Part shown: positions 1 through 51,822 of the stretch, piece after piece | How the letters are laid out: each line of letters starts with the position of its first letter | Numbering within the stretch: position 1 is the first letter of the stretch | NCBI GenBank assembly: GCA_011390365.1 | Contig: JAABSM010000021.1 | Span: forward strand, 1 to 51,822 | DNA length: 51,822 nucleotides | Source: Gammaproteobacteria bacterium | GTDB lineage: Bacteria > Pseudomonadota > Gammaproteobacteria > Chromatiales > Chromatiaceae | Direction: 5' to 3' | Notes under the pieces: model-generated | What the model was told of the DNA's origin: nothing | What the model saw: the letters and a program-made list of their open reading frames with translations, nothing else | Database searches by the model: none | Made by a program: the position numbers and the translations under genes

Positions 1-3
1 TTA

Positions 4-97
4 CTGTGAATCTACCGAGGAGTGGCAGTCCTCAAAGGACTGCCACTCCTTGGGCTGATTCATTTCCCGGGGTGGTGCATCACTCCATGACCGTTAG
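4..97. repeat. Dispersed palindromic repeat, family A, copy 1
   Basis: A 15-bp stem (18-32 with 36-50, loop 33-35) starts this copy, followed by a conserved tail ending in CCGTTAG. A clearly related sequence lies at 6334-6427 and a partial one at 39947-39991. The rest of the leader up to the gene at 235 shows nothing I recognise beyond possible promoter sequence. Confidence 0.75.
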
Positions 98-234
98 TTT
101 AATCTGGCCATGAAGGAGAGACGATGAAACTATCGAGTCAGATTCGGTCGACAAGCGATGAATGTGCCAGAAAGTGGGGATTTTTCAGGTTTACGATGGG
201 CTTTTCAGGTGCGCTTGGTCGGTAAATCAGGGTT

Positions 235-3200
235 ATGACCGCTCCAAAAGCCATACAACCCGACAAACGCACCTACAACCAGTGGGTGGCGAACGAGACC
301 CTGGAGGATTTCGCGCTGCGCTATACCGCCAAGCGGGCGCGCAAGTGGTCGGATGCGCGGGTGGCGAATACCGCGTTGGGGATCGTCTCGTTTCTGGCGC
401 TGGAGGCCATCGGCGGGGCGATTACCCTGCAATATGGCTTTGTGAATTCGGCCTGGGCCATCGTCACGGTCTGCCTGCTGATCTTTCTGTTCGGCCTGCC
501 CATCTGTTACCACGCCGCCCGTTCCGGGCTGGATATCGATCTGCTCACCCGGGGCGCGGGGTTCGGCTATATCGGCTCGACGGTTTCTTCCCTGATCTAC
601 GCCTCCTTCACCTTCATCTTCTTCGCCCTGGAGGCGGCGATTATGTCCATGGCGCTGGAGCTGCTGTTCGGCATTCCGCTGCAATGGGCCTATGTGATCA
701 GCGCGTTGGTGGTGATCCCGCTGGTGACCCATGGCATTACTCGCATCAGCCGCTTTCAGCTCTGGACCCAGCCGATCTGGATCCTGCTGCAAGTCGCGCC
801 GCTGGTGTACATCCTATTCGAGCACGGCGAGGCGGTGGCGGCCTGGACCGAGTACACCGGCATCGCGGGCGGCGAGGGGTTCGACCTGATGCTGTTCGGC
901 GCGGCGGCGGCGGTGATCTTTCCGTTGATGGCGCAGAACGGGGAGCAGGTGGACTATTTGCGGTTTTTGCCGGTTTATCCCCCGCGTCCGGCCCTCACCC
1001 CAACCCCTCTCCCGGGGGGAGAGGGGCTTTTACGTTGGAAATGGTGGCTGGCCCTGACCCTGGCCGGTCCCGGCTGGACCCTCTTCGGCGTGATCAAGCT
1101 CTTCGCCGGCTCCTTTCTGGCCTTTTTCGCCTTGCAGCACGGCATCGAGGCGGCGCTGGCGGATGATCCGGCGCATATGTATCTGGTGGCCTTCAGTTAT
1201 GTGAGCCACAACCCGGACCTGGCGCTGGTGCTGGCCGGGGTGTTCGTGATCATCTCCCAGCTCAAGATCAACGTCACCAACGCCTACGCCGGCTCCCTGG
1301 CCTGGTCCAATTTCTTTTCCCGCATCACCCACAACCACCCGGGGCGCATCGTCTGGTTGTTCTTCAACGTCGCCATCGCGCTGCTTTTGATGGAGCTGGG
1401 GCTTTACCAGGCCTTCGAGACCATTCTGATCACCTACTCCTCGCTGGTATTGGCCTGGATGGGGTCGCTGGTGGCGGATCTGGCGGTGAACCGGCCGCTG
1501 GGGCTGCGGCCCCGGGAGATCGAGTTCAAGCGCGGTTATCTCTACGACATCAACCCGGTGGGGGCGGGCTCGATGGTGATCGCCTCGCTGGCGGGGGTGA
1601 GCGGGCAGCTGGGGTTGTTCGGCGAGACGGCGCAGGCGCTGGCCCCCTTCGTGGCGCTGTTTCTGCCCTTCGTCACCGCGCCGCTGATCGCCCGGTACAC
1701 CGGCGGTCGCTACTATCTGGCGCGACCCGCCGAACCCACCGACGAGGCGGAACACCATTGCCTGATCTGCGACAACGTCTTCGAGGCGGAGGATACCTGC
1801 CGCTGCACCGCCTACCAGGGGTGCATCTGCTCCCTCTGCTGCGCCCTGGATGCCAGCTGCGGCGACCATTGTCGGCCCGGCGCCCATCTGCAGGCCCAGA
1901 CCGGCGCGCTGCTGGGGCGTCTGCTGCCGGCCTCGGTCATTGATCGGCTGCACTCCTCGGTGGGGCGCTTTCTGTGGATGCTGACCATCACCGCGACCCT
2001 GATCGCCGGGCTGTTCGGGCTGGTCCAGCTCGCCACCGAATCGGCCGCGCCCGAGTTGGCGGCGGGGGTGGGCGAGGCCCTGTTCAAGACCTATTTCCTG
2101 TTGATGATCGTCACCGGGGTGCTGATCTGGCTCTATGTGCTGGCCGGGGAGAGCCGCGAGAAGGCCCTGGCCGAGGCGCGGGAGCGCAGCGAGTCCCTGG
2201 GGCGCGAGGTGGCGGCCCACGACAAGACCTATCGTCAGTTGCAGCAGACCAAGGAGGCGGCGGTGGCGGCCAATCGGGCCAAGAGCCGCTACCTCTCGGG
2301 GGTGAGTCACGAACTGCGCACGCCGCTCAATACCATCCTCGGCTACGCCCAACTGCTGGAGGACGACCCCAAGCTGCCCGCCGGCAATCGCCGCGCGGCG
2401 GTCTCCATCCGCCGCGGCGGCGAACACCTGGCCGATGTGATCGAGGGGCTGCTGGAGATCTCCAAGATCGAGGCGCGGCGGGTGGATCTGCATCGGGACC
2501 AGGTGAACCTGCCGGCGCTGCTGGAACAGCTCGGCGAGATGTTCGCCGCCCAGGCGCGGGCGCGAAATCTCGCCTTCGTCTATCGGTGCGACAACGAGCT
2601 GCCCCAGTACGTCAACACCGATGAAAAGCGGCTGCGTCAGGTACTGATCAACCTGCTCTCCAACGCGGTGAAGTTCACCCGCGAGGGCGAGGTGAGGCTA
2701 CGGGTCAGCTACCGCAATCAGGTGGCCCGCTTTCTGGTCTCCGATACCGGCGTGGGTATCCGTCCCGAGGACCAGGAGACCATTTTCCACCCCTTCGAGC
2801 GGGTGCGCGACGAGGCCACTCAGGCGGTGAGCGGCACCGGCCTCGGCCTGACCATCTCGAGATTGCTATGCAGCCTGCTCGGCGGCGACCTGGCGCTGGA
2901 GAGCGAATACGGCCAGGGCAGCACCTTTACCCTGTCGTTGATGTTGCCGGTGGTGCACAGCCCGCGCCGCCAGCCGGTGGCGCGCCAGCGCATCGCCGGC
3001 TATCGGGGGCCGCGCCGCCGGGTGCTGGTGGTGGACGATGAACCCGGCCACCGCGCCTTGGCGGCGGACTACCTCGGCCCCCTTGGCTTCGCGGTGCGCG
3101 AGGCCCACAACGGCGAACTCGCGCTGCAACTGGTGGCCGAACAGCCCCCGGACATCGCCCTGCTCGATGTCCACATGCCGCTGATGGACGGCTGGACCCT

Positions 3201-3612
3201 GGCCGGCAGATTACGCGAGACGGGCTTCGACGGACCGATTATTATGGTCTCCGGCAACGCCATCGAAGACCACCGCCGGGAACTCGCCAGCCGCCTGCAC
3301 AGCGACTACATGATCAAGCCTGTCCGCCTCGCCGAATTGCTGGAAAAGATCGGCGCGGCGCTGAAGCTGGAGTGGAGTGATCAGCCGTCGGAGGCGGCAA
3401 CCGAGGCGTCGCCAGTGCAAGCCGAGCAGGGCGCGCCGCCCGACCCGGCGGATCTGGAGGAGCTGAGGAGGATGGCGGTGATCGGTTATCTCGATGGCGT
3501 ACAGCGGAAGCTCGATGCCATGGAGCAGGGCGGTGTCGATCCGGCGTTTATTGCCGCCTTGCGGGAGAAGGCGGAGATGTGTGACTTTCAGGCGCTGGTC
3601 GGGTTGCTCTGA
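235..3612 (+). CDS. NCS1-type permease / hybrid sensor histidine kinase with receiver
   Basis: The 1125-residue membrane protein looks like a transporter-coupled sensor. Residues about 20-490 are a multi-helix NCS1 (purine/cytosine permease) module. A cysteine cluster follows with ten Cys between C509 and C546, then two more membrane helices (about 580-640) and a coiled linker. The HisKA box is SHELRTPL with H692, followed by an N box (NLLSNAVKF), a G box (GTGLGL) and a receiver with phospho-acceptor D978 (LLDVHMP). A short helical tail ends the protein. By analogy with CbrA, which carries an SSS module, substrate binding or transport may tune kinase activity; the ligand cannot be told from sequence. 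No response-regulator gene is adjacent. A palindromic repeat lies in frame near residues 252-267. The ATG at 235 has only a weak ribosome-binding site. Confidence 0.9.
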   Translation: MTAPKAIQPDKRTYNQWVANETLEDFALRYTAKRARKWSDARVANTALGIVSFLALEAIGGAITLQYGFVNSAWAIVTVCLLIFLFGLPICYHAARSGLDIDLLTRGAGFGYIGSTVSSLIYASFTFIFFALEAAIMSMALELLFGIPLQWAYVISALVVIPLVTHGITRISRFQLWTQPIWILLQVAPLVYILFEHGEAVAAWTEYTGIAGGEGFDLMLFGAAAAVIFPLMAQNGEQVDYLRFLPVYPPRPALTPTPLPGGEGLLRWKWWLALTLAGPGWTLFGVIKLFAGSFLAFFALQHGIEAALADDPAHMYLVAFSYVSHNPDLALVLAGVFVIISQLKINVTNAYAGSLAWSNFFSRITHNHPGRIVWLFFNVAIALLLMELGLYQAFETILITYSSLVLAWMGSLVADLAVNRPLGLRPREIEFKRGYLYDINPVGAGSMVIASLAGVSGQLGLFGETAQALAPFVALFLPFVTAPLIARYTGGRYYLARPAEPTDEAEHHCLICDNVFEAEDTCRCTAYQGCICSLCCALDASCGDHCRPGAHLQAQTGALLGRLLPASVIDRLHSSVGRFLWMLTITATLIAGLFGLVQLATESAAPELAAGVGEALFKTYFLLMIVTGVLIWLYVLAGESREKALAEARERSESLGREVAAHDKTYRQLQQTKEAAVAANRAKSRYLSGVSHELRTPLNTILGYAQLLEDDPKLPAGNRRAAVSIRRGGEHLADVIEGLLEISKIEARRVDLHRDQVNLPALLEQLGEMFAAQARARNLAFVYRCDNELPQYVNTDEKRLRQVLINLLSNAVKFTREGEVRLRVSYRNQVARFLVSDTGVGIRPEDQETIFHPFERVRDEATQAVSGTGLGLTISRLLCSLLGGDLALESEYGQGSTFTLSLMLPVVHSPRRQPVARQRIAGYRGPRRRVLVVDDEPGHRALAADYLGPLGFAVREAHNGELALQLVAEQPPDIALLDVHMPLMDGWTLAGRLRETGFDGPIIMVSGNAIEDHRRELASRLHSDYMIKPVRLAELLEKIGAALKLEWSDQPSEAATEASPVQAEQGAPPDPADLEELRRMAVIGYLDGVQRKLDAMEQGGVDPAFIAALREKAEMCDFQALVGLL
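991..1029 (+). repeat. REP-like palindrome inserted in frame within the NCS1-kinase gene
   Basis: Positions 1004-1013 pair perfectly with 1017-1026 around a 3-nt loop. The C-rich left flank is typical of intergenic palindromes in proteobacteria. It adds roughly 15 residues (ALTPTPLPGGEG) between the RFLP and RWKWWLAL segments of the permease, i.e. in a loop between helices, and keeps the frame open. Confidence 0.8.
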
Positions 3613-3626
3613 TTAGGAGTTGGGAG

Positions 3627-3838
3627 TCAATGCCATTAATCCAAGCCCATCGTGGCGTTCTTCGGGGATGATGCGCCTCATTTCGTGGGCTCGCCGACCG
3701 TTTTGGATTCCGCATAGAAGGATGTGCCGGCGACCGAGCGGCAAGGCCTTTATTCGGCCCATCCTATGCGAGCCCGGCGATTTCCGGGCCGACCCGGAGT
3801 AACGCATCAAGAGCGGGAACATGGCGCGGCGCTAACGT
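3627..3838. repeat. MITE-like dispersed repeat, family B, copy 1 (right end decayed)
   Basis: This stretch is collinear with the complete copy at 21887-22111. The left terminal repeat (TCAATGCCATTAA) is present at 3627. The internal inverted arms are present but interrupted by small differences, and the right terminal repeat is no longer recognisable. It fills almost the whole gap between the NCS1-kinase gene and dacA, both of which end into it. Confidence 0.8.
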
Positions 3839-3849
3839 AAACACGTCCC

Positions 3850-5004
3850 TCACTCGAGATAGATCAGCACGCTATCCTTGGCCTTTTGCCACAGGCTCCC
3901 TTCCGGGACGCCGTCGAGGGCGATCAGCGGGGCGGAGGCGATCTCCCCTACGCCCTTCAGGTTGACGCGCAGGGTGCCGAGTTGCTGATTCTTGGTGATG
4001 GGGGCGTTGAGGCGGGGGGGCAGTTCCATGACGCTGCTGATGTTGTTGAACTGCCCGCGCGGAATGGCGATCGCCAGGTCCCGTGTGATGCCGATGGGAA
4101 CATTTTCGTTCGCCCCCTTCCAGACCCGTTGTTCCCTGAGCGGTTGGCCGCCGAGGTAGAGGCGGTAGGACTCGTAAAAGCGGAAGCCGTAGTTGAGCAG
4201 GGCGTGACTCTCGCGATTGCGGGTTTCGACGCTATCGGTGCCCAGGATCACCGAGATCAGGCGCATGTCATTCCGTTCGGCGGAGGCGACCAGACAGTAG
4301 CCGGCGGCCTGGGTGTGGCCGGTCTTGACGCCGTCCACGGAGTTGTCCCGCCACAGCAGCTTGTTGCGGTTGGGCTGGGTAATGCCGGCGTAGGTATATT
4401 CCTTGAGGGAGTACCATTCATAAAAATCGGGAAACTCTCGGATGGTCGCCTCGGTCACCTTGGCGATATCCCGCGCGGTGGTGTAGTGGTCCTCGTGGGG
4501 GAGGCCGGTGCTGTTGACGAAGTGGCTGTCTTTCATGCCAAGACGCTTGGCGTGGCTGTTCATCAGCTGGGCGAAGGTCTCCTCGGTGCCGGCGATGAAC
4601 TCGGACAGCGCCACCCCGGCGTCGTTGCCGGATTGGGTGATCAGGCCATGCAGCAGCTGTTCCACGGAGACCTTGTCGTTGACCTCGATGAACATGCGCG
4701 AGCCGGGGGTCTTCCAGGCCTTGTGGCTGACCAGCACCTGATCGTCGAGGGCGATGTTGCCTTCGGCGATCTCCCGAAACACCACATAGGCGGCCATGAT
4801 CTTGGTCAGACTGGCCGGCTCCAGCGGGGTGTCGGCGTTACGTTCGGCCAGCACCGTGCCGCTGGCGTAATCGATCAGCAGATAGCCTCTGGCGTCAACC
4901 TCGGGCGGGGCGGGAATCACGGACGCCTGGGCGACGCCCAGGGCCGCAAGGGCAAGGAGAAACAGGAGCTGCGTCAGACGGCGACGGGCATTCGAATGGT
5001 ACAT
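3850..5004 (-). CDS. dacA: D-alanyl-D-alanine carboxypeptidase (PBP5/6 type)
   Basis: This serine DD-carboxypeptidase trims the terminal D-Ala of peptidoglycan pentapeptides in the periplasm. With the start at 5004 it has 384 residues, a normal family length. It has a clear signal peptide (residues about 8-27), the active-site SLTK (S65-K68), SGN (S125-N127) and KTG (K227-G229) motifs, then the PBP5-type beta-rich C-terminal domain and a short final segment (KDSVLIYLE) resembling an amphipathic membrane anchor. A start at 5076 would add 24 residues before the signal peptide and is less likely. It lies downstream of rlpA on the same strand, an arrangement common in gammaproteobacteria where both act in wall remodelling. 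Confidence 0.95.
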   Translation of the reverse strand: MYHSNARRRLTQLLFLLALAALGVAQASVIPAPPEVDARGYLLIDYASGTVLAERNADTPLEPASLTKIMAAYVVFREIAEGNIALDDQVLVSHKAWKTPGSRMFIEVNDKVSVEQLLHGLITQSGNDAGVALSEFIAGTEETFAQLMNSHAKRLGMKDSHFVNSTGLPHEDHYTTARDIAKVTEATIREFPDFYEWYSLKEYTYAGITQPNRNKLLWRDNSVDGVKTGHTQAAGYCLVASAERNDMRLISVILGTDSVETRNRESHALLNYGFRFYESYRLYLGGQPLREQRVWKGANENVPIGITRDLAIAIPRGQFNNISSVMELPPRLNAPITKNQQLGTLRVNLKGVGEIASAPLIALDGVPEGSLWQKAKDSVLIYLE

Positions 5005-5092
5005 GGCAAACTTGTCTGGGGTTGGGGAGCCCCGTTCGGCGGGGTTCGTTTTACGGCAAAGGCGCGAGCGAGACATCGGCTGCCATCCCTGC

Positions 5093-5113
5093 CTCCGCCG
5101 CCTGGAGGCGGAG
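5093..5113. repeat. Short GC-rich palindrome between rlpA and dacA
   Basis: The 7-bp arms 5093-5099 and 5107-5113 surround a 7-nt loop. The palindrome sits in the 177-nt gap between rlpA and dacA and resembles the short REP-like elements found elsewhere in the window. There is no T-tract, so it is not a convincing terminator. Confidence 0.4.
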
Positions 5114-5181
5114 CCGGGGTCGGCCGATCCGGGAGATCCGCCGGGGGCTTGGGTGTGTCGTCCGGGACCAGGTCATGATCG

Positions 5182-6030
5182 TCAGTCGACCAGTAACTGG
5201 GTATCAGTATACCCGAGTTGGGCGAGACGGTAGGTGGCATTTTCCGCCTGATTGTAATCCAGGGGGCCGATCTGCACCTTGTAGACCGGTCGCGGGCCAT
5301 TGCCGCCGGGGCGTACGTGGATCTCGTAATCCAGGGAACTTTGCAGGTTGTAGCGCAGGTTGTCGGCATTACCACGATCGGCGAAGGCGCCGACCTGAAG
5401 CAGATAGCCGCCGGCGCTGGCGACCTTGGGCGCGGCGGGTTTGCGGGATGCCACGCGCTGGGTCGGGGCGTTCGTATCGATGGCGCGAATCACCACCGGC
5501 GCCACGCCCTTGCCGACCATGCCCAGTTTGCCCGCGGCGACGTAGGAGAGGTCGAGGATGCGATTGCCGTAAAAGGGGCCGCGGTCATTGACCTTGACGA
5601 TGACCGAGCGGCCGTTGTCGAGGTTGGTGACCTCAAGATAGGTGGGCAGCGGCAGGTTGTTGTGGGCGGCGGTCATGGCGTACATGTCGTAGACCTCGCC
5701 GCTGCTGGTGGTGCGACCGTGGTACTTGGTGCCGTACCAGGAGGCGTAACCCCGCTGCACGAAGCCGTCGCTGCGATCCATCACCTGGTAGCGACGGCCA
5801 TTGACGGTGTAGGGGGCGTTGCCCCATTTCGCCGGCGGCTCGCGGCGCGGCGCCGCGTTGGGGATGGCGTCGAAATCGACATGACCCGCGGGCGCGCCGT
5901 CCGCCGAGCCGCCGATCTGAGAGACGCTGGCGGGCGGGGTCGAGGAGCAACCGTGCAGAACCAGTCCCGCCAGTAGCACCGCCGGGAGCAGTAAGGAGCG
6001 GAACCCTTGCCGCTTGTTCGACTCTTTCAT
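5182..6030 (-). CDS. rlpA: Septal-ring lytic transglycosylase RlpA (lipoprotein, DPBB + SPOR)
   Basis: RlpA cleaves naked glycan strands at the division septum. From the ATG at 6030 the protein has 282 residues. It has a lipoprotein signal with C28 in a VLHGC lipobox, a double-psi beta-barrel at about 92-182, and a SPOR domain at about 207-282. E112, H123 and D149 have exactly the spacing of the catalytic E120/H131/D157 of the Pseudomonas aeruginosa enzyme, so activity is expected. The start at 6030 was chosen because AGGGAA lies at good spacing upstream and the signal peptide then begins correctly; an ATG at 6039 is the alternative. dacA follows in the same direction, suggesting a wall-remodelling operon. 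The gap 6031-6333 upstream holds nothing else I can identify. Confidence 0.95.
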   Translation of the reverse strand: MKESNKRQGFRSLLLPAVLLAGLVLHGCSSTPPASVSQIGGSADGAPAGHVDFDAIPNAAPRREPPAKWGNAPYTVNGRRYQVMDRSDGFVQRGYASWYGTKYHGRTTSSGEVYDMYAMTAAHNNLPLPTYLEVTNLDNGRSVIVKVNDRGPFYGNRILDLSYVAAGKLGMVGKGVAPVVIRAIDTNAPTQRVASRKPAAPKVASAGGYLLQVGAFADRGNADNLRYNLQSSLDYEIHVRPGGNGPRPVYKVQIGPLDYNQAENATYRLAQLGYTDTQLLVD

Positions 6031-6333
6031 GACGTTCATTTCCCTGTCGCGAATGCGCTGGCGCGCCGCCGCGTCTTCTCTAGTTCCAGTTGTCATTCGG
6101 GTGGCGGGGCCTTTCCATGCAAGCCGATGGGTAAATCGCTGGTCCATGGAAACCCGCTGGCGTGGGACGTATGCCGTCGCACGGACCGGCGCTGAAAGAG
6201 ATACCGGTCAAGCTGCTAGTAGTTTACACACTTTTTCAAGAATGAAAAGGGCAAGGATGACGAAATCAGCGGCTTAGACGATGCTTCTGAGCGGGGTTCG
6301 AATAAAAGACGCCCGGGGGGAGGTCGAGGCTTG

Positions 6334-6427
6334 CTGTGAATCTATCGCGGAGTGGCGCTCCTCGAAGGGCTGCCACCCCTTAGGCCGATTCATGTTCCGG
6401 GGCGGGGAACCGCTTCATGACCGTTAG
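6334..6427. repeat. Dispersed palindromic repeat, family A, copy 2
   Basis: It is collinear with 4-97: the same leading CTGTGAATCTA, an imperfect hairpin, and the same ending (TTCATGACCGTTAG). It lies just beyond the 3' end of the ABC transporter ATPase gene. Confidence 0.75.
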
Positions 6428-6452
6428 CCGGATCGAATCCGAACCGGGCCGC

Positions 6453-8444
6453 CTAATCCTCAACCCGATAACACTTTACCATCCGCCCGTCCGCCAGTTC
6501 GCGGGAATCCGGGTAACGCCGGCGGCAGTCGTCGCCCGCATCGGGGCAGCGCGGGTGGAAGTGGCAGCCGTCGGGGGGCGAGGCGGGGGAGGGGAGGTCG
6601 CCGGGCAGGGCGGGGATGGTGTGACGCGCCGCCGGGTCAGCCTGGGGGACCGAGGCGAGCAGGGCGCGGGTGTAGGGGTGGCGCGGGTTCTCCAGGATCC
6701 GGTCGGTGGCGCCGGATTCGACGATGCGCCCCAGGTACATCACCGCCACCTCGTGGGCGATATAGGAGACCGCCGAGATGTTGTGGGTGATGAAGAGGTA
6801 GGAGAGGCCCATCTCCTGTTGCAGATCCGCCAGCAGGTTGAGGATCTGGGCCTGGACCGAGACATCCAGGGCGCTGGTGGGTTCGTCGCAGATGATCAGC
6901 TTCGGTTCCACCGCCAGGGCGCGGGCGATGCAGATGCGCTGGCGCTGGCCGCCGGAAAACTCGTGGGGGTAGCGGTGGATGGTGTCGCCGCGTATGCCCA
7001 CCTTCTCCAGCAGTACCTTGACCCGTTGTTCGCAGGCCAGGCGGTTCTTCTCCATGCCCTGGGCGACCATCCCCTCAGCGACGATATCGCCGATGGTCAT
7101 GCGCGGATTCATGGAGGAGAAGGGGTCCTGGAAGATGATCTGAATCTCGCCGCGACGGCGGCGCAGGTCGTTGCCGGTGAGGGCGGTCAGATCGGTATCA
7201 TCGAACATCACCCGCCCGCCGGTGGGGCGGATCAGTTGCAGGATACCCTTGCCGACGGTGGTCTTGCCGCAGCCGGATTCGCCCACCAGTCCCAGGGTGC
7301 GACCGGTGGGGATGCGCAGGTCGATGCCGTCCACCGCCCGCACATGGCCGACGGTGCGCTTGAGGATCCCCTTGCGGATGGGGAAGTGTACCTGGAGGTC
7401 GTGGGTCGCCAGCAGCGGCTGGATGGCCGACGCGGTCGCCCCGGAGGCCCCCTTGGGGACCGCGTCGATGTGGGGGAGGGGTTTGTCGGGAAAGTGGCAG
7501 CGCACCGCCCGCTGTTCGTCGTGGGCGGCCAGTTGCGGCGTTTCCCTGTCACACCGCCCCTCCGCCAGCGGGCAGCGGGGCGAGAAGCGGCAGCGCGGAT
7601 GGGGCTGGTCGAGGGGCGGCACCATGCCTTCGATCACGTCCAGGCGGTTGCCCCGCTTCTCCTTGTTGGGCAGCGACTGAAACAGTTTGCGGCTGTAGGG
7701 GTGCAGCGGCTGGCCGAAAAACGGCGCTACCGGGCCGGTCTCGACGATCTCGCCGGCGTACATCACCGCCACTCGGTCGGCGGTCTCCGCCACCACCCCC
7801 AAGTCATGGGTGATGAGCAGGATCGCCATGCCGGTCTCATGCTGCAACTCCTTGAGCAGGCGCAGCACCTGGGCCTGGATGGTCACATCCAGGGCGGTGG
7901 TGGGCTCGTCGGCGATGAGCAGGTCAGGGCGGCCGGCCAGCGCGCCGGCGATCATCACCCGCTGCTTCATGCCGCCGGATAACTGGTGTGGGTATTCGTC
8001 GATGCGTTGCTCCGGGGCGGGGATGTGGACCAGCTTGAGCAGTTCCAGCACCCGCTCCCGCACGCCCTTGCCGGGGCGCGGGTCGTGGCGACGCACCGCC
8101 TCGGCGATCTGGTCGCCGATGGTGAGCACCGGGTTGAGGGAGGTCATGGGCTCCTGGAAGATCATGCCGATGCGCCCGCCCCGCACCTCCCGCATCTGTT
8201 GCTCCGACAGCTTCAGCAGCGGGGTCTCGCCCAGGCGCGCCGCGCCGGCGATGATGCGCCCGCCGCTGGGCAACAGTCGCATCAGGCTCAACGCGGTCAT
8301 CGACTTACCGCAGCCGGACTCCCCCAGCAGGGCGAAGGTCTCGCCGCGGCGAATGGTCAGGTCGACCCCGTCCACCGCCTTCACCGTGCCGCCCAGGCGG
8401 GTGCTCAGCCCCTCGACCTCCAGCAGGATCTCGTCGTCGGCCAT
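6453..8444 (-). CDS. Fused double-ATPase of an oligopeptide/microcin-type ABC transporter (YejF-like)
   Basis: A 663-residue protein carrying two Opp/Dpp-type nucleotide-binding domains in tandem, expected to drive peptide uptake at the inner membrane. Each half has a Walker A (GESGCGKS, GESGCGKT), an ABC signature (LSGGMKQR, FSGGQRQR), a Walker B (DEPTTALD, DEPTSALD) and the cysteine-containing oligopeptide-type C-terminal extension (FSPRCP, FHPRCP). The start at 8444 lies 4 nt after the stop of the permease gene, so the two are translationally linked. It is longer than E. coli YejF (529 residues), partly through the linker between halves. No substrate-binding protein or B-type permease gene is nearby. 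Confidence 0.93.
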   Translation of the reverse strand: MADDEILLEVEGLSTRLGGTVKAVDGVDLTIRRGETFALLGESGCGKSMTALSLMRLLPSGGRIIAGAARLGETPLLKLSEQQMREVRGGRIGMIFQEPMTSLNPVLTIGDQIAEAVRRHDPRPGKGVRERVLELLKLVHIPAPEQRIDEYPHQLSGGMKQRVMIAGALAGRPDLLIADEPTTALDVTIQAQVLRLLKELQHETGMAILLITHDLGVVAETADRVAVMYAGEIVETGPVAPFFGQPLHPYSRKLFQSLPNKEKRGNRLDVIEGMVPPLDQPHPRCRFSPRCPLAEGRCDRETPQLAAHDEQRAVRCHFPDKPLPHIDAVPKGASGATASAIQPLLATHDLQVHFPIRKGILKRTVGHVRAVDGIDLRIPTGRTLGLVGESGCGKTTVGKGILQLIRPTGGRVMFDDTDLTALTGNDLRRRRGEIQIIFQDPFSSMNPRMTIGDIVAEGMVAQGMEKNRLACEQRVKVLLEKVGIRGDTIHRYPHEFSGGQRQRICIARALAVEPKLIICDEPTSALDVSVQAQILNLLADLQQEMGLSYLFITHNISAVSYIAHEVAVMYLGRIVESGATDRILENPRHPYTRALLASVPQADPAARHTIPALPGDLPSPASPPDGCHFHPRCPDAGDDCRRRYPDSRELADGRMVKCYRVED

Positions 8445-8448
8445 GGGG

Positions 8449-9870
8449 TTACACCGCCTCGCCCTGGGCCGCCAGCTTCTCGCCGCGCAGGCGCGGGTCG
8501 AAGGCATCCCGCACCACGTCGGAGAAGAGGTTGGCGGCCAGCACCAGGGTGAACATGAACAGGAAGGCGGCGCTCAGCGACCACCATACGATGGGCTCGC
8601 GGGCCATCTCCAGGCGCGCGCTGTTGATCATGTTGCCCCAGCTGTTAGTGGTGGGGTCGACGCCGATATTCACATACGAGAGCACCGCCTCCGCCAGCAC
8701 CAGCCCGGAGAAGTCGAGCACCACCGTGATCAGCACTATGTGGATGACATTGGGCAGGATATGCCGCAGGATGATCTGGAAATGGCCCACCCCGAAGGCC
8801 TGGGCCGCCTGCACATAGTCCAGCTCGCGCAGCTTGATCGACTCGCCCCGCAGCAGCCGACACAGCCCGGTCCAGCTGGTCACGCCCAGGATCAGGCACA
8901 GAAACAGCAGCCGCAGATCGGCCCGCTCCGCCACCGTGGCGTATTCGTCGGCGTGGTTGCTCATGTGGATCTGCAACATCAGGATCGCCGCGGCGATCAG
9001 CAACACCCCGGGGATGGAGTTGAGGGTGGTGTAGAGATACTGGATCACGTCGTCCGCCCAGCCGCGGAAATAGCCGGCCATGATCCCCAGCAGGATCGCC
9101 GCCGGCAGCATCACCAGGGTGGTCAATGTGCCGATCATCAGGCCGGTGCGAATGCTCTTCAGGCTCTGGTAGAGCACATCCTCGCCCACCTTGTCGGTGC
9201 CCAGCAGGTGGTATTTCAGGGAGAGCTCGGCGGCGACCGCGATCAGGATCAGCAGGATCGACAGGGTAACCAGAAAGGCGCCCCAGGGGATCTCGCAACG
9301 CCCGCCCGCCACCCGCCGCGCCATCTCGCCGAACCCCGTGCCATGGCCTCGCGCCAGACGCCAGATCAGCAGCGCCGCGATCGCCAGGCTCAGCAGCAGC
9401 CCCTCGAACAGCCCCCAAAGCGAGGTCAGCAACAGGTCCCGGCCATGCTCCGTCGCCGGGTCTTGCAGGTGCGCGCCGCCATGCGCCAGGCGGGGATAGT
9501 CCCGCACCATGGAGCCGTCCGGCTGGGTGATGTTTTCTTTTGAAAACAGGTGGGTCGCCAGCGGCGCGGAGTAGGTCTTCTCCTGCCGCTCGCGCAGCGG
9601 CGACAGGATCTCGTCGAGCAGGCTCACTACCTCCCCCGACTGGCCGTTGCCATCCTCCGCCCGCGGGTGGAAGTGGACCGAATCGAGCAGGCCGACGATG
9701 ATGTAAAAGGCCAGGATCGTCAGCGTCGAGATGCCGATGCGACTGCGCACCACCTGCCGCCAGGGCGCACGCAAATGCTCCCGTCGGGAGGCGTAAACAC
9801 CAAACCAGATCGCCCCGCCCACAAGGACGAAGAGCAACAGGTCGGTCCAGAGGAGTACCGGTTCGGGCAT
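8449..9870 (-). CDS. Oligopeptide-type ABC transporter permease (YejE/DppC-like)
   Basis: This 473-residue inner-membrane permease has the BPD_transp_1 core in its second half, with the coupling-helix region around EAAxxxG-like AAQAFGVG. An extra N-terminal helix pair and a large periplasmic segment (about residues 60-190) are as in long C-type permeases of YejE kind. It is followed after 4 nt by the fused ATPase. In the usual yejABEF order a binding protein and YejB-type permease precede this gene; here the 267 nt upstream hold no gene and the next gene is divergent. Either the partners are elsewhere or the transporter is incomplete. Confidence 0.9.
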   Translation of the reverse strand: MPEPVLLWTDLLLFVLVGGAIWFGVYASRREHLRAPWRQVVRSRIGISTLTILAFYIIVGLLDSVHFHPRAEDGNGQSGEVVSLLDEILSPLRERQEKTYSAPLATHLFSKENITQPDGSMVRDYPRLAHGGAHLQDPATEHGRDLLLTSLWGLFEGLLLSLAIAALLIWRLARGHGTGFGEMARRVAGGRCEIPWGAFLVTLSILLILIAVAAELSLKYHLLGTDKVGEDVLYQSLKSIRTGLMIGTLTTLVMLPAAILLGIMAGYFRGWADDVIQYLYTTLNSIPGVLLIAAAILMLQIHMSNHADEYATVAERADLRLLFLCLILGVTSWTGLCRLLRGESIKLRELDYVQAAQAFGVGHFQIILRHILPNVIHIVLITVVLDFSGLVLAEAVLSYVNIGVDPTTNSWGNMINSARLEMAREPIVWWSLSAAFLFMFTLVLAANLFSDVVRDAFDPRLRGEKLAAQGEAV

Positions 9871-10137
9871 GGGTTCGCGAATGATTGGCTAAAAGATGGC
9901 GGCTAGTATAAACCCAGTATGATGGCTTTGACAGGGCGGGGCGGCGGTCGCGGCCGAGGGGCGCGCGGCATGGACAACGCGCCTATGGTGGCACGGGCGC
10001 GTCACAAGCCGCGCGCTGCGCTTACGCTGGCGGGTGATAAGGATGGCTGAGCGCTTGCTGCAAGATGATAAATGGGATGAGGAATGGCGGCGCATGGGAT
10101 AGAGTAACGCTCGATTCGATTTTGGGAGATAATCACC

Positions 10138-10449
10138 ATGAATATCAAAACCATCCTGATGGTTGCCTATGCCCTGTCGGCGACGCTTTTCCTGCTGCTG
10201 CTGGCGACCGGCGGTCTCGTGGGCGGCGGGTCCCCGAGTCTGCCCCTCCTTACCCTGCTCTTCATCGCCGAATTCGGGTTCTTCGTCGCCGGCGGCGGGG
10301 CGATCGTGGCGATGCGCGGCGTGAAGGGGGAGAGGCTGGAGAAGAACCGATTGGCGGTGGCGGGAGGTCTGGCGTTTGCCTGTCTGGTGTTTCTGGGGCT
10401 GGGGGTCATGTTGTGGAGGGGGTATGTCGCCGCGGGCGGGGGCGGGTGA
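10138..10449 (+). CDS. Small three-helix membrane protein of unknown function
   Basis: A 103-residue hydrophobic protein with membrane segments at about 5-28, 34-58 and 73-95, separated by a short basic loop (MRGVKGERLEKNR). The start has a good ribosome-binding site (GGGAGATAATCACC). I do not recognise a family. It stands alone, transcribed away from the ABC permease gene and towards the Bat operon. Confidence 0.7.
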   Translation: MNIKTILMVAYALSATLFLLLLATGGLVGGGSPSLPLLTLLFIAEFGFFVAGGGAIVAMRGVKGERLEKNRLAVAGGLAFACLVFLGLGVMLWRGYVAAGGGG

Positions 10450-10579
10450 CGCCATCGTAGGTCGGATTCGGTACAGCTCCATCCGGGCTGCGCGATCGAT
10501 GCTTCAGTCAGCCGCTCGGTGGAGGTTACATCCATATAGCGCGTCAAGCCGCGCGCTCCGCCCTTCAAACTTCCAGTGG

Positions 10580-12502
10580 TCACCATCCCTGCTCTTCCCC
10601 CTCATCGCCATAGGCCCGCTGGTACTGATAGCGAAACTTGCGGCGTAGCAAGCCAGAAGGGTCGTCGGGGATGCGCTTGAGCCACTGTTCGGTGGCCCGT
10701 TGCTCTTCGCTGGGGGCCTCCGACGCTTCGGCGGGGACGGGCATCTCCGCCTCGCCTTGGTTGGGCTCTTGCTGGGCCTGCTGTTGGGCTTGGGCGGCCT
10801 GCTGCTCTTCTTCGCTCTCCTCGTGCTGGGCGGGTTCGGGTTGGGTGCTTTGGGGTTGCTGGTCTTCGCCGGTCTGGTCTTCGGGCTGCTGTTGTTGGGT
10901 CGGGTCGGCGGATGGCTGTTCGCCCTGATCTGACGGCTGTTGCTGGGGCTGGCCATCCTGCTGGCCGGCATCCTGGGACGGTTGATCCTGGGATTGCTGC
11001 TGGTCCTGTTGCTGCTCCTGCTCCCCCTGGTCGGCGCCGGCCTTCTCCTGCTGGCTGTCATCCGGGTTCTGTTGCTGCTTCTGGGGGTCGGGTTCGGATT
11101 GGGCGTCACTGTTCTGTTGCTGCTGCTGGCGTTTCAGGGCCTCTTCCACGACCTCGCGGTTGTGACGTGCGTCCGCGTCGTCGGGGTTGGCCGCCAGCGC
11201 TTGGTCGTAGGCCTCGATGGCCTGTTTCAACTGACCGCCGCGGGCGAGGGCGTTGCCGCGGTTGTAGTGGGCGCGGGGCGTTTCCAGCTCCTTGAGGGTC
11301 TCCAATGCCCCCGGGTAGTCGCCGGCGCGATAGCGGGCGGCTGCCTGCCATTCGGGGTTCTCGAAATGGTGCGCCGCCTCTTCCGGCTGGTTTTGCTCCA
11401 GCAACGCCGCTCCCTGCTGATCTGGAGTGAAGAAGAGGTCCCGCCAGTTCTGCGGCCAATCGAGGGCTTGGGCCTCCTGGGGCATGGGCAGTATCAGCAC
11501 GGCGGCCAGGATCAGGATACCGCGGCGAAAGGCGAGGGCGCACAGGGGCAGGGCGAGCAGCAACAGCCAGGGGCCGGCCTCGCGCCAGCGGTCGGAGTGG
11601 AGGCCGGAGAGTTCTTCCGCCTGGTCCAGGTCGTCCCGCACCATGCCATCGAGCAGGTGGTCGATATCCCGGTCGGTATTGGCGAGCACGGCGAAGCGTC
11701 CGCCGCCGGCGCTGGCCCACTGGCGCATGGCGGCCTGGTCGAGCTTGGGGATGACGATCTCGCCGGTCGGACTCTTCACGAAACTGCCGTTGTCGCCGGG
11801 GATGGGGGCGCCGGCGGCGGTTCCCACCGCCAGCACGTTGAGGCGCAGGTTGTCGGGGGCGCTCTCCAGCAGCGAGGGATCGAGTTCGTCGCTAATGAAT
11901 AGCAGGTCGCCGCTGGCGATGCCGGCCTGTTGCAGGAGCTTGGCGGCCTCCTCCATGGCGCGGTCCGGACGGCTGCCCTGGCTCGGCATGAGTTCGGTGG
12001 TGAGGGCGTTGACCTGGGAGATGATGGTGCGGGTGTCGTCGGTCAGCGGCGTGACCACGAAGGGGCGGGCGGCGTAGACCAGCAGCGCGGTCTGGCCTTC
12101 GCGGCGCTTCTCCAATATGTCGATCAGCTTGTGGCGGGCGCGGGTAAGGCGGCTGGGGGCGATGTCGCTGGCGTCCATGGAGCGGGAGAGGTCCAGGGCG
12201 ATGATCAGCGCGGTGTTGTGGCGGAACACGGGTTGCGGCAACTCCTCCCAGGTGGGGCCGGCGAGGGCGAGGATGCCGAGCAGGCCGGCGATGGCGAAGC
12301 CGATCAGGCCGCGATAACTGCGTTTGCCTTCGCTCTCGGTGATCAGGTAGGGCAAGAGTCGCGGGTCCACCTCCGCTTGCCAGTTGCCGGCGCCGATCTG
12401 ACGCCTGGCCATCCACAAGATCAGCAAGGCGAGGGGGATCAGCGCCAATAGCCAGTAGGGGCGCAGCAGGTGGAATTGCTCGGGATCGAATCCGAAGGGC
12501 AT
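10580..12502 (-). CDS. BatB/BatC-like VWA + TPR membrane protein
   Basis: A 640-residue protein combining two roles that are separate genes in many Bat (aerotolerance) operons. Two N-terminal helices (about 15-31, 66-84) precede a von Willebrand A domain with MIDAS residues D104-x-S106-x-S108. Helices at about 308-342 are followed by tetratricopeptide repeats (about 365-465) and a long Gln/Glu/Pro-rich tail (about 470-610). The VWA domain should face the periplasm and bind metal and partner proteins; MoxR-type ATPases are thought to remodel such complexes. It lies 3 nt after batA. The tail is low-complexity, so its length may vary between strains. Confidence 0.9.
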   Translation of the reverse strand: MPFGFDPEQFHLLRPYWLLALIPLALLILWMARRQIGAGNWQAEVDPRLLPYLITESEGKRSYRGLIGFAIAGLLGILALAGPTWEELPQPVFRHNTALIIALDLSRSMDASDIAPSRLTRARHKLIDILEKRREGQTALLVYAARPFVVTPLTDDTRTIISQVNALTTELMPSQGSRPDRAMEEAAKLLQQAGIASGDLLFISDELDPSLLESAPDNLRLNVLAVGTAAGAPIPGDNGSFVKSPTGEIVIPKLDQAAMRQWASAGGGRFAVLANTDRDIDHLLDGMVRDDLDQAEELSGLHSDRWREAGPWLLLLALPLCALAFRRGILILAAVLILPMPQEAQALDWPQNWRDLFFTPDQQGAALLEQNQPEEAAHHFENPEWQAAARYRAGDYPGALETLKELETPRAHYNRGNALARGGQLKQAIEAYDQALAANPDDADARHNREVVEEALKRQQQQQNSDAQSEPDPQKQQQNPDDSQQEKAGADQGEQEQQQDQQQSQDQPSQDAGQQDGQPQQQPSDQGEQPSADPTQQQQPEDQTGEDQQPQSTQPEPAQHEESEEEQQAAQAQQQAQQEPNQGEAEMPVPAEASEAPSEEQRATEQWLKRIPDDPSGLLRRKFRYQYQRAYGDEGEEQGW

Positions 12503-12505
12503 GGG

Positions 12506-13525
12506 CTACCTCGTGCGGGAGGGCGGAAGCAAGGGGATCAGTCCGGCCAGGAGCAGCGCCGCGGCCAGCGGCCAGGGGTAGAGCGCCCGCTGGGGACGAA
12601 AGATCTGGCCATCCTTCTCGGTGGGCTCGAGGCGATCCAGCTCTCGGTAGATCTCATTGAGTTCCTCGGTATCGCGGGCGCGGAAGTAGCGCCCGCCGGT
12701 GGCGTCGGCGATGGCGGTTAGGGTCTCCTCGTCCAGGTCCCGGGAGGGGTTGATCACCTGCCGGCCCAGCAGCGAGCGCACCGTCATGCGGTCCGCGCCG
12801 ATACCAATGGTGTAGATCTTGAGTCCCTCCCGCGCCGCCAGCTCCGCCGCCTGTAACGGCTTCACCTCGCCGGCGGTATTCGCGCCATCGGTGAGCAGGA
12901 TCAGCACCCGGTCCTTCACCTCCTTGTTGCGCAGGCGTTTGACCGCCAGGCCGATGGCGTCGCCGATGGCGGTGTACTTGCCGGCCAGGCCGATCGCCGA
13001 TTCGTTGAGCAGCTCGCGCACCGTCTTGCGGTCGAAGGTAAGCGGGGCCTGGAGGTAGGCCTGGTCGCCGAACAGGATCAGCCCGATGCGGTCCCCCTCG
13101 CGGCGTTCGATGAAGTCCCCGGCGACCCACTTGGTGGCGATCAATCGGTTCACCCGCCGCCCGTCGATCTCGAAATCCTCCTGCTCCATGCTGCCAGAGA
13201 GGTCCACCGCCAACATCAGGTCGCGGCCGCTGATGGGCAGCTCCAGGGGATCGCCCAGCCATTGCGGGCGGGCGGCGGCGGTGACCAGCAGCAGCCAGGC
13301 GAGAATCGCAGGCAGCAGCAGCCAGCGACGACGCGGCGCGCGGGCCGGGTCATCCCCCTCGCCGAAGTCGTCGATAAATGGCACCCGTAATGCCGCCGAG
13401 CGCTGGGCCTGGACCCGTGGCAGCAGGTAGCGCACCAGCAGCGGCAGGGGCAGGGCGGCGAAGACCCAGGGCCAGTCGAAGGTGATGCTTCCCGAGCCGA
13501 AGCCGAAAATGCTGAAATCAGGCAT
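12506..13525 (-). CDS. BatA-like von Willebrand A domain membrane protein
   Basis: The 339-residue protein has N-terminal helices (about 20-35 and 68-84), a VWA domain with an intact MIDAS (D108-L-S110-G-S112) and a C-terminal helix (about 315-332). This is the standard BatA layout. It overlaps the DUF4381 gene by 8 nt and precedes the VWA-TPR gene by 3 nt, so the three are one translational unit. The role (envelope stress or protein-complex assembly with MoxR) is inferred from the family, not shown here. Confidence 0.92.
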   Translation of the reverse strand: MPDFSIFGFGSGSITFDWPWVFAALPLPLLVRYLLPRVQAQRSAALRVPFIDDFGEGDDPARAPRRRWLLLPAILAWLLLVTAAARPQWLGDPLELPISGRDLMLAVDLSGSMEQEDFEIDGRRVNRLIATKWVAGDFIERREGDRIGLILFGDQAYLQAPLTFDRKTVRELLNESAIGLAGKYTAIGDAIGLAVKRLRNKEVKDRVLILLTDGANTAGEVKPLQAAELAAREGLKIYTIGIGADRMTVRSLLGRQVINPSRDLDEETLTAIADATGGRYFRARDTEELNEIYRELDRLEPTEKDGQIFRPQRALYPWPLAAALLLAGLIPLLPPSRTR

Positions 13526-14012
13526 CCCGCCTCCTTCGCGTAACCTGCTCCACCCATTCCCGGCAGAGTTTATCCAATTGGTGGACGTCGATCTCGCAGT
13601 TGGGATTGTAGGGGGCCTCGATCAATGCCCGCCCGGCCCCGTCGCTAAAGCCGCCGTGCTGCTGGGTACCCTGTACGCCGCGATCGAGAAACGCCAGCCA
13701 CGCCTCACCAGAGAGGCCCGCCACCTCCTCTCGCGGATGAAAGGAGATGGCGATACGCCGTAGCAACACCGACAGCCGCCGCACATACTCCTGGGGATCG
13801 CCCGACTCCTGATAGATCGCCGCCACCCGCCGCACCTCGGCGATGGCCTCGCGACGCATGCGGCGCTTGCGCAGAAAGCGGGCCAGCAGCCAGCCGAGGA
13901 TCGCCAGCAGGATGACCGAGCCGGCGACGATCCACCAACCGATGGCCGGCGGCCACCAGCTTATAGGATCCGGGAGGTGCAGATCGCGCAGGGGTAGCTG
14001 TTCGTAGTCCAT
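13518..14012 (-). CDS. DUF4381 membrane protein of the Bat/MoxR operon
   Basis: The 164-residue protein has one membrane helix (about 23-46) followed by a basic stretch (RKRRMRRE) and a soluble helical domain ending in WVEQVTRRR. DUF4381 proteins sit between DUF58 and BatA genes in Bat operons. The start at 14012 was chosen for a strong Shine-Dalgarno (AAGGAGG, 7-nt spacing). That site lies inside the palindrome 14017-14037. The open frame continues upstream to 14432, but only through repeat DNA, so the longer form is not credible. Confidence 0.88.
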   Translation of the reverse strand: MDYEQLPLRDLHLPDPISWWPPAIGWWIVAGSVILLAILGWLLARFLRKRRMRREAIAEVRRVAAIYQESGDPQEYVRRLSVLLRRIAISFHPREEVAGLSGEAWLAFLDRGVQGTQQHGGFSDGAGRALIEAPYNPNCEIDVHQLDKLCREWVEQVTRRRRDA

Positions 14013-14016
14013 CGCT

Positions 14017-14037
14017 CCCCCTCCTTGCGGGAGGGGG
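14017..14037. repeat. REP-like palindrome containing the Shine-Dalgarno of the DUF4381 gene
   Basis: 14017-14024 pairs with 14030-14037 around a 5-nt loop. On the minus strand one arm contains the AAGGAGG that would serve the gene starting at 14012, so the site could be masked when the hairpin forms. It resembles the palindrome inside the NCS1-kinase gene. Confidence 0.6.
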
Positions 14038-14108
14038 CCGGAGGGAGGGGCTGCGAGGACGATGGGAGATAGGGACCACATTGCAAGCCAAAAAAAGACA
14101 CTCTTTCT

Positions 14109-14183
14109 TGTGGGAGCGGTTTGCAACCGCGACATCGAAGCCCGCTTAAAGCTCGGCATTCGCGGATGCAATCCGCTCCCACA
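14109..14183. repeat. Inverted repeat element (REP type, TGTGGGAGCGG ends)
   Basis: The 24-nt arms 14109-14132 and 14160-14183 match with two mismatches. The ends (TGTGGGAGCGG / CCGCTCCCACA) are like REP sequences well known in Pseudomonas and other gammaproteobacteria. Confidence 0.8.
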
Positions 14184-14270
14184 GACGACGGGACTCCCCC
14201 CCGAGGATCTCTTTACCAGCACGGTTCCACGGACAACATCACCATCGCAAGAACAGTCCCACGAACCCAT

Positions 14271-14385
14271 CCCCCCCTTTCGCAAAGGGGGGTTAGGGGG
14301 GATTTCTGATACTTGGCACGGCGCTTCCCACATCGCCACATTCGGCGAAAAATCCCCCCCAGCCCCCCTTTGCGAAAGGGGGGGG
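14271..14385. repeat. Inverted pair of C/G-tract palindromes
   Basis: Arms 14271-14306 and 14347-14385 are near-complementary over about 33 positions. Each arm itself contains a small palindrome (CCCCCCTTT-CG-CAAAGGGG type). It has the structure of a small nonautonomous element. Confidence 0.75.
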
Positions 14386-14475
14386 CGGCTTTGGTGATGT
14401 TGGCCAACGCCGTGGATGCCTTTAACCATCATTGGAATCTACCTGGTCCGTCCTTTGTGGTATCTGATCGTTGAG

Positions 14476-14500
14476 CCACGGAATACGCGAAAGGCGCGAA
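14476..14500. repeat. Dispersed repeat fragment, family C (CCACGAAATACGCGAAA type)
   Basis: A single arm of a repeat also seen at 28869-28895 and 33617-33645. Here no matching opposite arm is present. Confidence 0.5.
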
Positions 14501-14546
14501 ATTTCATAGCGAAATCATGTTAATCCTGAAAAATCCTGTTAATCCT

Positions 14547-14673
14547 GGCATCCTTCATATGCTTCCAAAGTAGTTTACACTTTTCCCCGGGAGCGAGGGC
14601 ATCCTGCCCTCGTGAGGGCTGGAAGCCCTCGTTCCCAGGAATATAGAGTGTTCACTGTGGTATGAAGGATGCC
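14547..14673. repeat. Nested inverted-repeat element
   Basis: Perfect 13-bp ends (14547-14559 with 14661-14673) enclose a second palindrome around 14588-14636 (GGGAGCGAGGGC / GCCCTCGTTCCC). It lies directly after the DUF58 gene. With the neighbouring elements it accounts for most of the gap 14013-14719, in which I see no gene. Confidence 0.7.
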
Positions 14674-14719
14674 TTAATCCTGTCTATTTCTTTATGTCCC
14701 TACTGGCCCTCAATAGTTG

Positions 14720-15685
14720 TCATCGCGGCTTTCTCCCCAGCCCTCGTTGTAGTACCTCCAACGGATCCTCGCGGGTATCGCAACTCAGCAGGTGCATACG
14801 GTAACGGCGGCACATGTCCTCCAGGGAATCATGGTGGCGCTGAAACTTCTCATGGTGCGCCAGCCGCCGCCTCGGATCGTCGGCGTCCAGCAACAGGGTA
14901 CGTTGATTGCCCCGCAAACGGTAGCGCCCATGTTTGGGCAGTTCCGCCTCCAGCCGGTCGTGGAGGTGGATCAGCACCAGGTCATTGTGGGGGGCGAGGG
15001 ACTGAAAGTGGTGTTCGCACTGGCCGTCGAGACCGCGAAAGTCGCTGACGAGGAAGATCAGGCTGCCAGGACGGGCGACCCGGCGCAGGCGAGCCAGGGC
15101 GTTGCGAATGGCGTTGCGGCGCAGTTCCGGGGTGGTCTCCTCCGGCGGTTGGGCGGAGAGGTCGGCGAGCATGCCGATCAGCTTCATTACGCTGTGGTCG
15201 CCGGTGCCCGGGCGCAGCTCCTTGTGGCCGCTTTCGGAGAAGGCCAGGCCGCCCAGACGGTCGCCGTGGGCGCGGGCGCTCCAGCCCAGGGCGGCGGCGA
15301 GTTTGGCGGCGAGCACCGACTTGAACGCGCCGCGGGTGGCGAAGTACATGGGGGCGCGAAAGTCGACCCAACAGAAGACGGCGCGATCCCGCTCCTCCCG
15401 AAACAGCTTGGTGTGGGGTTTGCCGCGACGGGCGGTGACCCGCCAGTCGATGGTGCGTACATCGTCGCCTGGCTGGTAGAGACGGGCCTCGTCGAACTCC
15501 ATGCCCCGTCCCTTGAAGCGGGAGAGGTGGCCGCCGCTGTCGGCGCTGCGCACCTGCACCGCGCGCAGCGAGAGTCTGGCCGCATCCTGCTTGAGCAGCA
15601 CCAGCGAGCGCCGGCTGACGTGAATCAGGCCGTCGCCTGCATCGCCGGCGGGGAGGGCCATGGAGTGGCGCTGGGCAGTGACCAT
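14720..15685 (-). CDS. DUF58 domain protein of the Bat/MoxR operon
   Basis: The 321-residue soluble protein carries the DUF58 signature around residues 60-100 (YQPGDDVRTIDWRVTARRG) and a VWA-like fold after it. It starts 19 nt after moxR, with GGAG upstream of the ATG; an ATG at 15661 is an alternative start. DUF58 proteins are constant partners of MoxR ATPases. In other Bat operons the DUF4381 gene follows immediately; here about 0.7 kb of repeats intervenes. Confidence 0.9.
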   Translation of the reverse strand: MVTAQRHSMALPAGDAGDGLIHVSRRSLVLLKQDAARLSLRAVQVRSADSGGHLSRFKGRGMEFDEARLYQPGDDVRTIDWRVTARRGKPHTKLFREERDRAVFCWVDFRAPMYFATRGAFKSVLAAKLAAALGWSARAHGDRLGGLAFSESGHKELRPGTGDHSVMKLIGMLADLSAQPPEETTPELRRNAIRNALARLRRVARPGSLIFLVSDFRGLDGQCEHHFQSLAPHNDLVLIHLHDRLEAELPKHGRYRLRGNQRTLLLDADDPRRRLAHHEKFQRHHDSLEDMCRRYRMHLLSCDTREDPLEVLQRGLGRKPR

Positions 15686-15704
15686 GGGCGGGCTCCGGGG
15701 GCGA

Positions 15705-16670
15705 TCAGGGGATGGCGACGCGGGCCAGGATCTCTTCGATGAAGCGGTCCGGGGTGACCCCTTCCGCCTCCGCCTCGTAACTCAGCAGCACGCGATGGCG
15801 CAGCACGTCATAGGCCAGCTCCTGGATATCCTCGGGGGTGACGAAGTCTCTTCCCGCCAGCCAGGCATGGGCGCGGGCGCAGCGATCCAGGGCGATGGTG
15901 GCGCGCGGGCTGGCGCCGTAATCGAGCCAACCCGCCAACTCCTCGCCATACAGGCCAGGGTTGCGGGTGGCCATGATCAGCTGCACCAGATACTCCTCCA
16001 GGTTCTCCGCCAGGTGGATCCCCAGCACCTCCTTGCGCGCGGCGAAGAGGCTGGTCTGGGCGATGCTCACCGGCGAGCCCTGGGGCTCGTTGCCATGCAG
16101 CGCCTCGCCCCGGGTCAGACGCAATATCTCCCGCTCCGTCTCGGCGCTGGGGTAATCGATGCGCACATGCAATAAGAACCGATCCAGCTGGGCCTCGGGC
16201 AGGGGATAGGTACCCTCCTGCTCAATGGGGTTCTGAGTCGCCATCACCAGAAACAGCTCCGGCAGCTTGTAGGTCACCGAGCCGACGGTGATCTGCCGCT
16301 CGGCCATGGCTTCTAAAAGCGCCGACTGCACCTTGGCCGGCGCGCGATTGATCTCGTCCGCCAGGATCAGGTTGTGAAACAACGGCCCGCGCTGAAACGA
16401 GAAACTGCCATCCTGGGGATGAAACACCTCGGTACCGGTAAGATCCGCCGGCAACAGATCCGGGGTGAACTGAATGCGGTGAAAATCCCCCGCGATGCCA
16501 TCCCCCAACACCTTGATCGCCCGCGTCTTCGCCAGCCCCGGCGCCCCCTCCACCAATAGATGCCCATCCGCCAGCAAGGCGATGAGCAAACGGTTGACCA
16601 GTTTCTGCTGGCCCAGCACCAGGCCGCTGACGTGTTGTTCGAGACTGCTGATTTCCTGTTGTATCGACAT
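15705..16670 (-). CDS. MoxR-family AAA+ ATPase
   Basis: The 321-residue ATPase has a Walker A (EGAPGLAKT, residues 41-49), a Walker B (ILADEINRAP, D105/E106) and a sensor region (MATQNPIEQEGTYPLPEAQL). MoxR proteins act as chaperone-like remodellers for VWA-domain partners, here encoded downstream as DUF58, DUF4381, BatA and BatB/C. It is the first gene of the operon. The ATG at 16670 lacks a clear Shine-Dalgarno. Confidence 0.95.
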   Translation of the reverse strand: MSIQQEISSLEQHVSGLVLGQQKLVNRLLIALLADGHLLVEGAPGLAKTRAIKVLGDGIAGDFHRIQFTPDLLPADLTGTEVFHPQDGSFSFQRGPLFHNLILADEINRAPAKVQSALLEAMAERQITVGSVTYKLPELFLVMATQNPIEQEGTYPLPEAQLDRFLLHVRIDYPSAETEREILRLTRGEALHGNEPQGSPVSIAQTSLFAARKEVLGIHLAENLEEYLVQLIMATRNPGLYGEELAGWLDYGASPRATIALDRCARAHAWLAGRDFVTPEDIQELAYDVLRHRVLLSYEAEAEGVTPDRFIEEILARVAIP

Positions 16671-16772
16671 GGGTTGCTTGGACTTGTTGTTGCGGTTTGG
16701 GTTGGTTAACTGGGGCGGTATGACCGAGGGAGGGGGGTAAAGTTCCGTGGTTGGGGTTGCCCTGTTGGATCG

Positions 16773-16890
16773 TTATTTCCGATCCGCCAACTGTTGCGCC
16801 AAGTGGTCCCAGGTCTCCAGACCGTTGCCGCCGAGTTGTGTCCCCATGCTTCCCAGGGCTTCCATGGCTTGGGCATAACCGACTTTCTCC
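16773..16890 (-). pseudogene. Remnant of an unrecognised gene (C-terminal fragment only)
   Basis: Read on the minus strand, this stretch encodes about 34 protein-like residues (including EALGSMGTQLGGNGLETW) ending in a TAA at 16775-16773. There is no start codon context; upstream the frame runs into the hairpin repeat at 16892. I interpret it as the surviving 3' end of a gene cut off by repeats, but it could be chance. The rest of 16671-17070 shows only repeats. Confidence 0.35.
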
Positions 16891-16891
16891 T

Positions 16892-16916
16892 CGTTACCAA
16901 GCTCCGCTTGGTAACG
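16892..16916. repeat. Perfect hairpin repeat
   Basis: The 11-bp arms (16892-16902, 16906-16916) enclose a 3-nt loop. A degenerate second copy (CAAGCTCTGCTTGG) follows at about 16926-16940. It lies in the gene-free stretch between the MnmM-like gene and moxR. Confidence 0.7.
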
Positions 16917-17070
16917 CCTGCGCGTCAAGCTCTGCTTGGCGATTGGGCAGCGGCCATGATGCTACGCAAATCTTCGAGCGGGAATCAAACCCTTATCGTA
17001 AACCGCGCTGCGCGGGAGGCGGAATGGGCGCCCCTGGAATTCGCGTCTATTCGCGGTTCAATTGACGGTT

Positions 17071-17655
17071 TCAGGTTGACCCGCCCTTGCTAGCCCATAG
17101 CGCGAAGGGTGAGTTGGCGGTGGGTGTCGCGGAGTGGCGGGTATCCCAGCGCCAGTTCCGCGGGGCGAGGTTCTCGAACCATTCCATTACCCCCTGGCTT
17201 TCGACCTCGCCGCCGGCATGTCCAGGATAGGCGATAACGGAGATGACGCCGTCGCTCCTTGGCAGTGTGGCGGCCCCATCCAGGGCCTGAAGGGTGGTGT
17301 CGGGGCGGGTGATGCAGTGTTTGTCGGCGCCGGGCAGGTAGCCGAGGTTGAAGAGGATGGCGGCTACCCGGCCGTGGAGGTCGCGGGGGAGGATCTCGGT
17401 CAGGTGTTCGTGACCTCGGTGGACGAGGGTGACCCGCTCCAGCATCTGATGCGCTTCGAGTCTGGCGCGGGTGGCTTCGATGGCGGCGTGCTGGATGTCG
17501 CAGGCGAAAACCTGGCCTGTTTCGCCGACTTGCTGGGCGAGAAACAGGGTGTCGTGGCCGTTGCCGGCGGTGGCGTCGATGGCGATGTCGCCCGGCCGCA
17601 GGATGCCTGCCAACCGCCGGTGGACCTGATGGGTAAGGGGCGGCGTGCGGGTCAC
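17071..17655 (-). CDS. SAM-dependent methyltransferase, MnmM/YtqB-like (putative tRNA/rRNA methylase)
   Basis: The 194-residue class I methyltransferase has a SAM motif at residues 27-34 (DATAGNGH) and the family-specific FNLGYLPGADK segment. This matches the YtqB family; in Bacillus subtilis YtqB has been assigned as MnmM, which methylates the wobble uridine modification of tRNA. The start is GTG at 17655 with a poor ribosome-binding site. The gene begins 16 nt after the suhB stop on the same strand, and trmJ, another tRNA methyltransferase, lies divergently just beyond suhB. The exact RNA target in this organism is inference. Confidence 0.85.
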   Translation of the reverse strand: MTRTPPLTHQVHRRLAGILRPGDIAIDATAGNGHDTLFLAQQVGETGQVFACDIQHAAIEATRARLEAHQMLERVTLVHRGHEHLTEILPRDLHGRVAAILFNLGYLPGADKHCITRPDTTLQALDGAATLPRSDGVISVIAYPGHAGGEVESQGVMEWFENLAPRNWRWDTRHSATPTANSPFALWASKGGST

Positions 17656-17671
17656 GGCGGCTCGGGGCGAT

Positions 17672-18472
17672 TCAGGCCTTGAGCTGCTCGTTGAGGTGGG
17701 GCTTGAGGGTTTGCAGCATCAGGGTGTGCAGCCGGATGTTGCCGGCGACGGTATTGCCGGTGTTGAAGTAGTCGTCGCCCCCCGCAAGGTCGCTGACCAC
17801 GCCCCCCGCCTCCTTGACCAGCAGCGCGCCGGCGGCGAAGTCCCAGGGCTTGAGGCCGAGTTCCCAGAAGCCGTCGAAACGGCCGGCGGCGACCCAGGCG
17901 AAGTCGAGGGCGGCGGAGCCGGGGCGGCGGATGCCGGCGGTGTCGGCGGTGATCATGTCGCGCAGCATCGCCAGATAGGTGTCGAGGTGACGGCGATCGC
18001 GAAAGGGGATGCCGGTACCGATGATCGCGCCCTTGAGGGTCTTGCGATTGGTGACGCGCAGGCGGCGGTCGTTGAGCATCGCCCCCGAGCCGCGGCTGGC
18101 GCTGAACATCTCGTCGCGGACCGGGTCGAAGACCACGCCGTGTTCCAGCACGCCCTTGCGCCGCAGGGCGATGGAGACGGCGAACTGGGGAATGCCGTGG
18201 AGGTAGTTGGTAGTGCCGTCCAGGGGGTCGATGATCCACTGGAATTCGTTGCCTGCGCTGACGCCGCTCTCCTCGGCGAGGATGGCGTGGTCCGGATAGG
18301 CCTTGCGCAGGGTGTCGATAATGACCTGTTCCGAGGCCTTGTCCACCTCGGAGACGAAGTCGTTATCGCCCTTGCTGGATATGGTGAGGGAGTCCAGGTG
18401 TTCCAGGTAACGGCGCTGGATATTGCCCGCGGCTCGTGCGGCGCGGCTCGCAATGGTGATCATCGGGTGCAT
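17672..18472 (-). CDS. suhB: Inositol-1-monophosphatase SuhB
   Basis: A Mg-dependent phosphatase that in E. coli also joins rRNA antitermination complexes. The start at 18472 gives 266 residues beginning MHPM, as in E. coli SuhB. Metal-binding residues are visible: E67/E68 (AEES), the DPLDGT motif (D82, D85) and the C-terminal WDFAAG. It is divergent from trmJ, a conserved gammaproteobacterial pairing, with 187 nt between them containing an inverted repeat. Confidence 0.95.
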   Translation of the reverse strand: MHPMITIASRAARAAGNIQRRYLEHLDSLTISSKGDNDFVSEVDKASEQVIIDTLRKAYPDHAILAEESGVSAGNEFQWIIDPLDGTTNYLHGIPQFAVSIALRRKGVLEHGVVFDPVRDEMFSASRGSGAMLNDRRLRVTNRKTLKGAIIGTGIPFRDRRHLDTYLAMLRDMITADTAGIRRPGSAALDFAWVAAGRFDGFWELGLKPWDFAAGALLVKEAGGVVSDLAGGDDYFNTGNTVAGNIRLHTLMLQTLKPHLNEQLKA

Positions 18473-18550
18473 GGGCGCGAAGGATATAGCAACCGGGCGC
18501 GGGAGGAAAGAGGTTTTGAGCGGCTTCGCTCTGGTGTAAGCTTCCCGGTG

Positions 18551-18634
18551 GTTAACCACAGAGACACAGATTGCACGGAGATTGGTGCACACCCTGCCTG
18601 TTCTCCGTGATTTCTATGTCTCTGTGGCTGTAAC
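18551..18634. repeat. Imperfect inverted repeat between suhB and trmJ
   Basis: The outer arms at 18551-18570 and 18613-18634 are CCACAGAGACACAGA-type and nearly complementary. Inner arms are 18574-18580 and 18603-18609. It is a known type of dispersed repeat and sits in the shared suhB/trmJ promoter region. Confidence 0.65.
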
Positions 18635-18659
18635 AAAGGACATTCTTGCGGGAAGAGAG

Positions 18660-19400
18660 ATGCTCGGCAATATACGAATCGTACTGGTGGAAACGACCCA
18701 CCCTGGCAATATCGGCGCGGTGGCGCGGGCCATGAAGAACATGTGCCTGGAAAGGCTGGTACTGGTCAACCCCAGGCACTACCCCAGTGCCGAGGCGACG
18801 GCGCGGGCCTCTGGCGCCCATGCCCTGTTGGCCAACGCCCGGGTCTGCGCGAGTCTCGACGAGGCGCTGGCGGGGTGTCGGCTGGCGGCGGGATCTAGCG
18901 CGCGGCTGCGTAGTGTGGAGTGGCCCCAGTACGAACCCCGGGAGTGCGCCGAGCGGCTGCTGGGCGAGGCGGGGCAGGGCGAGGTGGCGCTGGTGTTCGG
19001 GCGCGAGAGTTCCGGCCTGACCAACGCCGAGCTGGATCGTTGTCGGTATCTGGTGCATATCCCCTCCAACGAGGCGTACAGCTCCCTCAATCTATCCCAG
19101 GCGGTGCAGGTGCTGAGTTACGAACTGCTGATGGCCCATCGCGCCGGCAAGGCGATGGTGGAGGAGGAGCGGGAGGTCGTCCCCCTGGAGGAGATGGAGG
19201 GCTTCTACCGCCACCTGGAGCAGGCGATGGAGGAGGTGGGCTTTTCCGATCCCCGGCAGTCCAACAAGCTGCAACGCCGCTTGCGCCGGCTGTTCTTTCG
19301 CGCCCGGCCGGACAAGGATGAACTCAATATCCTGCGCGGGTTCCTGAGCGCGGCGCAGGGGCGCAAGTCGATGCGGCGGAAGGGGGGAGGGGAGGCGTAG
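18660..19400 (+). CDS. trmJ: tRNA (cytidine/uridine-32-2'-O)-methyltransferase TrmJ
   Basis: This SPOUT-class enzyme methylates the ribose of position 32 in the anticodon loop. The 246 residues from the ATG at 18660 contain the family landmarks THPGNIGAVARAMKNM near the N-terminus, VFGRESSGL in the middle and SLNLSQAVQ in the knot region. Upstream in-frame ATG codons would run into the inverted repeat and are less likely. The C-terminal extension (about 175-246) is typical of bacterial TrmJ dimers. Confidence 0.95.
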   Translation: MLGNIRIVLVETTHPGNIGAVARAMKNMCLERLVLVNPRHYPSAEATARASGAHALLANARVCASLDEALAGCRLAAGSSARLRSVEWPQYEPRECAERLLGEAGQGEVALVFGRESSGLTNAELDRCRYLVHIPSNEAYSSLNLSQAVQVLSYELLMAHRAGKAMVEEEREVVPLEEMEGFYRHLEQAMEEVGFSDPRQSNKLQRRLRRLFFRARPDKDELNILRGFLSAAQGRKSMRRKGGGEA

Positions 19401-19411
19401 CACCCTCTGCG

Positions 19412-19586
19412 GAGCGCGCGGCTCGACGCGCGAATGGCTCCTCCCTGGGATCTCGTCACGCCGCTCCCGCGGCGTGACGCATCTTGGGGCGCTCCTGCGT
19501 CCCGTGCCACCCACTCGGCGCGGGAGCGCCGGCGGAGCGGTGTCGCTAGTCGTGTAGAGTGCACTGGCGCGTCAAGCCGCGCGCTC
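19412..19586. repeat. MITE-like element with 20-bp terminal inverted repeats
   Basis: Ends 19412-19431 and 19567-19586 are complementary at 19 of 20 positions. The 175-bp interior contains a perfect palindrome (GTCACGCCG-CTCCCG-CGGCGTGAC) and a second GC-rich stem, both related to the tandem repeats at 38508-38743. The end sequence also occurs singly near 10545 and, altered, near 9994. It fills most of the gap between trmJ and the next gene. Confidence 0.75.
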
Positions 19587-19614
19587 TTCACTCAGCACTC
19601 AGTACACCGCACTC

Positions 19615-21075
19615 TCAACTCCGAATCGCCACGTCCTCCTTGGGTATGCCAAGCCTGTCGGCGAGGCTGGCCATCTCCTCCCGCCTTTGCGGCGGTACCC
19701 CGGCGATGTAGACCAGAAACCGGGTCGGGTCGGAGCGAAAGCCGCGAATCGTATTTTCCAGCTCGCCAAGGTCATCCTTGCGGTAGTGATGGTAGGTGAG
19801 GTTGTCGAGGGCGTCGGTCCAGGCGCGACACAGGCCGTCCATGAACGGGGGTTTGTCGCTGTCGGTGATGCGGATCAGGTGAATCGATTCTGCGTTGTCG
19901 ATGGAGATGGCGTGTTCGGTGAGGCTGCGTATCGGCGCGAAGCCGTCGTCCCAGGCGATGAAGAGCAACGGGCGGGAGGTGTCGCTGGCGAGCACGAAGT
20001 CGCCGTCCGGGCCCTCGATATTGACTGCTTCCGGCAGGTCGAGCCCAGCGAAGACCTCTTCCGAGAAGGCGTCTCCCGCCTTGCGCCTGACCGGCACTTG
20101 CAGGTTGCGGCTGTCGCAGGGGCAGCTGGCGATGGGCAGCATGGTGTGGGCGCCGCTGTCGAGCATCAGACGGATGTGCTGGCCGGCCATGAAGCGCAGG
20201 GTGCTGGTTTTCGGGGTCTGGATGTGGAGCAGGATCAGGTCCTCTTCCAGCGGCTCGGTCTTGCGGATACCGGCGCGAATGGATTGCCAGGGGATGTCGG
20301 TGACCTTTTCCGCCTCCGCCGCCTCCAGCGTCACGTCGGTGACCGCGGTGTTGCAGCACATCAGCAGGTAGCCGATGTTGCTCTCGTGTTCGCTGAGGAT
20401 GTAGTCGTGGTCGCGGATCTTGTGGACCTCGCCCTCCACCAGGCGCGCCTTGCAGGCGCCGCAGTTGCCCTTGGAGCAGCCGTAGTTGACGTAGAGGCCG
20501 GCGCGAATGGCGGCCCCCAGCAGGCTGTCCTGGCCTTCCAGGAAGAAGTCGTGACCGCTGGGCAGGATCTTGATGTGGGCGGCCATGATGCGCATGAAGG
20601 CGTCGCGCATCTGCAAGTGGGCGCTGTCGGCGGCGCTGTGGGTGAAGTCGGCGAAGGCCTCATCGAGCCAATGGGAGAGCTGTTCGATCTCCTGTTTCGG
20701 GTCGCAGTCCGGTTTGGCGCAGATCTCGCCCATGCGGGTCTTGATCTCGTTGATCAGCTGCTCCAGGCGGTTGAGGTCGGTGCGGGCGTGAAACAGGTCC
20801 TGACTGATGTTCTTGAGCCGGGTCACCAGCACCTCGGCGCTGGGGATCGCCTCCTCGTAACGCTTCTTGGGGCGCGCCTTGGCCTTGATGTCGCGCACCT
20901 TCTCCAGCATCGAGTCGTCGGCGAGGTTGATATCCGGGTAGACCTTCATCAGGTCGTTGACGTCGATCTTGCCTTCGAAGGTGTTCAGGTCGCCGTTGCG
21001 GATACGGCGTTGCAGGTCGCCCCGGGAGACGTTGGCCAGACGGGCGGCGCGAGAGGTGGAGAGTAGTTGCGGCAT
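19615..21075 (-). CDS. HTH-like / 2Fe-2S ferredoxin / flavin-reductase-like fusion protein
   Basis: A 486-residue cytoplasmic protein. Residues 1-50 resemble a MerR/excisionase-type helix-turn-helix (STSRAARLANVSRGDLQRR). About 80-150 are predicted helical coiled-coil. About 165-250 form a plant-type 2Fe-2S ferredoxin with ligands C200, C205, C208 and C240 (C241 adjacent). About 255-486 resemble a ferredoxin-NADP-reductase-type module with an HIRLML flavin-site motif. The ATG at 21075 has GGAG upstream. Electron transfer from NAD(P)H through flavin to the cluster is likely. The N-terminal domain suggests DNA or protein binding, so a redox-responsive regulator is possible, but this is inference. 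Confidence 0.8.
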   Translation of the reverse strand: MPQLLSTSRAARLANVSRGDLQRRIRNGDLNTFEGKIDVNDLMKVYPDINLADDSMLEKVRDIKAKARPKKRYEEAIPSAEVLVTRLKNISQDLFHARTDLNRLEQLINEIKTRMGEICAKPDCDPKQEIEQLSHWLDEAFADFTHSAADSAHLQMRDAFMRIMAAHIKILPSGHDFFLEGQDSLLGAAIRAGLYVNYGCSKGNCGACKARLVEGEVHKIRDHDYILSEHESNIGYLLMCCNTAVTDVTLEAAEAEKVTDIPWQSIRAGIRKTEPLEEDLILLHIQTPKTSTLRFMAGQHIRLMLDSGAHTMLPIASCPCDSRNLQVPVRRKAGDAFSEEVFAGLDLPEAVNIEGPDGDFVLASDTSRPLLFIAWDDGFAPIRSLTEHAISIDNAESIHLIRITDSDKPPFMDGLCRAWTDALDNLTYHHYRKDDLGELENTIRGFRSDPTRFLVYIAGVPPQRREEMASLADRLGIPKEDVAIRS

Positions 21076-21195
21076 GGTCGACTCCGGTCTTTCTTGCGTG
21101 GTTTGTCGGCACACTCTACTCGAAGGCCGTCGGGTTGGTAAAGGGGAGGCGCCCTGAATCGCGCCCCGCGACTACCTGCCGCCTTGCCCTTGCGG

Positions 21196-21705
21196 TCAGC
21201 TCGTCACCACCGAGCGCAGATACTTGAACAGCTTGCGCGCGGCGGCCGGGGGCTTTTGCTGCTCCTGCTCTCTGGCCGCCTGGCGGATCAGTTGGCGCAG
21301 GTGTTGCCGATCCGCGTCCGGGGCGATGGTGAGCAGTTCCGGTAGCGCCTTGTCTCCCTCTTCCAGCAGTCGGTCGCGCAGCCGTTCCAGGCGATGAAAG
21401 CGACGGCTCTCCTCCTGGTGGCGATCATCCATGCGGGTGAAGATCGCCTCGATCGCCTCCACGTCGACCTTGCCCAGCAGCTTGCCAAGGCGCTTGCGGT
21501 GGCGCTTGCGGGCGGTCTTCTCCTTGATGCGCAGCGACTCCTCCAGCGCCCCCAGCAGGTCGTCATCGAGGGGGAACTGACTCCACTCCTTGGGGCTTAG
21601 CGCCATCAGACGCCCGCCCAGATCCTGCAAGGCGTGCATCTCGCGCTTGATCTGGCTGCGGCTGGGGCCCTCCCACTCTTCGAATGCTTCTGGTTCCTGA
21701 TTCAT
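21196..21705 (-). CDS. darP: Ribosome biogenesis factor DarP (YjgA, DUF615)
   Basis: DarP binds the late-assembling 50S subunit. The 169-residue highly charged helical protein matches the family in length, start (acidic leader then SRSQIKREMHALQDLG) and C-terminus (ARKLFKYLR). The ATG at 21705 is preceded by AGGA at good spacing; the open frame extends to 22002 only through repeat DNA. In many gammaproteobacteria this gene lies near pmbA; that partner is not present here. Confidence 0.93.
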   Translation of the reverse strand: MNQEPEAFEEWEGPSRSQIKREMHALQDLGGRLMALSPKEWSQFPLDDDLLGALEESLRIKEKTARKRHRKRLGKLLGKVDVEAIEAIFTRMDDRHQEESRRFHRLERLRDRLLEEGDKALPELLTIAPDADRQHLRQLIRQAAREQEQQKPPAAARKLFKYLRSVVTS

Positions 21706-21886
21706 GGTCGATCCTGGGTTTCTGGCGATGTCCTGGAAAGAATACACCACGGAGAACACCGCGCGCACGGAGAATTCAGCACGCCTCCAGTTCTCTGTAG
21801 GGGCGTGCTGTTTCGGGCAAACGTCCAGCCTGCTTGCACTTCCGAGGGATTTTCGCGGGAGCAATGCCCGGAAAACGACTGCGTGC

Positions 21887-22111
21887 TCAATGTCATTAAC
21901 TTTTAAGCCACCATGGCATTCTCCAGGAATGATGCGCCTCATTTCGTGGGTGCGCCCCCCGTTTTTGGTTCCGCATAGGATGTGCCGTCGACCGAGCGGC
22001 AAGGCTTTTTATTCGGCACATCCTATGCCGGCCCGGCGATTTTCGGGCTGCCCCGGAGTCAGGCGCATCAAGGGCGGGAACCTGGCGTGGCGCTTTAGTT
22101 AATGGCATTGA
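21887..22111. repeat. MITE-like dispersed repeat, family B, complete copy
   Basis: A 225-bp element with 14-bp terminal inverted repeats (21887-21900 and 22098-22111, one mismatch). It has a perfect 15-bp internal stem, 21973-21987 with 22014-22028. GCGTGC occurs just outside both ends (21881 and 22114 regions), a possible but not exactly abutting target duplication. A decayed copy is at 3627-3838. No transposase is encoded. Upstream, 21733-21775 carries a further repeat fragment of CCACGGAG type. Confidence 0.85.
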
Positions 22112-22132
22112 CCGCGTGCTTGTGCTAGCGGT

Positions 22133-23038
22133 TCAGCCCATTAAATAGTCTACAAAAATCCCCGCAAAGATACTCATCCCATAGACATTGTTATTGAGAA
22201 AGGCCTTGAAACAGGGATCACGCTCGCGTCCGCGAATCAGCCACTGCTGGCGCAGCGCCGCCGCCGCCGCGCCGGCGAGCCCCAGGTAATAGTAGGGACC
22301 CAGCCCCGCCAGCTGGCCGGCCCAGGCGAGCAGGGCGAGCATCACCAGCTGAAGGATGCCGATCGCCAGACGGTCGTAGTCGCCAAAGAAGACGGCGGTG
22401 GACTTGATGCCGATCTTCAGATCATCCTCCCGGTCCACCATGGCGTACTCGGTATCGTAGATCAGCGCCCAGATCACCGTGGCGATGAAGATAATCCACG
22501 CCAGGTCGGGGATTTCGCCGCGAATCGCGGTAAAGGCCATCGGCGTCGCCCAGCCGAAGGCCATGCCGAGAAATACCTGGGGGAAGTGGGTATAGCGCTT
22601 CATGAAGGGGTAGAGGGTGGCGAGGAGGAGGGCGACCACCGACATCAAAATGGTCAGGGTATTGAGCAGCAGCACCAGCGCGAAGGCGCTGAGCACCAGC
22701 GCGAAAAAGACCCCCACCGCCTCCTTGGGGGAGATCAGCCCGGTGGCCAGGGGGCGGGCCTTGGTGCGCTCCACCGAGCCGTCGAAGTTGCGATCCGCGT
22801 AGTCGTTGATGGCGCAACCCGCTGAACGCATCAGAAACACCCCCAGCGCGAAGATCAGCACCACCCCCCAGGGCGGGTTGCCCTCGCCGGCGATCCACAG
22901 CCCCCACAGCGCCGGCCACAGCAGCAACAGGGTACCGATGGGGCGATGAAAGCGGATCAGCTCCAGGTAGGCGGCCAGACGCTGGCGCGGGGTGAGGGGG
23001 GCGGGGTGGGTCTCAATCGGGGTCTCGATGGGCGTCAT
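22133..23038 (-). CDS. ubiA: 4-hydroxybenzoate octaprenyltransferase
   Basis: This integral membrane enzyme attaches the polyprenyl tail in ubiquinone synthesis. The 301 residues carry many hydrophobic helices and both Asp-rich prenyl-diphosphate sites: NDYADRNFDGSVERTKARPL and DTEYAMVDREDD. The ATG at 23038 is used; a TTG at 23056 would add six residues. It is transcribed away from the HAD phosphatase gene. A MenA-like enzyme at 46590-47468 suggests a second quinone. Confidence 0.95.
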   Translation of the reverse strand: MTPIETPIETHPAPLTPRQRLAAYLELIRFHRPIGTLLLLWPALWGLWIAGEGNPPWGVVLIFALGVFLMRSAGCAINDYADRNFDGSVERTKARPLATGLISPKEAVGVFFALVLSAFALVLLLNTLTILMSVVALLLATLYPFMKRYTHFPQVFLGMAFGWATPMAFTAIRGEIPDLAWIIFIATVIWALIYDTEYAMVDREDDLKIGIKSTAVFFGDYDRLAIGILQLVMLALLAWAGQLAGLGPYYYLGLAGAAAAALRQQWLIRGRERDPCFKAFLNNNVYGMSIFAGIFVDYLMG

Positions 23039-23190
23039 GGCGGAACCAGCGGGCAAACGAAGGTGGCGGTTACTCTAACGCATATCATCCACAATTCAAG
23101 TCCGTTCGCTCGCCACGGGACCTCCCGAAGCGTGTAAAATCGTCCCCCGACTCACTAGCCACCAATTTTCGGACAAATGGGAGCAGCAGT

Positions 23191-23847
23191 ATGCCATTGG
23201 CGATCTTCGACCTCGACAACACCCTGTTAAGCGGCGACTCGGACTACCTGTGGGGCGTCTTCCTCGCCGAACAGGGGGTGGTCGACGGTGAACACTATGA
23301 ACGGGAAAACCAGCGTTTCTATGACGAGTACAAGGCGGGCAAGCTGGATATCTTCGAGTTCCTGCGCTTTTCGCTACGCCCCCTCAAGGAGAACGACCCT
23401 GAACGGATGCGCGAGCTGCGCGCCCAGTATCTACGGGAAAAGATCGATCCGATCATCCCCGATGCCGCCCGCGAGCTGGTGGAGCAACACCGCAAGGCTG
23501 GCGATACGCTGATGATCATCACCGCCACCAACGCCTTCGTCACCGCCCCCATCGCCGAGATCTTCGGGATACCTCACCTCATTGCCACCGAACCGGCGAT
23601 GGTCGACGGTCGTTACACCGGTGAGGTGGCGGGTACGCCCAGCTTTCAGCGGGGCAAGGTGGAGCGGCTTGATCAATGGCTTGAAGCCAATGGCGGCGAC
23701 CTGCGCGGCAGCGTCTTCTACAGCGATTCCCACAACGATTTGCCGCTGCTGGAGAAGGTGGAGCAGCCGGTGGCCGTCGATCCGGACGACATCCTGCGTC
23801 GCACCGCCGAGGAGAGGGGCTGGCGGATACTCTCCCTGCACGGCTGA
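23191..23847 (+). CDS. HAD-IB family hydrolase (SerB-like phosphatase)
   Basis: The 218-residue enzyme has the nucleophile motif FDLDNTLL at residues 5-12, motif II with ITATNAF, and motif III/IV YSDSHNDLPLL. This is the HAD-IB (phosphoserine-phosphatase-like) pattern. The substrate is not evident; related gammaproteobacterial enzymes are annotated as histidinol or phosphoserine phosphatases. It lies divergent from ubiA, and the start has GGGAG upstream. Confidence 0.9.
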   Translation: MPLAIFDLDNTLLSGDSDYLWGVFLAEQGVVDGEHYERENQRFYDEYKAGKLDIFEFLRFSLRPLKENDPERMRELRAQYLREKIDPIIPDAARELVEQHRKAGDTLMIITATNAFVTAPIAEIFGIPHLIATEPAMVDGRYTGEVAGTPSFQRGKVERLDQWLEANGGDLRGSVFYSDSHNDLPLLEKVEQPVAVDPDDILRRTAEERGWRILSLHG

Positions 23848-23959
23848 CGACTCCAGCCGAGGGCCTCACTGGCAATCGCCCATCGCGGGGGGTGCGGTTC
23901 GGCTCCCGAACTGACTTTCGCGACGCTCCCGGTTTGTCCAGGCCCCTGAACCGGGTAGA

Positions 23960-26900
23960 ATGGCCAAGATACCCGTCAGGTACAGGAGAGCGGTCTTGCT
24001 GAGGAAATTTCGGTCGTTGTTTTCAGGGATGCTGTTGGCGGCGGCGATGGCGCTGCTGATCTTTTCTCCATGCGTGCATGCCCAGCCCCTGGAGCGGGCC
24101 ATGCCGATCACCTTCGGCGCGGACGCTTCACCGGATCAGGGGGACAACGATAACCGCCAGGAGATCCTGCTGCGGGTCGCGACAGATGAGGGGCGAACCC
24201 TCTACCTGCGTATCTTCGATCCCGACGTGGGCGGCGCGGTGGATGAGATCATGGGGGAGTGGAATACCGCTACCCGATTTTCGCTGTATGGCGGCGAGAT
24301 CGATATTCGCGCCGAGTACGCGGACGGGGATAACGCGACCGAGGCGGAGATCACGGGCGAGCTTCTTCACCAGCAGGATTTCGCCGAGGACCGGCTCCTC
24401 GACGGGCAGTGGTTCAATCTGGCCGAGTTTCAGGCCAGCCAGGGCCTGGAGAAGGATGGCGACCGGCTGTTCAAATTGGTGGTCGATGGCCTATCCGGTG
24501 ACGACGGCAATATCTTCGATCTCGCGGTGAGCGTGGATAGTCAGCGCAATATCGCGCCCGAGGGGCTGGAGATCTTCAGCTATCTGCCCACCGTGCATGT
24601 GCCCAAAGGCAGTGGACGTTTCGGTGAGGCGCGTTTTTTCGTGCCCGCCGGCGTGGCGGAGATAGCGGTACACAATTTCGACCTGGATCGGGCGTCGGTG
24701 TGGCTGGAGACGCCGTTTCGCCGGCTCGATACGGTCAACGCCTCGGCAAGCGGGGCCTGGGTGGTGGACAAGGTGACCCTCGATCCCTGGGAGCAGGGGA
24801 TGGAGAGCGCCATCAGTCTCGCCGCCTTTCCCAATACGGTGAATGACGCCACCTTCTATGTCACCAGCGCGGATGGTACACCGCTGGCGTTCAACTTTCC
24901 CTTTCGCCTCTTTCCTACCAATCATCGCCCCGAGCCGGCGGTTACCACCACCGTGCTGAACGATTGTCGCGAGGTGGTGTTCGACGCCTCCGCCTCCCGC
25001 GATGCGGATTTCGATCAGCTCTTCTTTGAGTGGCGAATCGGCGACCAGACCCTCTCCGGCAATCCCGTCAGTCACAGCTTCGAGGAGAGCGGCGGCCATC
25101 GCGTGCGGCTGACCGTGCGCGATGGCTCGGGGACGGTGGGCAGTCGCGCCCGCCAGGAGGTGGAGGTCTTTCTCAATCGCCCGCCCAGCGCCGTTATCGA
25201 GGCCCCGGAGCGGGCCATGCCCGGCGAAGAGGTGCGCTTTGACGCGACGGGGTCCCGGGATGAGGATGGCGAGATCAAGGACTATTTTTGGGATTTCGGC
25301 GATGGCGAGAAGGCCACCGGGGTCGCCGTCAGCCATCGCTATGCCCGGCCAGGTTACTATCGGGTGACGCTGCGGGTGGTGGACGATTCGGCCAGCCCCT
25401 GCGCCACCAGCGTCGAGCAGCGCCAGATCTGGGTCAATGCACCGCCCATCGTCATCGCCCCCGCCGACAAGCGCGGCGCGGTGGATGTGCCGGTCTCCTT
25501 CGAGCCGCAACGGGTCTATGATTCCGACTCCCAGGTGGAGAAGTTCCATTGGGATTTCGGCGACGGCAACCGGGCCGAGGGGCGGAGCGTGGCGCATCGC
25601 TTCGCCGCGCCGGGGGAGTACCTGGTTACCCTCGGCGTGGATGACGGCAGCGGCGTTGGCAACAGCCGCGCCGAGGATAGCCTGCGGGTGATCATCAACG
25701 ATCCGCCGCTGCCCGATGCCAACGCCGACAAGCGGATCGCCGCCAATCAGACGGTGCTGTTCGACGGCGGCGGCTCGACGGACCCGGATGGCGAGATCAT
25801 CGCCTATCGCTGGGAGTTCGGCGATAACGCCTCCGCCAGCGGCGCGCAAGTCAAGCACGCCTACGCCGAGCCCGGCGTCTATACCGCCCGCCTGACGGTG
25901 ACCGACGACTCCGGCACCGCCAGCGCGGTGCAATATGACGAGGCCCAGGTGATCGTCAACTTCCCGCCGCTGGCGGTCGCCGGCGAGGATCAGCATTTGC
26001 AGCGCTCCGTGGTGGCGTTCGATGCCGGCGCCTCCAGCGATGAGGATGGCGAGATCATCGCCTATCGCTGGCGCTTCGGCGATGGCCACGAGGGCGAGGG
26101 CGTCGCCCCCAGCCATGTCTACGCCAATCCTGGCGAGTACCCGGTCGATCTGGCGGTGGAGGACGATTCGGCCACCCTCAGCCGTTTCGACGCGGATCGA
26201 CTGGTGGTGCGGGTGAACGCCGGGCCGATCGCCGATCCGGGGCCGCCGGTGTCGGTGGAGCCGGGACAGGTGGTGATCTTCGACGGCTCCGGATCCGCCG
26301 ACGGCGATGGCGTGGTGCAACGCTACCACTGGCGCTTCGGCGATGGCAGCGAGGCGCACTGGCAGCGCATCGGCCACGCCTTCAAGGCCCCCGGCGTCTA
26401 TCCGGTGCGGTTGCGGGTCGGCGACGACTCCGGCCTGGCCGAGGCCTATGATGAGGGCGAGGTGACGGTGGTCGTCAACCAGCCGCCGCGGGCGGTGGTG
26501 CATGCCCCGGAGCGGGTCGCGCCCGGGGATCCGGTGTGGTTCGACGGCGGTGGCTCCCGGGATCCGGATGGCGAGATCGTCGACTGGCGTTGGCGCTTCT
26601 CCGATAACGAGACGCGCGCCGGCGAGGCGCGGGTGGAGCGTCGCTTCGACGCCCCGGGCGTCTACTACGCTGACCTCACCGTGGATGACGGCAAGGGGCT
26701 CGCCAACAGTGTCGCCCACGCCCGCGGCGTGGTCCAGGTCAACCACCAGCCGTTGGCGATTCCCGGCGCGGATGTGGAGAGTTGCGACACCACCCTGCTG
26801 TTCGACGCCAGCGCGTCGGTGGATGGCGACGGCGACGGCCTCAGCTACCACTGGGATTTCGGCGATGGCGCCAGCGCCAGCGGCGCGCGGGTCAGCCACA

Positions 26901-28852
26901 GTTATCAGCAGGGCGGCGTCTATCCGGTGGTGCTCAGCGTGGATGACGGGCAGGGGCTCTCCAACAGCCGTCACTCCGGCTCCCTCACCGCCACCATCAA
27001 TCAGCGGCCGCTGGCCGACGCCGGCGAGGATCGCACGGTATGCGCCGGCGACTCCATCGTCTTCAGCGGCGCCAACTCCATCGACCCCAAGGGGCGTTTC
27101 CTCAAGTACCACTGGTGGTTCGGCGATGGCGGCGAGGGCTACGGGGTCAACCCGGTGCGGATCTTCCGCGAGGCCGGCGTCTATCCGGTGCGGTTGCTGG
27201 TGGAGGATGATAGCGGGCTGGCCTGCGGGCGGGATACGGATAGCATGGTGTTGCGGGTCGCCGAATCCCCCATCGCCGATGCCGGCGAGGATATCGAGAC
27301 CTGCGCCAATACCGAGATCACCTTCGATGGCGGCGGCTCCCGCGACGCCGACGGGCTGGTCAACCGTTTCGCCTGGGACTTCGGCGACGGCGCGGAGGGG
27401 GGCGGGCCTTCGCCCAGCCACATGTACCTCGAACCGGGCGAGTATCAGGTGCGTCTGACCATCACCGGCGATCGCATCGGCAGCTGCGACAACCGCGATA
27501 CGGACCGGATCAAGGTCAAGGTACACGCCGCGCCGAAGGCGGTGATCCATGCCCCCAGCCAAGCCGCGGTGGAGCAGGTCGTAACCTTCGATGCCAGTGC
27601 TTCCGAGGGAGGCGGGGCCGACATCGTCTCCTGGGAGTGGGATTTCGGCGACGGCGAGCGGGCGAGCGGCGAGCGGGTGGAGCACGCCTACGCCCAACCG
27701 GGCCGCTACTACATCAGCCTCAAGGTCACCACCGATAGCGGCAGTCAGTGCGATCAGGTCACCCAAAGCTCGGTGATTACCGTCAATGCCCCGCCGGTGG
27801 CGCGGGGCAAGGTCCCCGAGGCGGGTGCGATCCACCAACCGCTGCGTTTCGACAGCGGCGAATCCAGCGATCCCGACGGCGCCGTCGCCAATCATATCTG
27901 GGATTTCGGCGACGGCGAACGGCTGGAGGGGGTGCAGGTCGCCCATGCCTATCGCGCGGCTGGCGAATATGAGGTACGGTTGCGGGTCGAGGATGACTCC
28001 GGCCAGAGTAACGGCAGTGACGAACAGCGCTTCACGATTCGGATCAACGCCCCGCCCCAGGCCCGCATCGCCGCCCCGGCGGTGGCCTGCCGCGGAGAGG
28101 AGGTCGCGTTCGACGCCAGCGCCAGCAAGGATCCAGACGGCGTTATCGAGGGCTTCGACTGGGTCTTCGGCGACGGACTCACCGGCGAGGGGGAGCGGAT
28201 TCGCCATCGCTATCCCCGCGCCGGGCGCTATCAGATCGGCCTGCGGGTGGAGGATGACAGCGGCGTCGCCAACCGCCGCGGTTTCGCCAGTCATCCGCTA
28301 CGCATCAACCGCCCGCCGCGCGTGAATCTGCTTGCGCCCGCCCAGGCTTGCGCGGGTGAAGCGCTAGCCTTCGATGGTGGCGGCTCGCTGGACCCCGATG
28401 GCGACGCCATCGCCCTGTCCTGGGCTTTTGGCGACAATGCCACCGCCGCGGGCGAGATGGTGGAGCATGTCTATTCGGAGCCCGGGTCGTATTCCGTCAC
28501 CTTGCGTGCGGAAGACGACAGCGGATCCGCCTGCGCGGTGGCCGAGACGACCACCGAGGTGCGGGTCAACCACCCGCCACAGGCGGTGGCGGGCGAGGAT
28601 CGGGAGACCTGGATCGGCGGCGCTCACGACCTGGTGATGTTCGACGCCTCCGCCAGCCAGGATGTCGATGGCGAGCGACTCGGCTACCACTGGGATTTTG
28701 GCGACGGCGCGACCCAACGGGGAGAACGAGTTAGGCACCGCTACGTCAGTCCGGGAAGTTATCAGGTCGTGTTGACCGTGGATGACGGCAGCGGCCTGAG
28801 CTGCGGCGTCGCCAGGGATACCGTTACGGTGGAGGCGCGGTTGAGGGAGTGA
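23960..28852 (+). CDS. Large secreted protein with about fifteen PKD-like repeats
   Basis: A 1630-residue protein with a Sec signal peptide (hydrophobic stretch about 22-36, probable cleavage after VHA at about 41). An N-terminal domain (about 42-320) is of no family I recognise. From about 325 to the end it is built of tandem PKD-type beta-sandwich units, each about 85-90 residues, with DxDG, W-x-FGDG and HxY landmarks; I count fifteen, the first and seventh being degenerate. There is no membrane anchor, sorting signal or autotransporter barrel at the C-terminus, which ends with the last unit. PKD domains usually mediate protein or polysaccharide contacts, so an extracellular adhesive or structural role is likely, without evidence for a ligand. 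No secretion genes are adjacent. Confidence 0.88.
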   Translation: MAKIPVRYRRAVLLRKFRSLFSGMLLAAAMALLIFSPCVHAQPLERAMPITFGADASPDQGDNDNRQEILLRVATDEGRTLYLRIFDPDVGGAVDEIMGEWNTATRFSLYGGEIDIRAEYADGDNATEAEITGELLHQQDFAEDRLLDGQWFNLAEFQASQGLEKDGDRLFKLVVDGLSGDDGNIFDLAVSVDSQRNIAPEGLEIFSYLPTVHVPKGSGRFGEARFFVPAGVAEIAVHNFDLDRASVWLETPFRRLDTVNASASGAWVVDKVTLDPWEQGMESAISLAAFPNTVNDATFYVTSADGTPLAFNFPFRLFPTNHRPEPAVTTTVLNDCREVVFDASASRDADFDQLFFEWRIGDQTLSGNPVSHSFEESGGHRVRLTVRDGSGTVGSRARQEVEVFLNRPPSAVIEAPERAMPGEEVRFDATGSRDEDGEIKDYFWDFGDGEKATGVAVSHRYARPGYYRVTLRVVDDSASPCATSVEQRQIWVNAPPIVIAPADKRGAVDVPVSFEPQRVYDSDSQVEKFHWDFGDGNRAEGRSVAHRFAAPGEYLVTLGVDDGSGVGNSRAEDSLRVIINDPPLPDANADKRIAANQTVLFDGGGSTDPDGEIIAYRWEFGDNASASGAQVKHAYAEPGVYTARLTVTDDSGTASAVQYDEAQVIVNFPPLAVAGEDQHLQRSVVAFDAGASSDEDGEIIAYRWRFGDGHEGEGVAPSHVYANPGEYPVDLAVEDDSATLSRFDADRLVVRVNAGPIADPGPPVSVEPGQVVIFDGSGSADGDGVVQRYHWRFGDGSEAHWQRIGHAFKAPGVYPVRLRVGDDSGLAEAYDEGEVTVVVNQPPRAVVHAPERVAPGDPVWFDGGGSRDPDGEIVDWRWRFSDNETRAGEARVERRFDAPGVYYADLTVDDGKGLANSVAHARGVVQVNHQPLAIPGADVESCDTTLLFDASASVDGDGDGLSYHWDFGDGASASGARVSHSYQQGGVYPVVLSVDDGQGLSNSRHSGSLTATINQRPLADAGEDRTVCAGDSIVFSGANSIDPKGRFLKYHWWFGDGGEGYGVNPVRIFREAGVYPVRLLVEDDSGLACGRDTDSMVLRVAESPIADAGEDIETCANTEITFDGGGSRDADGLVNRFAWDFGDGAEGGGPSPSHMYLEPGEYQVRLTITGDRIGSCDNRDTDRIKVKVHAAPKAVIHAPSQAAVEQVVTFDASASEGGGADIVSWEWDFGDGERASGERVEHAYAQPGRYYISLKVTTDSGSQCDQVTQSSVITVNAPPVARGKVPEAGAIHQPLRFDSGESSDPDGAVANHIWDFGDGERLEGVQVAHAYRAAGEYEVRLRVEDDSGQSNGSDEQRFTIRINAPPQARIAAPAVACRGEEVAFDASASKDPDGVIEGFDWVFGDGLTGEGERIRHRYPRAGRYQIGLRVEDDSGVANRRGFASHPLRINRPPRVNLLAPAQACAGEALAFDGGGSLDPDGDAIALSWAFGDNATAAGEMVEHVYSEPGSYSVTLRAEDDSGSACAVAETTTEVRVNHPPQAVAGEDRETWIGGAHDLVMFDASASQDVDGERLGYHWDFGDGATQRGERVRHRYVSPGSYQVVLTVDDGSGLSCGVARDTVTVEARLRE

Positions 28853-28868
28853 TCAGATTTGGCCGAGG

Positions 28869-28972
28869 AACTACGAAATACGCAAAAGGCGCGAAAATGA
28901 TGGGTGGATAAGGGAGAGCCTAAATGCTTCAGCGAACTCTACCCTTTCGTGTGGTTCGCGTATTTCGTAGTT
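28869..28972. repeat. Inverted-repeat element, family C
   Basis: Perfect 15-bp arms: 28869-28883 and 28958-28972. One arm shares its sequence with single fragments at 14476-14500 and 33617-33645. It lies just after the PKD gene, and its right arm abuts the stop codon of the zinc-ribbon ORF. Confidence 0.75.
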
Positions 28973-29167
28973 TCATGGGCCATCCTGGGACCTTCGCGAG
29001 CGGGGTTGCACCACCCGCTCTTCCACCCGATATGATGTCTTGGCGCAGTAGCGACAGAAATACTTCTTGTCGAAAAAAATACGCTCCAGCCAGTTGCGGC
29101 GGACCCGTTCCACATCGAGGGATCCGCACTTGGGGCAGCGATTTTGAATGAAGGGCTCTCTGCTCAC
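28973..29167 (-). CDS. Possible small zinc-ribbon protein
   Basis: A 64-residue frame with two CxxC pairs (CPKCGS and CRYC), spaced as in zinc ribbons, and a basic composition. The start would be GTG at 29167 without a clear Shine-Dalgarno, and the stop lies at the edge of repeat C, so the last residues may be repeat-derived. The Cys pattern and the lack of stops argue for a real gene, but the start is uncertain. Confidence 0.5.
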   Translation of the reverse strand: MSREPFIQNRCPKCGSLDVERVRRNWLERIFFDKKYFCRYCAKTSYRVEERVVQPRSRRSQDGP

Positions 29168-29314
29168 GCGCTATCAAAATACTGATCTAGAAAAGGTAAA
29201 GGGGGTTTTTATACCCCTCTTGGGCGGATATAACAACAGTTGGAAGCGTGGGAAATGGGCGGGCACTCATGCGGCGACCCTCGCTATCGGCAAAACAATG
29301 GGAGAGAATGATTT

Positions 29315-30814
29315 ATGAAGTACAAGGTAACAAGCGGCGATCCGACCGGACTGAAAACCCCGTGCCTGGTGTTGGGCGTCTATCAGGAGAGCAAGTTATC
29401 CGCCGCCGCCGAGGCGATCGATCAGGCCGCGGACGGGGCGATCACCGAGCTGCTGCGCATGGGCGACCTCGAGGGCAAGGTCGGCGACAGCCAGTTCCTC
29501 TATCGCATCCCCGGTCATCAGGCGGGGCGGCTGCTGCTGGTGGGCTGTGGCAAGAAGAGCGACTTCGACCGCGACGGCTATCGCAAGGCGGTCGCGGCGG
29601 CGGCCAAGGCCCTCAAGGAGGCGGCGCTGGAAGAGGCGACCCTGTGCCTGCCGGAGATCAAGGCCAAGGGCACCAAGAAGGTACAGCGGACCAGCGACGC
29701 GGTGATCGAAATGGAGCGTACCCTCTACCGCTTCGACAGCTGCAAGGGCAAGGCGGAGAAGCCCCGCGGCGAACTCAAGAAGCTCGAACTCTATATCGGC
29801 GTCGACGGCAGTCTCGACAAGGCCGAACAGGCCGTGCAGGAGGCGCAGGGGATCGCCGTGGGCATTACCCTCGCCCGCGACCTGGGCAACCTGCCGGGCA
29901 ACATCTGCACCCCCAGTTATCTTGCCGATCGGGCCAGGGAGATGCGCAAGCTCTCCAACAAGCTCCAGGTGGAGATCCTGGAAGAGGCGCAGATGGAGAA
30001 GCTGGGCATGGGTGCGCTGCTCTCCGTCTCCCGCGGCAGCCGGCAACCGGCCAAGCTGATCGTGATGGAGTATCGCGGCGGCGATGACAAGCAGAAGCCG
30101 GTGGTACTGGTGGGCAAGGGCCTCACCTTCGATGCCGGCGGCATCTCCCTCAAGCCGGCGGCGCAGATGGATGAGATGAAATACGACATGTGCGGCGGCG
30201 CCGGCGTCCTCGGGACCATGCGCACCTGTCTCGAACTGAAACTGCCCATCAACGTGGTGGCGCTGGTACCCGCCAGCGAGAACCTGCCCGATGGCGACGC
30301 CAGCAAGCCGGGTGATATCGTCACCAGCATGTCGGGGCAGACCATCGAGGTGCTCAACACCGACGCCGAGGGGCGGCTGATCCTGTGCGACGCCCTGACC
30401 TACGCCGAACGCTTCGAGCCGGATGTGGTGGTGGATGTGGCGACCCTCACCGGCGCCTGCGTCGTCGCCCTGGGCCAGCATCTGGCGGGGCTCTTCAGCG
30501 ATGATCAGGGGCTGCTCGAAGAGCTGCGCGAGGCGGGCGAGCTGGGCGCGGATCGCGCCTGGCCGATGCCCATGGGCAGTGAATATCAGAAACAGCTCGA
30601 CAGCAACTTCGCCGACATCGCCAACATCGGCGGACGTTTCGGTGGTGCCATTACCGCCGCCTGCTTCCTCTCCCGCTTCACCAAGAAGTACCCTTGGGCG
30701 CATCTCGATATCGCCGGCGTCGCCTGGCTGCAAGGCAAGGCCAAGGGGGCGACCGGACGTCCGGTCGGTCTCCTCAGCCAGTTCCTGATCTCGCGCAGCA
30801 AACAGGCGAAATGA
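29315..30814 (+). CDS. pepA: Leucyl aminopeptidase PepA
   Basis: The 499-residue M17 metallopeptidase removes N-terminal residues from peptides and in E. coli also binds DNA. The two-metal site motifs are present: KGLTFDAGGISLKP and NTDAEGRL. GGGAGA precedes the ATG. It is the first gene of a unit with holC, whose start overlaps its stop (ATGA), the conserved gammaproteobacterial pepA-holC order. Confidence 0.97.
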   Translation: MKYKVTSGDPTGLKTPCLVLGVYQESKLSAAAEAIDQAADGAITELLRMGDLEGKVGDSQFLYRIPGHQAGRLLLVGCGKKSDFDRDGYRKAVAAAAKALKEAALEEATLCLPEIKAKGTKKVQRTSDAVIEMERTLYRFDSCKGKAEKPRGELKKLELYIGVDGSLDKAEQAVQEAQGIAVGITLARDLGNLPGNICTPSYLADRAREMRKLSNKLQVEILEEAQMEKLGMGALLSVSRGSRQPAKLIVMEYRGGDDKQKPVVLVGKGLTFDAGGISLKPAAQMDEMKYDMCGGAGVLGTMRTCLELKLPINVVALVPASENLPDGDASKPGDIVTSMSGQTIEVLNTDAEGRLILCDALTYAERFEPDVVVDVATLTGACVVALGQHLAGLFSDDQGLLEELREAGELGADRAWPMPMGSEYQKQLDSNFADIANIGGRFGGAITAACFLSRFTKKYPWAHLDIAGVAWLQGKAKGATGRPVGLLSQFLISRSKQAK

Positions 30815-31242
30815 CCCGGGTCGACTTCTACATCCTCGGCGAGCGGGCGCGGGACAACCGCTTCTCCCTCGCCTGCCGGATCACCGAGAAGGCATGGCGA
30901 GAGGGCAATCGGGTCTACCTGCACACCGCCAATGAAAACGAGTGCCGCCACATGGACCGCCTGCTGTGGACCTATCGCGACGCCTCCTTCATCCCCCACG
31001 GTATCGTGCCGGGGGCGGACGCGGGCCTCAACCCGGTGCTCATCGGCTGGCAGGGTGAGGGCGGAGACGAACACCAGGTGCTGATCAACCTCTGCCCTCA
31101 TGTCCCCGACTTCTTCAGTCGCTTCGAACGGGTCATCGAACTCATCGACAACGACCCCGGCGTCAAGCAGGCCGGGCGTCAGCGCTACCGCTTTTACAAG
31201 GATCGGGGCTATCCCCTCAATGACTACAGGATCGAGCAATGA
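30811..31242 (+). CDS. holC: DNA polymerase III chi subunit HolC
   Basis: Chi links the clamp loader to single-strand-binding protein. The 143-residue product begins MTRVDFYIL and has the conserved ADENE-like region (HTANENECRHMD) and LINLCPHVPDFF. Start and stop both overlap the neighbouring genes by ATGA, indicating translational coupling. Confidence 0.95.
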   Translation: MTRVDFYILGERARDNRFSLACRITEKAWREGNRVYLHTANENECRHMDRLLWTYRDASFIPHGIVPGADAGLNPVLIGWQGEGGDEHQVLINLCPHVPDFFSRFERVIELIDNDPGVKQAGRQRYRFYKDRGYPLNDYRIEQ

Positions 31243-31613
31243 ACCGTCAAGCCACTGATGAAAATGCCCGTGCCGAGATCGACAAGGCCCAATCCAAGGT
31301 CCCCTTCAAGCTCGACGAAGAGGGCATCCCGATCCTCGATGAAGTGGTCGCGGAGGAACCCCAAACGCCGCCGACCGCTGAGCGGACCGAAAAAGAGCCG
31401 CAAGCCCCGGTTGTCGACGACGCAGCCGAAGATGCCGAGATCCGCCGCCTCGCCCGCGCCATCGCCGCCGAAGCCGCCGTCGCCTTCGCCCGCGAGATCG
31501 AGGGACGCCTGATGAAGGAGCTCGCCCCCATGCTGGAGCGCAAGCTCAAGGCCAGAGCGGGGCCTGACGAAAAGGCCAAGGACGATGACGAGCACGGGAG
31601 CGCCACTCCTTGA
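31239..31613 (+). CDS. Small acidic protein following holC, function unknown
   Basis: The 124-residue charged protein has a conserved-looking leader (VPFKLDEEGIPILDEVV) and a helical second half. Similar small genes occur between holC and valS in gammaproteobacteria; valS is not here. It overlaps holC by 4 nt. Its last residues and stop (GSATP) lie within a palindrome at 31596-31628, so the native C-terminus may have been replaced by repeat sequence. Confidence 0.75.
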   Translation: MNRQATDENARAEIDKAQSKVPFKLDEEGIPILDEVVAEEPQTPPTAERTEKEPQAPVVDDAAEDAEIRRLARAIAAEAAVAFAREIEGRLMKELAPMLERKLKARAGPDEKAKDDDEHGSATP

Positions 31614-31628
31614 AGGACGGGCGCTCCC
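31596..31628. repeat. Palindrome overlapping the 3' end of the post-holC gene
   Basis: The outer 9-bp arms 31596-31604 and 31620-31628 enclose an inner 5-bp stem 31607-31611/31613-31617. It resembles the hairpin at 33657-33687 and that of family A. It could also act as an mRNA 3' stabiliser; there is no T-tract for a classic terminator. Confidence 0.65.
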
Positions 31629-31850
31629 GCGGAGGGTTTTCGGAAAGGTCGGAGGGCGCGCTAGGCCAAGAGTTGCGTCCCGTTGCTAATTGCGTGTGAT
31701 TATAGTGGATTAAAGGGTGGAATTCATGGCTTCCGACCCAAATTGTTGAGTCGAAGCAAAGTTTGCCGTTCAAGGTCTTCGGGAGATTGCCGAAATCGCC
31801 CGGCTTTCCTGTTCGAGGAGGACCGGCGGCGGCGATGGAGGAATCCCTAT

Positions 31851-32966
31851 ATGCATGAACTCTCGGACCTTCTGAAAAGACTGAACTGGGATCCGGAACG
31901 AGTCCTGCACGCTACTTTTCACGCGCTACCCGTAGGCGTGTGCATCACCGATCCCGAGGGACGTTTCGTCTACGTGAACCGGGCCTATTGCGACATCTAC
32001 GGCTATCCCATGGAGGAACTGCTGGGGCGTCCCTTTACGATGGTGGTGCCGCAGGAGCATCGAGAAGAATTGCGAGCCCAGCATGACCGATTCATCGCCG
32101 ATAACGAGGAGTCGGTGAAACCTTGCTGGGAGGTGGTGAAGAAGGATGGTCAACGGCTTGCCGTCTCGGCTACCGCCCATGGTTTTCAAGGGGACGACGG
32201 CAAACGCTACAAGGTCAGCGTGATTGAGGATGTCACGGATAAGCTGCGAGCCGAGCGCATGCGCATCGACGCGGAGCGGGTGGTTCGGCATGATCTGAAG
32301 TCGCCGCTGAACGGGGTGCTGGGCTGCGCCGATCTGCTTGGTGTCGACGGTGATCTCAACGAACGGCAGCAAAAACATGCCCAGTGTATCAAGAACAGCG
32401 GCCGGCGCATGCTGCATTTGCTGAATCACTCCATGGAGTTGGTCCACATGGAGGAGGGCGTCTATCAACCCGTGCTGGAGGCCGTGGAACCCCGGGCGGT
32501 ATTCGGTCAGATCCTCGACGAGGTCTCGGAGATCGCCAGCACGAAGGGGGTGCGGTTGGTAGTACCGGAATGGCCGGAGGATACGCGCATTCTGGGTGAG
32601 CAGCGGTTGCTCGAAGAGATGCTCGCCAATCTCGTGAAAAACGCCATCGAGGCCAGCTCGGCGCAAGAAACGGTTACCCTGCGATGCGACATCGCGGGAG
32701 GCCGTTGTGCGCTCCGCGTGCATAATCCCGGGGTGGTCCCGGAACCGGTGCGCGAACGGTTTTTCGAGCGCTATGTTTCCGATAAGGAGGGCGGAACGGG
32801 TTTGGGTACCTATGCCGCACGCTTGATCGCGCGAACCCTGGGCGGCGATATCGGATTGAGCACTTCCGAAGCGGAAGGGACCACGGTAACCGTTGAATTG
32901 CCCCTGGCGGCGCGGCAAAGCGGCAAAACCCGGGGCGTGATCGACGCCTCGGGTCGCATGCTGTAA
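31851..32966 (+). CDS. PAS-domain sensor histidine kinase
   Basis: The 371-residue soluble kinase has a PAS domain (about 18-130; FVYVNRAYCDIYGY) and a HisKA-like segment with H147 in RHDLKSPLNG, i.e. HDLKSP in place of the common HELRTP. It also has an N box (NLVKNAIEAS) and a G box (GGTGLGTYAAR). There are no membrane segments, so it probably senses a cytoplasmic signal. The start at 31851 follows GGAGG at good spacing; upstream in-frame ATGs lack this. No response regulator is adjacent. Confidence 0.9.
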   Translation: MHELSDLLKRLNWDPERVLHATFHALPVGVCITDPEGRFVYVNRAYCDIYGYPMEELLGRPFTMVVPQEHREELRAQHDRFIADNEESVKPCWEVVKKDGQRLAVSATAHGFQGDDGKRYKVSVIEDVTDKLRAERMRIDAERVVRHDLKSPLNGVLGCADLLGVDGDLNERQQKHAQCIKNSGRRMLHLLNHSMELVHMEEGVYQPVLEAVEPRAVFGQILDEVSEIASTKGVRLVVPEWPEDTRILGEQRLLEEMLANLVKNAIEASSAQETVTLRCDIAGGRCALRVHNPGVVPEPVRERFFERYVSDKEGGTGLGTYAARLIARTLGGDIGLSTSEAEGTTVTVELPLAARQSGKTRGVIDASGRML

Positions 32967-32996
32967 GACGATGACTCGCTAATGCCCTGTGCCGGG

Positions 32997-33109
32997 CCGG
33001 TCGGGAGTTGAACTCCCGACCGGGACGTTTGGCGGCGGTTTGCGGATTGGGGGTACTATGGTTGCCGTGAGACCCAAACGTTCCGGTCGCGGGTGCAACC
33101 CGCGACCGG
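32997..33109. repeat. Two related perfect hairpins
   Basis: Hairpin one: 32997-33009 with 33011-33023 (13 bp). Hairpin two: 33083-33094 with 33098-33109 (12 bp). Both begin CCGGTCG and may be two copies of one palindrome. They lie between the convergent PAS kinase and glutamylcyclotransferase-like genes. They could slow transcription, but lack T-tracts. Confidence 0.7.
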
Positions 33110-33142
33110 CGTGGGATGAAAACTGTTGGCGGCTGTACTCGA

Positions 33143-33553
33143 CTACCGAAACCCCTGATACTCCCGCGCGAAGCGCTTCACGAAGCGCTCCTGGAAGTCA
33201 TCGTAGTCCCAGGGTGCATCCAGGAGCAGGTGGCGATACGCCGGGCGGATGACATAGGCGCGGGCCGGGTGCTCTTCTCCGGATGGGGTGCGCAGGGCCA
33301 CCGGCCGGTTTTCATAGAACGCCCCCTCGAACGCGTCAAGCAGGGCCATCTCCCCGGGAGCGAGGTCGAAGTAGATCAGGCCGGGGGTGGTCGCATCCGC
33401 GGCCGGCTGGATGCCGGGGTAGAGTTCGCCCCGGATGCGCTGTCTGCGATAGCCGCGCAGCTCCGCGGGTTGGGACGAGGGGGTTCGACCGATGATCTCG
33501 GCGATGATGCGGGGCTCCATGAGGGTGCCGTAGGCGAAGAGGTTGTCGGGCAT
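33143..33553 (-). CDS. Gamma-glutamylcyclotransferase-like protein (AIG2/GGCT fold)
   Basis: The 136-residue protein begins MPDNLFAYGTLM, the glycine-rich substrate loop of the GGCT fold, and has the acidic DAFEG segment that carries the catalytic Glu in the family. Such proteins release 5-oxoproline from gamma-glutamyl amines or peptides. The ATG at 33553 fits the family start, though its Shine-Dalgarno is weak. Confidence 0.88.
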   Translation of the reverse strand: MPDNLFAYGTLMEPRIIAEIIGRTPSSQPAELRGYRRQRIRGELYPGIQPAADATTPGLIYFDLAPGEMALLDAFEGAFYENRPVALRTPSGEEHPARAYVIRPAYRHLLLDAPWDYDDFQERFVKRFAREYQGFR

Positions 33554-33616
33554 GGGTAGGGTTCCGGTCGGTGCGGTCTCGACATCATGCCGACTCCTGG
33601 AATCACGATCAAGGTG

Positions 33617-33687
33617 AACCACGAAATATGCGAAATGCGCGAAAGGTTTGAAAGCAGGAGAGGCAGTCCTTGAAGGACTGCCCCTCC
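33617..33687. repeat. Family C fragment followed by a hairpin of family A type
   Basis: 33617-33645 repeats the arm found at 28869. 33656-33671 pairs with 33673-33688 with one mismatch (inner 10 bp perfect), like the stem at 18-50. The remainder to 33794 shows nothing I recognise. Confidence 0.65.
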
Positions 33688-33794
33688 TCAGGGTTTGTTG
33701 ATGGCATCATCTGTGTTGCCAGCCATCAAAAACTTTCTGATTTTGCTGCGTTTTTCCCGTTTTTTGTAGTTGCCTTGTCCCTCCAGAGAAAACA

Positions 33795-35154
33795 TCAGGG
33801 CTGGCAATGGTCGCTCTCCGCGAGACTGCCCGAGAGGAGGTAGTCGTCGCGGATGTCGCGAGCTACTGGGGTGGCGATGTAGAGGCTGCTGCGCCCCTGC
33901 CGGGCGCGGGCGAGGCAGGGGTTGTCGAGCAGCGCGGCGGCGTCGGGGATGGCGGTGGTGAGGACGGCGATGCCGCGGCTGAGGTCGAGGGTGGGGCTGT
34001 TGATCTCGACCCGGCCGTCGTTGCCGGCGACGTTGGAGGAGGCGTCCAGGTCGATGCTGGCGTCGCGCAGGAAGACATCGGCGTTAAGCTGGATCACCCC
34101 GCCGCCGGCGGCCTCGGCGCTGGTGGTGATCTCGCTGTCGCTGGCAACGAGCTGATCGCTGATGTTCAATTGGATGGCGCCGGCGTTGCCTCGGTCGGTG
34201 GTGCGAGAGCTGATCATGGCGTGGCTGTTCAAGCGCAGCTGTTCGGCGCTAATCAGGATATCGCCGCCGCCGGATGCGTGGCCCCGTGATTGGGTGACGA
34301 TCCCGCCACTATCGGCAATTTGCAGACGCTCTCCCCGCAAGTTTACCCGCCCGGCGCTACCGGTACCGAAAACGCCGGTGGAGACGCTGATCTGGGCGCC
34401 ATCGCGGATGACGATGTCCGGCGCGGTGATCTCGATGATACCGGCATCGCCGCTGCTGCGGGTGCCTGCGCGCAGACCGGAGGTGCGCCCCCCTGCTACG
34501 CCCTCCATCTCGATACGCTCGCTGGCGTCTACGCGTAACAGGCCCGCGGGTCCGATCGCGTAACTGTTGCCGAAGCTTTCGACGTTGAGTTGCGCACCGT
34601 GACCCAGATAGAGCCGGGCGGAAGCGAGGTCGAGCGTTCCCGCCGGGCTGTCGTTGTAGGTGCGAGTGGAGATGCGTCCCGAATCGAGCAGGGTGACCTC
34701 CGGCGAGGTGACGCTGATATCACCAAAGAAGCTGAAGATGCCGGTGGAGACGACGTTGGATCCGGGGTTGGGGTCTTGAGGTTCGGCGCGACCCTGGATG
34801 AAGATGGATTCACTGGCGTTGATGCGAATGTCGCCGCTGAGGTAGGCCCTGATATAGCCACGATTGCTGATTGCCCCGCCGTCGATAAGGGTCAGGCTCG
34901 CGGTGTCGATGAAGATATCACCCCCCGGCACACCTTCGCTGGTCTGACTGAAGAGCCTGGCATCGTGGATCATCACCAGATCGCCGGCGCGGACCGAGAG
35001 GGTCCCCGTCGCCCCTGCGCCAAAGCTGCCGTTGCTGATCTTGCTGGCATCCATGTGCATCAGGCCGTCGACCTCGATGTGGATATCCCCGGAGCGGTTG
35101 GCACTGGCGGTTTCGCTGGCCAGGGTGGTGTTGGCCAGGGTGGTGTTGGCGAGG
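33795..35154 (-). pseudogene. C-terminal fragment of a two-partner-secretion exoprotein (TpsA)
   Basis: About 450 residues of repetitive beta-helix type sequence (units such as GDIRINASESI, GLLRVDASERI, GRVEINSPTLDL), ending in the conserved cysteine-containing tail (NPCLARARQG) of this secreted family. The N-terminal secretion (TPS) domain and signal peptide are absent. The frame is joined directly, out of frame, to a TpsB fragment at about 35155. A 15-bp tandem duplication (35118-35147) sits at the join. The product would not be exported as is. Confidence 0.8.
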
Positions 35155-35583
35155 TATCTCCAGCTCCAGCACCCCGTCCACCACCTGCTGGTCGGGGATG
35201 ATTGCCCCAGAGTTGATGTAGCCCCGTTCCAGATAATAGGCGGAGATCTCGTAGCGCAACTGGTGGAGGTCGACGAAGTCGATGCGCCGTCCCGCGTAGC
35301 GGGCCAGAATGGGGCGAAGTTCTTCAGTGGTGATGGCGCGATTGCCATTCAAGCGGATCTCATGCAGATCGAAGCCGGGCAGGGCGGGGCGCTCGCTGGG
35401 GGGCCGAGGCGGCTGGGGCGCGGTGATCGCGGGATCTTGGCGCTGTTCCGGTAGCTTGTCGAACAGGGGCGGGTGAGGCGTGGCGAGGAAATCGCTCCCC
35501 GCGGGTTGCGCCGCCTGCACGGCAACGGCCATGGCGACGCATGCCGCCACTGGAAGGGTGAGTTGAAGGCTTCGGTAGGTCAC
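35155..35583 (-). pseudogene. N-terminal fragment of a TpsB (FhaC/ShlB-type) outer-membrane transporter
   Basis: Residues 1-25 form a signal peptide and about 68-143 a POTRA domain (FDLHEIRLNGNRAITTEELR to VVDGVLELEI). After I143 the frame turns into shifted exoprotein sequence (PRQHHPGQHHPG). The second POTRA and the beta-barrel are missing. A deletion between tpsB and its downstream tpsA is the simplest explanation. Confidence 0.82.
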
Positions 35584-35802
35584 TCCCGCTGTATAGCCCG
35601 AAAGGGGCGGTAATTCAATGCCTCGGAACCCGTGTCGGAGTCAGCACGGCCACTCCTCTTGAGGACTGGCGGTCATTATCCGTGGGGGGGGTGCGCCTGT
35701 GGAGGCGGCGGATTGCCAAAGATTCTAGCGTAGGTTTTCCGTCAAGGCACAAGGCGAAGAACAAGGGTACAGCGTTTCGCCCCTCTGGGGTAAACTGCCC
35801 GG

Positions 35803-36621
35803 ATGAGCGCCTCGATTCATAATCCCCACTTCCTGCTGCGCCGGCTCCACTCCCTGTTCGGGCTGGTTCCCCTGGGACTGTTCCTCTGTTTTCACCTGTG
35901 GGAGAACTCCCAGTCTCGTTTCGGCGCGGCCCACTACAACGGCGAGGTGGTCGCCTTTCTGCAAAGCCTCAACTACCTGCCGATCATCGAGATGGTCTTC
36001 ATCGTCCTGCCGCTGCTGTTTCACGCCGGTTACGGGGTAATGATCGCCTACGGCGCCCATCCCGAGCCCAACCGCTACCCCTGGCTGCATAACCGCCTCT
36101 ATCTACTGCAACGGGTCTCCGGGCTGGCGATTCTGCTGTTTCTGATCATTCATGTCGGCTGGACGCGGGTGCTGGGGATCTGGCAGCCGGAGATCAAGGC
36201 GGATCTGTTTCATCACATGCAGGCGCTACTCTCCAACCCGGCGACCTTCGTCATCTACGGCCTGGGGATGATGCTGTCGGTGTTTCACCTCTGCTATGGT
36301 CTGTGGAACATGGCCATCGTCTGGGGGCTGACCATCAGTCAGGCGGCGCAAAAGCGGTTTTTCATCGCCATGATGGGGCTGATGCTGGTGCTGATGGCGA
36401 TGGGTTGGCACGGGATTCTGGGGTTCGTGATGACGGACGCAGTGGCCTGGAACTCGCTCGGTGAACCGCAGATTTCGCAGATTAACGCAGATATATTGGA
36501 GGGTTGTTGTCGACGGCTGGTCCACCAGCCAGAGGGTTCTGGCGGGCAATATAACGATCTGTATTGGCGTGAAACAGCTGCGCAAATCTGCGTTAATCTG
36601 CGGTTTAACAAGGTAAGCTGA
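35803..36621 (+). CDS. sdhC: Succinate dehydrogenase/fumarate reductase cytochrome b subunit (Bacillus-type SdhC)
   Basis: The membrane anchor that binds haem and quinone for the flavoprotein encoded next. Five membrane helices span residues about 15-215, with histidines placed as in di-haem b558 anchors (RLHSLFG, FHLWEN, FHAGYG, IIHVGW, FHLCYG). The family-like sequence ends near residue 220 (DAVAWNSL). The last 50 or so residues are encoded by an inverted repeat (36464-36605) and look nothing like the family. The stop overlaps the sdhA start (TGATG). Confidence 0.92.
   Translation: MSASIHNPHFLLRRLHSLFGLVPLGLFLCFHLWENSQSRFGAAHYNGEVVAFLQSLNYLPIIEMVFIVLPLLFHAGYGVMIAYGAHPEPNRYPWLHNRLYLLQRVSGLAILLFLIIHVGWTRVLGIWQPEIKADLFHHMQALLSNPATFVIYGLGMMLSVFHLCYGLWNMAIVWGLTISQAAQKRFFIAMMGLMLVLMAMGWHGILGFVMTDAVAWNSLGEPQISQINADILEGCCRRLVHQPEGSGGQYNDLYWRETAAQICVNLRFNKVS
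36464..36605. repeat. CGCAGATTAACGCAGATT-type inverted element inside the end of sdhC
   Basis: The left arm 36464-36491 and right arm 36578-36605 are near-complementary, each made of CGCAGATT/AACGCAGATT units. It lies in frame and supplies the C-terminal extension of SdhC up to 5 codons before the stop. Confidence 0.75.
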
Positions 36622-38504
36622 TGGCGAATAAACGCAAACCCCGCATCCTGGTGATCGGCGGTGGCCTGGGTGGCCTGTGGGCGACCCTGACGGTCGCCTC
36701 CCGCGGTATTCCGGTGACCCTCTTCTCCCTGTTCGAGGTCAAGCGCTCCCACTCCGCCTGCGCCCAGGGCGGCATCAACGCGGTGCTCGACACCAAGGGC
36801 GAGTACGACAGCGTCGAGCAACACATTCGCGATACCATCAAGGGCGGGGCCTATCTCGCCAATCAGCCGCCGATCAAGTCGATGTGCGAGTCCGCGCCGG
36901 GGCTGATTCGTACCTTCGAGCGCATGGGCGTGACCTTTTCGCGTACGCCGGAGGGGCTGCTCGACCTGCGCCTGTTCGGCGGCGTCAAGCATCGTCGTAC
37001 CTGCTTCGCCGGGGCCAGCACCGGCCAGCAACTCCTCTACAGCGTCGACGAACAGGTGCGGCGGCTGGAGTGCGAGGGGATGGTGGAGAAGCACGAGTGG
37101 TGGGAGTTTCTCGCGCTGGTGCGGGATGACGACGGACGGGTTCGCGGCATCACCGCCATGGATCTGCGCAGCCTGGAGGTGAAGAGCTTCGCCGCCGATG
37201 CGGTGATCCTCGCCAGCGGCGGCCTGGGGCTGGTCTACAACCGCTCCACCAACTCCGCCAACTCCACCGGCGCGGCGGCGAGCCGGGTCTATCAGCAGGG
37301 CGCGCGCTTCGCCAACGCCGAGTTCATCCAGTTCCACCCCACCGCGATGCTCGGCGACGATAAATTGCGACTGATGAGCGAGGCGGCGCGGGGCGACGGC
37401 GGGCGCATCTGGGTGCCGAAGCAGGCCGGCGATGCCCGCCCCGCCAACCGGATCCCCGAGTCGCAACGCTTCTACTTTCTGGAGGAGTGGTACCCCAGCT
37501 ACGGCAACACCGTGCCCAGGGACGTCGCCTCGCGGGCGATCTTCAAGGCGGTGCATCAAATGGGGCTCGGCGTCGGCGGCGAGGAGCAGGTCTACCTGGA
37601 TCTGACCCATCTCGACAAGGGCGAGGTGCGCAAGCGGTTGGGGGCGATCCTCGACATCTACCGCAAGTTTCGCGGCGTCGACCCGGTGGAGGCGCCGATG
37701 CTCATCTACCCCGCGCCCCACTACGCGATGGGCGGGCTGTGGGTCGACTACGCCAAGGCCGGAGACGGCGGCATCGAGCCGATCCACCCCCGCAACCACG
37801 CCACCAGCATCCCCGGCCTCTACGCCTGCGGCGAGTGCGACTACGGCTACCACGGGGCCAACCGACTGGGGGCCAACTCGCTGCTCTCCACCAGCTTCAG
37901 CGGCAAGGTGACGGGGGAAGCGGCGGTGGCCTTCGTCGCCAATGGCCTCCTGGGCGAAGCGGATGAGGCGCTGTTGCGCGGCGAGGCGGACCGCCAGCGC
38001 CGGATCAACGAGGGGCTGCTGAAATCCGAGGGTGACGAATCCCCCTATGCGCTGCATAAGGCGTTGGGGCGGATCATGAGCGACAAGGTGGCGGTGGTGC
38101 GGGACAACGCCGGGTTGCGGCAGGCGTTGGAAGGGCTGGCCGATCTCGAAGCGCGCTTTGGGAATATCGGTCTCGCCGACCGCCAGCTCCACGCCAACCA
38201 GGCGCTGCCTTATGCTCGCCAGCTTCACGAGATGATCGTCCTCGCCCAGGCCATCGCCCGCTCGGCGCTGGCACGCAACGAATGCCGCGGTTCCCACTAC
38301 AAACCCGAGTTCGAGTTACCCATGCCGGAGAATCGCGATCCCCAAAGCCCGGAGTACCTGGCCTATCTGGAGAAGTGGCGGGCCAATAACGATGAGTGGA
38401 TTCGTACCACCCTGGCGGAGTACCGGCCGGGCCAGCCGGAGATCAGCTTCGAAGCGGTGGATACAAGCGTAATGCCGCCGGAGGAGCCGCGGGATTATCG
38501 GTAA
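36621..38504 (+). CDS. sdhA: Succinate dehydrogenase/fumarate reductase flavoprotein subunit
   Basis: The 627-residue FAD enzyme catalyses succinate/fumarate interconversion on the membrane. It has a dinucleotide-binding GGGLGGL (about 12-18), the HSACAQGGINA segment with the His that usually binds FAD covalently, the RRTCFAGASTG region and the catalytic-domain APHYAMGGLWVD. The start overlaps the sdhC stop by one nucleotide. Organisation and sequence are of the Bacillus/epsilon (type B) kind, used with menaquinone in many species. The iron-sulfur subunit gene, expected next, is absent; repeats follow. Confidence 0.94.
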   Translation: MANKRKPRILVIGGGLGGLWATLTVASRGIPVTLFSLFEVKRSHSACAQGGINAVLDTKGEYDSVEQHIRDTIKGGAYLANQPPIKSMCESAPGLIRTFERMGVTFSRTPEGLLDLRLFGGVKHRRTCFAGASTGQQLLYSVDEQVRRLECEGMVEKHEWWEFLALVRDDDGRVRGITAMDLRSLEVKSFAADAVILASGGLGLVYNRSTNSANSTGAAASRVYQQGARFANAEFIQFHPTAMLGDDKLRLMSEAARGDGGRIWVPKQAGDARPANRIPESQRFYFLEEWYPSYGNTVPRDVASRAIFKAVHQMGLGVGGEEQVYLDLTHLDKGEVRKRLGAILDIYRKFRGVDPVEAPMLIYPAPHYAMGGLWVDYAKAGDGGIEPIHPRNHATSIPGLYACGECDYGYHGANRLGANSLLSTSFSGKVTGEAAVAFVANGLLGEADEALLRGEADRQRRINEGLLKSEGDESPYALHKALGRIMSDKVAVVRDNAGLRQALEGLADLEARFGNIGLADRQLHANQALPYARQLHEMIVLAQAIARSALARNECRGSHYKPEFELPMPENRDPQSPEYLAYLEKWRANNDEWIRTTLAEYRPGQPEISFEAVDTSVMPPEEPRDYR

Positions 38505-38507
38505 GAG

Positions 38508-38743
38508 CTGGTAACGCCGCTCCCGCGGTGTTACCCATCCGCCAGCGCTCCCGCGCTGCGATGAGGAGACGGGGCGCGGGAGCGCCATCAGATGCGTCAC
38601 GCCGCAGGAGCGGCGTGACGAGTTTTTGAACTGGTGACACCGCTCCCGCGGTGTTACCCATCCGCCAGCGCTCCCGCGCTGCGAGAGGAACGGGGCGCGG
38701 GAGCGCCATCAGATGCGTCACGCCGCGGGAGCGGCGTGACGAG
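38508..38743. repeat. Tandem duplication of a 123-bp multi-hairpin repeat
   Basis: Unit one starts at 38508 and unit two at 38631. They are almost identical, each with three GC-rich palindromes (GTAACGCCG-like, AGCGCTCCCGCGCT-like and GTCACGCCG-type). The same palindromes appear within 19412-19586. It follows sdhA. Confidence 0.85.
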
Positions 38744-38782
38744 AGGGCGGCGGAGCACGCGGCTTTGCCCGCCCGTTGTTCG

Positions 38783-39934
38783 CTATGTGCCAGTACGGGG
38801 CAACAACCTAACCAGCCTGCCGTCGTTCTGATCGGTAAGCAGGTAGAGGTAGCCATCCGGCCCTTGTTCCACATCTCGAATACGGCCCAGCTTTCCTTCC
38901 AGCATGCGCTGCTCGGCGACGACCTTGGTCCCCTCCAGCTCCAGCCTTACCAGTAACTGAAACTTCAGGGCGCCGATGAACAGGTCGCTGTTCCAGTCGG
39001 GGTAGCGGTCGCCGGTGTAGAAGGCCATGCCGGAGGGGGCGATGGAGGGGTCCCAGTAGTGGAGGGGTTGCTCCATGCCGGGCTTGGCGGTCCCTTCGCC
39101 GACCTGGGTGCCGATGCCGTAGTTGACGCCGTAGGTGATCACCGGCCAACCGTAGTTGGCCCCCTTGTTGATGAGATTCAGTTCGTCGCCGCCCTGGGGG
39201 CCGTGTTCGTGGGTCCACAGTTCGCCGGTCCGCGGGTGCAGGTCCGCGCCCTGGATATTGCGGTGGCCGTAGCTGTAGATCTCCGGTTTCGCGCCCGGGA
39301 TGTCGAGGAAGGGGTTGTCCTTGGGGATGCGGCCGTCGTCGTGGAGGCGGATGATGGCGCCGGCGTGGTCGTCGAGACGCTGGGCGCGGGGCCGGTCGCC
39401 GCGGTCGCCGAGGGTGACGTAGAGATAGTTGTCGCGATCGAACACCAGCCGCGCGCCGAAGTGGCGGCCGGTGTCGCTCTTGGGGAGAAGCCGGAAGAGC
39501 ACCTCGATATCCTCCATCCGGTTGCCTTGCAGGCGTCCTCGCAATACCTCGGTACCCACTTCGCCATCCTCGCCGGCGACATAGGCCAGATAGATCCAGC
39601 CGTTTTTGGAGTAGTCGGGGTGCAGCGCCACATCCAGGGCGCCGCCCTGGCCGACCGCGGCGATGGGCGGCAGGCCCTGGATCGGTTGATCGAGGAGTTG
39701 TCCATCGACCACCCGACGCAGACGCCCCGGGCGTTCGCTGATGAGCACCCCGCCGTCGGGTAGAAAGGCCATGCCCCAGGGGTGTTCCAGCCCCTCGACC
39801 ACCACCTCGGGCGTGACCGGGTCGGGGCCGGTGGAACGCGGGGCATCGTCGGTGAACCACCAACCCCACAGCGCGGCGCTGGCAAGCAGCAGAAGGAGCA
39901 GCAGGGTCAGGATAGGTGTTCGGCGTGATGGCAT
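38783..39934 (-). CDS. PQQ-dependent sugar dehydrogenase (soluble aldose dehydrogenase, YliI-like)
   Basis: The 383-residue periplasmic beta-propeller has an N-terminal membrane/signal segment (about 8-26), then family landmarks: HPWGMAFLPDG, a HPDYSKNGWIYLAY strand, YGHRNIQG, ELWTHEHGPQGGDELN and YLLTDQNDGRLVRL. It oxidises sugars with PQQ and Ca. GGGAG lies upstream of the ATG. It is a single gene, flanked by repeats on both sides. Confidence 0.93.
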   Translation of the reverse strand: MPSRRTPILTLLLLLLLASAALWGWWFTDDAPRSTGPDPVTPEVVVEGLEHPWGMAFLPDGGVLISERPGRLRRVVDGQLLDQPIQGLPPIAAVGQGGALDVALHPDYSKNGWIYLAYVAGEDGEVGTEVLRGRLQGNRMEDIEVLFRLLPKSDTGRHFGARLVFDRDNYLYVTLGDRGDRPRAQRLDDHAGAIIRLHDDGRIPKDNPFLDIPGAKPEIYSYGHRNIQGADLHPRTGELWTHEHGPQGGDELNLINKGANYGWPVITYGVNYGIGTQVGEGTAKPGMEQPLHYWDPSIAPSGMAFYTGDRYPDWNSDLFIGALKFQLLVRLELEGTKVVAEQRMLEGKLGRIRDVEQGPDGYLYLLTDQNDGRLVRLLPRTGT

Positions 39935-39946
39935 GGTGCGATCTCC

Positions 39947-39991
39947 CGTGAATCAAGTGTCGGCGGGGTGGCGAACCACTCCATGGCCGTT
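39947..39991. repeat. Dispersed repeat family A, partial copy 3
   Basis: The sequence GGGGTGG-CG-AACCACTCCATGGCCGTT matches the second half of the copies at 4-97 and 6334-6427. It lies upstream of the sugar dehydrogenase gene. Confidence 0.5.
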
Positions 39992-40103
39992 TGTCCCGCA
40001 ATCTTGCTGGCGATGCCGGATTGAAGTCCGGGCTACCTGCTCGGCGGGCTTCGGGGCGGCGGTACTCCGTAGTTGAGGATGAACGCGACGGTTTCACACC
40101 CTC

Positions 40104-43100
40104 TCAGGCGTTGGCGACCAGCGGGCGTTTGGCGTTTTCGCAGCGTTCGATGTAGACCGCGGCGGCGCCGTCTTCCGGGTGGGCGGCGATGACGGCCTCG
40201 AAGGCCGTTTGCGCGGCGTCGATGTCGGCGTCCTGAAAAAGGCGTACCGCCGCCTCGAAGCGGGCCAGGGTCTGCTCCTTGAGATGGCGGGACTCCTCCG
40301 GGTCGGCGTCGAAGACCTCGTAGACGGTGACCGGGATGTTCTTGCCCCGCACCTTGACCGTGTCCAGCTCCCGTACCAGGTGTTGGTGGTCCTTGGGCAG
40401 GGCCTTGAGGGTGTGTTCGGAGATCAGCAGCGGCACGCGGTAGAGCTTGGTCAGCCCCTCGATGCGGGAGGCGAGGTTGACGGTGTCGGAGATCACCGTG
40501 CCGTCCATGCGATTGCTGCCGCCGACGGTGCCGAGCATGAGTTGCCCGGTATTGAGGCCGATGCCGATGCGAATGGTATCCTGGCCCCGCTCCCGGCGTT
40601 TGAAGTTGAAGTCGTCGAGCTTGAACAGCATCTCCACCGCCCCCTGCACCGCGTCCGCCGCGCCGCTGGGGAAGAGGGCCATGATGGCGTCGCCGATGTA
40701 CTTGTCGATGAAGCCCCGGCGCTGGGTGATCACCGGCTCCATGCAGCTCAGGTAATTGTTGATGAAGTTGTAGGTCTCCTGGGGCGTCAGCTTTTCGGAG
40801 AGGGTGGTGAAGGAGCGGATGTCGGAGAAGAGCACGGTCATGTTGCGGGCCACCTGATCGCCGAGCCGTACATCCATGATGCTCTCCTTGTCGAGCAGTT
40901 GCAGAAACTGGTGGGGCACGAAGCGGCTCAGGGCCACATTCACGTTATGCAGGTAGATGTGGGTCTTGACCCGCGCCAGCAGCTCGTCCTTGGAGACCGG
41001 TTTGGTGAGGTAGTCGTTGGCCCCCACGCTGAAGCCCTCGACGATATCCCGGGTCTGATTCTTGGCGGTGAGCATCAGCACCGGCAGTTCCGAGGCGGGC
41101 AGGTATTCGCGCAGCCGGCGGCACACCTCGAAGCCGCTGATCTTGGGCATCATCACATCCAGCAGCACCAGGTCGGGACGGTAGCCCGACTCCAGCTTCT
41201 CCAGCGCCTCCATGCCGGTGGCCGCCCGTTCCACCCGGTAATTGAGGTGGGAGAGGTGGTTGGAGAGCACTTGCAGATTCACCGGTTCGTCGTCGACGAT
41301 GAGGATGTCGAAGGTATGGGCGCCGGCGGCGTAGGTGAGGGCGGTCTGGGTCAGCTCCTGCAACGCCTCGTCGTCCAGGGCGTCATCATCCAGCAGGTAA
41401 CGGGGCAGGGCGATGCGCCTCGCATCGGCCTGCGCTACCGGCAGGGTGAAGTAGAAGGTGGAGCCCTTGCCGGGTTCCGACTCGAACCAGATCTCGCCGC
41501 CATGCAGCTCTACCAGTTGGCGGGTGACCGCCAGACCCAGGCCGGTGCCGCCGAACTCCCGTTCGGCGGAACCGTCTCCCTGCTCGAAGGAGTGGAAGAT
41601 GGTCTCTCGTGCCGAAGCGGGGATGCCGATACCGGTATCCCGCACCCCCACCACCAGACGTCGCGATGGATCCAGGTCGGGATTCTCCCCCTTGACGGGC
41701 AGCATGGAGGGATTACAGGCTTCGCCGCGGGCGAACACCACCACCTCCCCTTCACGGGTGAACTTGATGGCGTTACCTACCAGATTGTAGAGGATCTGTT
41801 GCAGGCGGTCTTCATCCGCGAAGGCGGGCGGCAGTTCCTCCGGGATGTGCTGGTGGACTTGCAGCGGCTTGCCCCCGATCAGCGGTCGGCTGAGGGTGAT
41901 CACCAGGTCCAGCGAGCCTTGCAGGTCCACCGCCTTGAGCTTGAGTTCGAGGTTTTTGTGCTTGAGCTTGGAGAAATCGAGGATATCGTTGACCAGACTG
42001 GCGAGACGCCGGCCGCTGGACATGATCATCAGCAGGTTCTTCTTCTGCTCGGCGCTGACCTCGCCGGCGGCGCCGTCGATCAGCGACTCGGCCAGGCCGA
42101 TGATGCCGTTCAGCGGCGTGCGCAACTCGTGGGAGGTGTTGGCCAGAAACTCGTCCTTCAGCTTGTCCGCCCGTTCCAGGTTCTGGATCGCCAGTTCGCG
42201 GTTGGCCAGCGCCTCCGCCTGGGCGTGCTCCTTCTGTTCCAGGGATTGTTTGAGATCCCGGGCCATGGCGTCGAAACGATGGGCCAGGTAACCGATCTCG
42301 TCCTTGCGGTGGATGCCGATACGGCTGTCGAGGCGGCCCTCGCCGATGCGTCGCGCGGCGTCCGCCAGTTGATGGATGGGGTTGATCAGCAGGTGGCTGA
42401 GCAATAGCAGCAGCGAGGTGACGATGATCAGGATGGCGGCGAGGGTGATGGCGAGTACCACCCAACCGAGCTTGCGTCCCGCCGCCTCAATCTCGGCCAG
42501 GGGCAGTTGTGTGTGCAGCACCAGGTCCTCACTGACGCGACGGGCGGTATGCAGGTAGCCATCGGCGTGAATGCTCGCGGCATCGCCATCCTCAAGGGCG
42601 TCGATGATCTTCCGGGGGGCCAGTTCGCCGAGGCGCGCGCCGTCGTCGTGAAACAGGATGCGTCCGCCGCCATCACTGAAATAGAGCATGCCCCTCTGGC
42701 CCACCCGATTGCCCGCCAGCTCCTTGAGCAGGTCGAGACTCACGGTGAGCGCCAGATAGCCCCGCAAACTGGGGATCTGGGCGTCGGCCCCGGTGGAGGA
42801 GAGGTCGGCGAGCACCAGTCGTTGGCTCGCCCACAGCGCCGGCGCGTCCGTGTCCGGGTTGTGAAAGAGGCGCACGAAGGTATCCCCCGCGGCCTGGTGC
42901 ATCGCCTGAAAGACGGGGCTCTCCCCCTCTTCGTCGCTGACGTTGGCGATGCGTTCGCCGGTGTAGCGGGCGTCTTCGTAGCCGTCGGGGAGGATCACGC
43001 GAATCTCGTAATAGTCGGGAAAGGCCCGGTTGTAGGCGGCGAACAGGCGCAACAGGGGCATTTGCAGCAGTTCGAAGCGATCCGCCTCGGAGGCGAGGAT

Positions 43101-43328
43101 GTAGCTCTTGAGCATGCGCGAATCGGCGAACAGGCCGAGATTGGCGCGCAGGGTGCGCAGAAAGGTCCGCACCCGTTGCTCGGTCTGGGTGGCCAGGGTA
43201 TCCACATGCCCCAGCACCGCCTTTTCGCTGGTGTCGCGCAGGCGATCATAGGCCAACCAGCCGATGCTGGCGATGGGCGCGACGATCAGGGGGACGAGAA
43301 AGAGCAGGATCTTGGTGTTGAGTTGCAT
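40104..43328 (-). CDS. Cache-HAMP-histidine kinase-receiver-adenylyl cyclase fusion
   Basis: The 1074-residue inner-membrane signalling protein has a helix at about 5-25, a periplasmic double-Cache-like sensor (about 30-300) and a second helix (about 305-330). A HAMP domain follows (about 330-385), then HisKA with H400 (SHELRTPLNG), HATPase with GTGLGL, a receiver with D724 (LLDVMMP) and a class III nucleotide cyclase (about 830-1010; metal Asp D836 in FSDIRSF, then DKYIGDAIMALF and SDTVNLASRIEG). The Lys and Asp at the base-selecting positions suggest ATP as substrate. Cyanobacterial CyaC has a related order. The start at 43328 gives a proper first helix. It lies 32 nt after the PotD-like gene, so both probably act together. 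Confidence 0.92.
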   Translation of the reverse strand: MQLNTKILLFLVPLIVAPIASIGWLAYDRLRDTSEKAVLGHVDTLATQTEQRVRTFLRTLRANLGLFADSRMLKSYILASEADRFELLQMPLLRLFAAYNRAFPDYYEIRVILPDGYEDARYTGERIANVSDEEGESPVFQAMHQAAGDTFVRLFHNPDTDAPALWASQRLVLADLSSTGADAQIPSLRGYLALTVSLDLLKELAGNRVGQRGMLYFSDGGGRILFHDDGARLGELAPRKIIDALEDGDAASIHADGYLHTARRVSEDLVLHTQLPLAEIEAAGRKLGWVVLAITLAAILIIVTSLLLLLSHLLINPIHQLADAARRIGEGRLDSRIGIHRKDEIGYLAHRFDAMARDLKQSLEQKEHAQAEALANRELAIQNLERADKLKDEFLANTSHELRTPLNGIIGLAESLIDGAAGEVSAEQKKNLLMIMSSGRRLASLVNDILDFSKLKHKNLELKLKAVDLQGSLDLVITLSRPLIGGKPLQVHQHIPEELPPAFADEDRLQQILYNLVGNAIKFTREGEVVVFARGEACNPSMLPVKGENPDLDPSRRLVVGVRDTGIGIPASARETIFHSFEQGDGSAEREFGGTGLGLAVTRQLVELHGGEIWFESEPGKGSTFYFTLPVAQADARRIALPRYLLDDDALDDEALQELTQTALTYAAGAHTFDILIVDDEPVNLQVLSNHLSHLNYRVERAATGMEALEKLESGYRPDLVLLDVMMPKISGFEVCRRLREYLPASELPVLMLTAKNQTRDIVEGFSVGANDYLTKPVSKDELLARVKTHIYLHNVNVALSRFVPHQFLQLLDKESIMDVRLGDQVARNMTVLFSDIRSFTTLSEKLTPQETYNFINNYLSCMEPVITQRRGFIDKYIGDAIMALFPSGAADAVQGAVEMLFKLDDFNFKRRERGQDTIRIGIGLNTGQLMLGTVGGSNRMDGTVISDTVNLASRIEGLTKLYRVPLLISEHTLKALPKDHQHLVRELDTVKVRGKNIPVTVYEVFDADPEESRHLKEQTLARFEAAVRLFQDADIDAAQTAFEAVIAAHPEDGAAAVYIERCENAKRPLVANA

Positions 43329-43360
43329 GGGATTGTGCCGCGGCGTTCGGCGAGATGGGG

Positions 43361-44431
43361 CTATTGCTCGACGAGGCGTGCGTGAAAGGAGTTCCAGCGT
43401 TTCAGGGTGCGCGGTCGCTTGGGCGTGAGAAACTCGGAGCGCTGGATGACGTCGGCGGGGGGGTGGATGATGGGGTCCTCGCGATGCCCTTCGGAGAGCA
43501 GCGGCTCGGCGTCCCGGTTGGTGCTGGCGTAGTAGAGGGTCTCGGCGGTGCGCGCCGCCATCTCCGGCCGTTGCAGGAAGTCGAGAAAGGCGTGGGCCAG
43601 CTCGGGCTGCCTGCTCTGGGCGCTGATGGAGAGATAATCGCACCACAGCAGGGCGCCCTCTTCGGGGACCACGAAGGAGAGCGGATGGTCGTCGGCGTTC
43701 TCCTTCAATAACAATGCGTCGCCGTTGTAGGTCACCGCCATCCACACCTCGCCGGCGACCAGTTTGGACTCGTTGGTAAGGTCGGGATAGGCGTAGTCAT
43801 GGACATGGGGGCGCTGACTGAGCAGCAACGCCGTTGCCTGATCGAACGCCTCCTTGCTTTCGTCGTTGAGGGAGCGGCCCTGGGCCTTCAGGCTCACGCC
43901 GACCAGCTCCAGCATATCCGGGGGCATCTGGATCTTGCCGCGCCATTCGGGGCGGGGCTCAAGGAGGTCGCGCCAGCTCCGCGGCGGCTCGCCCACCAGG
44001 TCCTGGCGATAGACTATGCCCATGGTGCCCCACAGATAGGGAGAGCCGTAGGTCGCGGACTGGTCGAAGGCGTCGATCCAGCGCTCTTCCACATGTTCGA
44101 GATGGGGCAGCAGTCCCTTGTCGAGGGGCGTCAGCCAGTTGCGCCGCGCATAGGAGGCGATGGAGCTGCCCGGCACCAGAATGACGTCGAATCCCCGCCC
44201 GCCGGTGGTGATCATCAGCTCGGTGGTCTCATCCTCGGTGGCGAAATAGACCTGCTTGACGCGGGCGTTGTGCTGCTTCTCGAACGCCTCGATCACCTGC
44301 TGGTCGACGTACTCGTTCCAGTTGAGGAATACCAGTTCCCGGGGCGGATCGGCGGGGGCTTGATCGGCGTGACTCCAAGGGTTTACGAAGACCACGGTCG
44401 CGACGAGCAGGAGTTGGGTCAGTGATCTCAT
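43361..44431 (-). CDS. PotD/PotF-like periplasmic polyamine-type binding protein
   Basis: The 356-residue protein has a signal peptide (about 3-22) and a type II periplasmic-binding fold. Family landmarks are FLNWNEYVDQQVIEAF, the hinge-region SPYLWGTMGIVY, TYNGDA and LLWCDYLS. The last corresponds to the W/D pair that contacts the amine in PotD; the Trp before NG in PotD is Tyr here. No ABC permease or ATPase is adjacent. The next gene encodes a sensor kinase-cyclase, so the protein may present its ligand to the sensor rather than a transporter. The start at 44431 follows a purine-rich stretch. Confidence 0.9.
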   Translation of the reverse strand: MRSLTQLLLVATVVFVNPWSHADQAPADPPRELVFLNWNEYVDQQVIEAFEKQHNARVKQVYFATEDETTELMITTGGRGFDVILVPGSSIASYARRNWLTPLDKGLLPHLEHVEERWIDAFDQSATYGSPYLWGTMGIVYRQDLVGEPPRSWRDLLEPRPEWRGKIQMPPDMLELVGVSLKAQGRSLNDESKEAFDQATALLLSQRPHVHDYAYPDLTNESKLVAGEVWMAVTYNGDALLLKENADDHPLSFVVPEEGALLWCDYLSISAQSRQPELAHAFLDFLQRPEMAARTAETLYYASTNRDAEPLLSEGHREDPIIHPPADVIQRSEFLTPKRPRTLKRWNSFHARLVEQ

Positions 44432-44726
44432 TCTGGTCTCTCTCTCTACAATCCGGGACTTTTCGGCCCTCGCCGGCGCACCCCCATTGCGTCGCGCTGC
44501 GTGAGGTGGCGGGGATGCGAGGGAATCCAAGCCATTGTAGAGCATTGCGAACCAAAACATAACACGATATCCAGGGGCGGGGCGCGCGGGGCGGATTAGG
44601 ATGCATTGACGCGGCCTCCGCTGGGCGGTACAGCCCTGGGGTGGTGCAATCGATAACAAGATAGCTGAAAATGCGCCCAAAATCGCAGTAGAATAGCGCG
44701 ATTGTAACTTCAAGCAGGAGATAGCG

Positions 44727-45581
44727 ATGAGCGACGGAAAGAGAACCGATCTGCCGGTAGTGGGTAGCGGTCTGGCGGTCAGCGCCGACCTGCATCGCAA
44801 AGCGGTGCGCGGGGCCTACGAGCAGGTGGCGGCGGCGAGCAACACCGGCGACTGCTGCGGTGTGGAGTCGAGTTGTTGCGGGGTCTCCGACGACGTCGCC
44901 ATCAACACCCTGATCTCTACCCGGCTGGGTTATTCGGAGGAAGATCTCGCCAACGTGCCGAGCGGGGCCGATATGGGGCTGGGGTGCGGCAATCCCCGCG
45001 CCATCGCCTCCCTGAAGGCGGGGGAGACGGTGCTCGATCTCGGCGCCGGCGGCGGCTTCGACTGCTTTCTCGCCTCGCCAGAGGTGGGAGAAGAAGGGCA
45101 TGTGATCGGCGTCGACATGACCCCGGAGATGCTCTCCAAGGCCCGCCAAAACGCCGAGCTGGGACGCTTTGCCAACGTCGAGTTTCGCCTCGGCGAGATC
45201 GAATACCTGCCGGTAGCGGACAACACCATCGACGTGATCATCTCCAACTGCGTCATCAACCTCTCGCCGAACAAGGCCCAGGTCTTTCGCGAGGCGTTTC
45301 GGGTGCTCAAGCCCGGCGGCCGGCTGGCCATCTCCGACGTGGTGGCGACCATCGAGCTGCCGGAGGAGATGCGCAACGACCCGCAATTGATCGCCGGCTG
45401 CATGGGCAACGCCTCCCTCATCGAAGAGCTGGAAGGCTTCATGAGCGAGGCCGGCTTCGTCGACCGCCGCATCGAACCCAAGGAGTCCTCCCGGGAATTC
45501 ATTCGCGATTGGGCGCCGGGCCGCGGCGTGGAGGACTACGTGGTCTCCGCCACCATCGAAGCGATCAAGCCGGTGCGCTGA
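44727..45581 (+). CDS. arsM: Arsenite S-adenosylmethionine methyltransferase
   Basis: The 284-residue cytoplasmic enzyme methylates As(III). It has the CC pairs near the N-terminus (DCCG, SCCG), GLGCGNP, the SAM motif VLDLGAGGGFD and the arsenic-binding Cys of SNCVINL. A further Cys in AGCMGNA completes the conserved set. GCAGGAGATAGCG precedes the ATG. No arsR or other ars gene is adjacent; the DegV-family gene follows after 2 nt. Confidence 0.95.
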   Translation: MSDGKRTDLPVVGSGLAVSADLHRKAVRGAYEQVAAASNTGDCCGVESSCCGVSDDVAINTLISTRLGYSEEDLANVPSGADMGLGCGNPRAIASLKAGETVLDLGAGGGFDCFLASPEVGEEGHVIGVDMTPEMLSKARQNAELGRFANVEFRLGEIEYLPVADNTIDVIISNCVINLSPNKAQVFREAFRVLKPGGRLAISDVVATIELPEEMRNDPQLIAGCMGNASLIEELEGFMSEAGFVDRRIEPKESSREFIRDWAPGRGVEDYVVSATIEAIKPVR

Positions 45582-45583
45582 GC

Positions 45584-46516
45584 ATGCCCGAGCGGTTCTG
45601 CATCCTGGTATCACCCACCTGCGATCTCTCCTCCAAGTTCATCAGCGAACACGGGGTTCGGGTGATGCCGGTGCACATCCGCATCGGCGAACACCTGATA
45701 GAGGATAATCGCAACCCCCGCCATACCCTCTCCTTCTATCACAATCAGTTGGCGCGCAGGGGCCTGGTCGCCGAGAGCGCATCGCTGTCGGCGCAAGAGA
45801 TCGCCGCGTTTCTCGAACATGGCCCGGTGCTGGGTTGCGAGAACCTGCTCTTCATCGCCATCAACGCCCAGCGCAGTCGGATCTATCGCAACACGGTAGC
45901 GGCGGTGCAGGCCAACCTGGAACGCTTCAAAGCCATCCGTCGCGACAAGGGGGTATTCGACCGCTTTCAGGTCTATCCGCTGGATAGCGAATCGATGTTC
46001 GCCGGCGAGGCGCTGCTGGCGTGGGAGGCGGTGCGCTTGGCGGATCGCGGCGACTACTCGCTGGGCGATGTCGGCGCCCGCCTCACCGATCTGCGCAAGC
46101 ATATCCACGCCTATGTGGTTCCCCGGGATCTCTATTTTCTGCACGCCCGCGGCGGCGCCAAGGGCGACAGGAGCGTTGGCTGGTTCAGTTACAAGCTGGG
46201 CTCACTGTTCGACGTCAAGCCGATCATTCGCTGCTACCAGGGAGAGACCGGTCCGGTCGACAAGGTGACCGGCTTCGACAAGGCGGTGCAGGCGCTGCTG
46301 GAACGGGCGCGGCAGGCGATCGACAGGGGTTTGCGGCTGCCTTTTATCGCCGCCTCCTACGCCGGCGACCTGGATGAGATCGGCGAAACCGGCGCCTATC
46401 GCGAGTTCGTGCTCTACGCCAAACACAAGAACGTAAAGACCATGCTCTCCCTGATGAGCGCCACCGCCGCCGTCAACGTCGGCCCCGGGGCCTTCGCCCT
46501 AGCCTACGCGGAGTAG
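45584..46516 (+). CDS. DegV family protein (fatty-acid-binding fold)
   Basis: The 310-residue protein shows the DegV pattern: an N-terminal strand ending SPTCDLS, a central DSESMFAGEALLAWEAVRLA segment and a C-terminal NVGPGAFALAY motif. DegV proteins bind fatty acids and in Firmicutes deliver them to fatty-acid kinase; the role in gammaproteobacteria is unclear. It starts 2 nt after arsM and is presumably co-transcribed. Confidence 0.85.
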   Translation: MPERFCILVSPTCDLSSKFISEHGVRVMPVHIRIGEHLIEDNRNPRHTLSFYHNQLARRGLVAESASLSAQEIAAFLEHGPVLGCENLLFIAINAQRSRIYRNTVAAVQANLERFKAIRRDKGVFDRFQVYPLDSESMFAGEALLAWEAVRLADRGDYSLGDVGARLTDLRKHIHAYVVPRDLYFLHARGGAKGDRSVGWFSYKLGSLFDVKPIIRCYQGETGPVDKVTGFDKAVQALLERARQAIDRGLRLPFIAASYAGDLDEIGETGAYREFVLYAKHKNVKTMLSLMSATAAVNVGPGAFALAYAE

Positions 46517-46589
46517 TGCGGCGGCGTCGAAGTGTCTTGATGTCATGCAAACCCCTCCTACAAGGTGGCCCCGGGATGGTTTCGCGGCA

Positions 46590-47468
46590 CTACGCCATGA
46601 CATAACCAAAACTCACGGTGATGCTGAACAGCAATTGCAGCTTCGCCGTTGCCGCCAGCAGGGAGTTGAGATTGGGACCCACCGGCTCCCGGAACAGACG
46701 CCGGATGAGATAAACCGCGACAGGGATCAACGCCAGCACCAGCGCCGTCTCCGGCGGCCCCATCAGCGGCAGTAGAAAGGGTGTCAGCACCATCGCCGCG
46801 TATGCCCAGCGCGCCCGGGTCCGCCCCAGCAGATGGGGCAGGGTGAAGCGACCGGCGGCGCGATCCTGCTCCATATCGCGATAATTGTTGACCAGCAATA
46901 CCGCCGCCGCCAGCAACCCCAGCGCCCCCCCCAGCCAGAACGCCGCCGCGCCGAAGCCGCCGCTTAGCACATAGTGAAAGCCCACCGTGGTCACCAACCC
47001 GAAAAAGAGGATCACCGTCAACTCGCCCAGCGGCGTGGTGGAGATGGGGCGCGGCCCGGCGGTATAGCCATAGCCCGCCAGCACGCTCAGGATGCCCGCC
47101 AGCAGGATCGGCCAGCCCCCCACCCACACCAGATAGCCGGTGGGAATCCAGCACAGGGTGAAACAGGCGAAGGCCGCGGACTTGAGCTGGCGGGCGCTGA
47201 ACCAGCCCTGGCTGGCGGCGCGTTCCGGCCCGATACGCGCCGGCGTATCGCCGCCGCGCTCGAAATCCGCCGCGTCGTTATGCAGATTGGTGCCAATCTG
47301 CACCAGCAGCGCCGCGGCCGCGATGGCGATCATCAGCCCCCAATGCAACTCCCCGGTCTCGGACCAGGCCAGCGCCGCGGCGGCGATCAATGGCGCAATC
47401 GCCATGGTCAGGGTCTTGGGGCGAATCGCCAACCAGGCGTATCCCAGCCAGGAGGGGGTCATGGGCAT
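46590..47468 (-). CDS. menA: MenA-like prenyltransferase (1,4-dihydroxy-2-naphthoate type)
   Basis: The 292-residue UbiA-superfamily membrane enzyme has eight or so helices. Its Asp-rich sites are NLHNDAADFERGGD and NNYRDMEQD, and RPKTLTMAIAPL near the N-terminus is typical of MenA rather than UbiA. It would make demethylmenaquinone. The ATG at 47468 has AAGGGA upstream (an ATG at 47462 is also possible). No other men genes are in the window. It converges on the DegV gene. Confidence 0.9.
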   Translation of the reverse strand: MPMTPSWLGYAWLAIRPKTLTMAIAPLIAAAALAWSETGELHWGLMIAIAAAALLVQIGTNLHNDAADFERGGDTPARIGPERAASQGWFSARQLKSAAFACFTLCWIPTGYLVWVGGWPILLAGILSVLAGYGYTAGPRPISTTPLGELTVILFFGLVTTVGFHYVLSGGFGAAAFWLGGALGLLAAAVLLVNNYRDMEQDRAAGRFTLPHLLGRTRARWAYAAMVLTPFLLPLMGPPETALVLALIPVAVYLIRRLFREPVGPNLNSLLAATAKLQLLFSITVSFGYVMA

Positions 47469-47651
47469 TACAATCCCTTGTGCTACATGTATCGAATCGT
47501 CAGGCCGGATTATACCCCAAGTGCGCAACCCAACCATCGCCTCGTCCTGGCATGCGGCGCGGCCTTGGTCAATCCTCGAATATTGGAATCAGTATGAAAA
47601 TAGTCATTTAAGCCTGGAAATGTGAAGCGCGTCACCTACATTCTCCGGCGC

Positions 47652-47670
47652 GGGGACATCTCCTGTCCCC
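47652..47670. repeat. Hairpin upstream of cas3
   Basis: 7-bp arms 47652-47658 and 47664-47670 (GGGGACA/TGTCCCC). It lies 45 nt before the cas3 start and may be a dispersed palindrome or part of the leader. Confidence 0.45.
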
Positions 47671-47714
47671 CTGGTGGAGTAGTATGGGCTTCAGTCCAAA
47701 AGAGGTATATGTAC

Positions 47715-50435
47715 ATGGATGAGCGGAGTTACATCGCGTATTGGGGCAAAGCGGAACGGGATGGTGATGGCTTCCACCGACTGGTCTATCACTGTCTGGA
47801 TGTAGCCGCCTGCGGCCAGCGATTGCTGGAGCGGCATAGGGGCCTGAGCCAGTCCCTCGCCCGTTTGAGCGGGTTGAACGAACAGACCCTCGCCGCCTGG
47901 GTCCGCTTTTTCCTCGCCACCCACGACATCGGCAAATTCACCAGCGCCTTTCAAGGGCTGCGCCCCGATCTGATGCCGGCGGGCTGCATCTCCAACGCCC
48001 CCTACGACCCGCGCCACGACTCCCTCGGCTTCTTTCTTTGGCAGGACAAGCTGTCCGGATCGCTGTGGGAGAAGGATCTCTTCGGCTTGGCCGAGAAAGG
48101 CGACGAAGATGAATGGTTCGATCTGCTCGACCACTGGGCGCGGGCGGTCACCGGCCACCATGGTCAGCCGCCCAAGGATGCGAGGTTCAGCCTGGGGGCG
48201 TATTTCTCCCCCGCCGACCTGGAGGCCGCCGAGGCCTTCGCCCTGGACTTGTCGGAGCTGTTTCTTGCCAACGCCCCGAACATCGACTGGCCCGAACCCG
48301 ACCAATGGCTTCAGCCCACCAAGGAGTTCTCCTGGTGGCTCGCCGGCTTCGCGGTGCTCGCCGACTGGCTGGGTTCCAATCAGGATTTTTTCCCCTTTTG
48401 CGGCGAGCCCATGCCCCTGGAGCGCTATTGGCAAGAGATCGCCTTGCCCAAAGCAGGCAAGGCCATCGAACAGGCCGGTCTGCTGCCGGGCATGACCGCT
48501 GGCCGACAGGGCCTCTCGGAGCTGTTCGATGGGTTCGATACGCCCACACCGCTCCAGGCCTTCTGCGAACGACTCGAACCCACCGGCGAGCCCGAGTTGC
48601 TGATTCTGGAGGATGTCACCGGCGCGGGCAAGACCGAGGCCGCCTTCTTGCTGCTCAATCGCCTGCTGGCGGTCGGCGCGGGGCAGGGCGCCTATCTGGC
48701 GCTGCCCACCATGGCCACCGCCAACGCCATGTATGGCCGCACCGGCAAGGTCTACCGCCGGCTGTTCGAAGGCGAGACTGAGCCCTCGCTGGTGCTGGCC
48801 CACGGCAGCCGCCAGCTGCATGACGGCTTTCGCCGCTCCCTGCTAACCGAGTCCGCCGGCGGCGATGCCTATGAAAAGGGCGAGGCCAACGCCCAGGCCC
48901 ACTGCAACGCCTGGATCGCCGACAACCGCAAGCGCGCCCTGCTCGCCCAGATCGGCGTAGGCACCATCGATCAGGCCCTGCTCGCGGTGCTCACCTCTCG
49001 CCACCAGTCGCTGCGCCTGCTCGGTCTGCTGGGCAAGGTGCTGGTGGTGGACGAGGTGCATGCCGCCGACGACTACATGCTCGGACTGTTACGGCGACTG
49101 CTGCGCATCCACGCCCGCGCCGGCGGCAGCGCCATCCTGCTCTCCGCCACCCTGCCGCAGCGCATGCGCCGCGAATTGGCCAAGGCCTTTCGCGAAGGCC
49201 TGGACGCGCCCACGGCGGAACTCGACTCCACCGATTACCCCCTGGTCACCCGCATCCGCCGCGACGGGGTGGACGAAGAGAGGGTCGATACCCGGGAAAG
49301 CGTGAAACGTAATCTCCGCTTCAACAGCCTGCGCACATTCGAGCAGGTCATCGACTGGATCATCGCCCAGAGCGAGGCCGGCCAGTGCATCGCCTGGGTG
49401 CGCAACACCGTGGGCGACGCCATCGAGGCCTTCGAAACCCTGCTGGCAAGGCTCCCCGCGGAACGGCTCGACCTGTTTCACGCCCGCTTCGCCCTCGGCG
49501 ACCGGCTGGCCATCGAAGACCGGGTGCTGGAGACCTTCGGCAAGGCGAGCGGTGGCCAAGGGCGCAAGGGCCGGGTGCTGATCGCCACCCAGGTGATCGA
49601 GCAATCCCTCGACCTCGACTTCGACCAAATGGTCAGCGACCTCGCCCCCATCGACCTACTGATCCAGCGCGCCGGCCGCCTGCGCCGCCACTGCCGTTCC
49701 CTGGATGGCGATCCCGTCGAAGGCCCGGACCAGCGCGGCGAACCCTGCCTGCATCTACTGGCCCCCGACCCTACTGACAACCCGGACGCCGAATGGTACG
49801 CCCGTCGCTTTCCCAGTGGGGCCTATGTCTACCCCAACCACGCCCGGCTCTGGCTCACCGCCAATCTGCTGGAGAGCAAACAGACACTGGCCATCCCCGA
49901 AGACCTGCGGACCGCGGTAGAGACGGTCTATTCCGAGGATTCCGACGCCGGCCTGCCCGACGGGCTGATGGAAAACTACTGGGACGCCGACGGCGAGGCC
50001 CGCGCCCAGGCCTCCCTGGCCCAAGCCAACACCATCCCCTTCGAGCAGGGTTACAACTATCGGGGAACTGACTGGTGGGAAGACACCCACACCCCCACCC
50101 GCCTCGGCGACCGGACCATCACCCTGCGCCTGGCGCGCTGGGACGGCGAAAGGTTGCGGCCCTGGAGTGAGCAAGCAGAAAACGCCTGGTCCCTCAGCGA
50201 AGTGAACATCCGCCACAAACTGGCGGCCCAGGAGGCCCCGGCGGCATCCTCAAAGCTGGCCGAGGCGCGAAAGAACCTCAAGGAGAGCTGGCCGCGCAAG
50301 GGCGAGGGCTACCTGCTGATCCCCCTCACCGAAGACAACGAAGCCTGGACTGGAGAAGCCATCAACGAACGCGGCGACACGGTGACAATCCGCTACACCG
50401 AACGCCACGGCCTGACAGTGGAAAAACCCGCGTAG
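47715..50435 (+). CDS. cas3: CRISPR-associated helicase-nuclease Cas3 (type I-E-like)
   Basis: The 906-residue protein shreds DNA marked by Cascade. The N-terminal HD nuclease has H26 (YHCLDVAA) and H70-D71 (LATHDIGKF). The helicase has motif I TGAGKTE (about 302-308), DEVH at 446-449, SATLP (about 477) and QRAGRLRRH as motif VI. The opening YWGKAERDG and YHCLDVAA resemble type I-E Cas3. AGAGG precedes the ATG at 47715 with good spacing; 47709 is an alternative. No other cas gene or CRISPR array is in the window, though they could lie beyond its right end. The TAG stop is part of a palindromic element. Confidence 0.93.
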   Translation: MDERSYIAYWGKAERDGDGFHRLVYHCLDVAACGQRLLERHRGLSQSLARLSGLNEQTLAAWVRFFLATHDIGKFTSAFQGLRPDLMPAGCISNAPYDPRHDSLGFFLWQDKLSGSLWEKDLFGLAEKGDEDEWFDLLDHWARAVTGHHGQPPKDARFSLGAYFSPADLEAAEAFALDLSELFLANAPNIDWPEPDQWLQPTKEFSWWLAGFAVLADWLGSNQDFFPFCGEPMPLERYWQEIALPKAGKAIEQAGLLPGMTAGRQGLSELFDGFDTPTPLQAFCERLEPTGEPELLILEDVTGAGKTEAAFLLLNRLLAVGAGQGAYLALPTMATANAMYGRTGKVYRRLFEGETEPSLVLAHGSRQLHDGFRRSLLTESAGGDAYEKGEANAQAHCNAWIADNRKRALLAQIGVGTIDQALLAVLTSRHQSLRLLGLLGKVLVVDEVHAADDYMLGLLRRLLRIHARAGGSAILLSATLPQRMRRELAKAFREGLDAPTAELDSTDYPLVTRIRRDGVDEERVDTRESVKRNLRFNSLRTFEQVIDWIIAQSEAGQCIAWVRNTVGDAIEAFETLLARLPAERLDLFHARFALGDRLAIEDRVLETFGKASGGQGRKGRVLIATQVIEQSLDLDFDQMVSDLAPIDLLIQRAGRLRRHCRSLDGDPVEGPDQRGEPCLHLLAPDPTDNPDAEWYARRFPSGAYVYPNHARLWLTANLLESKQTLAIPEDLRTAVETVYSEDSDAGLPDGLMENYWDADGEARAQASLAQANTIPFEQGYNYRGTDWWEDTHTPTRLGDRTITLRLARWDGERLRPWSEQAENAWSLSEVNIRHKLAAQEAPAASSKLAEARKNLKESWPRKGEGYLLIPLTEDNEAWTGEAINERGDTVTIRYTERHGLTVEKPA

Positions 50436-50447
50436 GGTGCGTTAGCG
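50406..50447 (+). repeat. Direct repeat, left copy (3' end of cas3)
   Basis: It matches 51781-51822 at 37 of 42 positions, the last 27 identical. Both copies encode HGL-(T/A)-VEKPA-stop in the same frame, so the right copy is a displaced duplicate of the cas3 3' end plus the start of the palindromic element. Confidence 0.8.
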
Positions 50448-50652
50448 CCGCCGGGAACCATGCGACGATCTCGGGGCAACGAAGAGGCCGGAGAAGGCAG
50501 AAAAAGGAGCGGCATCCCGCGGCGCGTAACGCACCATGGCCGGAGTTGGTGCGTTACGCGCCGCGAGTGATCGACCAAATGGCGCATTATTCGACCTCTC
50601 GTGTTGTGCGAAGGGCGGTGGGACAAAACAGGGCGGCGCTAACGCACCCTAC
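50432..50652. repeat. MITE-like element with 20-bp perfect inverted ends and a nested 19-bp stem
   Basis: Ends 50432-50451 and 50633-50652 are perfectly complementary. Inside, 50518-50536 pairs perfectly with 50547-50565. It supplies the cas3 stop codon. A further left end, GTAGGGTGCGTTAGCG, appears at 51807-51822 where the window stops. No transposase is encoded. Confidence 0.88.
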
Positions 50653-50774
50653 ACCGAACACCATGGCACCGAGTTGAGGGTGCCAGGCAACAAGGGAAAC
50701 CGCTCCGGGTTTGCTATGATCACAATGAATTACAGCTTCAGGACCGCAGTCACCCAGCCTGCAATGGATAAACA

Positions 50775-51002
50775 ATGACGCACACGAATACCTCGATTCC
50801 CATGCCAGACAAGATCCCGTTTCTAAAAGCCATCTGCTGGCAAACCGCCGATGTACGCCATTTTACCCCGGAGGAGGCGCTGGCCCGTTACGAACGCGGC
50901 TGGACCTACCGCGGCGTACTGGAAGACCTGAAAGGAGAGGAGCTGGATTATGTGCGCGCACTTGCCCGGACGTTCGGCTCCTGGATACAAAATGTCGTTT
51001 GA
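50775..51002 (+). CDS. Small protein preceding an AbiEii-like gene (possible antitoxin)
   Basis: The 75-residue protein contains FTPEEALARYERGWTYRG and ends LARTFGSWIQNVV. I do not recognise a family with certainty. Its 3' end overlaps the next gene by 11 nt, which is typical of toxin-antitoxin pairs. Its partner being a nucleotidyltransferase makes an antitoxin role plausible, but it is not an AbiEi-type protein. Confidence 0.75.
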   Translation: MTHTNTSIPMPDKIPFLKAICWQTADVRHFTPEEALARYERGWTYRGVLEDLKGEELDYVRALARTFGSWIQNVV

Positions 51003-51759
51003 TCACCCCCACCACCAAATGATACACCGCGTTCTGGAGGCCCTGGATCGCGACCTTCTCATACGCACCCGCAGCTATTTCGGGGGCGGCACGCTCATCG
51101 CTTTGCAACATGATGAATACCGCTGGTCGAAGGATATCGACTTCGTCTGTCCGGTCGGGCCTGGGTACCGGGAGCTTCGCACGGTCGTCATGGATGGCGG
51201 GGTAGAGGCGCTGTTTCATTCACCGGCAAAGGTTGACCTCCCTCGGGGAGGGATGGTCGATCAATACGGCGTTCGGATGGCCGTGACCCTGGAAGGCTTC
51301 GATGAAATCCTGAAGCTGGAAATCATCGCCGAATCGCGAATCGATCTCGATCCTCCGGAAAACCTTGAATGGTCTCCAGTGCCGGTCTTGAGTCTGACGG
51401 ATCGGTTCGCCGAAAAACTCCTTGCCAACGCCGACCGTTGGGCGGATCGGGCCATGGAGGCCCGCGATCTCATCGACCTGTGCGTTCTTCGCCTTCATGC
51501 CCCGATCCCGCAAAAGTCTATCATCAAGGCGGAAAACGCCTACCCGGTCATGGAGCCGCTGCGCCGCGCAATACAGGGCTTTCAGGACAATCCAGGCTAC
51601 CGCGACACCTGCTTCACCCAATTACAAGTGCGCAGTCCCCGCCACATCATCAATGGACTCGACCTGCTGGCAAGCGACCTGGATCTGCATCCCACCCATC
51701 GAACCGCGTTCGAGGCGGGGCCGGAAGATGAAGTCTCCAGCGATGCGCAGGGGCGCTAA
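50992..51759 (+). CDS. AbiEii/AbiGii-type nucleotidyltransferase (possible toxin)
   Basis: The 255-residue protein has the nucleotidyltransferase pattern GGGT (G31-T34) followed by SKDIDF (D48, D50), and a helical C-terminal half. AbiEii-family proteins act as toxins or phage-defence enzymes that modify tRNA or other targets. It overlaps the small upstream gene by 11 nt; the start at 50992 gives this overlap. The pair lies just behind cas3, between direct repeats. Confidence 0.85.
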   Translation: MSFDHPHHQMIHRVLEALDRDLLIRTRSYFGGGTLIALQHDEYRWSKDIDFVCPVGPGYRELRTVVMDGGVEALFHSPAKVDLPRGGMVDQYGVRMAVTLEGFDEILKLEIIAESRIDLDPPENLEWSPVPVLSLTDRFAEKLLANADRWADRAMEARDLIDLCVLRLHAPIPQKSIIKAENAYPVMEPLRRAIQGFQDNPGYRDTCFTQLQVRSPRHIINGLDLLASDLDLHPTHRTAFEAGPEDEVSSDAQGR

Positions 51760-51780
51760 ACCTGGCCGAGCGATGCCACC

Positions 51781-51822
51781 CATGGATTGGCAGTTGAAAA
51801 ACCCGCGTAGGGTGCGTTAGCG
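51781..51822 (+). repeat. Direct repeat, right copy (duplicate of cas3 3' end), at the window edge
   Basis: See the left copy at 50406-50447. The copy continues into the left end of the palindromic element and is cut by the end of the window. Confidence 0.8.

Follow-up and report, generated by a model that had tools for sequence, protein, structure and literature searches.

A PotD/NspS-type binding protein encoded beside a kinase-receiver-adenylyl cyclase: a candidate cAMP branch of the NspS-MbaA receptor family

The closest described relatives of the locus studied here are the NspS-MbaA pairs of Vibrio cholerae and Sinorhizobium meliloti, already known as polyamine sensors that work through c-di-GMP. 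Norspermidine-bound NspS is thought to act through association with MbaA, as one study has it (PMC8967002). In NspS-MbaA, as in the pair reported here, the gene for a PotD-like substrate-binding protein (SBP) lies directly upstream of the receptor gene, with no transporter genes at the locus. Our pair lies on a 51,822-nt stretch of DNA (the window) from a gammaproteobacterium of the Chromatiaceae (GCA_011390365.1, contig JAABSM010000021.1), and its receptor joins a histidine kinase (HK), a receiver (REC) and a class III cyclase in a single chain (Table 1).

The initial annotation had read the two genes as a PotD-like SBP followed by a Cache-HAMP-kinase-receiver-cyclase protein, with no permease gene alongside. 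The pair is real: its coordinates, gene order, 32-nt spacer, domain string and PotD/PotF resemblance were all verified. No window ORF of at least 80 amino acids matched E. coli PotB, PotC, PotH or PotI at E 1e-3, and the sole ABC ATPase match in the window (6456-8507) is about 32 kb from the pair. The SBP matches SBP_bac_8 (E 2.8e-28), begins with a signal peptide (judged by eye) and has PotD and PotF as its nearest named families. The receptor carries the HisKA histidine, HATPase domain and receiver aspartate of a hybrid histidine kinase, with H400 and D724 found at the positions first assigned to them. Spacers of 49 nt or less separate SBP and receptor in 65 of 71 pairs (by ORF call), and from the length of its own spacer the window pair is predicted to be co-transcribed; a promoter scan found no site upstream of the SBP gene on its strand.

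Table 1. Features of the SBP-receptor pair, in window coordinates.
Feature	Extent	Position	Strand	Basis or predicted role
SBP gene, PotD/NspS-type, ATG start	356 aa	43361-44431	-	predicted periplasmic ligand-presenting subunit
Spacer, SBP stop to receptor start	32 nt	43329-43360	-	one transcript predicted
Receptor gene, TM-Cache-TM-HAMP-HisKA-HATPase-REC-class III cyclase	1074 aa	40104-43328	-	domain search and residue inspection
Sensor module: TM1, periplasmic Cache-like domain, TM2	aa 1-308	42405-43328	-	homologous to NspS-clade receptor sensors
TM1	about aa 7-27			
TM2	about aa 287-308			
HAMP	aa 309-360	42249-42404	-	domain search
HisKA and HATPase, phospho-acceptor H400	aa 391-632	41433-42158	-	domain search and residues
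HisKA	aa 391-456			
HATPase	aa 505-632			
Receiver (Response_reg), phospho-acceptor D724	aa 675-788	40965-41306	-	domain search and residues
Class III cyclase (Guanylate_cyc)	aa 827-998	40335-40850	-	domain search, residues, structure matches

The relationship to NspS is seen in an SBP tree of 169 rows (quick search, SH-aLRT support, no bootstrap), in which NspS is represented by the S. meliloti protein (L130). A single split with SH-aLRT 100 sets 84 SBPs, which include that of the window and S. meliloti NspS, against 85 of the PotD/PotF type. On the NspS side 77/84 SBPs are encoded directly upstream of a receptor and 0/84 in a potABC operon, whereas 77/85 on the PotD/PotF side are in pot operons and 0/85 beside such a receptor. 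Chance adjacency of SBP and receptor was discarded on these counts (77/84 versus 0/85). Of 37 positions that the clade conserves, the window SBP retains 35. Three clade SBPs have no adjoining receptor (the window genome's own paralog, L044, plus L263 and L273), in one case a receptor lacks an SBP (L300), and the SBP gene is interrupted at L045, L234, L113 and probably L108; the window-type SBP is absent from the same-genus genome G001 (89% complete). The initial annotation had proposed, as a check, to look in relatives for conserved adjacency of such SBPs with kinase-cyclase proteins and for the absence of potABC. Adjacency to a receptor is indeed conserved and pot genes are lacking beside the clade relatives, but among the receptors compared the kinase-cyclase partner was found in the window only. 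The comparison it had drawn with NspS-MbaA is stronger than it knew, with SBPs that share a clade and sensors that are remotely homologous.

We consider it likely that the two genes form one NspS-type signalling unit, in which the SBP presents a ligand and gates phosphotransfer and cAMP synthesis. The exported SBP would capture a small periplasmic ligand, probably an amine, and in one of its conformations would dock on the receptor's Cache-like domain in the periplasm, not on a transporter. Docking would alter the receptor via the HAMP domain and set autophosphorylation at H400. From there the phosphate would move to D724 in the receiver that is built into the chain, and this receiver would control the fused cyclase, the ligand level being read out as cAMP; control would run from the SBP inwards.

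The pair could also work as proposed with a ligand other than a polyamine, such as GABA, 5-aminovalerate or some further amino compound, and we regard this as a serious possibility, if short of probable. In everything but the ligand it agrees with the signalling unit described above. Two SBP_bac_8 proteins of Pseudomonas aeruginosa encoded near kinases, PA0602 and PA4985, had been predicted to bind polyamines; in one study they prefer GABA, then 5-aminovalerate, and PA0602 is reported not to bind spermidine or putrescine (PMC11113362). The window SBP also has P87 and L133 at the norspermidine-contact positions D90 and F131 of NspS, and T69-T70 where the clade has Arg in 80/84 and Asp in 75/84. 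The loss of this near-invariant Arg-Asp pair may have changed the ligand or the docking. PotD/PotF-type rows have Arg at window position 69 in 0/85 cases and mostly differ at positions 118, 142 and 213. Arguing for a polyamine, six of the eight NspS contact positions, in V. cholerae numbering transferred via S. meliloti NspS by an offset of our own, are identical in the window SBP (W38, D67, Y235, D238, W263, D265), and E175 is kept as well.

The sensor of the window receptor is, as judged from profile comparisons, a remote homologue of MbaA sensors. It shares 27-38% identity with those of 18 relatives that have differing outputs. A profile of 70 sensors, whose matches span about the first 80-170 residues (the N-terminal part of the sensor), was run over 2035 ORFs and placed nine of ten receptors of the MbaA or GGDEF-only type higher than all non-members, and a comparison of profile against profile gave E 9e-8 over 278 columns. 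In single-sequence hhalign comparisons the unrelated kinase L305 (E 0.0026) scored as well as MbaA of S. meliloti (E 0.0028), and unrelated L303 gave E 0.097; MbaA is thus not told from a control by this approach. The dCache_1 match in the window receptor (24.4 bits) falls under the Pfam cut-off of 45, which several relatives exceed (L043, 48.8; L046, 50.5; L251, 58.1 bits). Searched alone against solved structures, the window sensor matched nothing better than E 0.05; a profile of 19 sensors matched the solved Cache domain 9hvj at E 6.2e-6. Sensors are co-inherited with their SBPs, with a Mantel r of 0.87 between the distances of 68 pairs (best of 999 permutations, 0.10), although co-inheritance alone is no proof of contact. 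Direct ligand binding is common among Cache domains. This would suit a receptor whose Cache domain binds the ligand itself while the SBP serves for its buffering or delivery, or responds to a second ligand, with no gating by docking, and a review cites the polyamine-binding dCache protein McpU (PMC8846402). We find such an arrangement unlikely, given that SBPs and sensors are inherited together whatever the output type and that norspermidine-bound NspS is thought, in the study cited above, to work by association with MbaA (PMC8967002).

Beyond the shared input, the outputs of the clade receptors vary: GGDEF-EAL, HK, HK-REC, HK-REC-Hpt, HK-REC-GGDEF, SpoIIE phosphatase and HK-REC-cyclase. The window unit is probably a rewired member of this receptor family, in which one SBP and sensor input serves many outputs, the c-di-GMP enzymes of MbaA included. 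The HK-REC-cyclase output was found in the window only among the relatives examined, in a search where each listed genome offered 33 to 183 candidate places and 5 of these were scored, so further cases could have been missed. The window receptor sits loosely in the sensor tree. Its HK-REC part groups with SBP-linked HK-REC-GGDEF receptors at SH-aLRT 100 (a quick tree with long-branch warnings), a group that equally takes in two 7TMR-DISM kinases (L301 and L302) in no settled branching order; the cyclase part has its nearest relatives (48% and 47%) in GAF-cyclases with different architectures.

The cyclase domain has the full residue set of a class III adenylyl cyclase: D836 and D880, which we take to be the metal aspartates, K876 and D948, presumably for adenine choice, and N951 and R955, presumably for the transition state. 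Among solved cyclases it can be aligned with 3r5g (CyaB, E 2.7e-25), and 1wc0 and 1wc1 also matched; we infer that its product is cAMP. The intact catalytic residues thus support the combined phosphotransfer and cAMP output that the initial annotation had suggested. Genome-wide there are 13 class III cyclase matches, this one counted in, and 32 cNMP-binding matches, 27 of them over the cut-off and one in a Crp-type regulator (L297). Another reading makes the kinase-receiver the working output, with phosphotransfer to other regulators and a minor or inactive cyclase. In its favour, the sensor tree has 33 rows with a kinase, and in 27 of these the chain stops at HK, HK-REC or HK-REC-Hpt, with no cyclase; we doubt it in view of the catalytic residues and the alignment with solved cyclases.

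That the SBP is an orphan transport subunit serving the genome's PotABC, beside an unrelated kinase-cyclase by accident, is highly improbable and was rejected on the clade split and operon context: PotD/PotF are its nearest named families and a complete, separate potABCD operon is present (L048), but that operon already includes a PotD of its own (32% identity to the window SBP), and the window SBP falls outside the transport clade, in company found beside receptors (77/84) and never in pot operons (0/84). Transport is covered by this separate operon, and the window pair, with no linked potA-, potB- or potC-type genes, lies apart from PotABCD and PotFGHI.

Returning to the signalling unit, we lean towards a broader interpretation, in which NspS-MbaA is one branch of an output-modular family with a PotD-derived SBP and a co-inherited Cache sensor as fixed input. 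Its outputs would range from c-di-GMP enzymes through histidine kinases, phosphorelays and a SpoIIE-type phosphatase to, here, a kinase-receiver-adenylyl cyclase that would convert an amine-type signal into cAMP via internal phosphotransfer. The modularity and the cAMP branch would be new; we know of no earlier SBP-gated receptor by which an amine-type signal from outside the cell leads to cAMP in this way. NspS-MbaA would then be seen as one instance of a periplasmic plug-in input with exchangeable outputs. How one SBP-Cache complex could drive unrelated enzymes through HAMP becomes a question for natural material, and family members could be ready-made donors for chimeric receptors. The clade also suggests a signalling role for a set of SBPs that could easily be annotated as polyamine transporters, and these can be recognised by clade and residue signature. 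To our knowledge few bacterial class III cyclases have a known signal, and the pair would give them an extracellular ligand.

Among known systems, PotD/PotF transport SBPs share the fold family and core amine-binding residues of the window SBP but belong to another clade, mostly in pot operons. Arthrospira CyaC likewise combines kinase, receiver and class III cyclase in one chain; we know of no SBP partner for CyaC-like receiver-coupled cyclases, and their sensor differs. The AgtS and AruS kinases of P. aeruginosa, likened here by description and not by sequence, also have an SBP_bac_8 gene nearby; the available text mentions no cyclase, and contact between AruS and its SBP was sought there by two-hybrid and not seen (PMC11113362). 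Closer are the HK-REC-GGDEF receptors L042, L235, L238 and L234, with SBPs of the same clade (that gene being interrupted in L234), a homologous sensor and an HK-REC part 44-52% identical to that of the window, which differ in ending with GGDEF in place of the cyclase. Strict membership in NspS-MbaA was rejected for want of GGDEF-EAL in the window receptor: MbaA ends in these c-di-GMP domains, the window receptor in HisKA-HATPase-receiver-cyclase, and their sensors are about 15% identical by profile alignment, with two of the eight NspS pocket positions changed. What the two share is an SBP clade that includes S. meliloti NspS and a two-TM, HAMP-bearing receptor whose sensor is of common, if remote, descent.

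The PotD/NspS-type solute-binding protein (SBP) of the window and its adjoining membrane receptor form a genuine signalling pair, intact in both partners; its output is unusual, and a wider family stands behind it. The initial annotation had read an SBP gene 32 nt ahead of the gene for a kinase-receiver-cyclase receptor carrying H400 and D724, and ORF calls and Pfam matches bear this out. GC content is even over both genes (0.64). The SBP matches SBP_bac_8 in Pfam (E 2.8e-28), and the NCBI models PotF and PotD match it far under their cut-offs (121/636 and 115/582 bits, respectively); it also matches solved PotD/PotF-type proteins, Lmo0810 (4gl0, E 1.2e-41) best among them. Two hydrophobic segments of the receptor (about residues 7-27 and 287-308) flank a periplasmic region and are followed by Pfam HAMP, HisKA, HATPase, receiver and class III cyclase domains. 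H400, D724 and the cyclase residues D836, K876, D880, D948, N951 and R955 are all present, and the cyclase domain matches the solved cyclases CyaB (3r5g, E 2.7e-25) and 1wc1 (E 3.9e-17). The Cache domain is sub-threshold in Pfam for the window receptor alone and over the cut-off in several relatives. No good solved match was found for the window sensor by itself, and a profile of 19 sensors finds 9hvj, a Cache domain protein of solved structure (E 6.2e-6).

Features of the window and of related loci
Feature	Sequence	Coordinates	Strand	Remarks
SBP gene	window	43361-44431	-	356 aa; ORF call
Receptor gene	window	40104-43328	-	1074 aa; ORF call
Methyltransf_31 gene	window	44727-45581	+	divergent from SBP gene, about 295 nt off; presumably ArsM-like
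Cas3 gene (HD + helicase)	window	47622-50435	+	near contig end
AbiEii-type nucleotidyltransferase	window	50950-51759	+	near contig end
ORF with 15 PKD-domain stretches	window	23960-28852	+	1630 aa
Second SBP of receptor clade	L044 (own genome, C31)	6082-7200		no receptor adjoining
SpoIIE-type receptor	L253	2080-4077	+	Pfam
SpoIIE-type receptor	L257	2701-4698	-	Pfam
SpoIIE-type receptor	L260	2959-4974	-	Pfam
SpoIIE-type receptor	L274	3016-4998	-	Pfam
REC-PAS-HisKA-HATPase protein	L093	6224-8905	+	no membrane sensor; after long-branch clade SBP
Interrupted clade SBP gene	L234	5016-6341	-	adjoining receptor still open
Interrupted clade SBP gene	L045	7083-8264	+
Interrupted clade SBP gene	L113	2261-3418	+	adjoining receptor still open
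HK-REC-GGDEF receptor of the window receptor's family	L300	3168-6221	+	no SBP gene adjoining

None of the window ORFs was found to encode a Pot permease, and a double ABC ATPase is encoded about 32 kb from the gene pair. Elsewhere in the genome (L048) potABC is complete and is accompanied by a PotD that is 32% identical to the window SBP, so transport is covered there. The genome also has 13 class III cyclase matches, the window's included, and 32 cNMP-binding matches (27 over the cut-off), one of them in a Crp-type regulator (L297); the cNMP-binding proteins are plausible receivers of cAMP. The window receptor is the sole match to its sensor domain in the genome, with no second copy found. 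The second SBP of the receptor clade (L044) follows argininosuccinate synthase, and the next gene resembles, by eye, thioredoxin reductase. This SBP might serve a distant receptor.

SBP relatives were searched for in partly overlapping sets: 56 relatives, 369 genomes of the class, 211 of the order, 398 of the phylum, 48 of another class in the phylum, and the best 80 loci of a contig search. The genes around each SBP received labels from BLAST comparison with references taken from the window, the receptors and the E. coli Pot proteins, and 40 proteins from the loci were scanned with Pfam; because only 25 of these are receptors homologous to the window's, most output labels rest on BLAST. Removing six fragments (two each from L045 and L234, one each from L046 and L113) and two duplicates from 175 SBP records, and adding E. 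coli PotD and PotF, left 169 rows. In their tree (quick search, no bootstrap), one split (SH-aLRT 100) parts 84 SBPs of the receptor clade from 85 PotD/PotF-type rows on the transport side. On the latter, 77 rows lie in pot operons (judged by a Pot-type match above 90 bits no more than 5 kb away, or by annotation for the two E. coli proteins) and eight do not, and none adjoins a receptor of the NspS-clade type.

Directly downstream of the 84 clade SBPs are receptors ending in GGDEF-EAL (30), HK (12), HK-REC (12), SpoIIE (4), HK-REC-Hpt (3), HK-REC-GGDEF (3) and HK-REC-cyclase (1, the window); these automatic labels overlook extra domains, such as Hpt in L252 and L258 and two HK-REC units in L251. 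Labels assigned by hand add nine MbaA-type receptors (S. meliloti, other rhizobia and Stutzerimonas) and one with GGDEF only, and two receptors are cut or of undetermined type (L105, L233). The other seven SBPs have no receptor directly downstream: two stand at contig ends (L254, L280), one has a divergent receptor (L267), one adjoins a kinase that lacks the family's sensor (L093), and three have none at all (the own-genome paralog L044, L263 and L273). Conserved adjacency, which the initial annotation had suggested as a test for kinase-cyclase proteins, holds for receptors in general (7/84 lack one downstream) and fails for the kinase-cyclase form, found in the window only (1/84). Pot-type matches occur within 5 kb of a single clade SBP (L112), where two ABC ATPases (119 and 96 bits) adjoin a receptor-linked SBP; at loci that stop at contig ends, an absence of pot genes has limited meaning. 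The SpoIIE-ending Cache receptors, with their PP2C-like phosphatase domain, add a further output to this input module. The genome with the stand-alone receptor L300 gave no SBP match at E 1e-20. The breaks in the clade SBP genes of L234, L045 and L113 are those of the assembled sequences.

Within the order, 25 of 211 genomes carry the SBP at E 1e-53 or better: 16 with GGDEF-EAL, four with HK-REC-GGDEF (one, G437, with an interrupted SBP gene), two with HK-REC or HK-REC-Hpt, one with a cut receptor, one with a broken SBP and no receptor (G003), and the window's own. An uncultured Lamprocystis, classed in Chromatiaceae, has an SBP (L110 and L242) with full identity in the compared stretch, a hint to the family of the window.

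The window sensor is 27-38% identical to the sensors of 18 relatives and carries the motif PDYYEIRxxLPDGYEDAR, which is close to the sensor consensus. Against 2035 ORFs, a 70-sensor profile recovered all 70 members and then two further true members (L300, L267). Next came nine of ten MbaA-type or GGDEF-only receptors (E 7e-10 to 0.0042); the remaining one, L118, at E 0.069, ranked under one unrelated ORF (0.03). The MbaA-type matches span about the first 80-170 residues, including TM1, and the sensor and MbaA-type profiles align with 94% probability (E 9e-8, 278 columns, 15% identity). In single-sequence comparison S. meliloti MbaA (E 0.0028) cannot be told from a kinase unrelated to it (0.0026); the value for an unrelated cyclase was 0.097. 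SBP and sensor distances correlate over 68 pairs (r 0.87; highest of 999 permutations, 0.10) and over the 2129 distant pairs only (r 0.51), which shows that the two are inherited as a unit and does not imply contact. On the 70-receptor sensor tree, whose bootstrap had not settled, six output labels ('cut' included) change nine times, against a minimum of five and a shuffle mean of 31; outputs were therefore exchanged a few times.

The window receptor itself is a mosaic, because its HK-REC and cyclase parts have different nearest relatives. The HK-REC part shares 44-52% identity with HK-REC-GGDEF receptors of its own family, and the tree joins it to these (SH-aLRT 100) in a group that also holds two 7TMR-DISM kinases (48% and 50% identical) and whose internal branching order is not settled. 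The cyclase part is closest to a HAMP-PAS-GAF-cyclase (L303, 48%) and a kinase-AAA-GAF-cyclase (L304, 47%); its search listed 16 places besides the window, and the four of them scanned with Pfam (L303, L304, L323 and L326) have no histidine kinase. A cyclase may have taken the place of a GGDEF domain, or a kinase-cyclase that already existed may have acquired the sensor.

The clade has 37 positions with conservation of 88% or more; the window SBP keeps 35 of them and differs at T69 and T70 only. Position 69 is Arg in 80/84 clade SBPs and in none of the 85 transport-side rows, and position 70 is Asp in 75/84. This Thr-Thr pair follows shortly after D70, one of the NspS contacts, so the ligand or docking of the window SBP may differ. 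Eight norspermidine contacts are predicted in Vibrio NspS, all kept in S. meliloti NspS (PMC9993111). Mapped through the latter protein, the window SBP keeps six (W38, D67, Y235, D238, W263 and D265) and changes two (D90 to P87, F131 to L133). The ligand is likely an amine, perhaps a polyamine.

The mechanism of Vibrio NspS-MbaA, a PotD-like SBP with a receptor ending in GGDEF-EAL, is described in PMC8967002. Among the literature matches listed, mostly open papers (PMC11113362, PMC9602780 and PMC8846402 included), none was seen to describe a kinase-cyclase paired with an NspS-type SBP. The S. meliloti survey (PMC9993111) accepted pairs with at least 30% identity, at least 60% coverage and no more than 20 bp between genes, and such criteria can overlook receptors whose outputs are different. 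It lists pairs from Desulfuromonas and Shewanella, genera also met here (L104, L111).
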